The notes under the pieces are model-generated. The model saw nothing but the letters and a program-made list of their open reading frames with translations. It did not search any database and had not been told where the DNA came from. This document shows positions 1-64,000 of a DNA stretch of 64,000 nt, one piece after another. Position 1 is the stretch's first letter, and every line of letters starts with the position of its first letter. Both the position numbers and the translations under genes were made by a program. The stretch is from Ostrinia nubilalis (Eukaryota > Arthropoda > Insecta > Lepidoptera > Crambidae): NCBI RefSeq assembly GCF_963855985.1, contig NC_087096.1:2542001-2606000 (forward strand). Reading direction: 5' to 3'.

Positions 1-616
1 TTAATTACCAGGAAGGTGATTCCTAACTGAATACGCTGGTGATTTCACATTTCGGAGGGCACGTTAAGTCGATTGAGCTATTTCACATATTGGCAGAGGT
101 CGAAAACTTTTGACTGTCTGGATATAATGTATAGGTAGCAGTTACTTAATTACCGATTAACTGATGATTAATGGCAGCTAACGAGTCCAAATAAGTTCCA
201 AAGTTAACTAAAAAGTTAATCCGTTACTCAGTGTCAACTTCATAAATTAACGATTAACCGCACACAGATGCTAAAAATTTAAGAGAATACGAAAATAATA
301 GGTTATTGCTCTCAATTTTCTACCAGCTCAGATATTAAAATCTTTAAATTGATTAGACCGTCATCAATCATATTAGTTTATAATTTAGTTTTACACAATT
401 ACATTGATTAAGAACCTTAAATAAAATTGGCTCTGTCTTCAGCAATTGTTTTCGTTGCTCCTGTTTTGCGCAGATTGTGTATTAAAAAGGTTCCAGGAAT
501 TTCCATTACACAGTTTTGGTAATGAAACAACAACACCATCTCATTTCGCTTCCCAGAAGCAGATAAACAATGGATCTATGGTATACTCGTATACTTACCT
601 TCATTCATAACATTTT

Positions 617-1021
617 CAACCGACTTCAAAAAAGGAGGAGGTTCTCAATTCGACCCGTATGTTTTTTTTCTATGTTTGTTACGCGATAACTCCGCCAATT
701 ATGAACCGATTTGAACATATCTTTTTTCGGCGTATAGGTAATACCTCAAGGGTGGTCCCATTTAAATTTAATAATAGAAAAAACAACCCCCAAGGGTGGA
801 AAATTGGGGATGAACTTTTTTATACGCAATATCTCCGCCGATTATAAATCAATTTGAACGATTATTTTTTTGTTGAATAGGTATTATCAAAAGGGTGGTT
901 TCATGCGAATTTGAAGAAAATATTTCACCCCCAAGGGTGGAAAATTGGGGATGAACTTTTTTATACGCAATATTTTTAATTTTTAGTTTTTTTTTGTGTT
1001 CACGCATTTGAAGTCGGTTTT
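617..1021. mobile_element. TIR-bounded repeat, AACCGACTTCAAA family, copy 1
   Basis: The left end reads AACCGACTTCAAAAAAGG and the right end is its complement, TTTGAAGTCGGTT. Between them, a block containing CCCCCAAGGGTGGAAAATTG occurs twice. The same sequence returns at 18358-18737 and, inverted, at 18934-19182, so this is a dispersed element. No transposase is visible. The short open frame inside is repeat sequence, not a gene. Confidence 0.7.
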
Positions 1022-1539
1022 ATTTTTTTAAAAAGTTAATTTTTTTCTCTCATCTACAGTTTTGTTTTTGTACTTTTTGTCATAGTCCTACAACAATAGG
1101 CAATTAAACATGTTACTAAATACAGTACAGTAATTGATTCTATTAACGGAATACCCTCCGTTTTTGCATCGTTAGTTTTGGCAATAAAATGTAACATTAA
1201 GTCAATAATATTAAAGTTGATGCCATTTCTAGTGCTTTTATTGAACTGGCAAGATTGAATCCAGTTTATAATAACTATTCCGTACTGACTTAAAAGTCAA
1301 TATTTGATCGATATTAGTAAAAATATTTAAAATATTTTAACGCTTACACATTAGCACTAGGCCGTCTTAGCACTGGTAGCAATGTCTTCCAGATAACTTA
1401 TGAACAGAAATAATGAGGTGAATAAAATTGTATATCCTTTAGACAGAATTTTAATTAATAGTCGGTTGTGTGAGATTAATAAAAAATTTCTCTACTTTTA
1501 GATTAAAACTGGATGGGATTACCTACATTCCTTTTTATC

Positions 1540-1660
1540 TATAGTAATATTATAATGAGGAAAGGTTTATTTGTATAGAGGGAATAGGCTCCGAAACTAC
1601 TGGAGCGATTTGAAAAACTCTTTCACCATAAGAATCCAAGTAATTTTCTATAGGCTAATA
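1540..1660. mobile_element. Helitron-like fragment
   Basis: The text around AGGCTCCGAAACTACTGGAG followed by a TTTCACCAT motif matches the interior of the Helitron-like fragment at 62090-62197. It has no clean ends here. The rest of 1-600 and 1030-2075 is AT-rich with nothing recognised. Confidence 0.4.
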
Positions 1661-2076
1661 ATGTTTTCAAAAATGTTAGTAAAAAACTTCGAAATAGGAA
1701 TTATTGTTTATTAAACAAATTACTATTTCCTCCGCCATTTTCCGCAATTTGGCAATGTAGAATGCAGATACTTATGTAAAAAAAACTATTGCACAAACTC
1801 ACGACGCGGTTTTTGCCCGCAGCGGGCGCGACTATTTTGTACCAGTGACTTAAAGCGGCGGCAGTGGGCGCGGGTGAAAATCGCTCCTTTTTTTTGGCGG
1901 TACGAAGTTCGCTGAGACAGCTAGTATCATACAATTTTATACATTTATTACTTTTTAATTATTGTTGTCAATTTTGTTACTCAAAGGACATTATTCCCGT
2001 TAGTCTAAACTTGACTCTATTACTTATTAACTAATTTCTATTTATATACCTATTATCTAAGGAAGGAAGCTACATA

Positions 2077-2343
2077 TACAGGGTGTTAGGTAAATGGGTA
2101 TATGAGCCGACACTAGCCCATGTTAACATGGTCATATAAATGGTATGGTGAAGTCAGAAATTTGATATCATCATTTTAATTTTTTTAATTTTCATACTAA
2201 ATAAATTTTATAAAATCCGATTGTATAAAAAATAAAATAATTAAAATGAGGATATCAATTTTCTGACTTCACCATACCATTTATATGACCATGTTAACAT
2301 GGGCTAGTGTCGGCTCACATACCCATTTACCTAACACCCTGTA
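2077..2343. mobile_element. MITE, CAGGGTG termini, TA target
   Basis: The ends TACAGGGTGTTAGG and CCTAACACCCTGTA are inverted, and the two arms stay complementary for about 100 bp, through a block containing CCATGTTAACATGG. The element is flanked by TA, as expected of Tc1/mariner-derived elements. It has no coding capacity. Confidence 0.85.
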
Positions 2344-2526
2344 TAATTCTGTGATAATTAAGACTTGCCTCGTCTTGTATCTTCAATTAATTACATTAAT
2401 TGTTTACTTCATAAAGACAGGCAATAACTTAGCACGATCAACACAGAGGTGTCTAATTTTAGAAGCCATTTTCTAAAGCCTGTGTGTAATAGAGAATGGA
2501 ACAGTACAATCGCTTCTATGTAGGTA

Positions 2527-2625
2527 CAGTCGACAGCACATCAAGCTATACATTTTCGTTGCAAAGTCGCCCCTATCGCAACTACGTAAGATACCACAGT
2601 GTTTACGTTGACGTGCTGTTGACTG
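2527..2625. mobile_element. Small MITE, CAGTCGACAGCACATCAA family
   Basis: It begins TACAGTCGACAGCACATCAA and ends CGTGCTGTTGACTGTA, with TA on both sides. A second copy lies at 20141-20225, nested inside another MITE. Confidence 0.7.
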
Positions 2626-2665
2626 TACAACAGGCAGGCTAGCCAACAGCGTTACGATGCATCTA

Positions 2666-2840
2666 AGACTAGGCGCAGACCACCGACTTTTAGTTGGCCG
2701 ATAGTTGAGCCCGATTCTAATTTGTATGAATCAGCCGATATCAAATCAGTGTAATGTACGCACTTTCATACATGTCCATACAGATTAACAGCCCGACCCA
2801 ACTATCGACTGACTAAAATTCGGTAGTCTGCGCCTAGGCT
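2666..2840. mobile_element. MITE, CTAGGCGCAGACCACCGAC family, copy 1
   Basis: The terminal inverted repeats are close to CTAGGCGCAGACCACCGAC, followed by a block reading TTGGCCGATAGTTG. The same element, with the same termini and interior, recurs at 50359-50535 in an APEH intron. Confidence 0.75.
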
Positions 2841-3078
2841 AAGCTCAATTCATATTGTGCAACGTTGCAACGTAGTTAGGAAATAATATTCCAAGAAGTG
2901 AACTTAAGAGAAGAGATAAACACGAGCGAAGCCGAAGGAGAGTCACTTCATAATTTGACAGTCTTACAAAAAAACGCGCTAAAGCATCAATTTCTGTATT
3001 ATTTTCTGCTCGGTACTAAATAAACCTTCTTTCTTTCTAAATAAACACTCCAAAAGCAAGCGTGCTGATAGATTTCGG

Positions 3079-3935
3079 TTCGAAGAATTAAAAACCCTTC
3101 TGCCCGTCTCTACATTAAGCTAGATTGTGAGCTGCGAATGTACACACATTCGCCACTAATGGCCGCAGCCCTACGCGGCATCAGCAAAGATCGCATTGGC
3201 ATCTGACGAGCACTTTGCTACATTAATATTAACCCTAAAATTTTATTTATTTACTTGTTTTACATTTCGTATGGTGCGAGTACACTATGCGGGAAATTGG
3301 TCAAGTCAATGTGAACACATACTTGATAAGAACTCGACAAGTTTCTTCATCCCATCCCACTGTCGGCAAGTGCGCCCAAGTCAACTTGGCAAACTCCGCG
3401 CTACCAGCTACTGAGTTACTTGCCCTTGCCAGGTTGACCAACACGCGTCTTGATTTGGGGTTATATCTTCGACAAGTATCTAGTCATAATGCCGAGGCGC
3501 ATAGTGTACCGGTGCCAATAAGATTATTCTATTCTTTGATTCGTTAACAAACTTAATTTTGAAATACATTCGTGACATTCAACCTTATTTCAGTTCGAAG
3601 AGTTTAAATCCCTAGATCCCTAGACTTCTGCCCGTATACAGGGTGGAATTTTGTAATGCCACCTGTAGGGAAAGTACCTACTCTTAATACTGTAGATAGA
3701 AAATTTCTAAAATCTTTGAATGCAGTTCTCTTTGTTTTCAAAAATAAAGGAATGTTTTCTTTGAGTAAAATTTTCTATCTAAAGTATGAAGAGTACTTTT
3801 CCTTCAGGTGGCATTACACAATTCCACCCTGTAGAAGCTACATTATGCTAGATTGTGAGCTGCAAATGTACACACAATCTCCACTAATGGCCGCATCAGC
3901 AAAGATCGCATCTGCCGAGCACTTTGCTATTTATT
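3079..3935. repeat. Direct duplication, second copy split by a MITE
   Basis: The block at about 3079-3250 (GGTTCGAAGA..., then GCTAGATTGTGAGCTGC and ACTAATGGCCGCA) recurs at about 3594-3635 plus 3834-3935. Copy 2 is interrupted exactly by the CAGGGTG element at 3637-3833, so the MITE landed after the duplication. Confidence 0.65.
3637..3833. mobile_element. MITE, CAGGGTGGAATT termini
   Basis: The inverted ends TACAGGGTGGAATT and AATTCCACCCTGTA continue into a further paired block containing GCCACCTG. The TA target is consistent with the other CAGGGTG elements in the window. Confidence 0.8.
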
Positions 3936-3992
3936 TACCCGTGTACTCGTTACATGCTCTGTAATATGCGCGGTTTTACAGCAAAAGGTGAC

Positions 3993-4197
3993 CCCGACGT
4001 GATCATTACGTATACAGTGTATCAATACGCCCGACGTGATCATTACGTATACAGTGTATCAATACGCCCGACGTGATCATTACGTATACAGTGTATCAAT
4101 ACGCCCGACGTGATCATTACGTATACAGTGTATCAATACGCCCGACGTGATCATTACGTATACAGTGTATCAATACGCCCGACGTGATCATCACGTA
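3993..4197. repeat. 37-bp minisatellite, about 5.5 units
   Basis: Five full units start at 3993, 4030, 4067, 4104 and 4141, followed by a partial sixth. Each begins CCCGACGTGATCATTACG and ends ATCAATACG. The full units are identical by eye; only the partial unit diverges (CATCACG). That suggests recent expansion or homogenisation. Confidence 0.95.
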
Positions 4198-6082
4198 AGA
4201 CCGTTAAACAAAGTTACCTTACCGCGCTCGAGTAAACAAAAATAATGAAAATCTGGATAATGGGATAGAATAATAAATTGTAGGTAAATTGAAGGCTTCC
4301 TTGAGGCTTTACCAAATTAATGTAACAAGAGATAGGTAGGCTGATTATTATAGAAATTAGTTTTATGTAACGTAGTTTTTTTTTGGTTAAAAGAACATGA
4401 TAAAAACTATGTTTATCGTAAGATCTTGTGCTGAAATGCAATAAATAAATGAGTATTGACAATGCCAGTTTACATTTGCAAAATCTACAATTTCTGAAAA
4501 AGTAAAAGTCAATTTACACTGATTTATTCTTTGAGAGATTCTTCCTACTAAATATCAAAGCAATAAGTTAAATCTTTTCTTATTTTCAATTACACTGGGC
4601 AGGTGAAAATAGTGGCCATAGTAGTGTGAAAATTCCAAGTGAAAATCTAAATATGTAGTAAAACGAATCCTGAAACTCGAAGTATCAAGTGCTTTTTAAA
4701 ATGTTACCAAGTTATGAAGGTTGATGAACTCTGATAGTAAAGGACGTAGCACACTAATCGACCCGGAAAGGGATCGTAACCGTATCAAATCGAGGTCGTC
4801 AGTATTCTTTGTATGAAACTCCATACTGCAACGCACCGCAACGTAAACGCCTCGCCTTGCGGTTAACACCTCGCGAAAGACGATTCGTTGTTGATCTTTT
4901 ACCGAGTTAATAAGTCTGCTGTGAACTTAAAAGTTAAAGCAATAGAAAAGATCAAAAGATGATAGAGAAATAAACTCCAACTTTTAATGTCAAAGGATGA
5001 AAGATGAAAGTCAGTCTCCGGTTATTTTGAACAGTGTCTATGAGACTTGTTACTTTAGTTTACTCTCAGGAGTATTAACAGCTAAATCGAGGTAGTATAA
5101 AGTTATTAATAAACGGAGTGGGAGTGACGGTTGAGGACTTTTGGGTATTTCTTCGGAGGCAAAATTTTCGATGTCTTTGGGTATAGTTCTGTAACCAACT
5201 AACAAAATGGCATGCAATATTTTTTTTCGTATAGCTTAGCTATAGCCCTATCTGGCGCAAATTACATTTTTGACATAATTGCTGTCTTTATACAAAATAA
5301 AAATATTTGAAGTGTGATTCTCTGATTCATATTATTATGGTGTGTCCGTTAGCCATTTTCCGGAACAAAATGGTTGATGTAGCATTTTCCTTTTGATATA
5401 ATCAATATAAATTAAAATTATTTCGAAAGCTAATGAGTTGTCCTTCTACAAAAAAAATGTGTCATAATTTTAATTAAGTTAGTTTGTTCGTAAAAAAATA
5501 AATAAGCAGTGTCCGGCATAAAATACTGATTCATATGGCGTGAGCTTTTCTTGACCATAACTGGTCAGGTTTTAATCATGAGACTCTGGTTTCTGGCGTG
5601 GAGGCAAGCCCATCTTGCAACGGATGAGCTAGAAGGCAGACGTGGAGCTGGTTGGCTTAGAACCCGGTGTGACGAAGGCAAATACTTGATTCATCTGTGC
5701 TTGGTTCAGGTGGCATGCTGATTACAATGCCTACTTTATAAAATTACATTATTGCATTAAAAATCTAATCTGTCTTTCTTGTGATGCTTTTGGGTTATAT
5801 AATCATGTAGAAAAGTGACAACACTGTAGTCTGTATGTATGACAAGTTTTGCTCGATTTTAGGCAAAAAACTGATTTATCTGTGCGTGATTCATATGGTC
5901 AGGACCCTATATGAATCATAAAATAAATTAGTTTTTGGTCTTTCAAGCACCAAAAAAGGGTTTTTTAACTAAGAATGACATCCCAGACTGCATCTCACTT
6001 AAGACCAGGTGCGATTGCGGTCTTGTTATGAATAAAAAAACATTATCATTTTTATGTTAAGAATAATTTGTGTTTAAACAGT
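4198..6082. other. No gene recognised
   Basis: The sequence is AT-rich. I saw no splice-bounded coding exon, tRNA or recognised transposon end. The short open frames lack any recognisable protein signature. Confidence 0.5.
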
Positions 6083-6198
6083 AAATAAGTAGTATATCCG
6101 TTAAGCTAGCAACCATAACACAAGCATATTTGTTACTTATTTTGTAGCTAAATGGCGCTGTATGAAATTGCCCAACGATTTATTTATTTTTATTATTA
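6083..6198 (+). mobile_element. SINE tail fragment
   Basis: The text from TATATCCGTTAAGCTAGC to the ATTTATTTATT end matches the tail of the SINE at 52881-53147. The tRNA-like head is missing, so this is a 5'-truncated copy. Confidence 0.65.
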
Positions 6199-6589
6199 TT
6201 TCAGCTACACTTATGGCGTCCATAGCACATAATAATATACTGCTGAGCATAGGCCTCCAATGATTTCGAGATTAACTGATTGCCATTGCTACAACCTCTA
6301 TAAGCTCATCTCACCTTCTTCACCTTGTAGGTGGACGTCTTAACAACAATAGCTTGGATAAGTGATACAGCTCGGTAGAGTCATCTAAAATACCTTAGTG
6401 CCATAAGATGAAAGTCTACATCCAGTGTATCAGTGATGACAAATTGTACTTAAAAGCGGCCTCTCACTGTAGGCTTACGAACCACAAAGTTGCATAGTGT
6501 ACACTGGAGTGGACTATGCTTGTTTTTTTTATGCAATCGAATCTGTAATGAGGAGATCCGTAAACGATCTAAAGTCGCATGGTGGCATA

Positions 6590-6815
6590 GTCCGATGTTT
6601 TAGCAAGCTGAAGTGATAATGGGCAGGACACATAGTATACAGAAATGATGCTATCCCATCACGTTTCTGGAGTGGAAGCTACGTGCCGGAAAGCTCAGTG
6701 TAGAACGTCCTCCCACAGGCAGGCGCAGGATGCAGGCCGCTACCAACCGGTCATTATGGAAATCATTGGGAGAGGCTTATGTTCAGTTGAAATGATTATG
6801 ATGATGACAAAATAT
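6590..6815 (+). mobile_element. RTE-type LINE 3' end fragment
   Basis: The sequence keeps the end of an RTE-type open reading frame (GCAGGCCGCTACCAACCG, which in frame reads QAATNR) and closes with the ATGATTATGATGATGAC microsatellite tail usual for this clade. The frame is disrupted. Similar pieces lie at 8036-8180 and 8647-8790. Confidence 0.6.
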
Positions 6816-7781
6816 TATGGATGTATACTAAAGTTTTAAAAAAATGTTTTTTCACGAATTATTGTGGAATCGTTGCATTTGTTCATAACAACAGATCATT
6901 GTTTTTGTTATAATATGATTATTTTCTTGATTTAGAGCCAATTGTACATAAATATCATAAATTTTGTTTCTATTTTTGATTAATATGTAACAAATTCTGA
7001 TTCATATGGGCACAAAATATTTGAACGTCGATATCTTGAAAACTACATTACAAAAACGAGTCCCTTATCCAAATATATGTTATTGGGTGTACCTATTTTC
7101 ATATGAGTCTATGTTACAAACCTAAAATTGAATTTGAAATTTGTCCATATGAATCAGCCGAAGAATGCGATTTCGAAGAAGTGCCCTTTTCCCAACTTAG
7201 CCTGAGATTAACCGACGTATAAGTGTCAAACATAACTTTAAAGTGGGCGTTTCTCCTATGGGGAGTCTGTCTTAAGTTTTGAGTTGTTGGACTATAAATC
7301 ATTTAAATTAATTACTAATTTGACCAAAAGTTCGAGACATAGGTATTTAATATGTTTACCACTATCCGATTTAATATACGACCACGACTAAAATGTAGTA
7401 TCTTGAAATGTCATGAACTCACGTTGACACAGGTGTCACTCAAAAGAATGTCACCTTGATCTTCACAAACCCCGGGGGTTCTGTAAGACCACCACATAGG
7501 CCACATACCTCATCACACCCATTCCTCTATTAATCCGCACTGCACCCACCTAGTAGAACTACCCCTCAATAAGGGCTATCGAATTTGCCCTCACAAGTTG
7601 GCATCACTGTAGAATAAGGTCATGTCACAATTGCACCCTTAGAGCAAGGTTCTGGGTCTCGCACGTTGAGCGCACCTTCATTTGCGTGGACAAAAGCTTA
7701 CCTTGCTTTTTTCGTCTAAAACAAAGAAAATGTTTCTGATCGCTACAAGACCAGCCTCAAAATAGTAATGATTATACTGAC

Positions 7782-7949
7782 CACAGGCAGCACGAAGCCC
7801 TCACAATAATCCACGTGATCGCCCATGAGGTTGGCCCTGCCCGGCGCACACGCAGCCGCGGCCGGCGCGCGCCCGAAGCGAGTCGCAAACGTGTCGCACG
7901 CGCGCCGCAGCAGCGCCGCATCGCCGACAGCTGTCACTTCGTTGGTCAT
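7782..7949 (-). CDS. GALK: Galactokinase, first coding exon (partial gene)
   Basis: This single exon encodes 56 residues and carries the galactokinase signature: APGRANLMGDHVDY matches the family's PGRVNLIGEHTDY substrate-binding motif, followed by EGFVLPV. The ATG at 7949-7947 lies about as far from the motif as the initiator Met of animal GALK1, so it is probably the start. A TTTCCAG precedes it, which may mark a 5' UTR intron. The exon ends at a good donor (GTG then GTCAGT) in phase 0. Galactokinase phosphorylates galactose in the Leloir pathway. No later exon could be found down to position 1, so the rest lies beyond the window across a long intron, or this is an orphaned exon. Confidence 0.75.
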
Positions 7950-8035
7950 CTGGAAAGGTAATTTATACTTTAAGTTTAGTTGGGGCAGAAAAGTTCTCGA
8001 GTCGACCACGGGCCGGAAGACGTAGCGTGGCAGAC

Positions 8036-8180
8036 CCCCCATCATCATCATCTCAGTCATAGGACGTCCACTGCTGAACATAGGCCTCCCCCAATGCTTT
8101 CCATGTTGCCCGGTTGGTAGCGGCCTGCGTCCAGCGCCTTCCTTTATGATGTCGTCGATCCACCTTATGGGTGGCCCCCC
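8036..8180 (-). mobile_element. RTE-type LINE 3' end fragment
   Basis: On the minus strand the frame reads RRWTQAATNRATW, then GEAYVQQWTSYD, a stop and an ATGATGATG tail. This is the C-terminus of an RTE-clade reverse transcriptase ORF. It begins about 85 bp from the galactokinase exon. Confidence 0.7.
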
Positions 8181-8339
8181 ACTAGGTGGTAAACACTTAG
8201 AAAGTAGGAATGTAGCATAGTATCAGACCCGTTTTATCTTACCTCCCAGTCTGGGGAGGGTGCTACGGGGAAGCACTTGGAAGGTAGGTATGTAGCGTAA
8301 CCAGCATCGGTGTGTCAAGATCCTCATCTCTACAGGTTA

Positions 8340-8631
8340 TCTTATCTTATTTAGGGCCGCGCATGGGCGCAGTGCACGTCGCCGACCCATTGGGATCTTT
8401 TGTGCTTCCATAATAATATACCTTTATCCCCCTTCATCCGCAAAGATTCTATCCATATAGTGAATCAGGTGCTTGGGTGAGAAGGACCTATATTCTTCTG
8501 GTGTCGGATAAGCCGACCCCCATTCTAGTTCTAGCTAGCGCGTCGCATTCGCACAGTAGGTGTTTCATGGACTCCGCATGTTCTCCACATGCTCGACAAC
8601 TGTCATCCGTAGTTAGGCCCATTTTGTGGAG
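8340..8631 (-). mobile_element. 5'-truncated LINE C-terminus with 15-bp target duplication
   Basis: The minus strand encodes a degenerate LINE C-terminal segment with a Cys/His knuckle (CRACGEHAESMKHLLCEC). The 3' end is AAGATAAGATAA-like. The same 15 bases, CATCTCTACAGGTTA, stand on both sides (8325-8339 and 8632-8646), which is the target-site duplication of the insertion. Confidence 0.7.
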
Positions 8632-8646
8632 CATCTCTACAGGTTA

Positions 8647-8790
8647 GACATTTGGTATAGGATGGGTGGATCGACGATCTGGTGGTCACTGAAGAACCTG
8701 GATACGGGCAGCGCAGGATCGGTCGTTTTGGAAATCCTTGAGAGCGGCCTTTGTCCGGCAGTGGACGTCATTTGGCTGAAACGAACGAAC
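8647..8790 (+). mobile_element. RTE-type LINE fragment
   Basis: Motifs GGTGGATCGACGA and CCGGCAGTGGACGTC are those of RTE 3' ends, but the frame is broken. The fragment lies directly beside the inserted LINE at 8340-8631. Confidence 0.5.
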
Positions 8791-8876
8791 GAGAAGATTT
8801 TAATAGATGTCTTGTGTCCTAGTTTTTGACCGAATTTATTCCGGGAACCCCTAAACAGTCAAGGTTGTTGGTCTTA

Positions 8877-9165
8877 GGGCCTGTGCACACCTTTTTTCTT
8901 ACAAATATCTATAAATTGGGGTCGACTTTCATGTGCATCACGTCGGTCGGTATCACTACAAACGCTTGTCGACGGCGGGCTCGTAAAACGTGTGCATAGG
9001 CCCTTAAAGCCTGTGCACACCGCCGTTTTAGTAACGCGCTATTTTTCTACAAAGGTCTGTATGTGTACTGTACTACAGTCTGTGTTCGATTTGCATATTC
9101 GCATCTATACCGCTACAAATGTTCGTCGACAGCCCTCTTAAAAAACGTGTTGTGTACAGGCCCTA
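8877..9165. mobile_element. Two tandem MITEs, GGGCCTGTGCACACC termini
   Basis: Two short elements stand side by side (about 8877-9001 and 9004-9165). Each starts with (G)GCCTGTGCACACC and ends with GTGTG...AGGCCC. The second differs internally, so they look like two insertions rather than a very recent duplication. Confidence 0.6.
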
Positions 9166-9683
9166 AAGTCTAGAAAATTTGGGTCAAGTATAAGTGCTCC
9201 GAAAAGAGCCCAAATGACAACTTACTCGTATAAAGAATTTGGAATTTGAATTGTTATATCTCCAGTTCTATTCACAAATATGGCTTTCTTTGTGTAGGTC
9301 TTCTTACACATCATAATGTGCCACATTTATAATAAAGGTTTTTATTTTATTTTTACTATTGAAAGGAATTACTCAATTATTGTTATGATTTCTAGTACGA
9401 GTACCTACATATTCCAATTGTTCTCTATTGTCTGTAGTTCCAATGTTGTATTTATTTTATTCGAAAATTTTTGTGGTGTTGTGCAATAAAATCCATCCAT
9501 CTCTTTATACCGAGAAATGGACTTTTAAAATTGCGAGTGCAAGGCGCGGCGTGTTGAAAAATGGCATCGTTAGGGACGAAAAAGAAAGAACGAGTTTTTA
9601 AAAGTGCAGTCCACGTCAACAAATATTATCTGGTGAGTTGCAAAGGAAAATTGCCCTTATTGTCATGGTCATCAATCATTAAC

Positions 9684-9800
9684 CAGAGGTGGAATTGTGT
9701 AAAGCAATCGTAATCATTTGACAGTTCATAACGTACGATTATTCTGTCAAACGCTTTGACTGTCAAATGATTACGATTGCTTTACACAATTCCACCTCTG
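9684..9800. repeat. Perfect 42-bp inverted repeat hairpin
   Basis: Arms 9684-9725 and 9759-9800 are exact reverse complements around a 33-base loop; they start CAGAGGTGGAATTGTG and end CACAATTCCACCTCTG. This is probably a very young MITE. No target duplication is clear. Confidence 0.85.
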
Positions 9801-9897
9801 AGCAGTATGATATTATTTCTTCTTGATTGTATAAGATCGCTCATCTTTTGGCCTACTTATAATATAAGTCTTATATTCGGGGATCACAACAACACAT

Positions 9898-10008
9898 GTA
9901 GGCCTAAGATGCGCGCCGTGATAACTTTTATCGACGTCAAAATGTATGGGCAAAATCGATAAAATAGCGTGAATACCGCTTATCGCGGCGCTCATCTTAG
10001 GCCTACTA
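9898..10008. mobile_element. MITE, AGGCCTAAGATG termini
   Basis: Inverted ends AGGCCTAAGATGCGCGCCG and CGGCGCTCATCTTAGGCCT enclose a short unrelated core. Confidence 0.65.
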
Positions 10009-10129
10009 GACCGGAGAAAATTAAAGATGTAAATCACATTACCTAATTCAAATTCTACGGCATCTTTTTTTATCCTAACATACCTAGATCCTGAAACATA
10101 GTTTTACCTCTACCTCTACTTTAGAACAG

Positions 10130-10262
10130 CGTAGTCGCTCGCTTGTTCCTTTCGGAAACAATATTTTTCCTCGTAGGTAAGTACCTACCGTAGAAAAATT
10201 CGAAGTCGCTCGCTTGTTCCTTTCGGAAACAATGTTTTTCCTTGTACCGTAGAATTTCGAAG
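10130..10262. repeat. Two-copy tandem repeat, about 70 bp
   Basis: AGTCGCTCGCTTGTTCC, then TTTCGGAAACAAT and a CCGTAGAA end, occurs twice in a row with a few substitutions and a small indel. No coding function is apparent. Confidence 0.75.
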
Positions 10263-10568
10263 CAAAATAAATTATGTATTCCGTGTTCGCTACGACTATC
10301 CTAACCTTAACCTCCAAAACAAGACTGATAAGCAAACGCTGGCCCATAAAACAGCCGATGACGTCACGAATACCAATTTACAGGCAGTTTGTTTCATTGC
10401 TTACGTTATAAAAGATAGAAAACTTCTAAGTGTGATACTGTTTTCTGGAAGACCGCCTGATTAGTACCGTTTCAATTTTGTACCTACTCTTTTTATTTTC
10501 TGGAAAGAGTGTGCGTATTTACATAATGTCTTTAAAAGTGTCGGTTACCTAGGTACTTTACATACATA

Positions 10569-12279
10569 CAGGGTGGCCAAAACAGTGAGGTCTAAAAGAA
10601 AAATTTAGATTCCTTACATCAAGGTGTACCTAAATCACCCCCATGTATGTAATACGATTGTGCTTAGTTTAGGAGATAGAGTTAATTTTGTGATATTTAA
10701 AAATATTATGACCTAGTGGCTTTAAACATTTTTATCTTTTTTTTGGGGTGACTTTTCTCAGATTTCTTTTTATCGAAAGATTTGTTATTAATTGCAGATG
10801 TTTGAAAAAAATAATCACCTTCCTATCTTTGATTCATGATACAAAAGTTTTGCTAGAAACATTAAAATTATGCTTTTATCAGAACACTATCAAATTTTCA
10901 ACGTAAAAGTTTAAGTAAAAAAAAGAACTTCCATAGGTCCAAAACCATTTTAAAAACTGCGCCGCTTCGTGAACATTCATAATAATACAAAAAAACATGT
11001 ACTTAATGGGCCACTATTTCCTGTAATCGGTCCACTAAAGTGGTAAGTCGGAGATTCCGTTACATGTTTTTGACTTTCTTAGAGTGAATTAATATTGGGA
11101 ATCCTCTAAGTTTACATTACGTAGAACAGATTTAGAGCATTAACTGGATAGAACATGTTTTTATTCTCAACAAGGAAGCTCTTGCCCTTCATCACACTTG
11201 GTGGAAACTGATGATTAGGCTGAAGGTGGAAGGGAACTACAACTACAGAGGAACTATGGCTTCCTACCTCCAAATTCTGGAACACATTGTTATTTTAAGT
11301 AAGTTTTAATGAACATAAACCAAATATCCCTCCTTCTTCTTCTCACTGTAGTAGGTATTTCAAGGGTAACAGTAAAATGTAACAACTGCCTCTGTCTTCA
11401 AGTGGTAAGAGGTAAGTTTCAGAGGTCCCGGGTTTGATTCCCAGTCGAGGTGAAATTTTCTGCTCGGTTTAGTTGGCGGTAGGGTTTGATCTAAGTCTGC
11501 CTGGCTAGCAACTCTATTTTCCTAAGTCTGTCACTATAACAATAATGTTAATAGCATTACTGTATTCCGGCATTGGGAGGTAGTAAGCTATAGTTCCTCT
11601 GTAGTTGAAGTTCCCTTCCACCTTCAGCCTAATCATCAGTTTCCGCCAGGTGTGATGAAGGGCAAGAGCTTCCTCGTTGAAAATAAAAACATGTTCTGTC
11701 CAGTTGCTGCTCTAAATCTGTTCTACGTAATGTAAACTTAGAGGATTCTCAATATAAATTCACTCTAAGAAAGTCAAAAACATGTAACGGAATCTCCGAC
11801 TTACCACTTTAGTGGACCGATTACAGGAAATAGTGGCCCATTAAGTACATGTTTTTTTGTATTATTATGAATGTTCAGGAAACGGCGCAGTTTTTAAAAT
11901 GGTTTTGGACCTATGGAAGTTCTTTTTTTTACTTAAACTTTTAAGTTGAAAATTTGATAGCATTCTGATAAAAGCATAATTTTAATGTTTCTAGCAAAAC
12001 TTTTGTATCTTGAATCAAAGCTAGGAAGGTGATTATTTTTTTTAAATATCTGCAATTAATAACAAATCTGTCGAAAAAAAGAAATCCGAAAAAAGTCAAC
12101 CCAAAAAAAAGATAAAAATGTTTAAAGCCTACTAGGTCATAAAATTTTAAAATGTCACAAAATTAACTCTATCTCCTAAACTAAGCACAATCGTATTACA
12201 TACATGGGGGTGATTTAGGTACACCTTGATGTAAGGAATCTAAATTTTTCTTTTAGATCTCACTGTTTTGGCCACCCTG
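10569..12279. mobile_element. 1.7-kb foldback palindrome with CAGGGTGG ends
   Basis: The ends CAGGGTGGCCAAAACAGTGA and its complement are flanked by TA. The arms stay complementary for about 710 bp (10569 to about 11282, and about 11564 to 12279), with substitutions and small indels. The roughly 280-bp centre holds the head of a tRNA-derived SINE (B box GGTTTGATTCC at about 11430). Its tail is part of both arms, so the SINE was captured before or during formation of the palindrome. No transposase is seen. A transcript across it would form a long double strand. Confidence 0.85.
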
Positions 12280-12574
12280 TATACCACTGAAATACATAAT
12301 TTAATTATTAATGGGTATACAAAAATACTTAGGTTAGATGTTTGAGAAGGAAATCATAAAAGAGTTTATTCTCGCAAAAAGGTCTGAAGTGTGGAAGTTT
12401 ATAATGTGGGCTTACGTAAACGATTCGTTGAAATAAATTATTTATTCATTTAATACATTTTTTTAACTAAAGTTGTGTAGGTTTGCAAATGAAAACAGCA
12501 TCAACAAAACTTTCTGCGCATTTTTCTCTCAGCGCTCAAAATCCGTGCGTGCCGGGACTATTGTTAGTTAATTA

Positions 12575-12818
12575 AATATCTTTACACAATTTCACACAGC
12601 GCTATCTAGCCCCAATAAGTAAGCAGCTAATATGCATGTGTTATGGGTGCTATATACTTGTTTTAAAAACATACATACATTTAAGTAGGTACATAGTAAC
12701 ACCCAGACCCGTCACAGAAATTAAAATTCATCATTTCAATTTCTGCCCGGCCCGGAATCGAACCCGGGACCTCTCGGCACAATAGTCCGTTTTAGAACCA
12801 CTACACCAAACGGCCGAC
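12575..12818 (-). mobile_element. tRNA-derived SINE, family A, copy 1
   Basis: Read on the minus strand, the head has an A box (TGGTGTAGTGG) and a B box (GGTTCGATTCC), followed by GGGCAGAAATTGAAATGATG, a spacer and the tail CTAGATAGCGCTGTGTG. The body matches copies at 52881-53147 and 54716-54974. The head lacks a tRNA fold of mature length, so it is not a working tRNA gene. Confidence 0.85.
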
Positions 12819-13417
12819 AGTTAAAGACGACAGCACATCAACCTAAACACTGTGGCATCTACCTATGCTGTGGTAATAAGTGCTGTTTTGCAACAAAAAT
12901 GTTTAATCTAATGTGAAGTGTCGTCGGTAAATACACGTGCATGACAGTTTAACTTTCCCCCAGGACAAACTTGACCTTCACTGGTTGGGTTTTTATTGGT
13001 CAAGCTGTAGATCCTGGCTACACAGGACTTGCAGCGGTGGGAACGAGAGGTGGGTATAGTATAGTCCCGTAACTGAAGTACGAAATGTAACTTTCTTACT
13101 GAATATACAATCAATTTCATAAAGAGCAAGAAAAAAATTATTTAACTGTGAAATTGAAATCGTTCAATTGAAATTAATCAAGCGGCGACTGCGTAGGCGA
13201 GACTGCGTACAATGCGGTGGGCGGTTAGCGGCTCCTCATCTTATACCTTGAAAGGACATTTTATGTATTCATAGCACAATATCTTTCTGTACAAAAACAT
13301 ACTTTAATCTGAATTTTTAGCACCAGAGGTACGACTCTTGGACGGAAAATTATTTAAAAACATTATAAAGCATCTACTTGATTTATAACAGCCTACATTT
13401 TCATGTTTTCATGACTA

Positions 13418-14240
13418 AAAGAAGAACGGTCACGCCCCATACAAAAAAAACCCAGACCCGACAGAAACGAGACATACCTCAGTTTTTTTGTCATGTCTTA
13501 ATTAGTTAAATTATATATTTTTTATATTCGAAATCTATGTATAACACCAAAATATTACCCTTTGTTTTTGTTCAGTCGTTATACAAAAACTAATACAAAA
13601 TGCCTATTTATCACCAAAAGTGGTAAATGTATGTACCTAAATGTCTTTTACAGCTGCTATGGAATGTATCTAGGTGACCTGGAGATACAGCCGGATTATA
13701 CAGGGTGGTTCTAGGTGAACTGGAGATATATCCGGATTATACGATCTCGATTATCTTCACGATCTCTCGATATCGATGTATAAATACATATGGAACGATA
13801 AATGATCTCACTCGATTATTTCTAAACTATACAAGATATCGAAAAACTAGTTACTGATTCTGAAAGTGCTTTACGAGCTCTTTCAAATGGTACCAATAAT
13901 AGGTTACAGATTATGAAAGCTGGTAACATTGAATTTTTGGATTTTGTAACTTCTCGTTTCCACCCTGTATAATCCGGATATATCTCCAGTTCACCTAGAT
14001 ACATTCCATAGAAGCGGTAATAGACATTTAGGTACATACATTTACCAATTTTGGTGATAAATAGGCATTTTGTATTAGTTTTTGTATAACGCCTGAACAA
14101 AAACAAAGGGTAATATTTTGGTGTTATACATAGATTTCGAATATAAAAAATATATAATTTAACTAATTAAGACATGACAAAAAAACTGAGGTATGTCTCG
14201 TTTCTGTCGGGCCTGGGTCACAGATGACCGTTCTTCTTTA
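13418..14240. mobile_element. 0.8-kb palindrome with a MITE at its centre
   Basis: Arms 13418-13741 and 13967-14240 are near-complementary from AAGAAGAACGGTCA inward. At the centre, a CAGGGTGG...CCACCCTG element (about 13700-13966) sits in a TA of the repeated ATCCGGATTATA. The terminal block of the left arm occurs twice in tandem. The 94-residue open frame across it is a by-product of the repeat. Confidence 0.8.
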
Positions 14241-17200
14241 AACTTAAAAAAAATCACAATAAAAATCCTGTTTAGACTTAAAAAAAATGAGTTTTCACAA
14301 GTTAATAGTTATAAACAACACACTGGCCGGATATGTTGGATTTATGATAATCGAAATTCGAAATAAAATAAATAAATATTTATATCAATAGTTCAAACCA
14401 GTTATTAAGGTCGCAATTTTATTAATTTATCACGCAATTTAATTTCAAATACTCAATTCATATAAACATAAAAGGTAAAATTAGTTACATGCAATCGAAA
14501 TAATTATCTTTCGATTCGCCTTAAGGATTAATTTAACAAGATAGGTAAAGTATGAATATCTACTAATCAGTACAGTACAATTTAACTTTATTACAATAAA
14601 CACCGACGTTTTATTGCTTTATACCTTTAGTATTTCTCCACATAATAAAACAAATAGTGCTCTAAAGTGATAAGAATTAAGTGTATTCAATTATTTTATT
14701 TATTCAGCTGGTTACACTGTTTTCTTCGTGTAGGTACAATCTGCATTTTAAATATCATAAAAAAATGCTTAACTTACACGAAAAAGGTGTGTCAACATTA
14801 AAAAAAAGTTATTTATTTAATAGGCTATGTGTAAATCAACTTCTTTGAAGTCACACCCTGTATAATCTGTGGTTAAGCATGGTGCACGCAAAAAGTGTCA
14901 CGCGCCATTTTTAAATTAATGTAAATTTAAACATAACATTGAGTTATTTTTTCCTGGAAAGCGGGTGGTATTTAAATGAATCCCATGCAAAAAACCCATC
15001 CACACTGCGTCCATCCCATTAAGACTTTAATGACCAATTTAGCACACAGCTACCTTACATAGGTAACTAAGTGGGTACCTTAGTACCTACCTAACCTAAT
15101 GTAAGTTCCAAACTTATTTTTGATTACTATTACAGAAATTGACGTTAAACGATTAGCATAGAATCTTGTTTATTGTTTTGATCACAGGGACTGATACTGT
15201 TTGAATTATCCTATTGATGAGTAGGTAAATACTTATCATTGCCATGTCACAAGTTTATCTTAACCATTAGATAAAAAGTTAAATGTTTATTTGTCTTCCG
15301 GAACTAAGTAAACCGATCATATAAATAAACTTTACCTATTACCGATGGAAAACTTATAAATGAATGCAGAATTAATTTCAAGATTCTGTTGGGTTGTCAT
15401 TCCCATTCATCTGCTGAAATTAAAATAGTTAAGTTACTCGTGAATTCGAAGAAATTATTTGCAGATCAATGATAATACCAAGTCAATGAACTGTATTTTA
15501 TTTTTTGTCTAATTTTTACAAATGAATTTTCTTTTCTTATTTTAATGAATTAACTTTACCTGTATTATTTGACAACAAATATTTTTGCAAAAAATACCTG
15601 TTACTACTTGCGTAAACCGAGAAAAATGTACAAAGCACAAAAGTAATTTCGAAATAATTCTGAACATACCTACTCGTACATAATAAGTCAATAAATTCCA
15701 ATAAACTCGGTATTCTTGTACGTAGAGAATTATTTGTTAGATATTTTTGTTGCTTACCGCGCGCGCGTTGGCTTTGTAGCACAAAAGACAGAGAAATCAC
15801 ACTTTAGCCACTGAGGCGTATACCGCAGAATAAAATGATTGGTGACACCTACGACTTTTGTAATAGAATAGCAAGATAACAATAAGGAATCCAATAGAAA
15901 GAGATGGTGTTTTTCACACAGAGTGTAGGTACCTATATGTACATACAATGATTTATGTAAGTGAAAAAGATGGTTTATTTTCATGTCCCTTTATGTGAGT
16001 TATTGGCAATTTTGAATATTTTTAGTTGACCTTTTTTTATTACACTATTCCTACTTATTCATTCCAAAATCTCCTTACAGCTTGATCGCCAATAAAACCT
16101 AACCAAAGAGGGAACTTGTCGAACAAACAAAATAAATGAACCTGAAATGGAAGCAATAACTTTGCCGAGGTACTTTGATTTGTAAGTTAAATATCTAGTT
16201 CGTAAAACAGGAAACATGATGCTAAGTATTCGCTTGAAACATAATACTAGCCGGCTAAGACGTATAATATGTAGTCACGAAATGCTTGTAAACTATTGAC
16301 AATAAAAATGAATAATACTTAGTCGCATTCTTCATACAGTTTCTGTATTGTTTTTATTCAATGTTGAAGTGGTGAAGTCTCGACTCGAATTTATACACAG
16401 AGTGAACGAAACATTGCAGTTGAAATAAAAAATAAATCACTTTTTCTTTTAATTAGAGCAAAACAACTGTCAAAACTAAGAAACAATTGCTGACACAAAA
16501 CAAAACCATCATCAAGTTAATTTAGGGAACGAACTCGTGTAAAAAATGATTCAATTTACGGTAGCGTACTTATTTCTTTACTCATAGAGTATGGTATAGG
16601 TACAGACGGCACATAAAACTGAACACTCGGACACCTTATTCAGTCGTGATAGCGGTGATTTTTCAACAAAAATATAGCCTGGTGTGTTGTACACTTGTTA
16701 TTTATTTACGTACCTTTCGCCACTGGTGTGTGGAGCTTGTGAATGAGTCGAATCAGTGTAGCCCTCGCACTCACTGTGGCAGCTGGGAGATTCGTTCAAT
16801 AAACGTAAAGCAAAGGATAGTGCACACTGGTGATACATTTTTGAATATTTTTCTCATATAAATTAGTGACACTGAAGATGGCCATCTTAAAAATACAGTT
16901 AAGATTATTCAAAACTTTTTTTACCTTACACCTCTAAGTACGCACTGGTTAAGCCACTTGTAAATTTAATACATATTTGAAGAATTGAACGAAAACGAAT
17001 GCTAAAAACTACGAATGGAAACAGTTTTCAGACTGGACCAATCCCCTAAATCATTCTTTTGATTGATCGTTACTTTCGCTTTTTAATGTCGCTCAGTGTC
17101 GAATTTTGTTTAATTACGAATTCTTTGTAAACTTGCTTATTAGTATAATGACGATTTTAATTGCTTGCGATAAAGAAATCACTGACTGTTCATCGTTTGT

Positions 17201-18357
17201 TAATTATGTTTGTTGTACCGTATTTATTTTAAAATATGTCTGAAAAACAGTATGAATCGAAGTAGGTAATAAGGACTTTCAATCTGGAAATGAAATCTAT
17301 ATTTATGTATTTTTCCTGCAAATGTTGATAGAAGCAATCAATCGTACATTAAATAGGTATAATTTATTGAAGAAATACTTACCTTTTTTAACAAATACAC
17401 GGTACAGCTGAAATTTTAAACACGAAGAATGAATTCAATGTCCTATTTTTAACCTTCTTCATAGATAAGGTTATTTTATTTACTATCGTTTTAAAATAAA
17501 ACCTGCCTAGTAATACTACCCTACAACCTTTTAAATATAGTTACGTAGACTTAACGACCACGTCTCTTTGTAAAACGCTTTCCCATTCAATGGGATAATA
17601 AATTCCCACTTTGCTTTAAAAAACACTCGCATAATGCGATAATAATGGCCTTTCTACAAGTAACCTACAACGGTCAAAGCTCTAGTCACGATGCTAAAGG
17701 ATTTTCCTTTCCCTACACACATTAAGCGATGAACTGGCAGTTTAGTGACCGTGCTGAGGTCAGACTAATAAGGATAGTACTAAACAGTATTTAAATTTAA
17801 GCTTGTAGTCGCATTGTGTATAATTTTCGTGAAAAGAGCGTCCTAAGGTGACCCTCTGAAAGTCTGCAATCAAAAATGTAGGTACGTTCTAAAGGTGATC
17901 CTCCGTATCTCTTTACATTCAAAAATTATTCATTATGAAGCATACTAAGTGAAGATGCCGCTTAGCGTTTTCATTCTTTGACGAAATTAGGTTTCCTTTG
18001 TACTTTAATAAAAAAAATAGCATAGTGAATTGAGTGACTGCTAGCTAGCTTGTTGTGTTATAAAAAATTCTCATCTAAATGCAAACTTATTTTAGCCAAT
18101 GGAAATTTTAATAATAGACGTTCTTGAGCTGCTTCTTCTCAGCACTGGCCCACTAGGTATTGTCCTGAAGTAATGTTAGGGTGAAAGTTATACTGAGACC
18201 TGTAAAAGCGCTTTAAAAACCCTATTTTGCAGAAAATAAGATCTTTTTTCTAGAATATCTTATGTCATTCTTAGTTCTAACTTATCTCCTTGTAATCAAC
18301 TGTTTAATTATTATGTTCGAACCAAATAAATGTTTTTTCTTCTTTCTCTCTTAAGTA
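14241..18357. other. No gene recognised
   Basis: This is long AT-rich DNA with GTAGGTACCT-type motifs common in moth noncoding sequence. I found no exon with matched splice sites, no conserved protein motif and no clean transposon end. Confidence 0.5.
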
Positions 18358-19182
18358 TTTTCAACCGACTTCAAAAAAGGAGGAGGTTATATTATTATGT
18401 TTGTTACGCGATAACTCCGCCAATTATGAACCGATTTGAACAAATCTTTTTTCGGCGTATAGGTAATATCTCAAGGGTGGTCCCATTTAAATTTAATAAT
18501 AAAAAAAACAACCCCCAAGGGTGGAAAATTGGGGATGAACTTTTTTATACGCAATATCTCCGCCGATTATAAACCAATTTGAACGATTATTTTTTTGTTG
18601 AATAGGTATTATCAAAAGGGTGGTTTCATGCGAACTTGAAGAAAATATTTCACCCCCAAGGGTGGAAAATTGGGGATGAACTTTTTTATACGCAATATCT
18701 CCGCCGATTATGAACCAATTTTTTTTGGTCTCAGTGTACTGCCTACCTTCAGTGGTAACATCAAGGTAATAATTAGTTAACTAAAAAGCAAGAAATAAGT
18801 AAAATTTTATAAAAAAAAATAAAACCGACTCCAAAAAACCTACACTAAAACGTAGAAAAATAATTACTAATTACCTACTTATTTATTAGGACGAATTAAT
18901 TATTAATATTTATGTAGGTATACCATGATTGATACTTTTGGAGTCGGTGCAGGCAAACTTTACATGTTTCATAATCTTGGCGATATTGCGTATAAAAAAG
19001 TTCATCCCCAATTTTCCACCCTTGGGGGTGAAATATTTTCTTCAAGTTCGCATGAAACCACCCTTTTGATAATACCTATTCAACAAAAAAATAATCGTTC
19101 AAATTGGTTTATAATCGGCGGAGATATTGCGTATAAAAAAGTTCATCCCCAATTTTCCACCCTTGGGGGTTGTTTTTTTTAT
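18358..19182. mobile_element. Inverted pair of AACCGACTTCAAA-family repeats
   Basis: The forward copy (18358 to about 18737) matches 617-1021 almost base for base. An inverted copy (18934-19182) faces it, marked by CCACCCTTGGGGGTG in reverse. The two are separated by about 200 bp containing another terminal motif (AAAACCGACTCC). A transcript could fold back. Confidence 0.7.
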
Positions 19183-20033
19183 TATTTACTTGTTACTTGA
19201 GCGTTAAAAACTCGCTCATGTGCACTATGCCTAAGGCAGTCAGTATGCCATTATCGCAGGTCAACTCAATTGTTTATAACCCTCGCGATAGCGTTATCAC
19301 TCGCTTACAATACGTCATGTGTATCTCTCGTATAACATGTGTTTATTCATTTGCAAAAGGAGGGTAATGTTTTGACGAGTGTGTGTCGTTCACACTGGTT
19401 AATCTCATTTTATTGTGGACTCATTAACGGAATACGTGGTATAATTAAATAGTCTCATATTTCGTCCGGCATTCAGAATAACTTTTATATACCTACGTAT
19501 TTCACGAATACAAAATATTGTGTATTAAAAAAATGCGAAATATCAAACAAAGCAATAAACCGCAAATTGGATCTATGAAAACAATATTTTAAAAATACTT
19601 TTATCTTTAATCGTAGTTATTTTTAAAAATTAAAACATAACAGACCATTAAAATTTTAATTAAAACACTGTCATAAGCTCAGTGACAACCACTTTGGACA
19701 GAAAACTACTACAATTTATTTACTCTTAAAAAGATGCTAGCTACTTATTTGGCACCTTGATTTTATATGCGGGGATTTTATAATACTTGTTTATCGTAGA
19801 ATCGACCTAATTGGCCATTATGGATGATGATTCCTGCTTTTGTAAAGCTTATCCGCCGTTTTAGGCTCGGTTTCTACCAAACCCCAACCGGGTCGTAACT
19901 ACTAGTTAACTGCGCACCTGGCAGCCGTGACGTAACGTCTATACGCTGGTGCGGACTTGGCGAACGCGAGGTGTGCCGGTCGGATTTCAGCGAGGTGCGC
20001 ATTTAGCTCGAACGGATTGTATACAGGGTGACG

Positions 20034-20386
20034 TTGAAATCGTTGGCATCATTTTAAAATAAGTCTCTACTACATTACACACATTCCCCAAATATGAGAC
20101 AGACCCAATGGGTTAAAATTTCAATATTTAAAATCTTGTACAGACGACAGCACATCAATTTTGCTGAAGCTGAGAAAGCCGCTCACGAATCAGAACAGTC
20201 AGGCAGGCTGATGTACTGTTGACTGTACAGTAGTTTTAAACTCTATAAAAGAGCACACTAATATACAAATACATAGTAAAATAATGACGAAAAATCTCAT
20301 TGGATTTGTCTCATATTTGGAGAATGCAATGTCTCATGAGTAGAGTCTTATATTAAAAGGATACCAATGATTTCAAAGTCACCCTG
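20034..20386. mobile_element. MITE with CAGGGTGACGTTGAAATC ends and a nested MITE
   Basis: The ends CAGGGTGACGTTGAAATC and GATTTCAAAGTCACCCTG are inverted. A second small element (20141-20225, TACAGACGACAGCACATCAA ... TTGACTGTAC) sits inside. Just past the right end, 20387-20407 repeats the terminus in mirror image, leaving a perfect palindromic junction in place of the TA target. Confidence 0.7.
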
Positions 20387-20409
20387 TGACTTTGAAATCA
20401 TTGGTACTC

Positions 20410-22346
20410 ACCAGATGTGAGTTTTCGTAATTTCACCTCTCCGCTAGCTCAGATTCAGAAATCTGATTAGTTATTCAAACATCTCTTCGCTTTGGTGGAT
20501 TAAACGTGATAGCATTGTTTACCTACAGCCTACACAAAACAAAAAGGTCGTTGTATAACTGTAAAAGCTTTAGATTATATCATTATAATTCATAGATGAG
20601 TTGATCGAGAAGCTCATAAATCCTAATCAGTATGCATCTCTAATGAGACATTTTGCATTAAGTCGTTCTAAGAATGGATAGAACCTTCGTAAACAAGCAG
20701 TCAATGCACCCGGTATAAGGCTCCGGGCCCAGTTTTAGCGGGTGTAATAAAAACTGTTGAGTTGTGTTGTTGAGGAGACCTGAAAAGCCTTTATTGTGTT
20801 TTGTGACAGCAACACGTTTGTGGACATTTGCCATTGTTGCAATATTCTATTAATACTTAATTCAGTGATATTTTCGTCTTTATCGACTACCACTTTCTCT
20901 CATACTCGTATACCTTCTTACTGACATAGGTAAGTAAGCGACTGAACATTCTAAGAAAATTCAGGAACGGCACTTGGGAATACGTGGCTTGAGGTAGATA
21001 TTTCCCAATAATGGAAATTCCATTGCTGCGATTCCAGACTTAGCCAAGCTCTACAGCTTGGCCGCGCAAAAAAATCTATTGAGTAGCCACTAGCCAAGTT
21101 CCCAAATTATGATGCGTGGTGTGAAGCTGGTGGTGTAGTTGCAAAAATGCAAATGCATGTAAGTAAGTATGTTATATGATATTTTCTCTCATTTTATTCA
21201 GGTATCTCGTTATTGTTTGACCTACGTGTCTCCATGAATCACCAAGTCCAAGATTTTGCTCTCTGTATCCGCTGTCGCGCTAGACAAGCCGCAGCCTCTC
21301 CATTGATGTCTCAATCAATTTATGTACGGCGGGGGTTGCTCGATCAGCGACACGCGGGAATGAACCAAACTGTCCGAAGCGATTTGTACGTTCGATCAAC
21401 CGCAACCAATGAGATATTTTAGGATTTCAGCAATTTAGTTTAAATTGTAACAAACAAGGCAGTAGTGGTTCGTTTAATCAAATTGTCTAGACTCAAAGTT
21501 GTTGTGTTGGTAAACATTTGTCACCTTTGAAATTTAGCAACACAAGCAATATCATTTTAAATTAATATTTAAGAACCCTCTAGAAACTTGAGGGTTCTTT
21601 AATTTTAACTGACAATTCTAAGCGCTTAAAAAGTCTCAAAAGGCAAATAGTAGCTTCGTAGGTACTAGGTAGTCTGCTTAGGCCTATTGAATTTGTACTT
21701 CGATATTGAATAAAATTAAATTAGGAGGTATTTAAAGGGCTTCAGTAGCAATTACTGTCAATTTAATTTTAAATTTAAACTATTTTTATGTTAAAAAATC
21801 AAATTTGACACGAAATGTAAAAACCAATTCAAATAGGTACTTCAGCGTTTTTCGTGCCTCAAATCTATTCTTCACAATATTTTAAAATTATCTTTTCGAT
21901 AGTCATTTCTATTGAATGCAAAAACCTTTTTAAGATGTCGTTTTGAAAATAAAATTGTCAAATAACTAAATAAATCGTTCAACATTTTCCAATATCTCAT
22001 CAAATGCAACTTTCAAGCACCTTAGTCCCTTAACCTCTAGTAGTCTAGTTGGCCCTAGGACTTTAATCAGAAATTGGATCGATGTTATAAATAAACGCTT
22101 TCGTGTTAGTTTGCTTACTTTTTTGCTAATTGCACTAAAAGTTTCAAGATCTGAGTATTTGTCTACAATTCCAGCAATTACATAATTATAATTTATACAT
22201 AGTGTAAGTTTTATACTTGTTCAAACAAAAAGGGTGGATGGATATACTACTCGAATACAACTCCTACATTTCCTACTTGCCTACAAGACCAAATGCAGGA
22301 CCGATATAAAATTCTCAAAAAAAAATTAGGCCCCCATGCAAAGTCA
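20410..22346. other. No gene recognised
   Basis: The sequence is mostly AT-rich. The short frame near 21213-21422 has no recognisable domain or splice context. Nothing else is supported. Confidence 0.45.
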
Positions 22347-22583
22347 TCAGCGAGGGCTATCGTTTTAGCGCTCACCAGTTAGCGCCACTGTAGAGTAAGG
22401 TCCTGTCTAAGCTGTCACTTGCTAGTAGCGAAGACAGTGGCACCAACTGGTGAGCGCGAAAGTAGGTAGTAGGAGGACTATCGTATTTGCACTCATCAAG
22501 ATGGCGCCACTGTAGAGTAAGGTCCTGTCAATCGCCAGGGGTGCCAACTGTTAAGTATAAAAACGATAGCCCTCTCAAGTATA
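22347..22583. mobile_element. MITE-like repeat, GAGGGCTATCGTTTT ends
   Basis: The outer ends GAGGGCTATCGTTTT and AAAACGATAGCCCTC are inverted. Internally the block GCGCCACTGTAGAGTAAGGT occurs twice. A diverged relative lies at about 7560-7650. Confidence 0.55.
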
Positions 22584-22897
22584 AAAATTTCAGACCTTTT
22601 TATTCTCTGATCCATTTATTTATAGTCTATCCCACACTTGTTATTCTAAAAACAAAGCGTTAAATTTCTTGGAAATAATTAACTAATTAAAATACAATCT
22701 AATTAATGTAGATTCGTTAATAAACAAATTATATTTACCTAGTCACGTCAGGCACGACCACGCCTCTGCTTGGATTAATTTAGAAATACGATAAGATTCA
22801 CGTGGATTAAATGGAAGGATTTACCCGTCTTGTCACGATATGTACCTACTTAATCAATTTTTTAAATAGGTAGGTATGAACTAGTTTTTATATGGAA

Positions 22898-23384
22898 CTA
22901 GCGGCCGCCCGCGACTTCGTACGCGTGAATCCCGTATTCCCGTTTTACCCCCTTAGGGGTTGAATTTTGCACAATCCCGTCTAGTGAGCACCTACGTTCT
23001 AAAAGGACCTGCACGTTCTAAGAGCACTGTTACTTCGATAATGTGTGTAGTGGAAGTTTATAAATGAAAAGAGTGGACTGTTTGAATTAAAATATCTATT
23101 CGGTATACCTACATTTACAAGATTATCGAGACCGTTTAGTGCAAAGTCGTTGAAGAGAGTGCGTCAGGATCGTCTTCTTCGATGTTCGCTCGCGAACCGA
23201 ACATTGCTCGTTCGTTCGCCGAACGCTCGCCGCTCCCTCCGGTCACGCCGCCCGCGGGCAATGTCCGTGAGTAGACAAGCACCTAGGTACGTTTTCCATT
23301 ACCCCCATGCAAAATTTGAGACTAAGAGACGAATGAGTAAGTCCAGTCAGTCAATCAGTGACCTTTCGCTTTTATAGATATAGA
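22898..23384 (-). mobile_element. Non-autonomous Helitron, 487 bp
   Basis: On the minus strand it starts TCTATATCTATAAAAGCG after an A and ends GGCGGCCGCTAG before a T. That fits the Helitron rule of TC...CTRR inserted between A and T, with a GC-rich palindrome next to the 3' end. There is no Rep/helicase gene. Confidence 0.8.
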
Positions 23385-23524
23385 TTATTATAGGTGTTGT
23401 CAACAAATAAGAAAAAAATGTACGAGAAGCAAGTTTCCCAGATACGCGGTTTGACGTTTTTATAGTTTCTGTTCATCGCAATATGAGCGACAGCAACAAT
23501 AAGTAGTCGCTCAACAGATGCTGC

Positions 23525-23595
23525 ATACTTACATCCAGTCGGGAATCGAACCAGGGACTCCTTCCAGGCGTTCACTATTGCGCCATCACGCCATC
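23525..23595 (-). mobile_element. tRNA-like SINE head
   Basis: The minus strand reads ATGGCGTGATGGCGCAATAG, then CTGGTTCGATTCCCG (B box). The cloverleaf is incomplete and there is no clear tail. Confidence 0.4.
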
Positions 23596-23849
23596 CACTA
23601 CACAATTCTACATAATACCTTACCTGCCTATTTTCTTCAGTGTAAAAATAATATAATATAATAGTTGTAGATTTTTCGTAAAAGGTGTATTGGTTATTTT
23701 TCTTAATTGGAGTCGGTGCACGTCCCGAGTGAGAAAGCGTTAGTGCAATAGTATTAAACTAAACTTAATCCTTGACAGTTACAGAACCCATCCACAAAGT
23801 AAATTCCTAAAGGGAATAGGGAATTTATGTCCAATCCCCCTGAAGAGTT

Positions 23850-23950
23850 GCGTTTGAAGTGGCGACGATTGGGGCTGGAACCGGTGACCTTTGCTTGATT
23901 ACAATCCTGGGATTGGTAATCTATTGAACCGATATGTCGGCATGTAATAA
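23850..23950 (-). mobile_element. tRNA-like SINE head, degenerate
   Basis: The minus strand carries a B-box-like GGTTCCAGCCCC and an upstream ATCGGTTCAATAGATTACC resembling an A-box region. It is a relic, not a tRNA gene. Confidence 0.35.
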
Positions 23951-25351
23951 CCACCTATTCATTCTAATCTATCCGCCTCTTTCACGCACTTAAATTGCTA
24001 ACGTGAGTGAAAGAGCTAAGTAACTTGATGAGTGAAAGTTTTGCCGCGTGGTCTACGAAAGGAGACAATAACGGTTTTCCATTTCCCCTTTTAATCGTAG
24101 TCAAACTATCTTGTTACTGCAATTCAATATTGTCCCTAGTCCCTACCTAAGAAATAGCCTACCTAAGTATTTTAAAAGATGAGCTATTAACCTAGGCACG
24201 TAAAACCTACTGTAAAGTATGTTTTTGCTTCTATCTTAACTGCTAGTTAAAAATAAATCGAAAAGATTAACGTAGAGTGTTACTTAATTACATTATAATT
24301 TGTCCAATGCTTCCAATTTCAGAAATAAATTGAGTTAAGGAACGCAGCCAATCAAGTCCTTGTTCACACGAGCGAATTACAAATATGTAGGTACTGCGTA
24401 ATAACGTTGTTTACTTTTTAGCTTTACAAATAACGATTTAAATTCCGTACACGAGGGTTCAAAATTATATCAACTATGTAAAAACTTTGGGACAAACCAA
24501 TCCCTGTCTGCATAAACTTATACCTTATTCTATGTTTTTAATATTAGTACCTACAAATGCCTACCTACTTTTTTAATTTTACTCTCATTATCTTTACTAC
24601 TGATTAATCATCTGTTCTATGGGAATTCTTAGATGGCTCAAACTTGGAGTGCAAGTGTGGTTTTGTTCCCCAGTCGACGAAGCATGATGTCGTGCACGGC
24701 GTGCCCAACCAAACAACTTTAGCACGCAGGAACCGCAGGAAGATTTATTTAAGGCTACTGAAAACGCCACTCTTGTGGCGGAGTTTTGGGCTAATTAGTT
24801 ATTATCTCTGAAAGTTACATAAGCATTTTTACGCAAAACCCCACAAAATCGTATCGATGTTATTATTTATTTTGAGCGCCGAAAGAAAAATGCTACTGTT
24901 GGAATCACAAATATAGGAATGAAGTCTTTTGGTTTCTTTTAAGATATTGGCATTGATCGCTAAAATGATGGAAAAATTACTTGATGAAAATACGATGTCT
25001 GCTATTTTCCATTTGCGGAAAAACTGTATAGTTATTAATTTCTTTGTCAATTTCCATAAGCAGTCAATCTGTCAATGTCATTTATTTGTCACTCACTGTC
25101 AATGTCAAAAAGTGAAGAAGAATCTTCCATAGAGAAAAGTAATACATAGGAAATAGAGAACCCTCTCTGTCAAATTTTTGAGCCTACTAATTGATAGCCT
25201 GGTGTTAAATTCCCTGTACTTAACCTACGTACGTAACGCTCACATACATACATAGTACACGCACACATACATACATAAAGTCCACGCACACATACACACA
25301 GTTCACGCACACATAGGCCCTCATAACCTTCAAAGAATTATTGTTTTTATG
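23951..25351. other. No gene recognised
   Basis: The sequence is AT-rich. A CATACATACA/CACGCACACA microsatellite lies at about 25235-25315. No exon is supported. Confidence 0.45.
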
Positions 25352-26074
25352 ATGTACAATCTTAGATTAATAAAACCTAGATAGATAGTCAGTGCACGAA
25401 AGGTGAGGCAGATTTTAGTGAGCCAGAATGGCTTACTCGTAAACGTCACATGAACTGTCAAAGTGAAAAATTGGTAAACACGTCCGACGACTTTTAATTA
25501 ATTAAGACGGTTTGTGCTGTGAAAGGGTGTCTAAATACATCAGAAAAACTAAAGAAAGTGACCAGTGTTACATTTCATAAGTAAGTACTACGATTCGACG
25601 CGTATTTTGCTTGAATTTGGCTTTCAAAAATTAAATACGGAAATGATACCAGTAACAAGAAAATTTATTTCCCAATTGTTCGCCGTACAAATACACTTCC
25701 TTTTTTATGAAATCGAGACTTTTCAGTCGATTTATCTTATTGTAATTAGGTAGGTACTTTGAATTCAATAAATAAGTAAGTACATGATGCGTTTTGTTTT
25801 TGTTAGTTATAAAATAATTAAAAACGTATTGAAAATTTCCCTACTTTCGGGAAAATCACCTTCACTGTCTACACTCCCCAACAAAATTGACACTAATGAC
25901 ATAAGATTTTTGCCTCACTCTTGACGAAGCGTTTGTATGAAGACTATCCATCTAGGTTTTATTAATCTAAGTGTACAATGTAGAATTTTTTCAAATCCAT
26001 TATTTTGAAAATATTTATCTTTATGGTGTACGTATTTTCAAAACAATGTATTTGGAAAAATTCTACATTGCACA
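25352..26074. repeat. Two adjacent inverted repeats
   Basis: The block TCTTAGATTAATAAAACCTA at about 25360 pairs with TAGGTTTTATTAATCTAAG at about 25952 (arms about 37 bp). A second hairpin follows directly, 25974-26074, with ends CAATGTAGAATTTTT and AAAAATTCTACATTG. Both look like MITE remains. Confidence 0.6.
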
Positions 26075-26539
26075 TGGAAATGCAAATAAGTAAACAAAAA
26101 CTTTTGAATTTAATAATTTTACTTTATTTATGAACACACATAATATTATACACCAAAAGCGTCTTTTCGCAAAGTTTTCAACACTAAACACAGAACACAG
26201 CACATTGAGAAAACTCAGATCACTTGTGAACATAACAGAAAGTTTCTTCGCGATTCACGAAGGAACGAACAAAACTCCGATGAACCAGAACAGCAGCAGG
26301 TACGAAGGAATGAACTTGAATTTGACTCGACTCTTCAATACTTTAATAGGGCCACAGAACTCATAAACGATGGCTAAGAAAACAATAAATAATGCATTCA
26401 ATTCAACCTAACAAAAACAACACCGGCCATTTTGGAGGAAAAACAAAGTTGCCATATGTTAAATAGTAATTTCTACTACTCTATTATGTAAATTATAACA
26501 AAAATGTCAATGTTCAGTTTTAAATTCTGCGTGGCGCCC

Positions 26540-26593
26540 TGGGCGCTTCAGCGGGACAGTCCATCCCAAAAAAAAAAAAAAAAAAAAAAAAAA
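26540..26593 (+). mobile_element. Retroelement 3' end with poly(A) run
   Basis: GGGACAGTCCATCCC is followed by about 22 A residues, the signature of a reverse-transcribed 3' end. The body upstream was not identified. Confidence 0.4.
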
Positions 26594-26887
26594 CAGTTTT
26601 AAATTAAAACAAATTAATTTCATTTAAAAAAAGTTATCACATTGTAATTAACAATATTCTCAAATATATTTTAATTAAGAAAAAAATGAAAATATGAAGG
26701 AAACAGGAGCAGCGACATCTAGAGCGTTTTAGGGTAGTTAAAAAGTATTTGAATTTATTCACCGATGTCGCTGTTTGGAAGCAAGTTTCACTTCGATGAC
26801 CGTTGTATGGAAGTTTCTTCACCCTGGAATCTTCGACTCATCAAACAGGAACTGCATTAAAAATTTAATTAATTTAGAAACAAATCA

Positions 26888-29800
26888 ATGTCTTTCAATA
26901 CCAAAGATGTGATCCTCAAAGAGGACCGACCTAAGTCACTACTTCTTCAGAAACATTCCGACTATTTAGCAGGTTATGGACTTGACAAAGATGACTTCGA
27001 ATTTTGTATGACTGAATATCTTCGAATGTCTGGCATATACTGGAGCCTGACTGCCATGGAGCTCATGGGGCAATCCTCAAGGTATGTTTGTAAAACTATC
27101 GTCAAGTAGCCTAGTTCTAATCGTTGTTATTAAGTATAAAGTTATTGAGAACATTGCATTCAATTCGGTCCCATCAGCCCACATTTTGCGTATTCTACCG
27201 ATATAAAACATCATATCTAAGTACTTACGCATTACAATAGCTTATAAATATAAATAACAATGTATAATTTCATCCGTTCTCTTAGACTTCCACACCATCA
27301 TTGATAAATTCAAAAGTATCGGACTTGATCTCAATTATTCAAAATGCGAGCTATTTATCCCAGAATCAAAATTTTCACATGTTCAGTTACAAGACATTAT
27401 TACAAAATTTTCGGCTTTAGCTCCCAATATCAAAATTCTCAATAATACGTCACTCCGTCTTCTAGGTTCCCCTATTTTTGACGAGGCTATTCCGATTTTT
27501 ATTAATGAACAAATTTCCAAATTTCAGCAGTCCTCCGAAAATATGCTAAAGATAAACCCTCACATGGCTTTGTATTTAATCCGTTTTTGCGCATACGCCC
27601 CAAAATTTATATATTTTTTACGTAGTACCCATTTTTGGCTTTTTCCAGGACTACTGTCAACCATTGATAGTTCGCTCAGGGAGACACTCTCCAAAATTCT
27701 AAATTGTGCATTTAGCGATAACTCCTGGAAACAGGCCTCTCTCCCTGTGCGTTTCGGAGGACTAGGCACACGTCAGATATCGCATATAGCCTTTCCAGCT
27801 TTTCTGTCTTCTGCGTATGGTACAGCCGAACTCTTTAATAAATTACTAGCCCCTTCTTTAGGGGTAGTGGAGTTGGCTCACCTCGCAGAGGCCAGAAACG
27901 CTTGGACTAGGGCATGCCCGGGAGCCGATCCACCTACCTCTCTATCGTCTCAGAGGCAGTGGGACGAGCCGCTCTGCTTGCGTTTTCAGAGTGATCTATT
28001 GGCTTCCTCCGAAAATGCTGCAGAGCGTGCTCGCCTACTAGCGGTCTTTCAGGCAGAGTCCGGTTATTGGCTACATGCTCTTCCTTCGGCCAATATCGGG
28101 ACTCTGCTTGACAGGAGTACACTGTCCCTTGCCATTTCCCTTAGACTTGGCGTCAAGACAAACCATCCCCATCGCTGTCGTTGCGGTACTCGCGTCGGTG
28201 AGTTAGGACACCATGGCCTCTCATGCCAAATGAGCGCTGGTCGAGTCTCCCGACACGCCTGCATCAATGACGTCATCCGCAGAGCTCTTGTCGCCGTCAA
28301 TGTGCCAGCAGTTTTAGAGCCTAACGGCATACTCCGTGACGACGGCAAGAGACCTGACGGCATGACGCTCATTCCCTGGAAGCAGGGACGTCCTCTTGTG
28401 TGGGACGCAACATGCGCGGATACGCTTGCTCCGTCTCATACAGGAGGTACCTCCCTTGCCGCAGGCGCGGCGGCGGCTTCGGCTGAGTGCTCCAAGCGGC
28501 GCAAATATGCAGCTCTCAATGAGAGTTATATATTTGTGCCGTTTGGGGTTGAGACTATGGGACCATGGGGTCCAAGCGCTCGTTCCTTTTATAAGGAACT
28601 GGCAAAGAGGCTCACCGAGGTGACCGGTGATCAAAAGGCTGGCAGCTATTTTGGTCAGAGAATTAGCCTGGCCATTCAACGTGGCAATGCTGCCAGCCTT
28701 TTGGGCACGATTCCTGACTGCGGCGCTGGGGGTGAAGTATTTTTTATTTTGTAAATAGTTTTTAAATTTTAGTTTTTAGTCATTTTAAGTTAATGTAATA
28801 TAATAACAATGTTATGTGTAAAATTTGCAGGATGCCTAAAGATGAAATCATAGAATTCATCACATCATGTCAAGACAAAGAGAGTGGTGGGGTCTCGGCC
28901 AGTATAGGCCATGACCCACACATGCTGTATACCCTGAGCGCAGTGCAGGTGCTAGCCATGTATGACAGGCTGGATGCTATTGATGTGGACGGTGTAGTGA
29001 GATATATCACCTCGTTGCAGCAGGATGATGGAAGTTTCTTTGGTAAGTTTTTTGTATTACATAAATCTATTCATTTCAGGTTTGGTCTTCATGATCTGCG
29101 TATCGAAGCATACAAGTCATAAAGTATAGTCATTTATATTGCTCCATGCTAGTAACAAAAGATTATTCAGTCTGTCTTTTGATACAGGCCTCCTAATTGG
29201 CATTGAACTCTGTAGACTGTAAAACTTGCTCAATTTGGTCCCAGTAGTATTAGATAAATTATCTTACTTTACTTTTCTGTAATTGCTTCCTCAAATTAAA
29301 GCCTTCCACTTATTATTTACTTATTTATTTTATAGGTCTGCCAACAATACTTACTTACATACTTTCTTATTTCCAGGTGACAAATGGGGTGAAGTAGACA
29401 CAAGGTTCTCTTTCTGTGCAGTGATGGCTCTGTCACTGCTAAAACGGCTGGATGCTATCAACACCACCAAAACAGTTGACTTTGTATTGAGTTGTATGAA
29501 CTTTGATGGGGGCTTTGGCTCAAAACCTGGGTCAGAAAGTCATGCAGGTAAATATTAAACACCCAAATAGTTAAAATCCTCTTATTTAAACTTTAATCAT
29601 TCAATGTCAAGGTATGGAAGATAGCACACCAAGCTAGACCAGTTCTGTACTTGTACATATAGCATCTTAATGCTGCAGATAAAGTTGTAAATAAAAGGCC
29701 TTTATAAAATAAAAAGAATGAAAAAAAAGACAAAGTTGTTATAAGAACAAAATTCCAACAAAAATGTGTCTGATGTGCCACACAGCATTTTTTTTTCCAT

Positions 29801-30552
29801 CTCCCTCTTTGTATTAGTATTAATATTATGATAAATTAAGTGTTCTAATGTTAAATTACTAGGTCTGATCTACTGCTGTGTTGGAACCCTGTCAATATGC
29901 AAACGAATGGACGCACTCAAGGCAGATGAGCTAGCGTGGTGGCTGTGTGAGAGGCAGCTGCCCAGTGGTGGGCTAAATGGACGACCAGAGAAGTTACCAG
30001 ACTTGTGCTATTCTTGGTGAGTACTATTCCTAAAATTACTACTAAAAATTCACACTATCCATATTTTAAATTGATTATGCCTATGACAATACTGATTGAG
30101 TGTCAAAAAAATAATAAAGTTTAATACAAAAGACAGATACAGTGAATGTAGGTACCTACTGTGAATTTGTTAGCTTTATATCAAACCCCAGTGGTTTTTC
30201 AAAGCTATCTAAATGTAATAATTTTTTAATTGTTAAATAAATGAAAAAAAAAATAGTTCATGCATGTTTTTTTTATTTCAGGTGGGTAATGTCATCACTA
30301 TCTATGCTGAACAGGATACACTGGGTAGACAAAAAGAGTTTAGAAGAATACATCCTCGCGTGTCAAGACGCTGAAACTGGTGGATTCAGCGACCGCCCTG
30401 GCGACATACCAGACCCTTTCCACACCTTGTTTGGGCTAGCTGGACTATCCCTACTAGGAAATACTAGCATAAAACTCGTGAACCCTACCTATTGTATGCC
30501 ACAAGAAACTATCGATAGACTAAAGCTAGAACCACAAGTGCTGCATATTTAA
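26888..30552 (+). CDS. RABGGTB: Rab geranylgeranyltransferase beta subunit, 5 exons
   Basis: Exons 26888-27081, 28831-29042, 29377-29547, 29863-30016 and 30282-30552 join in frame to 333 residues (human is 331). The protein is the beta subunit of type II protein geranylgeranyltransferase, which attaches geranylgeranyl groups to the C-terminal cysteines of Rab GTPases delivered by REP. Family text is clear throughout: [55 protein letters not shown]. The expected zinc ligands are Asp239, Cys241 and His291 ([16 protein letters not shown]), within one residue of their human positions. All junctions are GT-AG. AATAAA follows at 30594. Intron 1 holds a 1.5-kb retrotransposon. The GMC gene starts 306 bp downstream on the same strand. 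Confidence 0.97.
27285..28754 (+). mobile_element. 5'-truncated retrotransposon ORF in RABGGTB intron 1
   Basis: One open frame of about 490 codons runs without a stop. It begins inside the reverse transcriptase palm/thumb ([12 protein letters not shown], then LRLLGSP) and continues to [10 protein letters not shown] Cys/His cluster follows ([18 protein letters not shown]), then [10 protein letters not shown] and [13 protein letters not shown] followed by a downstream D resembles the PD-(D/E)XK endonuclease that ends R2/R4/NeSL-type LINEs, but I cannot assign the clade firmly. The open frame suggests a recent insertion. It lies in the sense direction of the host gene. The 5' half (RT fingers, any N-terminal domain) is missing. 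Confidence 0.75.
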
Positions 30553-30858
30553 TTATAAGCTTTAACATATTTATTTTATTATAATTTTATTTTAATAAAA
30601 TCACAATTTATACACTGATCTGTCTTTCGACTTCCTCCTTTACAAAGTTATTGAACAGAATCCATATAACACGAGACGAGAACTAATATTAACTCTGATA
30701 TATTCAAAATTCAAATGCTGTATAGTTTTCATTGCCATTGCTACAGATAGCTTTCGAAAATTCTTGTCAAGCTGTCAATAGTGTCAGTTCAAGTAAATAA
30801 TAAACATAACCTAAAAAGTTTGTAAAGTTCTTCATTCATGTAATTAAACAGATAAAAT

Positions 30859-33136
30859 ATGTTCAATATGTGGATTCTTAACACTTGCCATTGGTTTATC
30901 CTATTTATATGTGTTAATTCATTTTCATGTCTCATTTATTTAATTTATTATGGTCAACTCATAACTTCGAAATGTTTTGATACATTTGAAAACGAATACG
31001 ACTACATTATCGGTGAGTACTTTTTAAATACTTAATAAATCAACCATGCTTACTTTAAACCTCGTACCTAGTGTCTACCTACAGTTAGGTATACTTTGTT
31101 TGTTTGAATTTTGTTTAATCTACCCTGTTTTCCTTATAGTGGGTTCTGGCACTGCAGGATCAGTAATCGCCCACAGACTGGCTACAGAGACGAACTTCAC
31201 CTTCATAGTCTTGGAGGCAGGAGGGAAAGGGAGTCCACTCTTCGACATACCTGTACTTGGCCCAATGCTGCATGGATCCGTTTATGATTGGCAGCTGGAA
31301 ACTACACCGCAGGAGAATGCTTGCTTGGCTATGAATGATAAGGTAGGTTATGGTTTTCTTTCATGAGATGTTACTGTGATTATGTATGGCTCATAAGTAC
31401 TGATACCCTAATTATTATTACTTAATAGAAAGAAGAACTTGCCTATTTTGTGATACTGTTCTATAGGAATGTTCTATAAGTTCTTGTCATGAGTGCTCAA
31501 CTGCTCACAGTATTGTATGCTGTATGCTCTCAAGCATTACATAAAACCCTAAAAGATAACTTGTCTTGTACTCGAATATTCATCAAAATCATCTGTTTAA
31601 AAAGTTTGACATTTAATGTGATGAACCATACACAGAGCTATAAATAAATGTAACATAATTTTATGTTTATTTTAGATATGCAAACTGCCACAAGGAAAAA
31701 TTGTTGGAGGCTCTTCAAAACTGAACAACATGATACATGTAAGAGGAAATATATCTCATTATGTTGATTGGTTTCAAGGCAAATATACTAAGGGATTCAT
31801 TAAACAACAGTTCCAATTTGTAGAAGACAATATTTTACATTTAGACAATATTCAATATGAAAGTGAATTAGCTACTGCCATCGTAGAAGCTGCAAAAGAG
31901 CTAGGGTATAGCACTATAGAGGAATTCAATAAAGGGTTTAGAAAAAGCAAAGTGTCACAAAATAAAGGCAAAAGATGGTCCACATCTGATAATTTAGATA
32001 TTTCAAAACATATCCTAACAAATGCTTTAGTTGAAAAGGTTAATATTAAGGATGGCATAGCTAATGGAGTCACTGTATTTGTTTCAAATAAAAGTCATAA
32101 AATAAAAGCTAAGAGAGGTGTTATTCTGTCTGCAGGGGCCTACAATACTCCTAAAATTCTTGAATTATCAGGAATTGGTCCTAAGAGTGTATTGGATCCT
32201 TTAAATATTCCAGTTATAAAGGATTTGCCAGTGGGTTTTAATTTACAAGACCACATTGCAACTGGACTTGACTTAGTTCTATTCAACAAGTCTTTAGCTG
32301 TGAATCCTATGAATATGCTCAACCCTTTTAATGTTCATGAATATTTTGTAAATGGTAGAGGACCTTTGACCACCCCTGGTTGTGAAGCCATTGGTTTTTT
32401 ATCCACGAAAAATGATGAAACACCTGATTTACAGTTCATGGTCATGCCTGTAGGCATATCAGCAGATAGAGGTACACATTTAAAGAAATCCTTGGGTATT
32501 AACGAAACAGTATGGGAAAATTATTTTGTTAAAGCATTCGATAAACACGCCGCAACGATTTTACCAATAATTTTACATCCAAAAAGCAAAGGACAAGTTT
32601 ATATCAATAGTAACGACCCCAAAATGCCTCCTTGCGTAGACCCTAAGTACTTATCAAATAACGATGACGTGATAACTTTAATAGATGGGATCAAATTAGT
32701 CATTAAATTTGTAAACACATTGCCTATGAAAGCTTTAGGAGCTCATATAAATCCGATGCATTTCCCTGGGTGTGAAGAATTTGTTTTTTTTAGTGATAAA
32801 TATTGGGAATGCTATGTCAGACACTTGACTCTGACCAGCTATCATCCTGTAGGGACTTGCACTATGGGGCCTTCTTCATCGAGCAGTGTGGTAGATATTA
32901 ATTTCAGAGTCCATGGTGTAGAAAGCCTATTCATTGCTGATGCCTCAGTGTTACCCACTCTGCCAAGTGGAAATATAAATGCTGCCATAGCTATGATGGC
33001 TAGTTTGTTCTTTGAAACTGGTATAAAATTGTCTAATACTTATCACAGGGTTAATATAAGTTTAGTTTGTCACAAATCAGATTATATTTTTGAGAATTTA
33101 CAAAATGTATGCTTACGTAAACAACACAGTAGATAA
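30859..33136 (+). CDS. GMC-family FAD oxidoreductase (glucose dehydrogenase-like), 3 exons
   Basis: Exons 30859-31012, 31140-31342 and 31676-33136 join in frame to 605 residues, normal for insect GMC enzymes. A hydrophobic stretch at about residues 8-33 is a signal peptide or membrane anchor. The FAD-binding Rossmann motif is VGSGTAGS (52-59) followed by VLEAGG. GMC signature 1 is GGSSKLNNMIHVRGN at about 130. The C-terminal catalytic pair is His509 in SYHPVGT and an Asn near 554 in GNINAA. The family oxidises sugars, alcohols or ecdysone; the substrate cannot be read from the sequence. AATAAA lies at 33186. GMC genes usually cluster in insects, but none of its neighbours here is one. Confidence 0.93.
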
Positions 33137-36042
33137 GTAGGGATAATTTAATTTGTAGTCTTTTAGAAATAGTGCCAAATAGTGCAATAAAAATCTAGTC
33201 TAAAAAAGTGTTTAACTATTTTAAAATCCTTTCTTAGCAGCAGAAAAAGCTAAATTTCTTATGGTAGGTATTTTAGTTTTCGAAAGTAAGTAACAGAAAT
33301 CGTTTGTCAATCTACTTACTTAGAAAGTAAATCCTAGCATGGTCGAACGTTTAGAGAAGGGCTATGTATTTCGACCGGGATATAGGCACTTACAGGGCAG
33401 ATATATGTACCATCCTAGACTGCATCCCACTTATCGGTGCGATTGTGGTCGAATACCTGCCGTGTTATGTATAAAAAAAAGATGACAAACGTACTGGTCT
33501 ATAGTATCGATAATTTAACTCAAATTCATATAAAAATATGTCATGATGGTACGATATTAAGGGCTATTGCCTACATAACCCCAATAAAACATTGTTAAAG
33601 TTTTCTTAACACTTTATTGAAAGTAGTAAGGACACTTCTAAACATGAAACACTGCGATACACATTTTGAGCCTCGTTAATCAGACAACCATTTCAATATT
33701 TAAGTTACTACAGACAAAATTGATTTAATATACATAAAAATATATTTAAGGCAAACTTGGACGAAATAGATTTTTAGATAACACCATCAATTTAAATTCT
33801 ACCCGTTACATTATACCAATTCTTTGAACCATGGCGCTGTGGGTAGATATGTACGCATAGATACAACCCCAGATTCGATTCCCGTTCGGGTCAGTTAATT
33901 AACTAATATTTCTACTGTAACTCTGTCTCTGAAGGAAGATACCCACGGCACTTCACAGTAGAGCTACATACTTCAAGACAGTACCGTGTCTACATGGTAT
34001 TCTTTAACATAACATAGTATCATTGAAACACATACAAAAATCTTTAGTTATGTTCGCGTTCAATCAAAACGACTTTGTCTAAGTTACGATTACACATTTG
34101 TTTCATAAAATCTTTTACACTAAACACTAAAACCTACAATTTCATACAAATATTTTTAAATGACTAGATTTGGGGTCAATTCTACCAAAATCAAAGTGGC
34201 GCGTATTTTTATAATGACACCTTAGATTAACTTTAACCAAACTTTAGAAACCTTTGTACCGACTAACTTGGGGCGCGAATTTTCCCTTCAATTTTTTGCA
34301 CTTTTGACCACATTTTTTGCGTAGGTACCAATTCTTTCGTCAAAAATTTCGTTTTTCGTTAGAATTTTTCCTTTATATTAGAAACACTAAAATAGTCAGT
34401 TGAGTTGTCGAATAATTTGGGCAAGCGGCTGAAGATTCCGTAAGTAACTTTACTTTGTTACATAGGTACTTATTGTAACACAAAAATTATATTTTCATTA
34501 AAGTACCTAAACTTGTAAATAAATGTTTGTCGTTCGTAACTACATATTTATTTGTTTGATATTACGATAGATAAAATGCATAATAAAGGTACTTACATTA
34601 TTTAAACTTTAGGTAGGTACCACTGTACTATGCTGTTAATTTTTACATTAAGACACTCATGGACGGAAGATTTATTAGTACTAATAATTTAACATATCAT
34701 AATTTTATTTTTTATTTATACATAAAACCCCGATTTACATCGGTACATATTTTTGTGCAAATTTTTAATACATTGTCTAACACTCAATACTTGAATGAAA
34801 TCAATGAATATCAATAATTTAAATTATAATTATTGACAAATTACACTTTGTGCTGAGCAAAAATTACCCAATTGCAGTAAAGACCGCTTTTCGTAATACT
34901 GGACGGATTATCTGATAACATTTTTCATACATTTAATTTGAAATTCAATAGAAATTTTCATTTTCAGACTAGATATTTATTTCGAAATTCTCTTTTATGA
35001 TTTATTTACCTACTCATAAAGTAGGTATTAGGGTAGGGTAGTCTAATTTTTTTGTATTTAAATCTCGTTCCCATTTAAATTGACAGAAAATTTCTATTGA
35101 AAAACGTTTTAAATAACACGCTAAAGTACTAATTAAATAAATAAATTGTTATCTAACATTGCCACACAATATAATTAACTTTGTACAATATAATACTGAG
35201 CGGTAAAGTCAATGATGCAATATCTACATACATTTAATTCTTAATAAAGTAGTTAACACAATTTTTAAAATATGAGCGTTTATACGAATTTACGAATATG
35301 TTTTTAAAGTAATACCTACTGCCAGCAAATACAGATTCTTATTTATCCCATTTAAGTTTATTATTACTGTGAAAGAAGAAGAAAATACTTTTTCATTTTG
35401 TAAATAAAATATTTTTTCAAATAAGCTTCGCTTTAATACTGTTATTTTAAGTTAACTTGCTTTTGAATTTTGAGCCATTTTATTGAGCAAAATGTAACAA
35501 TAACTAAGTATTTAATACTGTTACAATAAACGCCCTTAAATGATACTAAATAGTGCACAAACTCCTATCGCCTTAACTCTACGTAAATAACAAAAATAAA
35601 TTAATAATTAATTTACGTTACATCTTTCGCATTTTGTGACTAGACTATTCGGTTACTATAATACACTTAAGAATTATAAAAATAAACGTTGTAAATGATA
35701 TCTACGAAACAGATTCACAAACTATGATTTTTTTTTTATTTACCAAGATGTACAGGTTATTATATTACTGGTTTGGGTGTTTTATAATGTAATCGTTAGC
35801 TATTTATTACAATAAAAATTCGATTATCAGTATTCGGTATCGGTTTTTTTTGTGCTATAACTATTGATGTAAGTAAACAATGCTACAATTTACTGATTGT
35901 TAAAAACAGAAACCCTAAAACTGTTTAAGTTTATGAGGATATTACAAATACCTACTCGTATAACGTTAGATACTAATAGTTTCGTCTCTATCTGTAGTCC
36001 TACACATTTATCAATCATGCAAAAAACTAGGAAATCACAAAC
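33137..36042. other. Noncoding stretch between GMC and fork head genes
   Basis: This is very AT-rich sequence. A degenerate tRNA-like SINE head is present at about 33826-33890 (GATTCGATTCCCG B box). Part may be 3' UTR of the minus-strand fork head gene. I found no exon with protein similarity. Confidence 0.45.
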
Positions 36043-37531
<1,489 letters not shown>

Positions 37532-37719
37532 GGTGTGTCACTACATCGCTCGTCGGCCCTGGAATTGCGACAAAGAAATTGATGAGTCATTATTGGGTCG
37601 TTTCTTTGATCGGGTGGTGTTGAAGTGATTGCTTTATGATTTTTTTATGAATTTTTGATGGTGGGATAAGTTTTTTGGGGAATAAATGGATTGGTACCTG
37701 AAGAAGATGAGGAGCTTTG

Positions 37720-37960
37720 AGTGGTGTAGTCCAAGATGCCGGACGGCGATCGATCGCGGACGGAGTGACGTCGCGGCGGTCAGCGCGCCCCTCCCTCGCT
37801 GCGTGTGGTGGTGGCGGCGGCGCGCGCGGTTGTGGCAGGTGCGAGTCCCCATTGTGTTCCACGTCGAACAGGTGTGTGCCGAGCGATCGATATTTTTCCG
37901 CCCGCAAGAAAACCGCCCGCATCGGCGACGATAGCTCCGGACAATTAGTCACGGCTATCT
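37720..37960 (-). promoter_or_regulatory. GC-rich, CpG-rich region upstream of the fork head gene
   Basis: About 240 bp, rich in CG dinucleotides and GGCGGCG/GCGCGC runs, stands out from the AT-rich surroundings. It starts about 190 bp before the ATG. It is likely promoter or 5' UTR; no TATA box or initiator could be assigned. The open frames on both strands come from base composition. Confidence 0.5.
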
Positions 37961-37999
37961 CAACGCCCGTTATCGGAGTCTTCGACCCTGCGGGTACTT

Positions 38000-40900
38000 C
38001 CTTTGAGTAACATATCTGAATATTCGCTTCGAGTACTTACGTAAGCATTTGGCAATTGGCGCCCTTCAGGCACGAGTGGTGGCGTCCGATACTTGTTTTC
38101 ATAGCCATCCCACTGTTTGCCTTTACTCGATAATGACAGAATGTCGTGGAGGGGTTGGGTTCGTTGTCGATTAATGAAATTTACACCGAAAAGTTCACTG
38201 GCAGTGAACTCCTATCCAATGTTTCGTCCTAAACAAAGGTCTTTATTCTCTCTATCGACATTCACTAACATTGGTTTCGTAATAGCTAATCAAGAAACAA
38301 TTCTCTTAAATCAAGTTTAAACTCTTACACCACAAAAAGAAATTGAAACCAGAATGCATGATACATCTGCCATTGGTTTACTATGTTTTCATTATTCAGT
38401 GAAAAACAAACTTAGTTTTCTACGTAACCACCGTGAGTCATGTGACCCATGAAGAAAATTCTTCGAATTCGACAGTTACGTACCTAGTATGTAATGATTT
38501 TAGGACAACATTAACTCAGACGATACGAATAAGTTATTGACTTACCTACGAGTACTTAGGTACAATATTGACCGCCTTAGGTCCAAGGGCCCAAATAAAG
38601 TTAAATCGAAGAGACGTTGACCCGGGCTTTTGCCCAATCACATAAAGGTCAATCCGGAGGTTGTTGAGCTCGGCCGTCAAAATAAACTGGATGGAGAATT
38701 GGAAATGTGTCCATATGGGTAACGTGATAAACCGCGTTTTCCTTTACCAAGTTCAGCAACCCCCGTTTTTGTGTTCGTAAAAGATTTACAGATTTTTTTA
38801 ATTTGACGCTTAAAGAACCAAGTTTGATAAGTTTAAAAGATAGATTGGACATTGGAGTAGGACGTAGGCTACCTTTTGTCACAAAAATAAAACTTGAAGG
38901 GCAAGGGGGTGAAACTTGTAGGTATGTAGAGGATACGAGTTTGTTCGGGGAATTAGTCATCGTGTTGCCGATAAGAAAAGTACAAGTTATTTAAATAAAA
39001 GTCACATCTTTGGACGGGAAATGCGCGTGAATCGAATCTTTGTGGCTGACCGAAAACCAAGCAAGCAAAACTGCGATAAAGCTAGTATTAATAAAGACCA
39101 GTATCCCTAAAACCAGCCGATTTGTAACTCCCCCGGGTGTGCAGTATTGCAATGAGAGGGACCGGGCGCCGGGACAGGCTGGCACGTTCCGCTACGCTAC
39201 GCAGCACCTTGCAGTATGGTGGATAGGGGTTGCTCGAAACCGTTGAGAGCTAATAGGAATAGCTTGTCAGGGTCCTAGTAGAAATGAGTAAATTGTTTTA
39301 ATTTATCGCACTAATAACCCTAAATATGACAGACAACTCCGAATAAAAAAAAAGTGCGATGAGTAAATTGCTCGCGAAATTCGAACCCGAAACCACGATG
39401 GCGTTGTAGTCTGGTATGCGAATCACTAGGTCAGTTGGTAGGTGTTATTCATAAATAAAGAAAAATGTTTAATATATTTTTATAGGTATGCTTACTTAAT
39501 TAGCTTAACACAAGATGACCTGATAATCCAATAATAAGTTTCTGAATGTAGGTAATGATTTTAAGTACAATATTTATTTCTTTGCACCCAAATATTTCTG
39601 CATAACCCATAAGGAGTAGGCAGCCTGTTTGAAATGCCCTTTTAATTGCGCTTTCTATGGGAATGTCAAAGCTGTTGTATTGTATCGACCTCTCGTTTCC
39701 GGCTTCGGGCATATAATTATTTGCGAATTATTGCCTTACTTAAGTCCGCTTGCCTTTTAAGGAAATTCTAGATTTTGCATGATTTTGGGACTTTCTTTCT
39801 TGATACTTGCAAATGTTGGCCATTGGTAAAGTTTACTTAAAACTAAGATCATTAGTTAGAGGATTCAAATGTTTGCAATGTTGCCAAAGTTTATTGGTGA
39901 CATAGGTATGTCAGTAGGTAGGTACCTACTCATGATTCCCCGTGACTCCCTCTAACCTTAAGACAATGTAGAGTAGGAGATGGTATCATTCGATTTTATC
40001 CGCTGTTTCAAAAAAGCGACTATCGAATCTCACATTACCGTAGGTACCTCTAACATGAACAACTTTCGTCTTCGAATCGTTTGCGTATTCGACAAAATTC
40101 CATACTCAATCTTCGATAACGTGACAATTTTGAAATAAGTTGCATGCAAGCAGTTCTCATACTTAGATCACAAGGGCGCTGTTGTAGTTTTCGTACTATA
40201 TTAACAGATTAAAACCAAATGACTGACTTTGACCACCTCGTAAATGAAATCCCGTATTATGTTCCTGATCCCCCAAACAACTTAACGCGCTGATATCGTC
40301 GCACTTAACTTTAATCGTGCTAATCGTAGCTTAGTTTCACGGTAACTTGAGTCGCCCTCACTTAACGGTCCCCTAGGACAGTGCGCTACCCGTGATCGAC
40401 GTTACAGCATATGTCGTACGCACCTGTGGGGTGGATGGATGTGTAAAGTAAAATGTCGTAAATGCCACAAGAATAGTACGCCAGCTTTTACTCGTGGCTC
40501 CACCTGCATGGATATCAGTCCTGAAGTCACAATTTGACAGTCGTCGTGTAGCCACTGCACACGCACACAGCTGTTAATTTATATGGAACTGTCACGGCAC
40601 ACCGTTCTCATGCAGCTGTTGTCATGAACTTAGTTATCTAACAAATAAAGGTTTCTGATTAACTGTCTATCTGCCAATACCTTTATCCGAGACCAGTGAA
40701 ATTGTTGTAGTTTATTATAATGGATAGTCTATCAGGGACATTATCAGCAGTCTTAATACACCCCTTTCGTCTTTTAAATTACTACCCAGTGGCGCTTACT
40801 ACACTTTTCTTTCAAGCGCCTAAGAGTAGGGAGTAAGTGCACGTAGCAATCAAACGACCGAGTAGCTTTTATTTATATTGTTTTATTGGCAGCGGGGTGC

Positions 40901-42261
40901 AATCGTGGACATGTTCACTGGCAATTTGTTTGGACGTAATTACTTCAAAATTAATGGGTATAAGGTTGGGTTTGGACTAAATTGAGCAGAAAATTTTATG
41001 GAGCTTCGCTGGGGATGTGAATTTGATAAATACAAAATCTACTGTCACAGCAGGTGGTACACTTTTGTATTCAATAAAAAAATGTTTGAGATATTCATAG
41101 AATGATTTGAGTCAGTTCCTTCCCCAGTGCTGCGAAACAACCTTATTCAACACGACTTTTAGGGTTTAATCACAGAATAATAATAAGTACTACGTACAGA
41201 AGTTTTACTTCGCGAAGGTATTTAAAAAAATGTATGCTTAATGTCGTTAACAATATGGTGTAATTTAGCCTGTCTCAAGAGTCAAGCACCATTTTGTTGA
41301 CAAACGTCAGTGTTCGGTACTGCGCCGAAGCCATAGGGCTGACTTCGGTAAATTGATGTGTGACGTGAGGTGCCAAACTACGGAAAATGGCGGAGTAAAT
41401 ACATGATTAAGTATTAATTATATTTTGTGTTTCTATTATTCTTCGGGCAGTTAAAAAATACTGCACAGTATTAATTACACCACCGATTTTACATATAGTT
41501 TATTGTCTTTACAATGCAAATGGGTGAAGAATACACGTGCGTGCGTCAATACTCGCTCGTGATTGTCCTGTCGATTAGGTACCTCAGGAGGGGTTGTCGC
41601 GCGTGTTTTGTTTTCGATGCAAACTCGCGGAGATGAACAGGCCTGGTTTAATATCAAATAATATGGAATATTTTAGCATTCGTATGTATTTAAATAAAAC
41701 ACAAAAAAATCTAACAAATATTTTTTTTATTTTAATAAACTAAAGTAACGATGTACAGTCAGCAAAAAGTTGTTAAATAATATTACATATAATATTGATT
41801 ACAAAATTGAGCCAACTCCAGAACTGACTGTACAATGATAAAAAGAAATGCTTTCAATAATAATAAAATAAAATGATTCGCATAATAAATCAAGTAAATA
41901 TTTGCGTGTATAAGAAAAAATGCAATATTAAATAAAGCTTAACAATAGATCTGGCACGAAAACATTCGCTAAATAGGTTCAAAAAGTAATAACATAATAG
42001 CAACAGAAAACTAATATCTAAATTTCAATAGTAGGTAAATTAATATCTAAAAGGAAATTATTTTTCTGTACAAAATCCTAAAGCTTTGGGGCTTAGTGAG
42101 ATCTATTTATCTTTCTCTCATTCTGGCATAAGCGACAAAGTCAGATAAACCAGAAAATGATATCAAAAGCTGTAAAGAACCCCCTGATGTGAAGAATTGA
42201 AAAGGACTAGCTATTTTTATTTTAGGCTTATCACAAATTCGTATCCAAAAAGTACCTACTT
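38000..42261. other. Noncoding stretch between fork head and APEH genes
   Basis: No gene is supported. It contains a degenerate tRNA-like SINE head on the minus strand at about 39365-39430 and a small TA-flanked MITE at 41756-41830 (CAGTCAGCAAAAAG ... AACTGACTG). The short open frames lack conserved motifs. Confidence 0.45.
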
Positions 42262-42439
42262 ATGTTTATTCGATATTTATCCTGTCAGTTCCACTACTTT
42301 ACTTATACAAAACATCCTTATATCTATAGTTAGCAAATGGGAGAATATGAAAGTATAAAAATTGGTTGAATACTACGTCGGAGAATATTTTATGAAGGTA
42401 TAAAAATTGGTTGGATGCTACGTCAATCAGTCAAGGTGT

Positions 42440-45400
42440 TCACGAGAGGTGCTGGAAGAACCAGCTGGCTGTGTTGATAACGTGGTCCATTTCAGCAGCC
42501 GGCGAAGACAGCGAATGGTTGTCGTCATACATGTATATCCTGGAAAAACAAAATAGAAATTAGACCAAGCAAATGGGGCGTTAGTCGTTTCACACTACGA
42601 GAAATTCGGACCACCCGGGCATTTAAAAACTCCTTTTCAATGCGATCCGCATTGAAAAGGAGTTTTCACACTGGTGTGAATCATCGAAAAAAATGAATTT
42701 TTTATAGGACCTCGAATTTGAATCGCAATTCGAAAAAGGCGATTGGGTTGTACGTACACCGCAGTCCGAAGAGGACCTATTTACAAAGAATATTTGGGCC
42801 GTAAAAAGTTGTATGCTTTGAAAAGCTTTTTTTCAGTGTCCACACACTACCTATATCAGTTTTCAATTAACGTCAAATAGCTGTTCACTGAGATAGGAAG
42901 TAATTAAATAGTACTCATTAAATAAGTAAATTAAGTAGGTTTCGGACTACAATGCGGGCAGAGTGATTTATCTATATTTTGACAGTCCAATAACGGAATC
43001 TACGCAATTCTAGTGGCTGTGGCACACTGGCCTTGACTTCAGGTTGTCACTCAATATGACTTGGGGTGTAGCATATATAACTCATGAGATGATTCATGCT
43101 CGATTAATGCAATATTTTCCAACTAACATTGTCGATAGTGGAATTTTAATGATTATTCTTATTTCGAGTGAATAGTACCATTAACCCCGCCTGACCAAAC
43201 GGTCCTAATTTTATTCACTTTGGATTGTAATGTTTACTACGCAAAACTTTTCTTTTTCTCTCTCTCGTTGTGCGATCTAAATTAATAAAAAAATCCGTTG
43301 TACACACTGACCTAGTGGTAACCCCGTTGGCCTTGAGCCTCCTAGCATACTCCAATCCTTGGAAGAGCGGCACCCTCTTGTCACCACTTCCCAGCATCAT
43401 AGCGGTGGGCGCCTTGACCTTGTGCACGTGCGCGATGGGCGAGCAACGCCGCATGGCTCACTAAAGATTTTGTATAGGGCGCGCAACGAAAGTTGAGGCG
43501 AACACGTATTTACACTGACGTAATATTTGAATAACAAAAACGACACATTACACATCCAAGTCCAAATCGAATACACTAGCTACCTCGCTCTTGTTAAATG
43601 TCTGCAAGCGAGATAGAAAGCACTTGTCAGTCCGACTACGCAAGACGACAGCGTATACTGATACAAATCTTTGCTTGTGTTGATAGCCTCAACTCTCGTT
43701 ATGCGACCTATATCCATAAAAATCCGTTGTACACACTGACCTAGTGGTAACCCCATTAGCCTTGAGCCTCCTGGCGTACTCCAGTCCTTGGAAGAGCGGC
43801 ACCCTCTTATCGCCGCTTCCCAACATCATAGCGGTGGGCGCCTTGACCTTGTGCACGTGCGCGATGGGCGAGCAACGCCGCATGGCGAGCATATGCTCCT
43901 CGGACACCGGGCCCTTCTCTGTAAATTCGAATCCGGCTTCTACTGCGCACCTGTGTACAAATTATGATATTTGATTAAAAAAAAATCAAATTCAAAAATA
44001 TTTACCACAAGTGGCACATAGTTTAGACCAGTCTTTCCCAAAGTGGGCGATAACGCCCCCTTGAGGGCGCTGCAGGCTTAAAGGGGGGCGGTAAAAGACC
44101 CAGAAAAAAAAATCGGGACGTTGTGTAGAGGCTTGGGAGGCGTCATCTACTAGGAGGACTCTTAGACACCGACTGAGCTCGACTCTTGACTACAAAAATG
44201 GGGGGCGCTAAAAAATAATTTATTCTCAAAGTGGGCAGTAGACTAAATAAGTTTGGGAACCGCTGGTTTAGACCACAAGTGGCACTTATGAACGTCAAAA
44301 TATAGTTATAGAAAAGGTAGCCCTTATGGGGCACTTTACATGTCTCTTTATCTTTTGGGTCCTACCATAGGATTCTGTGCTAAGAGAAGGGATACCTAAA
44401 ATTGTTTGTATTTTTCAGATATGTTCATATATTCATACAGGGTGTTTGAAAGAGTGTTACGCCCGTATTCACAAACATTACTATGAGGTCTCACAGTGCG
44501 CGTGGAGTGGACGCACAGGGTCATACACGAACCAATCACAGAGCTCTATTCAACGCTGTACGTTCGATTTGCTGCTTCATTTAAGCAAGCATCGTTTGTA
44601 AACGGGCGTTAGACAAACACGTTGGACGTATAGGTAGAGCCATTTTGAGAATAAAAACTTAGCCATTTGATTCTATGAGAGCAACTTTTATTTTACACAA
44701 GTAAGTTAATCGAAACAGGCATTTTGACCTCACTTACCCGTCAGAGTTATCTGCATACTGTCCTTTAGTGGCCATGTCTATCAACGGATTCTTCATCACC
44801 ATCGCCAAGAACTCGTCCGGGCATTCCGAAGCCATGTGCCCCACTATGAAGCCCCCATAACTGCTCCCGTACAACAGAACTCCCTCGATTTGGTCGTCCC
44901 GCTCTAACGTGGAGGTGAGAGCGAAAAGGCAGTCGGTGACGTCATTGCCGGTGTTGCCGGGTAGGCATCGGACGTTCGCGTCGCCGTGCCCGGTCGAGCC
45001 GCGGTAGTTTATCCGGACGGAGGCCAGACCTAAAGATAGCCATTTGTCAAAAAAAATAGTATATTATGGTATTTATTGGCACTAATGCAAAACTTCATGT
45101 CACTTTAACTGTCAGATATTTTTTCTTTTACTACTTATTTTATGCAATTTCTATTTGATATGGATGGATATTAAATCTGATTTTAATTAAGATAATTCAT
45201 TGTTTCGTAGCATACTAGAGACGTGCGATATTTGTCTCAATGTCACTCGCCCCGCGTATTCTACGTAAGTTTATACCCTAGTTTTAAACAGATTCAATAT
45301 TAGTCAAGGAATTTTATAAGTAATGGGTATAAATTAGTAATCTTAAAAAGAAATTTGCGCTGTGGGATGCAAATAGATTTTTATTAGTAAGGCAGAATTT

Positions 45401-48400
45401 TATTGTGCGGGATTTATTTTCTAAGTTCGTGAGTAGTGAGTGGATATTTGTATTTATGTGTGTGTGATTTCCAAAACCCATGTCATTGGCATAAAAAGGA
45501 GCAAAGAAGAGAAAGAAGCAAATAAATGTGTGAGCATTACGTCAGTTGAAAGATTGAGCACCTACGGTAATTGTCATTGTCAGTCTGAATTAATGCAACT
45601 GTCAAAAAACTACAAAACTCGCGACTCATTCGAGTTATACTGTTGTGTATGTCGAAGTATAATTTGTCCCAAATGTAACAGGCGGTTTAGGTCAGGCCTC
45701 CGTTGCTATACTCTAAAATACTTACCAAAAATCTGACGACGTAGACTGAAGAAGTCCAGCTGCTAAATCAATCACAACACCGCAACAGAATCTAGTCTAC
45801 CACTTACCAATCCGCGATGTCAGTGGAATTGAACATCGTAGCGACATCTGTCACCGGGTTCCTCGTTGCCACAACTTTATATAGATCTGGGTATTGTCCA
45901 CTGAGGTGCGTGACCAGGAAGCCTCCGTGCGAGCCTCCGACAAGGCACAACTTGTTCTCATCGATCGGGAACTGTTTTAGGGCTATATCTGTGGCGAGCT
46001 TGCAGTCTACGACGTCAGCTGAGCCGACCCGCTTAGGCAGGAAGCCAACGGAAGCCTGGCCGCCGCCTGTGGACCCTCGGTAGTTAATTTGGAGCATCGC
46101 GAAGCCTGCAAGGAAGGCTTGGTTGGGTCACAAACGTCGACGTAACACGAGCATGTGTGTTTAGTGTATGTTGCAATAGAGGATAATTTAGGAAGAAGCG
46201 AGGATGAAGTTTAAGCTGTCTGTTGTTACCAGCAAGTGACAACAGGAAGATATGTAGCAAGCAAGCGATCATTAAATTTTAACTAGGTGTGTCGTAATGT
46301 TAATTTGCTATGTCCGTTGGGTTTTTGTTTCCAATAGCATATCAGATCTGTTGTTAGAGGCATAGCGCTCTATGTAGTTTCCTGCGGTAGTAGAAGGGTG
46401 CGGGAGGGGTGACGTAATATAGCTTACTACCCTCCTGAAATCTCGACTCGTGACATTATGTCCCCCACATTGTGCAGTCAGCGTCAAATAGTTCATGACA
46501 CCCAAGTGGCCAAAAAGTTCGCAACAAGTATTTGTTACAATTGTAATAACTTTTTGGCCAATTTGGGTATCACGAACTACTTGACGCTGACTGTACCACC
46601 ACAGGAACTTAGCTAATTATGCGCTATGCCTAAAAGTCCGGTCGCCGAGCAGATAGAATTTCGTAAAATGACCCCAAGCTACCCATCCTCGCGCGCGCGC
46701 GTAATTATATTGCTGTCGCGCTCGCACATTCACTGCGGCCGCCCGTCGCACAGTGACGGTAAGGATAAGGATGGGTAGCTTGGGGTCATTGTACGAAGTT
46801 CTATCTGCTCGGCGACCGGACTTCGTTAGTAAGCAGACTCACCGAGCATGGCGAAGAAAGCGGCTTCGCTAGCGAAGGCGTTGACGAAGCCCGAGTGCGG
46901 CCCGCCGTGCGGCCACACCACCAGCGGCAGCTTGCCTTCCTTCTGCGGCGCCATGTATATCGCCGTGAATGATTCTGTGGACAGCGACAAAGTTAATGAC
47001 ATATGTATGTATTTAACCTGTGCGATGATAAAAGAGCTCATAGACTAGTTAACCATTAACGGTATGCCCAAAAGATTTTTTTTTATCCACAACGTGGAAG
47101 CTCTTGTCCTGTATCTCACCTGATGGTAAGTGATGATCAGGCCGAAGGTGGAAGCGAGCTTCACCCGGAATCCTCAACCACAGAGGAACTGGCTATCATA
47201 CCTCTAACTGCTGGAACACAACAATGCTGTTAACATTGTTGTTATGGCCACAGACTTAGGTAAGATGGTGGTAGCTAGCCAGGCGGACTTAGAACAAGCC
47301 CTACCACCAACCAAACCGAACAGAAAAATCTACCCCCACTAGGAATCGAACCCGGGACCTCTGCGTCTGAAGCAAGTGGTCTAACCACTAGACCACAGAG
47401 GCGGTTAACTTTTAACTAGTCTATGAGCTCTTTTGTTTTTGGACCTTAAGAGAAGGGAATAAAGTTCAAAATATAGAGGGAAATATATTCCCACTACCGT
47501 ATAAAGGGTTAAAACACCCGCTTTTCCATCAGGAAAGGCTTTTCGCATACCCACTGGCAGGTTACGTGGGACTCTGGAGGGGCCTACCTACTAAAACCTG
47601 ATAGTGCCCTCCGGAACCAATGAAAAGCTGTGAGTTATTATTCTAAACTGAAGATTCGATCGGCTCAGTTACGACACCAACTGTTTGCCATACGCGACTA
47701 TCATTAGACCGTGCTAACACAGGTACTACCTCATCTTCAAGGGCGATAGATACTACAGTTACTATCTTCCGAGGTCTCTCGTGCGTGAGTTGCAAATACA
47801 TACTGCATCGAACTGGTGGCAAGATAGAGGCACGTCTGCCTCGCTCACGCGCACCCAAATGTGAACCGTAACGCCTCGTCTTAAGGTCGAGTATCAATGG
47901 AGAGGCACGTCGGCCGCCTCGCTCACTCGCACCCAAATGTGAACCGTACCGCCTGGTCTTAAAGTCTATTATCAATGTATCACTTAGGGCGATACATAAT
48001 GACGCTGTCTTCCGAATTCTCATGCGTAAGCTGCAAGTATTACACCGAGCTGGTAGCAAGAGAGAGGTGCGTCGGCCGTCTCGCTCACACGCACCCAAAT
48101 ATGAACCGTACCGCCTTGTCTTAAAGTCTAATATCAATGTACCATGTGTTCTAAGGGCGATACAAATTCTCATGCGTAAGCTGCAAGTATTACACGAAAC
48201 TGGTAGCAAGAGAGAGGCACATCGGCCGGCTCACTCAATCGCACCGAAATATGAACCGTACCGCCTCAGCTTAAGGTAGATTATGAATCAATGTAACATG
48301 TGTTCTAAGGGCGATACATACTGACGCTGTCCTCCGAATTCTCATGCGCAAGCTGCAAGTATTGCACCGAGCTAGTGGCGAGAGAGAGGCACATCGGCCG

Positions 48401-51400
48401 GCTCACTCACTCGCACCCAAATGTGAACCGTACCGCCTTGTCTTAAGGTCGAGTATCAATGTACAATACCCGGCGATAAATATTGCACATCGACCTTTAG
48501 AAAGAGACAATCGGCTAATTTCGGTTTCGTAGAGCGTTATCACTGTCGCACTTGAACAATGACTGACAATGACGTTTTGCCAAAGTGTAAACAAACTTTA
48601 TTTTAAATAGTGCAATAGATTTTGTGAATTAAATTGCTAAAAACTTTTGATAGTCGTGAAAGAAAAGTGGTTTACAATGTGTTAAAGTATTTGTCGAAGA
48701 GAAATACTAAGAGTTCGGACAATATTTTCATTGAATAATGTTTTGTCAATGGTATAGGTAGTGTGCGACAGAGATAACGCTCTACGAGCCGAAATTAACC
48801 GATTCTCTTTCCAAAGGTCGATGTGCAATATTTATTGCCCGTTATTGTAACATGTATTCTAAGAGCGATACATACTGACGCTGTCCTCCGAATTCTCATG
48901 CGTAAGCTGCAAGTATTGCACCGAGCTGGTAGCAAGAGAGAGAGGCACGTCGGCCGCCTCGCTCACTCGCACCCAGCGCGCGTCGGCCTCTGTTCCCGCC
49001 GTCGGCATTCGGCTCACGAACAACTGTAAAGCAAAGTGAACTTTATGCCGGTCACACACATTCTATAATTTGCGGACACTTGATCTAAGTTGTGCAGTCG
49101 ACTGAACATCTGACTATTAGCAAAGTCGCTCTTACTACAAATAAATAAGAGAATGTGTAACCCTATAAAGCTGCGACCTATGGACACAATACATCGTCAA
49201 TATCTATATTTATAAAAGAAAGTCGTGTTAGTTACTCCACTTATAACTCAAGAACGGCAGAACCGATTTAGCTGAAAATTGTCAGGGAGGTAGTTTAGAG
49301 CCAGGAGAAGGACATAGGATACTTTTTATCCCGTTCGAAATAAAAAAAAAGTCTGCTTATTTATTGCCATTAAGGCGGAACAAAGTTCGCCGGGTCAGCT
49401 AGTTGACAGATAAATGTCCATGCCCTCTAATGTTTGTATACTACAGGGACCAAACCTGTGACTTCTGAAGTAGGTAGTAGTAGAGTTTTCAAACACGCCA
49501 AATCAGACCAAAATATGGTTTTTTTTTTTTCAAATAGGTAAAAAATCCAATTCCATCGAACAACAAATATTTAAATTTTATTCCTTTATTACCTGTCCAG
49601 GAGTGGTCATGTTGGAGCAAACAGCCAGGACTACATTGGACTGTATGTCCAGCACCGACGTAGAGCCGGGCGTCGTCCTGTTCGATATGTCCACAATGTG
49701 TTTGCTTTCTGTAAAAACAATTATTGCATGTTAGAGTACGATCCGTGGAACGAGCCGTTGGCAACAAGCCGCATGATACTTAAGTAGTTTCAACCAAATG
49801 TCGTCCACTGCTGGGCAAAGGTCTCCCCCGAAGATTTCCTCCAAAGTTATCGACATAGCCTGCAGAATTGCCAAACTTAAGTGGCAATGGGCGGTTCACG
49901 TAACTCGTAGAACTGATGTCCGTTGTGACAGAAAAGACCTGAATACGTTTTTAGGCTGGCCTCTCAATCGGTGGACCGAAGATCTGGTGAAGGTCGTAGG
50001 AAGCACCTAGGATAGGCTCTGTGAAAATCTTTGGTAGAAGTTGTACTTTTTCTTAAGTTGCTACCTGTCTGCGGAAAAAACCATGTAAAACAAATAAACA
50101 TAGGTCCTTTTTCCAAGTGCTACACTTGCCTAAGTTGACCACGTAGGATCTAACTTCAGTCTGCTGCGGCGTGGAGAACAACACTCGCTTGTTGTCCACG
50201 AAGCAGCGCTCGGGCAGCGCCTGGCAGTACAGGCCGTGGAACGAGCCGTTGGCGATCTGGATCTCGGTCTCCACAATGTCTATGATGGTTGACACTTCGC
50301 TCTGGAATGTTATTGTAAAGGTACAGGATGGACTGATGCTTTATACTTCTCTTTTTAAGCCTAGGCGCAGACCACCGACTTCTAGTTGGCCGATAGTTGG
50401 GTCGGGCTGTTGATCAGTATGGAGATGTATGAAAGTGCGCACATTACACCAATTTGGTATCAGTCGATTCTTCATTCAAATTAGAATCGGGCCCAACTAT
50501 TGGCCAACTAAAAGTCGGTGGTCTGCGCGTAGGCTAAAATCCACATATCCGTTCGGACACCTTTAAGATTGGGTAAAGAAAGAAGGTAAGTTAGAGAAAT
50601 CCTTCATCGCAAAGGATAATGATCGTTAATAGAAACTGCTATTAACTGACTTTAAACTCGCTCTCTCCGTCTTTCTCCTCCTTTACTCTCCACGTGGTTT
50701 GCTGCAGCCACACCAAGTCAATCAACGTCGAATGAAACGCGAGATGACCTCACCGCCATGCCCTCACTAGACAACTCTTAATCTCCTCGCCCTCTCTCTT
50801 TCTCCTACTAATATTCTCATTTCCATCTCTTTTTTTCTTGATTTTTAACTATTACCTGTCCCTTCTTCATCATGACGAGCGCGTGGCAGGCGTGGTGTGG
50901 CCCGCCCGTGGTTCGCCAACAAACCAACAACCAAGTCACCTTCAGGCGAGAAGCGAGGCGACCTCAGGGTCATCATACCTTCACTAGACTGTCTTTCTCT
51001 CTCTCTCTCTCTCTCATACTATTCCTCACCTATCTTTCTCTGTCTATCTCTCTCTTTCATTTTCTTTCTTACCTGTCCCTTCTTCATCATGACAAGCGCG
51101 TGGCAGGCATGGTGTGGCCCACCCGTGGTTCTTTGCAACCACACCAAGTCGCCCTCGGGCGAGAACCGAGGCGACCTCACGGCCATGCCCTCACTAGACA
51201 ACTTCTATCTCTCACTCTCTATCATACTATTACTCACCTATCTTTCTCTGTCTCTCTCTTTCATTTTCTTTCTTACCTGTCCCTTCTTCATCATGACGAG
51301 GGCGTGGCAGGCGTGGTGTGGCCCGCCCGTGGTTCGCCAACCAACCAACAACCAAGTCACTTTCAGGCGAGAAGCGAGTCGACCTCAGGGTCATACCTTC

Positions 51401-54400
51401 ACTAGACAGTCTTTCTCTCTCTCTCATACTATTACTCACCTATCTTTCTCTGTCTATCTCTCTCTTTCATTTTCTCTCTTACCTGTCATTTCTTCATCAT
51501 GACGAGCGCGTGGCAGGCGTGGTGCGGCCCGCCCGTGGTTCGCTGCAGCCACACCAAAGAAGCGAGACGAGCTTACTGCCATGCCCTCGCTCGACAACTT
51601 CTCACAGTATTTCTCTTACTCAGTCGCCCTCTCTCTCACCCCCTACTATTACTCTCCTTTTTCTGCCCTCACTAGACAACTTCTTTCTCTCTCTCTCATA
51701 CTATTACTCACCTTTCCTACTCTCTCTCTCTCTATCTCTCTTACACTTTCTCTTCTCTTACCTGTCCCTTCTTCATCATAACAAGCGCGTAGCAGGCGTG
51801 GTGCGGCCCGCCCGTGGTTCGCCAACCAACCAACAACCAAGTCACCTTCAGGCGAGAAGCGAGGCGACCTCAGGGTCATACCTTCACTAGACAGTCTTTC
51901 TCTCTCTCTCTCTCTCTCATACTATTACTCACCTATCTTTCTCTGTCTATCTCTCTCTTTCATTTTCTTTCTTACCTGTCCCTTCTTCATCATGACGAGC
52001 GCGTGGCAGGCGTGGTGCGGCCCGCCCGTGGTTCGCCAACCAACCAACAACCAAGTCACCTTCAGGCGAGAAGCGAGGCGACCTCAGGGTCATACCTTCA
52101 CTAGACAGTCTTTCTCTCTCTCTCTCTCTCTCATACTATTACTCACCTATCTTTCTCTGTCTATCTCTCTCTTTCATTTTCTCTCTTACCTGTCCTTTCT
52201 TCACCATGACAAGCGCGTGGCAGGCGTGGTGTGGCCCGCCCGTGGTTCGCCAACCAACCAACAACCAAGTAACCTTCAGGCGAGAAGCGAGGCGACCTCA
52301 GGGTCATACCAACACTAGACAGTCTTTCTCTCTCTCTCTCTCATACTATTACTCATCTATCTTTCTCTGTCTATCTCTCTCTTTCATTTTCTTTCTTACC
52401 TGTCCCTTCTTCATCATGACAAGCGCGTGGCACGCGTGGTGTGGCCCGCCCGTGGTTCTTTGCAACCACACCAGATCACCCTCGGGCGAGAAGCGAGGCG
52501 ACCTTACTGCCATGCCTTCGCTAGATAGTTTCTCTGAAACACAAGAAAAAATATTGTTTATTATTCTAGTGATATCATATTATTATGGCCCCGCATGAGG
52601 AGAGTATTACTACTGGCCTGAGAAAATCTCCAACGTCGAGCTATTGGAACGCTGCCACGAAATTCCGATAGACCAGCAGATCAAGCGCCGCAAGTGGAAC
52701 TGGATTGGCCACACTCTCCGAAGGGATCCCGATCACATCCCCAAGCAGGCTCTGGATTGGAACCCGCAAGGAAAACGCAAACGTGGTCGCCCCAAGCAAA
52801 CTTGGCGGCGCACTGTGGCAGACGAGGCGAAGAAGATCGGCAAGACTTGGAGCGAGATCAAACACATAGTCACATTTGTCGGCCGTTTGGTGTAGTGGTT
52901 CAGTACGGACTACTATGCCGAGAGGTCCCGGGTTCGATTCCCGGCCGGGCAGAAATTGAAATGATGAATTTTAATTTCTGTGACGGGTCTGGGTGTGACT
53001 ATGTATAATATTAATGTATTTAAAAAAAAGTATATAAGTAGTATATCCGTTAAGCTAGCACCCATAACACAAGCATTAAGTTGCTTACTTTGGGGCTAGC
53101 TGGCGCTGTGTGAAATTGTCCAAAGATTTATTTATTTATTTATTTATAGCTTGTGCCGGTATACATGGCACATAGCTCAAGACCGAACGCAATGGAGGAC
53201 TGTTGTGGACGCCCTCTGCTCCATCTAGGGGACATAGGACCATAAGTCAAGCATGAGGAGAGTCCCATATAACCCACTGGCCGACCTCTTGGATCAGTGG
53301 ATATGCGCAAAGCATTTTCCGATGTCAAAAAACGGTCTCATAGAAGGGACGTGGCGTGGGCACGTGTCGCGTATCTACATTACCTAAAAGAGTCTCATCT
53401 TTTTTGTGACGTCACGATTCCATGAAGTTGAAAAGCTTGTATATTTTGTGTTTGCATCCTATTTCGACACCTTGTTCCATACATCGACTAGGCTTTAACT
53501 GAACTGTTTATTTATTTATGGAATAATTGACTTTAAAAACCTATGCATGATGCAATACTGTTATACTCACTCATAGTCCCATCATTGGTGAGGCTGAAGA
53601 TGTAGCTAGGCCTGTTGGTGCAGAACTTGAGGCCCAGGCGCCGCGGCTCCGTCTCCCAGGCCACGCCCACCACGCTCTCGCCGTCCGGCGCGAAAACAAC
53701 CTGGATATTGAACCTTATTTAGTATTGAATTGAAATGAATTCACATTTCCACGTATTCCCACCGGGCACTGGCCGTCAAGTTCGAGTAAATACAAATGAG
53801 TAGGTCATCTTCATAGAAACGCCCGAGCGGGGTTTATATGTAAACGCGCCAATACGTATGCGGCGCGCACGCACACACTGACAAAATTTAGCGTTGATTA
53901 GCGGTGAGTTGTAGTGTCCGACCGAAACCGAATATTCGGTTTCGGTTTCGTTTTCGGTTGAGTTTCGGTAAAAACACGAGTTTCGGTTTAGTTTCGTTTT
54001 CGGCGGCAAACTTGCCGAAACTACGACCGAAACCGAATGTGCATTCGGGAGTTTCCGCGCTGTTATCGGTCATGTTCGGCGCGTTCAATGAGCGAATGAA
54101 TCCGATCAGAGCCAATGTCGTGATTTGCTCGCTTGTTTGTTTGCTTGTTAGTTTTGTTTTGTTGTGGTGGCGAGTTTTCGAGTGATTTATTTTGAATTTG
54201 GTAAGTTTTATCTCGTTTTAAGTCGTTATAACATAAGAGCGGGTAGTAAACATAAAAAAAAAATTCAATATGACTGATAAAAGTATAATCAAGTTTAATC
54301 TACCCTATAATTTTTTTTTTGGTTGGCAAATGCTATACGTAAACAAACATTAGTTAGGTAGTAGTAATGACTATAGTGCATTTCATGGTGATAATATTAT

Positions 54401-57400
54401 GGATTCAGAGTTTCAAAGTTCATTTTAGTATAATTATCACCAAGGTATCCAAGTGACAAGTACCTACAGTAGATACTAACTTACGTACTACCAAATTTGT
54501 TTTGAGAAATTATTAAGGTAAAAGACCCGACCATGGGACGGGTTATGTAGATGTCCTGAATATTGCGAATAATTAAAAAAAATCTAGACTATAAATCCTT
54601 CTTTTTCTTTTTTAATACATAATTTGATACCTTTTAGAGTAAAAAGGTGCTTTATAAGTTCAATTTTAATGCAATTTAAAGAGAAAACAATAAAGTAAAG
54701 GCAAACGGCTGGTTTGCCGTTTGGTGTAGTGGTTCAGAACGGACTACTACGCCGAGAGGTCCCGGGTTCGATTCCCGGCCGGACAGAAATTGAAATGATG
54801 AATTTAAATTTTCTGTGACGGGTCTGGGTGTTTTCTATGTATAATATGTATGTATTTACAAAAAAAAAGTATTTAAGTATGTTTATATCCGTTGTCTAGT
54901 ACCCATAGTACAAGCTTTGCTTAGTTTGGGGCTAGCGGCGCAGTGTAAAATGTCCAAGGATATTTATTTATTAAAGACTGACTGATTTATAATAACGTTT
55001 TCTTTATTTTTCCCTCAAATATGAGTCTTGTAAGGAAGTTTCGGTTTCGGTTTCGGCCGAAATAGACACCGTTGCCGAAATTCGTTTTCGGTTTCGGTTT
55101 CGGTCGTAAAACTAGTTTCGGTCGGACACTAGTGAGTTGCCCCGAATTTTATCAGTGTGTGCGTGCGCGCCGCATACGTATTGGCGCGCGATCACATACA
55201 AACCGCGCTCGGTGCGTTTCTATAAAGATGACCTACTCATTTGTATTTACTCTGCTATTGTGTTCCGGCAGTTAGAGGTAAGATAGCCAGTTCCTCCGTG
55301 GTTAAGGATTCCGGGTGAAGCTCGCTTCCACCTTCGGCCAGATCGTCTTACCATCAGAATCAGAATCATCATTTATTTGCTTTAAATGTGGTACAGAAGG
55401 TGGATACAGTTAATGGTTAGATCTCACAATTAGTCATTTCTGACATGCAAATATTAAATTAATTAATTATTAAACATTTCAATAAATTCCAATATTATCA
55501 ATGTAAGATGTCAATATTAATGTTAATAGTAGAGTCATCAGGTGAGATACAGGCCAAGAGCTTCCTCGTTGTGGATAAAAATAAAAAAAGACGCTTGTAA
55601 TTTTAAAGACGTAATATGAGACTCACCTGTCCCGGGCACCAGGTCTCCGGCAGGCCTCCGAGGACCGAGACCTTCTCGGTCTCCAGCTGACATACCACCA
55701 CCACGGATAAGTGCTTGCCCACTAGTTGCTCGCCCCAGTCTTGTCTGTACAGGAACTCTTCGCCCTGCAAGAATATCTTTGGTCACACAGCAATACTAAA
55801 GTACGGCCAACGAGAAGCGATACAAAAGGTCGATTCGACTTTGACAATCTATTCTGTCTCTTCCCATCTTGTGTATTTGTCGTAATGTCTCGTTCTCCCG
55901 CCATAATATGTCAAAGTCAAGCCCTTAGGCTGGGGTGCACCATCTTACTTTAACTTTGACAACGTCAAAAATCTGTCAAATTCCATACAAAAAGCACCGG
56001 TTATCGTCATAGTTACCGTTAAAGATAGATGGTGCAACCCACCCTTACTATTCCAAATGACCATGCCATTGGGTTTGTTTACATTTGGTATCGCTTCTCG
56101 TTGGCCGTTCTTTATGTCCAAACTAAGCAAATACAGGTAACAGTAGGGGTTGCAAGTCCCGGTACTAAGGAGTGTTACTGAATTACCGGTACCAGGTCTA
56201 AGCCAGTACCGGGAAAACCGGGAAATTCGGGAATTTCGGTACCCACGTGAATGGTTAGTAAAACAAATTATCTAATTTGTACGTAATTTTAATAAAATTA
56301 ACTTTTTCTGTTCAGTTCAATTGGTCTGTTACCTTAATAATAAACCAGTCAAAACAGTTACACAACATGACAAAACTATTATTATTATTGGTTTTGGGCC
56401 TTCATTTGCGCCAGCTCGACCAGGTTTGATCTATTGTGGCAGCCCTTGTCTTTAGAGTTCACTGCTTAGTCCCGTTGATTCTATAAATTTCCAGATTCTT
56501 TGGAGCGTGATATCTGCTATCTCATCCGGGTGCATGATGTGTCGCCCGAGATGGATACTTCTTTTGCTCATAAGCGGGCCGCATGAGCAAAGAACATGCA
56601 TGGCCGTTTCTTCTTCTGTATGGCAGAATCTGCACAGAGTTTCCTCGGTCATGTTCATGTTTGATTTGTGTTTGTTTAGTTTGCAGTGGCCGGTTAGTAT
56701 TCTAGTCACTGCACAGGCTTTGTATCTTTTGAACTTTAGCAGTTCCTTAGTTACTTTGTTGCTATATCCCTGAATGAGTGCTTTTGAGTGTTTTTGTCCC
56801 GATGTAGACTTCCACCACTCAATAGACTCTTGTTTGCAGAGGGCGGTTAGTAGCGTGGTGGCTCGTTGTTTGGTGATGCCACAGAACGGTTCTACGCCGA
56901 TTTGAGGGTTATCGGCTCCATCTCTGGCGAGTTCATCTGCTACTTCGTTTCCTTCTATATTCGAATGTCCTGGTACCCATGTAAGCGTTACTTTGTTGGT
57001 ATTTCCCAGTGCATTCAGTGTGTCGGTGCATGTTTGCACCAATTTTGACGTGTATTCGAAGGATTAAGGCCAGCAGTGCTGCTTGGCTGTCTGAGTTGAT
57101 GTAGATGTGTTGATCCCGGAGCCTCCTTTCCAAGTTTATCTCTGCACATTTGTTTATGGCAAAGACTTCGGCTTGGAAGATTGAGGCTTCAGTCCCCATG
57201 TTTAGGCTAACTTTAAGCTTAGGCCTCTCTCCGTAGATCCCGCAACCTACATCATTTTCCTTTTTGGATCCGTCCGTGTACCGACTGAAGGACGTGACTA
57301 CCTTCCTTAAATGACATTTGGCCTTCTAGCCATTTGTCTCTAGGAGGTATGTTTACGGAATATAGTTTGGTGAAGTTACATTCCGTATGCATGTCGTCAC

Positions 57401-60400
57401 TGGGCATGCACAGAAGTTTGTTTTCAAGTACTGATTCCTTGAGTCTTATCAGATTTTGAGAAGCCCATCTGACTTTCGTGCGGGTGCAGATTCTATATGT
57501 GCTCTGCTTGGCTTCTTTTTGCACATGCATATGCAGTGGTATAAGATCAAGCAGAGCATTTAATGCAGCCCCTGGTGTCGTTGATAGTGCTCCGGTTGCT
57601 GTGATGCAGGCTAGCCGTTGTAGGCTGCTCAGTTTCTGTATTGTTGTCATTTGGTTGACCTTGCTGCACCAGACGGCAGAGGCATAGGTTATTATCGGTC
57701 TCACGACCGCTGTGTACAGCCATAGGGCGATTGCGGGTTTTAGTCCCCATCTTGAGTTCTTGACCCTGCCATTCGACAACAACTCCACAGAGTCATTTTG
57801 GCTTTTTGAATGATGTTGTTTAGGTGCGAATTCCAAATAAGCTTTTGGTCAAAAGTTACCCCTAGATACTTGGTTTCGCTTGAGAAAACTAGTGATAAAT
57901 GCCCATTAAAAATCATAACCGCCATATTAATAAAAAACAACAATCGTTTAATCAACCTAATAATTTAGTTAAAATATGTTTTCTCACTTTCTATCAATGT
58001 CATATACTGGCAGCGACAAGAGTTAGGGACAAAACATAAATTAACTAAATTAGGTTTATAAAAAAACACGCTAGTATAAGAAATAATAAGTAGTACCTAA
58101 GTACAATCAGATAAAACAATCAGTCTTAAAAGGATAGTAATGAATTAGGAACTTTATGAATATTTTTTTCATTTGTTGATAGTGTGTACGTAAAAAGATG
58201 ATGGCATCTAGTCAAAAAATTGTTTTAAAAAAATAAATTATTGAAGTCCCGAAAGTACTGAAAGTCTCGGGAATTGCATCGTCAGTACCGGAACTAGACA
58301 AAGGATTAGATTATCGGGAATTCCCGGGAAAAGTGAGTACCGGGATTTCCCGGGAGCAAACCCTAGGTAACAGCACATCAGACTATGGCATTAACAAAGT
58401 TGACGCTTGAACACCTTAAGCTGGGTCTGCAGCGCATGTATTGCGCTACACAATCAACAAAAACATGTCAACATTTAACAAAATTACCTACAAAAAATGA
58501 TGAATGTTGTTGACGCGCTGGAGACCCGGCTTATATTTCTCCGCAGCGACTAGACCCAACCGTCATTTATTTCTTTTCAAATAATAGACAAGACATAAGA
58601 AAAAAATGTAGGCGGGACTGAGTATGGTCATTTCGTGCATAATTATGTAAAAGTGAACGACCATTAGGGTACCGTGTACAGAGTTGTACATTGGTAGGAT
58701 TTTGATATTATATTACGCATACATTAAGGAATAATATACATTAAAAATGAGAATTGATTATGCGTCAACTTTGTTCATAGTACATTTTTACAAAATCGCC
58801 TCTATACTTGATACAAAAAGGCCTCTGTTTAGTTTGATGTGCCATTGTCTGTTCTATGGGTACCAGATAAGATAATATAACAAACTTTAAACAATTTTTT
58901 CTTTCATATACATACAGCAAGTATGTAAAATATTGTAAAGTAACACAATGACCACAAAGATATCGTTGTAGCATGTGCTATCTTTATAGACATTGCGGTC
59001 TAATTTGGCTTTCGCGTTTCGCATAAACTTATTTATAGAATAGATAGAATACAATTACTTAATTCAGCACATAACATTTAGGTGCATACATTGTATATTT
59101 TACTTTATTGAGGCATGCTGAAAAGGCGCCCGCTCAGTAAAAATCGTGACATGACAAGTCGTCAAGTCACGAAGCTGGTTTTCAGCGGGTACCGACGCAC
59201 GACGGGGGGGATTACGCGCCCTTTTGACAGTGACGGCACAAAATACAGTGTGAGTCACGTTAAAGTGTACATATGAAAATAGAATAAACTAGACCTATTT
59301 TTATCGACAAAAAAGAGGTCAAAAAATTTTTGAGATTTTTTTTAAATTTTTTATAGTATTTTTTTTTCTTCCAATTACTTATTGTAAAGAAAACGTAATA
59401 ACTTTTAAACTAAGCGGTATATCCTGATAAAATAAAAACAGTAATAATGCTAAATAACAGGCAATACTAAAAAAATACATAAAATACACAAAAAATGCCA
59501 ACAAATAATAAAAAATTATACTTTTTGAAAAAATCTGCTTTTAAATTCGTGTTTTTTTGGTTATTTGATAAATTTCTCCAAAAAATGCCCTTATAACAGG
59601 TGGTTTTTATTACTTTGTATTATTCTCTATTGTATTATCTTTGTAAAACCAAAAATCACATGTAAAAAAAATCTCAAAAATTTTTTGACCTCTTTTTTGT
59701 CGATAAAAATAGGTCTAGTTTCATCTATTTTCATATGTACACTTTAACGTGACTCACACTGTATAACAGAAGGTAAACTCCATACTAAGCGCGCTTGAGT
59801 TACGCACACAGACACCGCTCACGTACGCGTTATCTGGGACTGTCTCGGATGAAAGCGAGCGCGACTGACGTTCGCTTGAGTCATTGTTCTATTACAAATA
59901 AATAACGTAAAACACAACAGGACAACCCTAGCGCGATGGCCAAGCGTAGGTATGCAAAGCGAAGTACATAGGTATATGAGTTTACCTTCTGTTATATTTT
60001 GTGGTGACGGTTTATTGTTAATTCGTGTCTGTTCGTAGTATACCTACTTGGCAAAAAGGCGCGCAACAGAGGGCGCTGCAGTTGGTAAAAAAAAACACAC
60101 ACACACAGAGACTGGAAAACAAAAATAAAATCTGTAAATATATTATACAATACACCAACAACAAAATATATTATTAGGTACTGCAACACTCGACTGCTAT
60201 TTACATACCTTATTATTAGGCGCAGTCTCGCAGGTCCCGCCATTGCACTGTGGCCTCTCCTCGGGCTTCCTCTTGATGTACGGCTCTGGTTTAGGCAGTT
60301 TCTTCTCCGCCACGTACAAGACGGCCGACTCGTCGGGCGACCAGTCCAGTCCGCCGAATTCAGCTATAATGTAAAAGGTTGGCATTACGTCTTATTGGGC

Positions 60401-62761
60401 ATATGCTCAGATAGCCCACATAGTTTTAAGCATACTCAAAATGAGAAATATTTATGTATATCCTATTGAATGAGTGGAAGGGAAGAGGGGTAAGCTTTTA
60501 GGACACTATGTCTTCGCCATTTGACCAGTAAGTTTAGAAGCCATTTTCACTTCTTCAGTTATAAAATCAGTCAGACAAAATGCAGTTTTTTCATTATCTT
60601 CTCTCTGAAGGTAATATTGATATCTCAATAACAACCACAGCGAAAACAATGCGGTGTGCTAACTTCTTGTCAGTTTCCGCTGATAACATCAACTGTGGTA
60701 ATTGTGGTGAAAAGCCAAATGGTTACGTTATTTTGATTCAACATGATGGGAAAGAAAATAATGTTGAAATGATATAAACCTTGTTGTGCTTTAGTATTAT
60801 CAGAGTAAATACAAATGAGTAGGTAATCTTCATAGAAACGCACCGAGCGCGATTTATATGTGAGCGCGCCAATACGTATGCGGCGCGCGCACACACTGAC
60901 AAAATTCGGCGCAACACCCCGCTAATCCCCGCTAAAATGTGTCAGTGTGTGCGTGCACCGCATACGTATTGGCGCGCTCACATACAAACCGCGCTTGGTG
61001 CGTTTCTATGAAGATGACCTACTCATTTGTATTTACTCTGGTATTATTGGGGAATGGTGTCAAATGCCCAATTAGGTGAAAATTGCACTCACGGTCGGCA
61101 TAGACGTCGCCGTGTAAGTCCAACGCGGTAAGGTTGATGCTGTGCAGCAGTTGGTTCTTCCTCCACACCTCCAAGTATTGCTTCTTCACATCCTTGTCCT
61201 TTTCTTCACGAATGACTGCCTTGAACGTCTCGCGAGGCGACACTGATGAGAGCACCCTGCAAAAGTGGTATAATTATAAATAATAAATATCCTTGGACAT
61301 TTTACACTGCGCTTCTAGTCCCAAACTAAGCGAAGCTTGTACTATGGGTACTAGACAACGGATATAAACATACTTAAATACATTTTTTTTTTAAATACAT
61401 ACATATTATACATAGAAAACACCCAGTCCAATACAAACAAATATGTTTATGCACACAAATGTTTGTACTGTGCGGGAATCGAACCCGCAACCTCCGGAAT
61501 AGTAGTCCGTTTCGAACCACTACACCAAACGGTATGACGTCATTCAATGCTCTCTTCGCCAATTTCTGAGCAGTGTTGCTAAGTGGTGCGCGAGTTAACT
61601 ATTACGGCTATTCTTAGCATCCATTCAGATCATTGAATTTAACTGGCTCAGAATTTTAGAACGAAAAACTCCATAATAGAAAGACATGGGTCATAACGCG
61701 ACATTTATGAATGAGTTACATTATGTACTCACGGCTTGAAGTTTCGCCTGCTATGCTGCAGCCGAGTTCACAAACAGAATCTTTCTATTTTAGTTGAAAT
61801 GAAACGCGAAAGTTTAAAATCTTATAAAAAATCCCAGTTATTTTTAACTTGATATTTTTTTTAGCACAATATATTTTTTTAAATTGAAAAAATGTTTCCT
61901 TTCAAATTTCATCAGATTTAATTAACATACTTTTTTACATCCTCAGTATCATTTTACATCTTAATAAGCTCGCAAAATGTGTATATTGTGACCCCTTTAC
62001 CTATCCTATTAAAAAAACTAAGCACAGCTGCTTTATAAATCTACGGTCTACACTAATATTGCAAAAAAAAAACATTTGATTGTTTGAATTGAATAGGTTC
62101 TGAAACTACTGGATTGATTTGAAAAATTATTTCACCATTAGAACCCTATATTATTTCTGATGAACATAGGCAGTATGAAGTTCGCAAGATCAGCTAGTGC
62201 TATAATAAAATAATACTCACTCAGTACTAATATCAATTCCAAATTCACTCTCTGCTATCACATTGAAGCTGTCATTCAACACATAGTTGTAAAGGAACTT
62301 AGTGTTCTTCCCTTTATCTAGATTCTTGACTGACCACCTTGATGATATTTTGGTACCATGTTTAATAAGCCTACCGCCCAAAACGGAAGGTATTTTTGAC
62401 AATGTTTTGTAGGCATTTATCATATTTTCAATCTGTAAATACAATGAAAATATTTTTTTAAGTCATAGAATAGGAAGTAGTATGTTTTGCTTCACATTCA
62501 CTACCAAAAGTAGAATTTATTTGATATTATAAGTCTTATGATTTGCCTTAAATGGTTTGCAAGTTAGTCGACATAAATCCAATTAATTGTCACCCAGTAA
62601 ATGCAGAAAAAATATTAAGAAAGAAGTTTTCTAAATCAACCAGGCTAGGAACCTAAGGCCTCTTTCATAGAGTCATCCACAACATTAGTCATAGCAGTAG
62701 GTATATTATGTACATACAATACAAAAATTTGCCAACATACCTGTGACGCCATTTTGATCAT
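42440..62761 (-). CDS. APEH: Acylaminoacyl-peptidase (acylamino-acid-releasing enzyme), 14 exons
   Basis: Exons in order: 62761-62741, 62432-62221, 61256-61093, 60363-60209, 55764-55627, 53700-53571, 52533-52400, 50301-50130, 49708-49593, 49023-48876, 46974-46843, 46105-45808, 43950-43741, 42539-42440. Together they give 2130 nt, 709 residues plus stop (human APEH is 732). Every phase matches. The first half is the beta-propeller (YVAEKKLPK, DWGEQLVGK, LKFCTNRPS, VRSPRFSPEG); the second half is the alpha/beta hydrolase. Catalytic residues are Ser566 in GGSHGGF, Asp654 in GSGDKRVP and His685 in DDNHSL; HGGPH at 486-490 forms the oxyanion hole. The cytosolic enzyme releases N-acylated residues from blocked peptides. 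Translation may start at the first ATG or at the fourth codon (MASQ). A minus-strand AATAAA lies at 42270-42265. Confidence 0.95.
43292..43457 (-). pseudogene. Partial copy of APEH exon 13 (Asp exon)
   Basis: This 166-bp block copies 43721-43886 with few changes, including GSGDKRVP and the donor. It lacks the 5' third of the exon. An in-frame TAG-TGA lies directly before the copied part, so it cannot be spliced in frame. The copy sits between exon 14 and the true exon 13, and both copies abut the same MITE end. Confidence 0.85.
43477..43708. mobile_element. MITE between the two exon-13 copies
   Basis: Inverted ends GGGCGCGCAACGAAAGTTGA and TCAACTCTCGTTATGCGACC lie in a TATA context. The right end of the same element is also found at about 43265, next to the partial exon copy, so the duplicated unit included it. 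Confidence 0.7.
44029..44265. mobile_element. hAT-like MITE with 8-bp target duplication
   Basis: The ends CAGTCTTTCCCAAAGT and GTTTGGGAACCGCTG are inverted, typical of hAT termini. GTTTAGAC flanks both sides (44021-44028 and 44266-44273). It lies in the intron between exons 13 and 12b. Confidence 0.85.
44456..44615. mobile_element. MITE, TACGCCCGTATTCACAAAC ends
   Basis: The left end CGCCCGTATTCACAAAC pairs with GTTTGTAAACGGGCG on the right. A CAGGGTGTTTG motif at about 44438 stands just outside the left end. Confidence 0.55.
44738..45029 (-). CDS. APEH: APEH exon 12b: diverged alternative nucleophile exon
   Basis: This is a second intact copy of the same module, 292 nt, open throughout, with acceptor TTTAG and donor GTAAGTG. 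It reads INYRGSTGHGDANV, LPGNTGND, then YGSSYGGFIVGH, so the GxSxGG elbow and serine are kept while neighbours change; NPLIDMAT matches NPVTDVAT of 12a. By eye about a third of residues are shared with 12a. Start phase 1 and end phase 2 equal those of 12a, so it can replace 12a but cannot be added to it (both together would shift the frame). An isoform with it would be 707 residues. Retained open frame and splice sites despite strong divergence argue for selection. The alternative is a relic of a second APEH gene. Confidence 0.8.
45808..46105 (-). CDS. APEH: APEH exon 12a: canonical nucleophile exon
   Basis: It carries INYRGSTGGGQ, the nucleophile elbow VGGSHGGF (Ser566) and the ending STDIADW, all close to the vertebrate enzyme. 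It starts in phase 1 (Gly codon split with exon 11) and ends in phase 2 (Trp codon completed by exon 13), between TTGCAG and GTAAGTG. Its 298 nt keep the frame when joined to exons 11 and 13. Confidence 0.95.
46475..46593. mobile_element. Hairpin MITE in the intron before APEH exon 12a
   Basis: The ends CAGTCAGCGTCAAATAGTTC and GAACTACTTGACGCTGACTG pair, and GGCCAAAAAGTT pairs with AACTTTTTGGCC further in. The whole 119 bp folds as one hairpin. Confidence 0.8.
46633..46823. mobile_element. Hairpin MITE next to the APEH exon 11 donor
   Basis: Arms starting AAGTCCGGTCGCCGAGCAG pair for about 55 bp, including GACCCCAAGCTACCCATCC. The core is GC-rich (CGCGCGCGCG). The element ends 19 bp from the exon 11 donor at 46842-46841. 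Confidence 0.85.
47030..47435. mobile_element. Palindromic MITE split by a family-B SINE
   Basis: The outer arms AAAGAGCTCATAGACTAGTT and their complement flank a minus-strand SINE (about 47070-47404). The SINE head reads GGTCTAGTGGTTAGACC with B box GGTTCGATTCC; its tail matches 11600-11690. The SINE landed at the centre of the older palindrome. Confidence 0.75.
47640..48480 (-). repeat. Tandem partial copies of APEH exon 10 and its donor flank
   Basis: Four to five copies of the 3' half of exon 10 (minus strand TGGGTGCGAGTGAGCGAGGC through CAGCTTACGCATGAGAAT) lie in the intron after exon 10, at a spacing of about 150-170 bp. Each has a foreign 5' end (GGCGGTACGGTTCACATT) in place of the exon's start and acceptor, so none is a usable exon. 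The 188-residue open frame across them is in the wrong frame for APEH. Confidence 0.75.
48472..48840. mobile_element. MITE with about 70-bp inverted ends
   Basis: The left arm ATAAATATTGCACATCGACC...GTAGAGCGTTATC pairs with GATAACGCTCTACG...GGTCGATGTGCAATATTTAT on the right. It separates true exon 10 from its partial copies. Confidence 0.75.
48876..49023 (-). CDS. APEH: APEH exon 10 (functional copy)
   Basis: Acceptor CTTTACAG and donor A/GTATGT bound 148 nt. The product LFVSRMPTAGTEADARWVRV aligns with the GFLPSAGKEQSVLWV region of the vertebrate propeller and ends in QLTHENSEDSV. Only this copy has the 5' half and an acceptor. Confidence 0.85.
49203..49402 (+). mobile_element. Short non-autonomous Helitron
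   Basis: It starts TCTATATTTATAAAAGAAAG after an A and ends GCCGGGTCAGCTAG before a T. The interior ACTCAAGAACGGCAGAACCG is the common lepidopteran Helitron text. It lies between APEH exons 10 and 9. Confidence 0.85.
49798..50010 (+). mobile_element. RTE-type LINE fragment
   Basis: The plus strand reads RIAKLKWQWAVHVTRRTDVR, then PLNRWTEDLVKVVGS, which is the C-terminal part of RTE reverse transcriptase ORFs. It is partial and lies antisense in an APEH intron. Confidence 0.7.
50130..50301 (-). CDS. APEH: APEH exon 8, with a GC donor
   Basis: The exon encodes SEVSTIIDIV, SFHGLYCQALPERC and VLFSTPQQTEVRSYVVN. It ends ...AACTTAG and is followed by GCAAGTG rather than GT. AG/GCAAGT is the usual consensus for GC-AG introns, and the join to exon 9 (Glu codon split 1+2) keeps the frame. 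Confidence 0.88.
50359..50535. mobile_element. MITE, CTAGGCGCAGACCACCGAC family, copy 2
   Basis: It has the same termini and interior as 2666-2840. It lies in the intron between exons 8 and 7, about 60 bp from the exon 8 acceptor. Confidence 0.75.
50690..52330 (-). repeat. Tandem array of APEH exon 7 copies in CT-rich DNA
   Basis: Copies of exon 7 with its donor (minus strand AGGGACAG/GTAAG) recur with the donor-equivalent exon end at 50856, 51073, 51277, 51483, 51762, 51976 and 52190, plus a remnant at about 50690-50780. The functional copy at 52400 follows. Spacing is 204-217 bp except one gap of 279. Five copies carry the same 4-base expansion in a CCAACCAACCAACAACC tract that breaks the frame; the one ending at 51073 keeps the exact exon 7 protein; the one ending at 51483 is internally deleted. 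All lack the TTTCAG acceptor, and purine-rich sequence (minus strand) stands there instead. Confidence 0.85.
52400..52533 (-). CDS. APEH: APEH exon 7 (functional copy)
   Basis: TTGTGTTTCAG precedes the exon and GTAAGAAAG follows. The product has VRSPRFSPEGDLVWLQ and GGPHHACHALVMMKKGQ, matching the SSPRLSPDQ...IVYLQ and PHHQCSQL region of the vertebrate enzyme. It is the only array member with both splice sites and an intact frame. Confidence 0.92.
52600..53240 (+). mobile_element. LINE C-terminal fragment interrupted by a SINE
   Basis: 52620-52872 reads QQIKRRKWNWIGHTLRRDP, KQALDWNPQGKRKRGRPKQT and TWSEIKHI, a LINE reverse transcriptase C-terminus. After the SINE (52881-53147) the same frame type resumes as AQDRTQWRTVVDALCS. 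The LINE tail is therefore older than the SINE. Confidence 0.75.
52881..53147 (+). mobile_element. tRNA-derived SINE, family A, copy 2
   Basis: A box TGGTGTAGTGG, B box GGTTCGATTCCCGG, body GCAGAAATTGAAATGATGAA and a TTTATTTATTTATTTAT tail are all complete. It is inserted in the LINE fragment 52600-53240. Confidence 0.9.
53912..55131. mobile_element. hAT-like non-autonomous element, 1.22 kb
   Basis: The ends TAGTGTCCGACCGAAAC and GTTTCGGTCGGACACTA are inverted. The 8-bp duplication GTGAGTTG flanks it (53904-53911 and 55132-55139). Subterminal regions are arrays of TTTCGG/TTTCGT motifs, as in transposase-binding repeats. No transposase frame remains. Confidence 0.88.
54716..54974 (+). mobile_element. 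tRNA-derived SINE, family A, copy 3
   Basis: GCCGTTTGGTGTAGTGG, the B box GGTTCGATTCCCGG and the family body are present, ending in ATTTATTTATT. It sits inside the hAT-like element. Confidence 0.88.
55262..55587 (+). mobile_element. Family-B SINE body, interrupted
   Basis: TCCTCCGTGGTTAAGGATTC...CTTCCACCTTCGG and ...GCCAAGAGCTTCCTCGTTG match the SINE bodies at 11600-11690 and 47070-47404. About 170 bp of other sequence is inserted in the middle. The tRNA head is missing. It ends about 40 bp from APEH exon 5. Confidence 0.6.
55797..56112. mobile_element. MITE containing a second MITE
   Basis: The outer ends GGCCAACGAGAAGCGATAC and GTATCGCTTCTCGTTGGCC are inverted. Inside, 55926-56046 has its own ends (GGGGTGCACCATCTTACTTT and a complementary ATAGATGGTGCAACCC). 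Confidence 0.7.
56144..58365. mobile_element. hAT-like element, 2.2 kb, carrying a LINE
   Basis: The ends TAGGGGTTGCAAGTCCCGG and CCCGGGAGCAAACCCTA are inverted, and GGTAACAG is duplicated exactly on both sides (56136-56143 and 58366-58373). The subterminal parts are rich in CCGGGAAA/GGGAATTCCCGG motifs. No hAT transposase is seen; the middle is filled by the LINE at 56385-57955. Confidence 0.88.
56385..57955 (-). pseudogene. Degenerate non-LTR retrotransposon with RNase H
   Basis: Minus-strand frames, broken by shifts near 57780, 57220 and 57050, carry in order an RT thumb (YLGVTFDQKLIWNSHL), ALWLYTAVVRPIITYA, an RNase H domain (INSDSQAALLAL, WVPGHSNIEGNEVADELA) and a Cys/His segment (CRFCHTEEETAMHVLCSC). 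The 3' end is a (TAA)n-like run (AATAATAATAATAG). RNase H plus TAA repeats point to the I clade. The copy is 5'-truncated within the RT and inactive. Confidence 0.85.
59246..59761. mobile_element. MITE, CAGTGTGAGTCACGTTAAAG ends
   Basis: Arms of at least 100 bp (through ACTAGACCTATTTTTATCG and AAAAAATTTTTGAGATTTTT) are inverted, with TA at both ends. The arms are nearly identical, so it is probably recent. Confidence 0.85.
59764..59994. mobile_element. MITE, TAACAGAAGGTAAACTC ends
   Basis: The 17-bp ends TAACAGAAGGTAAACTC and GAGTTTACCTTCTGTTA are perfect inverted repeats flanked by TA. It shares its left TA with the element ending at 59761, so the two abut. Confidence 0.8.
60801..61040. mobile_element. 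MITE, CAGAGTAAATACAAATGAG ends, intact copy
   Basis: Near-perfect arms of about 100 bp run through GCGCCAATACGTATGCGG. GTATTAT stands on both sides (60794-60800 and 61041-61047). It ends 52 bp from the donor of APEH exon 3 and is the intact form of the split element at 53783-55253. Confidence 0.85.
61278..61532 (-). mobile_element. tRNA-derived SINE, family A, copy 4
   Basis: Minus strand head CCGTTTGGTGTAGTGG and B box GGTTCGATTCCCGC, then the family body and an AT-rich tail. It starts 22 bp upstream of the exon 3 acceptor on the minus strand, leaving little room for the original polypyrimidine tract and branch point. Confidence 0.85.
62090..62197 (+). mobile_element. Helitron 3' end
   Basis: ATAGGTTCTGAAACTACTGG ... 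TTCGCAAGATCAGCTAG followed by T is the 3' half of the short Helitron family seen at 49203-49402. The element ends 24 bp from the donor side of exon 2. Confidence 0.6.
62741..62761 (-). CDS. APEH: APEH exon 1, start codon exon
   Basis: It encodes MIKMASQ and ends at a CAG/GTATG donor in phase 0. A TTTTCAG at 62777-62771 upstream could be the acceptor of a 5' UTR intron. Either ATG (62761 or 62752) may be used. Confidence 0.75.
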
Positions 62762-62770
62762 ATGATCTCT

Positions 62771-64000
62771 CTGAAAAGATGATGAAGCATTTAGTAAATT
62801 TCATAAAAAGCTTATAACTTCTTAAAAAACAACGTAACATTGTGTCTCCAAGTGATAAATGTTCAATAAAATTATAGGTAAATTGAAAATTACCAACATT
62901 AGACAGATAAGTTTATGTTTTCAGTTGAGCATCTTTGTAGGGAGAGTACAATAGATTATAGCCTGACCAGGAACATAAAAACCCTGGCATAGAGGCGCGT
63001 CAATTGCATTTGATAGTGCAACACCGAGTACAGTCGTACCTGTGTTAAATTAATAGGCTAACTTTATGTATCAGGATTCAGGATTACGGGCTAATTTGAT
63101 ATTTTCATAAAATAACGAAAAAATATTATTATAGGTAACCTGGTTTAAATAAATTAAATAAAACCATCAATCGAGCTAGTAGGATTTATTTTATTATTCA
63201 TCAATAATCAAATTCAGAACTTGAATATTCAACTGCAATGTCTGCTCATGAACGCTTCAAACTCGGTACTTCTTTCCCAATGGACAACACGCATAAGTTG
63301 TAATATTAAGTTAAATTATGACTTAATTTAAAGTTTAGATCACACACATTACACTAGTTTTTATTTCACCTCAATCCATCCAGTATTACCGAAGATAGAG
63401 CCTCGAGAAGTTTACGGACTTTTTAAAATTTTCAAAAATTTCCAATATTCGCGCGTGACGTCACAACATGATTTTGCAGCCCCCGCACGTTAACCCATTT
63501 ACCACTTTTTGTCTTTTTCCAACTAAAATAAAATTTTACCTAACTGACAACTGTTGTTGGTTGTCATCGTTCAATCACATTTTAAACTAGGCGCTAAAAA
63601 GTTACCATTATTATGCCACCTATTGCCAATTTTGTGCACTATGAAGCCATTTTTACATTTATGCACTTAAATATAAATTTTCTGGAAAAATAACCAAGTT
63701 TGTGTCTTTGTGCTCAATAACAAGTAAATAGTCCAGTTATTTGTTAATTTTACTTGGAAAGTTTTCCGGAATTTTTGAAAATTGGTGAATAAATAGATTT
63801 CGCTATATGTTCTTTCCGAATTTTGTGACCTAGTTTATAGCCGTGCGCGCGCCCGCCTTATTGAAAAAAATCCGCCTTATAAAAGGTTTTTGACAACTAC
63901 TTTTTTCATTTTATTATTTTTTGACATAGACAAGCTAAGAAGCTTTGATAAATGTGATAAATTTCATGTAATGTAAGTTAAATAGATTTAGAGTTGTGAA
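62771..64000. other. Region upstream of APEH; no gene recognised
   Basis: This should contain the APEH promoter (minus strand). A short GC-rich tract (TGCGCGCGCCCGCC) lies at about 63843. No second gene, TATA box or recognised element could be supported up to the window edge. Confidence 0.4.

Follow-up and report, generated by a model that had tools for sequence, protein, structure and literature searches.

In the window analysed here (the whole stretch of 64,000 nucleotides from Ostrinia nubilalis, contig NC_087096.1), the APEH gene carries two versions of the exon for its catalytic serine, exons 12a and 12b, and we consider, with a probability of about 0.7, that the two copies of an exon duplicated long ago are spliced mutually exclusively in this single-copy lepidopteran gene, which yields two enzymes. 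The A isoform would be an ordinary acylaminoacyl-peptidase, and the B isoform would be an active serine hydrolase too, with an S1 pocket made larger and more polar by the replacement of Ile625 by Asn, Trp628 by Gly and the nearby Met619 by Lys; the altered pocket could then accept other N-acyl or ester substrates. The observation from which the analysis started, two exchangeable exons for the same block, was confirmed.

The gene is complete, with 14 exon positions on the minus strand of the window (joined coding exons 42440..62752; exon 1 at 62741-62752), to which strand all exons below belong. Exon 11 (46843..46974), with the oxyanion-loop motif HGGPH, is the common upstream partner of 12a and 12b, and exon 13 (43741..43950), with the catalytic Asp in GSGDKRVP and the equivalent of Arg677, is their common downstream partner. 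Exon 14 (42440..42539), likewise common, provides the catalytic His in DDNHSLSS and the stop codon. The canonical, A-type exon 12a (45808..46105; 298 nt; borders cag/GCTTCG..GATTG/gtaagtgg) encodes the catalytic Ser in GGSHGG, the equivalent of Asp624 and the start of the S1 helix, STDIADW. The B-type exon 12b (44738..45029; 292 nt; borders tag/GTCTGG..GACGG/gtaagtgag) encodes an alternative of the same block, from GSSYGG to KGQYADNSDG. The donor of exon 8, at 50130, is GC, not GT (TTAG/gcaagtg). The protein with exon 12a has 706 residues, or 709 from an in-frame ATG upstream, which is the database form, and it differs in 2 of 706 residues from the Ostrinia furnacalis 'acylamino-acid-releasing enzyme-like isoform X1'. 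The protein with exon 12b has 704 residues and matches PF19283 (APEH_N) with 109.7 bits and PF00326 (Peptidase_S9) with 86.3 bits, both above the cut-off.

The splicing logic of the original prediction held throughout: both exons lie at the proposed positions with GT-AG sites, each begins in phase 1 and finishes in phase 2, and the frame is open from exon 11 through either 12a or 12b into exon 13. When both exons are included the message runs out of frame and meets a stop at the 29th codon past the 12a/12b joint codon; with neither, exon 11 joined to exon 13 meets a stop at the third codon past the joint codon. The either/or choice would be enforced by frame loss and decay of the wrong messages, perhaps aided by an RNA helix covering the 12b acceptor. 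Two other ways of excluding joint use were considered and rejected: an intron of 778 nt between 12a and 12b does not suit steric exclusion, which calls for a short one, and a clash of U2 and U12 sites is not apparent, GT-AG being present at the sites of both exons. The identity of the two blocks, put earlier at about a third, had to be corrected to about 42% of residues.

The proposal that 12b has been kept over long divergence, and should therefore be found in relatives, was borne out. A protein search with the 12b part returned 11 proteins; the Manduca B block retrieved 26, each from a different species, and every match of either search was lepidopteran. We then classed proteins by their exon-12 block, using 78 of 120 proteins (the best 120 of 307 matches), namely those with a lepidopteran name, some unnamed ones and some outgroups; among these listed matches 22 of the 78, from 22 species, were B-type. 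They come from Loxostege, Galleria, Plodia, Amyelois, Leguminivora, four Cydia and Choristoneura, from Manduca, Chrysodeixis and two Helicoverpa, and from Battus, two Pieris, Leptidea, Aricia, Nymphalis, Vanessa and Maniola. Four further gene models (two Spodoptera, Iphiclides and Eumeta) hold both blocks, A before B, apparently because the predictor wrongly joined the two exons; they make known the order 12a to 12b in those species. In total, B-type blocks occur in at least 26 other lepidopteran species, thus at least 27 with Ostrinia, which we take to represent about ten families.

An isoform number is carried by 19 of the 26 B records. The X1 and X2 forms are identical before the block in Cydia pomonella (510/510), Choristoneura fumiferana (528/528), Pieris brassicae (508/508) and Vanessa atalanta (539/539); the blocks themselves are 45-46% identical within these four pairs, and after the block each pair differs by one residue, which fits a codon split by the junction. 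Pairs from separate gene models behave similarly, with 99.0% identity before and 103/104 after the block in Loxostege, and 99.5% and 78/80 in Leptidea. On these alignments A and B are isoforms of one gene, and since the exon pair is found in many moths and butterflies, the gene probably gives rise to a pair of enzymes that differ in their pockets. It should be weighed against this reading that the X1 and X2 isoforms are predicted database models, not reads. For Ostrinia no separate B record was seen in the protein set clustered at 90%, which says little, because the identity between the two isoforms of the window is about 92% (646/704), so that B may hide inside a cluster. Mutually exclusive, functional use of 12a and 12b, as originally proposed, is supported by the phase logic, the B blocks elsewhere, the isoform pairs and the single genomic copy, all at the level of sequence.

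To describe the active site we numbered residues as in pig APEH, by alignment to 7px8. The Ser-Asp-His triad and the HGGPH oxyanion loop are present in this alignment, at positions in exons 11-14. As claimed before, the oxyanion loop and the catalytic Asp and His are common to both isoforms, lying on exons 11, 13 and 14, and the surroundings of the nucleophile differ, with GGSHGG in 12a and GSSYGG in 12b. Exon 12 encodes Ser587, His588, Asp624 and residues 625-628. According to the pig APEH study (PMC12514842), the amide of His588 forms half of the oxyanion site, and Asp624 pairs its charge with that of Arg677, the residue that holds the acetyl group. The helix of the S1 pocket spans residues 625-632 in that study, and exon 12 therefore covers its first half. 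Ser587 and Asp624 were each kept in 26 of 26 B rows. Lys619 was found in 26/26 B rows (Met619 in 55/57 A and outgroup rows), Asn625 in 26/26 (Ile625 in 57/57), Tyr or Phe588 in 26/26 (His588 in 57/57), Gly628 in all 25 readable B rows (Trp628 in 56/57) and Tyr622 in 25/26. Seven additional outgroup rows had been cut by the motif GGSHGG, and their Ser587 and His588 are thus not independent. The residue table was compiled without P0002, P0041 and P0093 (mis-joined or short), P0012 (identical to the window protein) and P0069 (a near copy of P0037). These counts indicate that every B row retains the nucleophile and has its S1 wall altered at identical positions, from which we infer a larger, more polar S1 pocket in B and hence another substrate range.

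Alternatively, the B isoform may be spliced and folded and yet be no working peptidase, serving as a regulatory or dominant-negative subunit of the APEH tetramer or as a binder of N-acylated peptides. B does change His588, Ile625 and Trp628, which are invariant in A, and the segment past the serine is modelled less surely (pLDDT 74-75 at residues 591-620 of the B model, including part of S1, versus 79-88 in A), which counts against the preferred reading. Mixed tetramers are also conceivable, as mammalian APEH is a tetramer (PMC12514842). However, had catalysis been lost for long, the serine should have become free to vary, whereas Ser587 and Asp624 are fixed in the 26 B rows and the catalytic Asp and His reside on shared exons; we therefore regard a B protein devoid of peptidase activity as unlikely.

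The age of the B block was approached with a tree of 83 blocks, 26 of them B rows, for which P0014, P0040, P0043 and P0047 were additionally left out; for P0002 (B only), P0041, P0067 and P0089 the block was excised afresh. The B blocks formed a single branch with support 100/100, indicating a single origin of B that predates the separation of the sampled families. The A rows did not form one side of a branch: a branch with support 96/83 separated B, together with 14 outgroup rows including the caddisfly and a single A row, that of Eumeta, from the remaining A rows, and two outgroup rows were placed among A. The caddisfly protein has an A block only. B may thus be older than Lepidoptera, or the B branch may have been drawn outwards; with 101 columns and long branches, no firm date can be given for it.

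Constraint on the B block was judged from seven species. In 15 of the 21 species pairs the B identity was higher than that of exons 1-11, and in 6 it was lower; for example, Ostrinia and Loxostege share 89% in B, 80% in exons 1-11 and 91% in 12a, and Ostrinia and Pieris 57%, 57% and 68%, respectively. To the extent that pairwise identities can tell, this shows that 12b is constrained at the protein level. B was less conserved than 12a in 19/21 pairs, which counts against the preferred reading. The same comparison bears on the idea that 12b is a rare or dead-end exon, included jointly with 12a to give an out-of-frame message whose decay lowers APEH, the B protein itself being roleless. The stop reached within 12b when both exons are used would suit it, and so would the four models of other species that join both exons, were these not apparent prediction errors. 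A poison exon, however, needs neither fixed catalytic and pocket residues nor a B identity equal to or above that of the rest of the protein in 15 of 21 pairs, and we find this explanation improbable.

That 12b is a stray, arisen by recent tandem copying, by decay of an exon or as part of a second APEH gene, is already contradicted and highly implausible. Exons 7, 10 and 13 do have recent tandem copies in this gene, but these are 77-100% identical in DNA, whereas 12a and 12b gave no DNA match at E 1e-4 and are 42% identical in protein. In other species A and B are isoforms from one gene, and other copies were not found in the Ostrinia genome. The 12b peptide matched only itself and 12a there, and among the 12 S9 loci compared (of 29 Pfam places) the isoforms matched the window locus only, which removes a second APEH gene as its source; a recent tandem duplication is ruled out by the divergence.

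The tandem copies are of interest in their own right, as the APEH gene has repeatedly gained recent tandem exon pieces. Seven extra copies of exon 7 lie in the intron following it (50856-52323, minus strand; spacing about 200 nt; 78-90% DNA identity), and one of them, 51073-51206, has no stop across the exon-7 protein (44/44 residues by tblastn). Five partial pieces of exon 10 are found at 47777-48419 and one of exon 13 at 43312-43457 (146 nt, 94% identical), both on the minus strand. Elsewhere in the genome, a DPP4-like S9 gene (G000:C7:13056212-13057088, plus strand; L009) has a tandem array of period 240 (3.6 copies, 96% matches) that contains the nucleophile exon (GWSYGG), which shows that a catalytic-serine exon outside APEH has recent copies.

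We also looked at RNA pairing near the splice sites. An arm spanning the 3' splice site of 12b (45017..45034) can pair in 17 of 18 bases with an arm in the intron before 12b (45686..45703), both on the minus strand and seen in one genome. The duplex, with -37.3 kcal/mol, was the best of 18 site-intron pairs; 0/200 shuffles were as low, 1/1500 in a longer run, and 0/500 in an ungapped count of the pairing. In a 1041-nt fold the acceptor G of 12b was paired with probability 1.0. Allowing for 18 tests and one species, the predicted helix is suggestive, and it may help exon choice. Another arm, 60 nt past the 12a donor (45733..45748, minus strand), can pair with 46003-46018, a segment of exon 12a, in 15 of 16 bases, and 1/200 shuffles were as good. 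Intron 11 contains two hairpins, 46472-46596 (45-nt arms, 82%) and 46634-46823 (56-nt arms, 96%), which resemble short inverted-repeat transposable elements. The one match from Rfam is tRNA-like (intron 10, 47331-47402, minus strand; 32.5 bits, cut-off 29), possibly a tRNA-derived repeat. Going further, one may picture a gene that has toggled by splicing, since before the sampled families split, between standard APEH and a wide, polar-S1 enzyme (Lys619, Asn625, Gly628) that acts on other N-acyl peptides or esters. Its switch would be a hairpin that buries the 12b acceptor until unwound; in this full form the scenario is speculative.

As regards novelty, the statement that no APEH with swappable active-site exons had been described stands for the literature, in so far as no description of exclusive exons in APEH was found among the full-text matches listed (mostly non-subscription), but not for the databases, which already have both forms as X1/X2 models. 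The B sequence was thus public, and the novelty is the reading: a peptidase whose exclusive exons exchange its nucleophile and part of its S1 wall. The neighbours of APEH, a GMC oxidoreductase (31730-33136, plus strand) and a forkhead gene (36782-37531, minus strand), stand in an order that fits the colour-pattern clone linked to Cr in Heliconius erato, given as glucose dehydrogenase, FoxJ1 and AARE in PMC2515155, where AARE appears twice. APEH has been tied to protein turnover and organophosphate binding (PMC12514842). If both forms are active, they would offer a natural matched pair for testing the role of S1 residues in APEH specificity, and a splice switch open to study in laboratory moths. 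Active-site variety in serine hydrolases usually comes from gene duplication; many moths and butterflies appear to have retained a single gene and to swap the exon with the nucleophile and part of the S1 wall.

Among known systems, RNA pairing controls mutually exclusive exons in insect Dscam, which the moth gene would resemble in its predicted intronic pairing that reaches a variable exon; unlike Dscam, it has one such helix at one acceptor, in one genome, with no set of competing partners. With APEH/AARE of family S9 (pig 7px8, 9gne) it shares the APEH_N and Peptidase_S9 domains, the fold, the triad and the oxyanion loop, and the canonical block of that enzyme corresponds to exon 12a. It differs in the alternative exon 12b, which replaces the block of the nucleophile and S1 wall; where the canonical enzyme has Met, Ile, Trp and His, B has Lys619, Asn625, Gly628 and Tyr/Phe588. 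Mutually exclusive exons in enzymes are known from CYP4F3 and pyruvate kinase PKM, where, as in the proposed moth case, either of two tandem duplicated exons is used and enzyme properties are altered; in moth APEH, however, the exchanged block contains both the nucleophile of a peptidase and its S1 wall.
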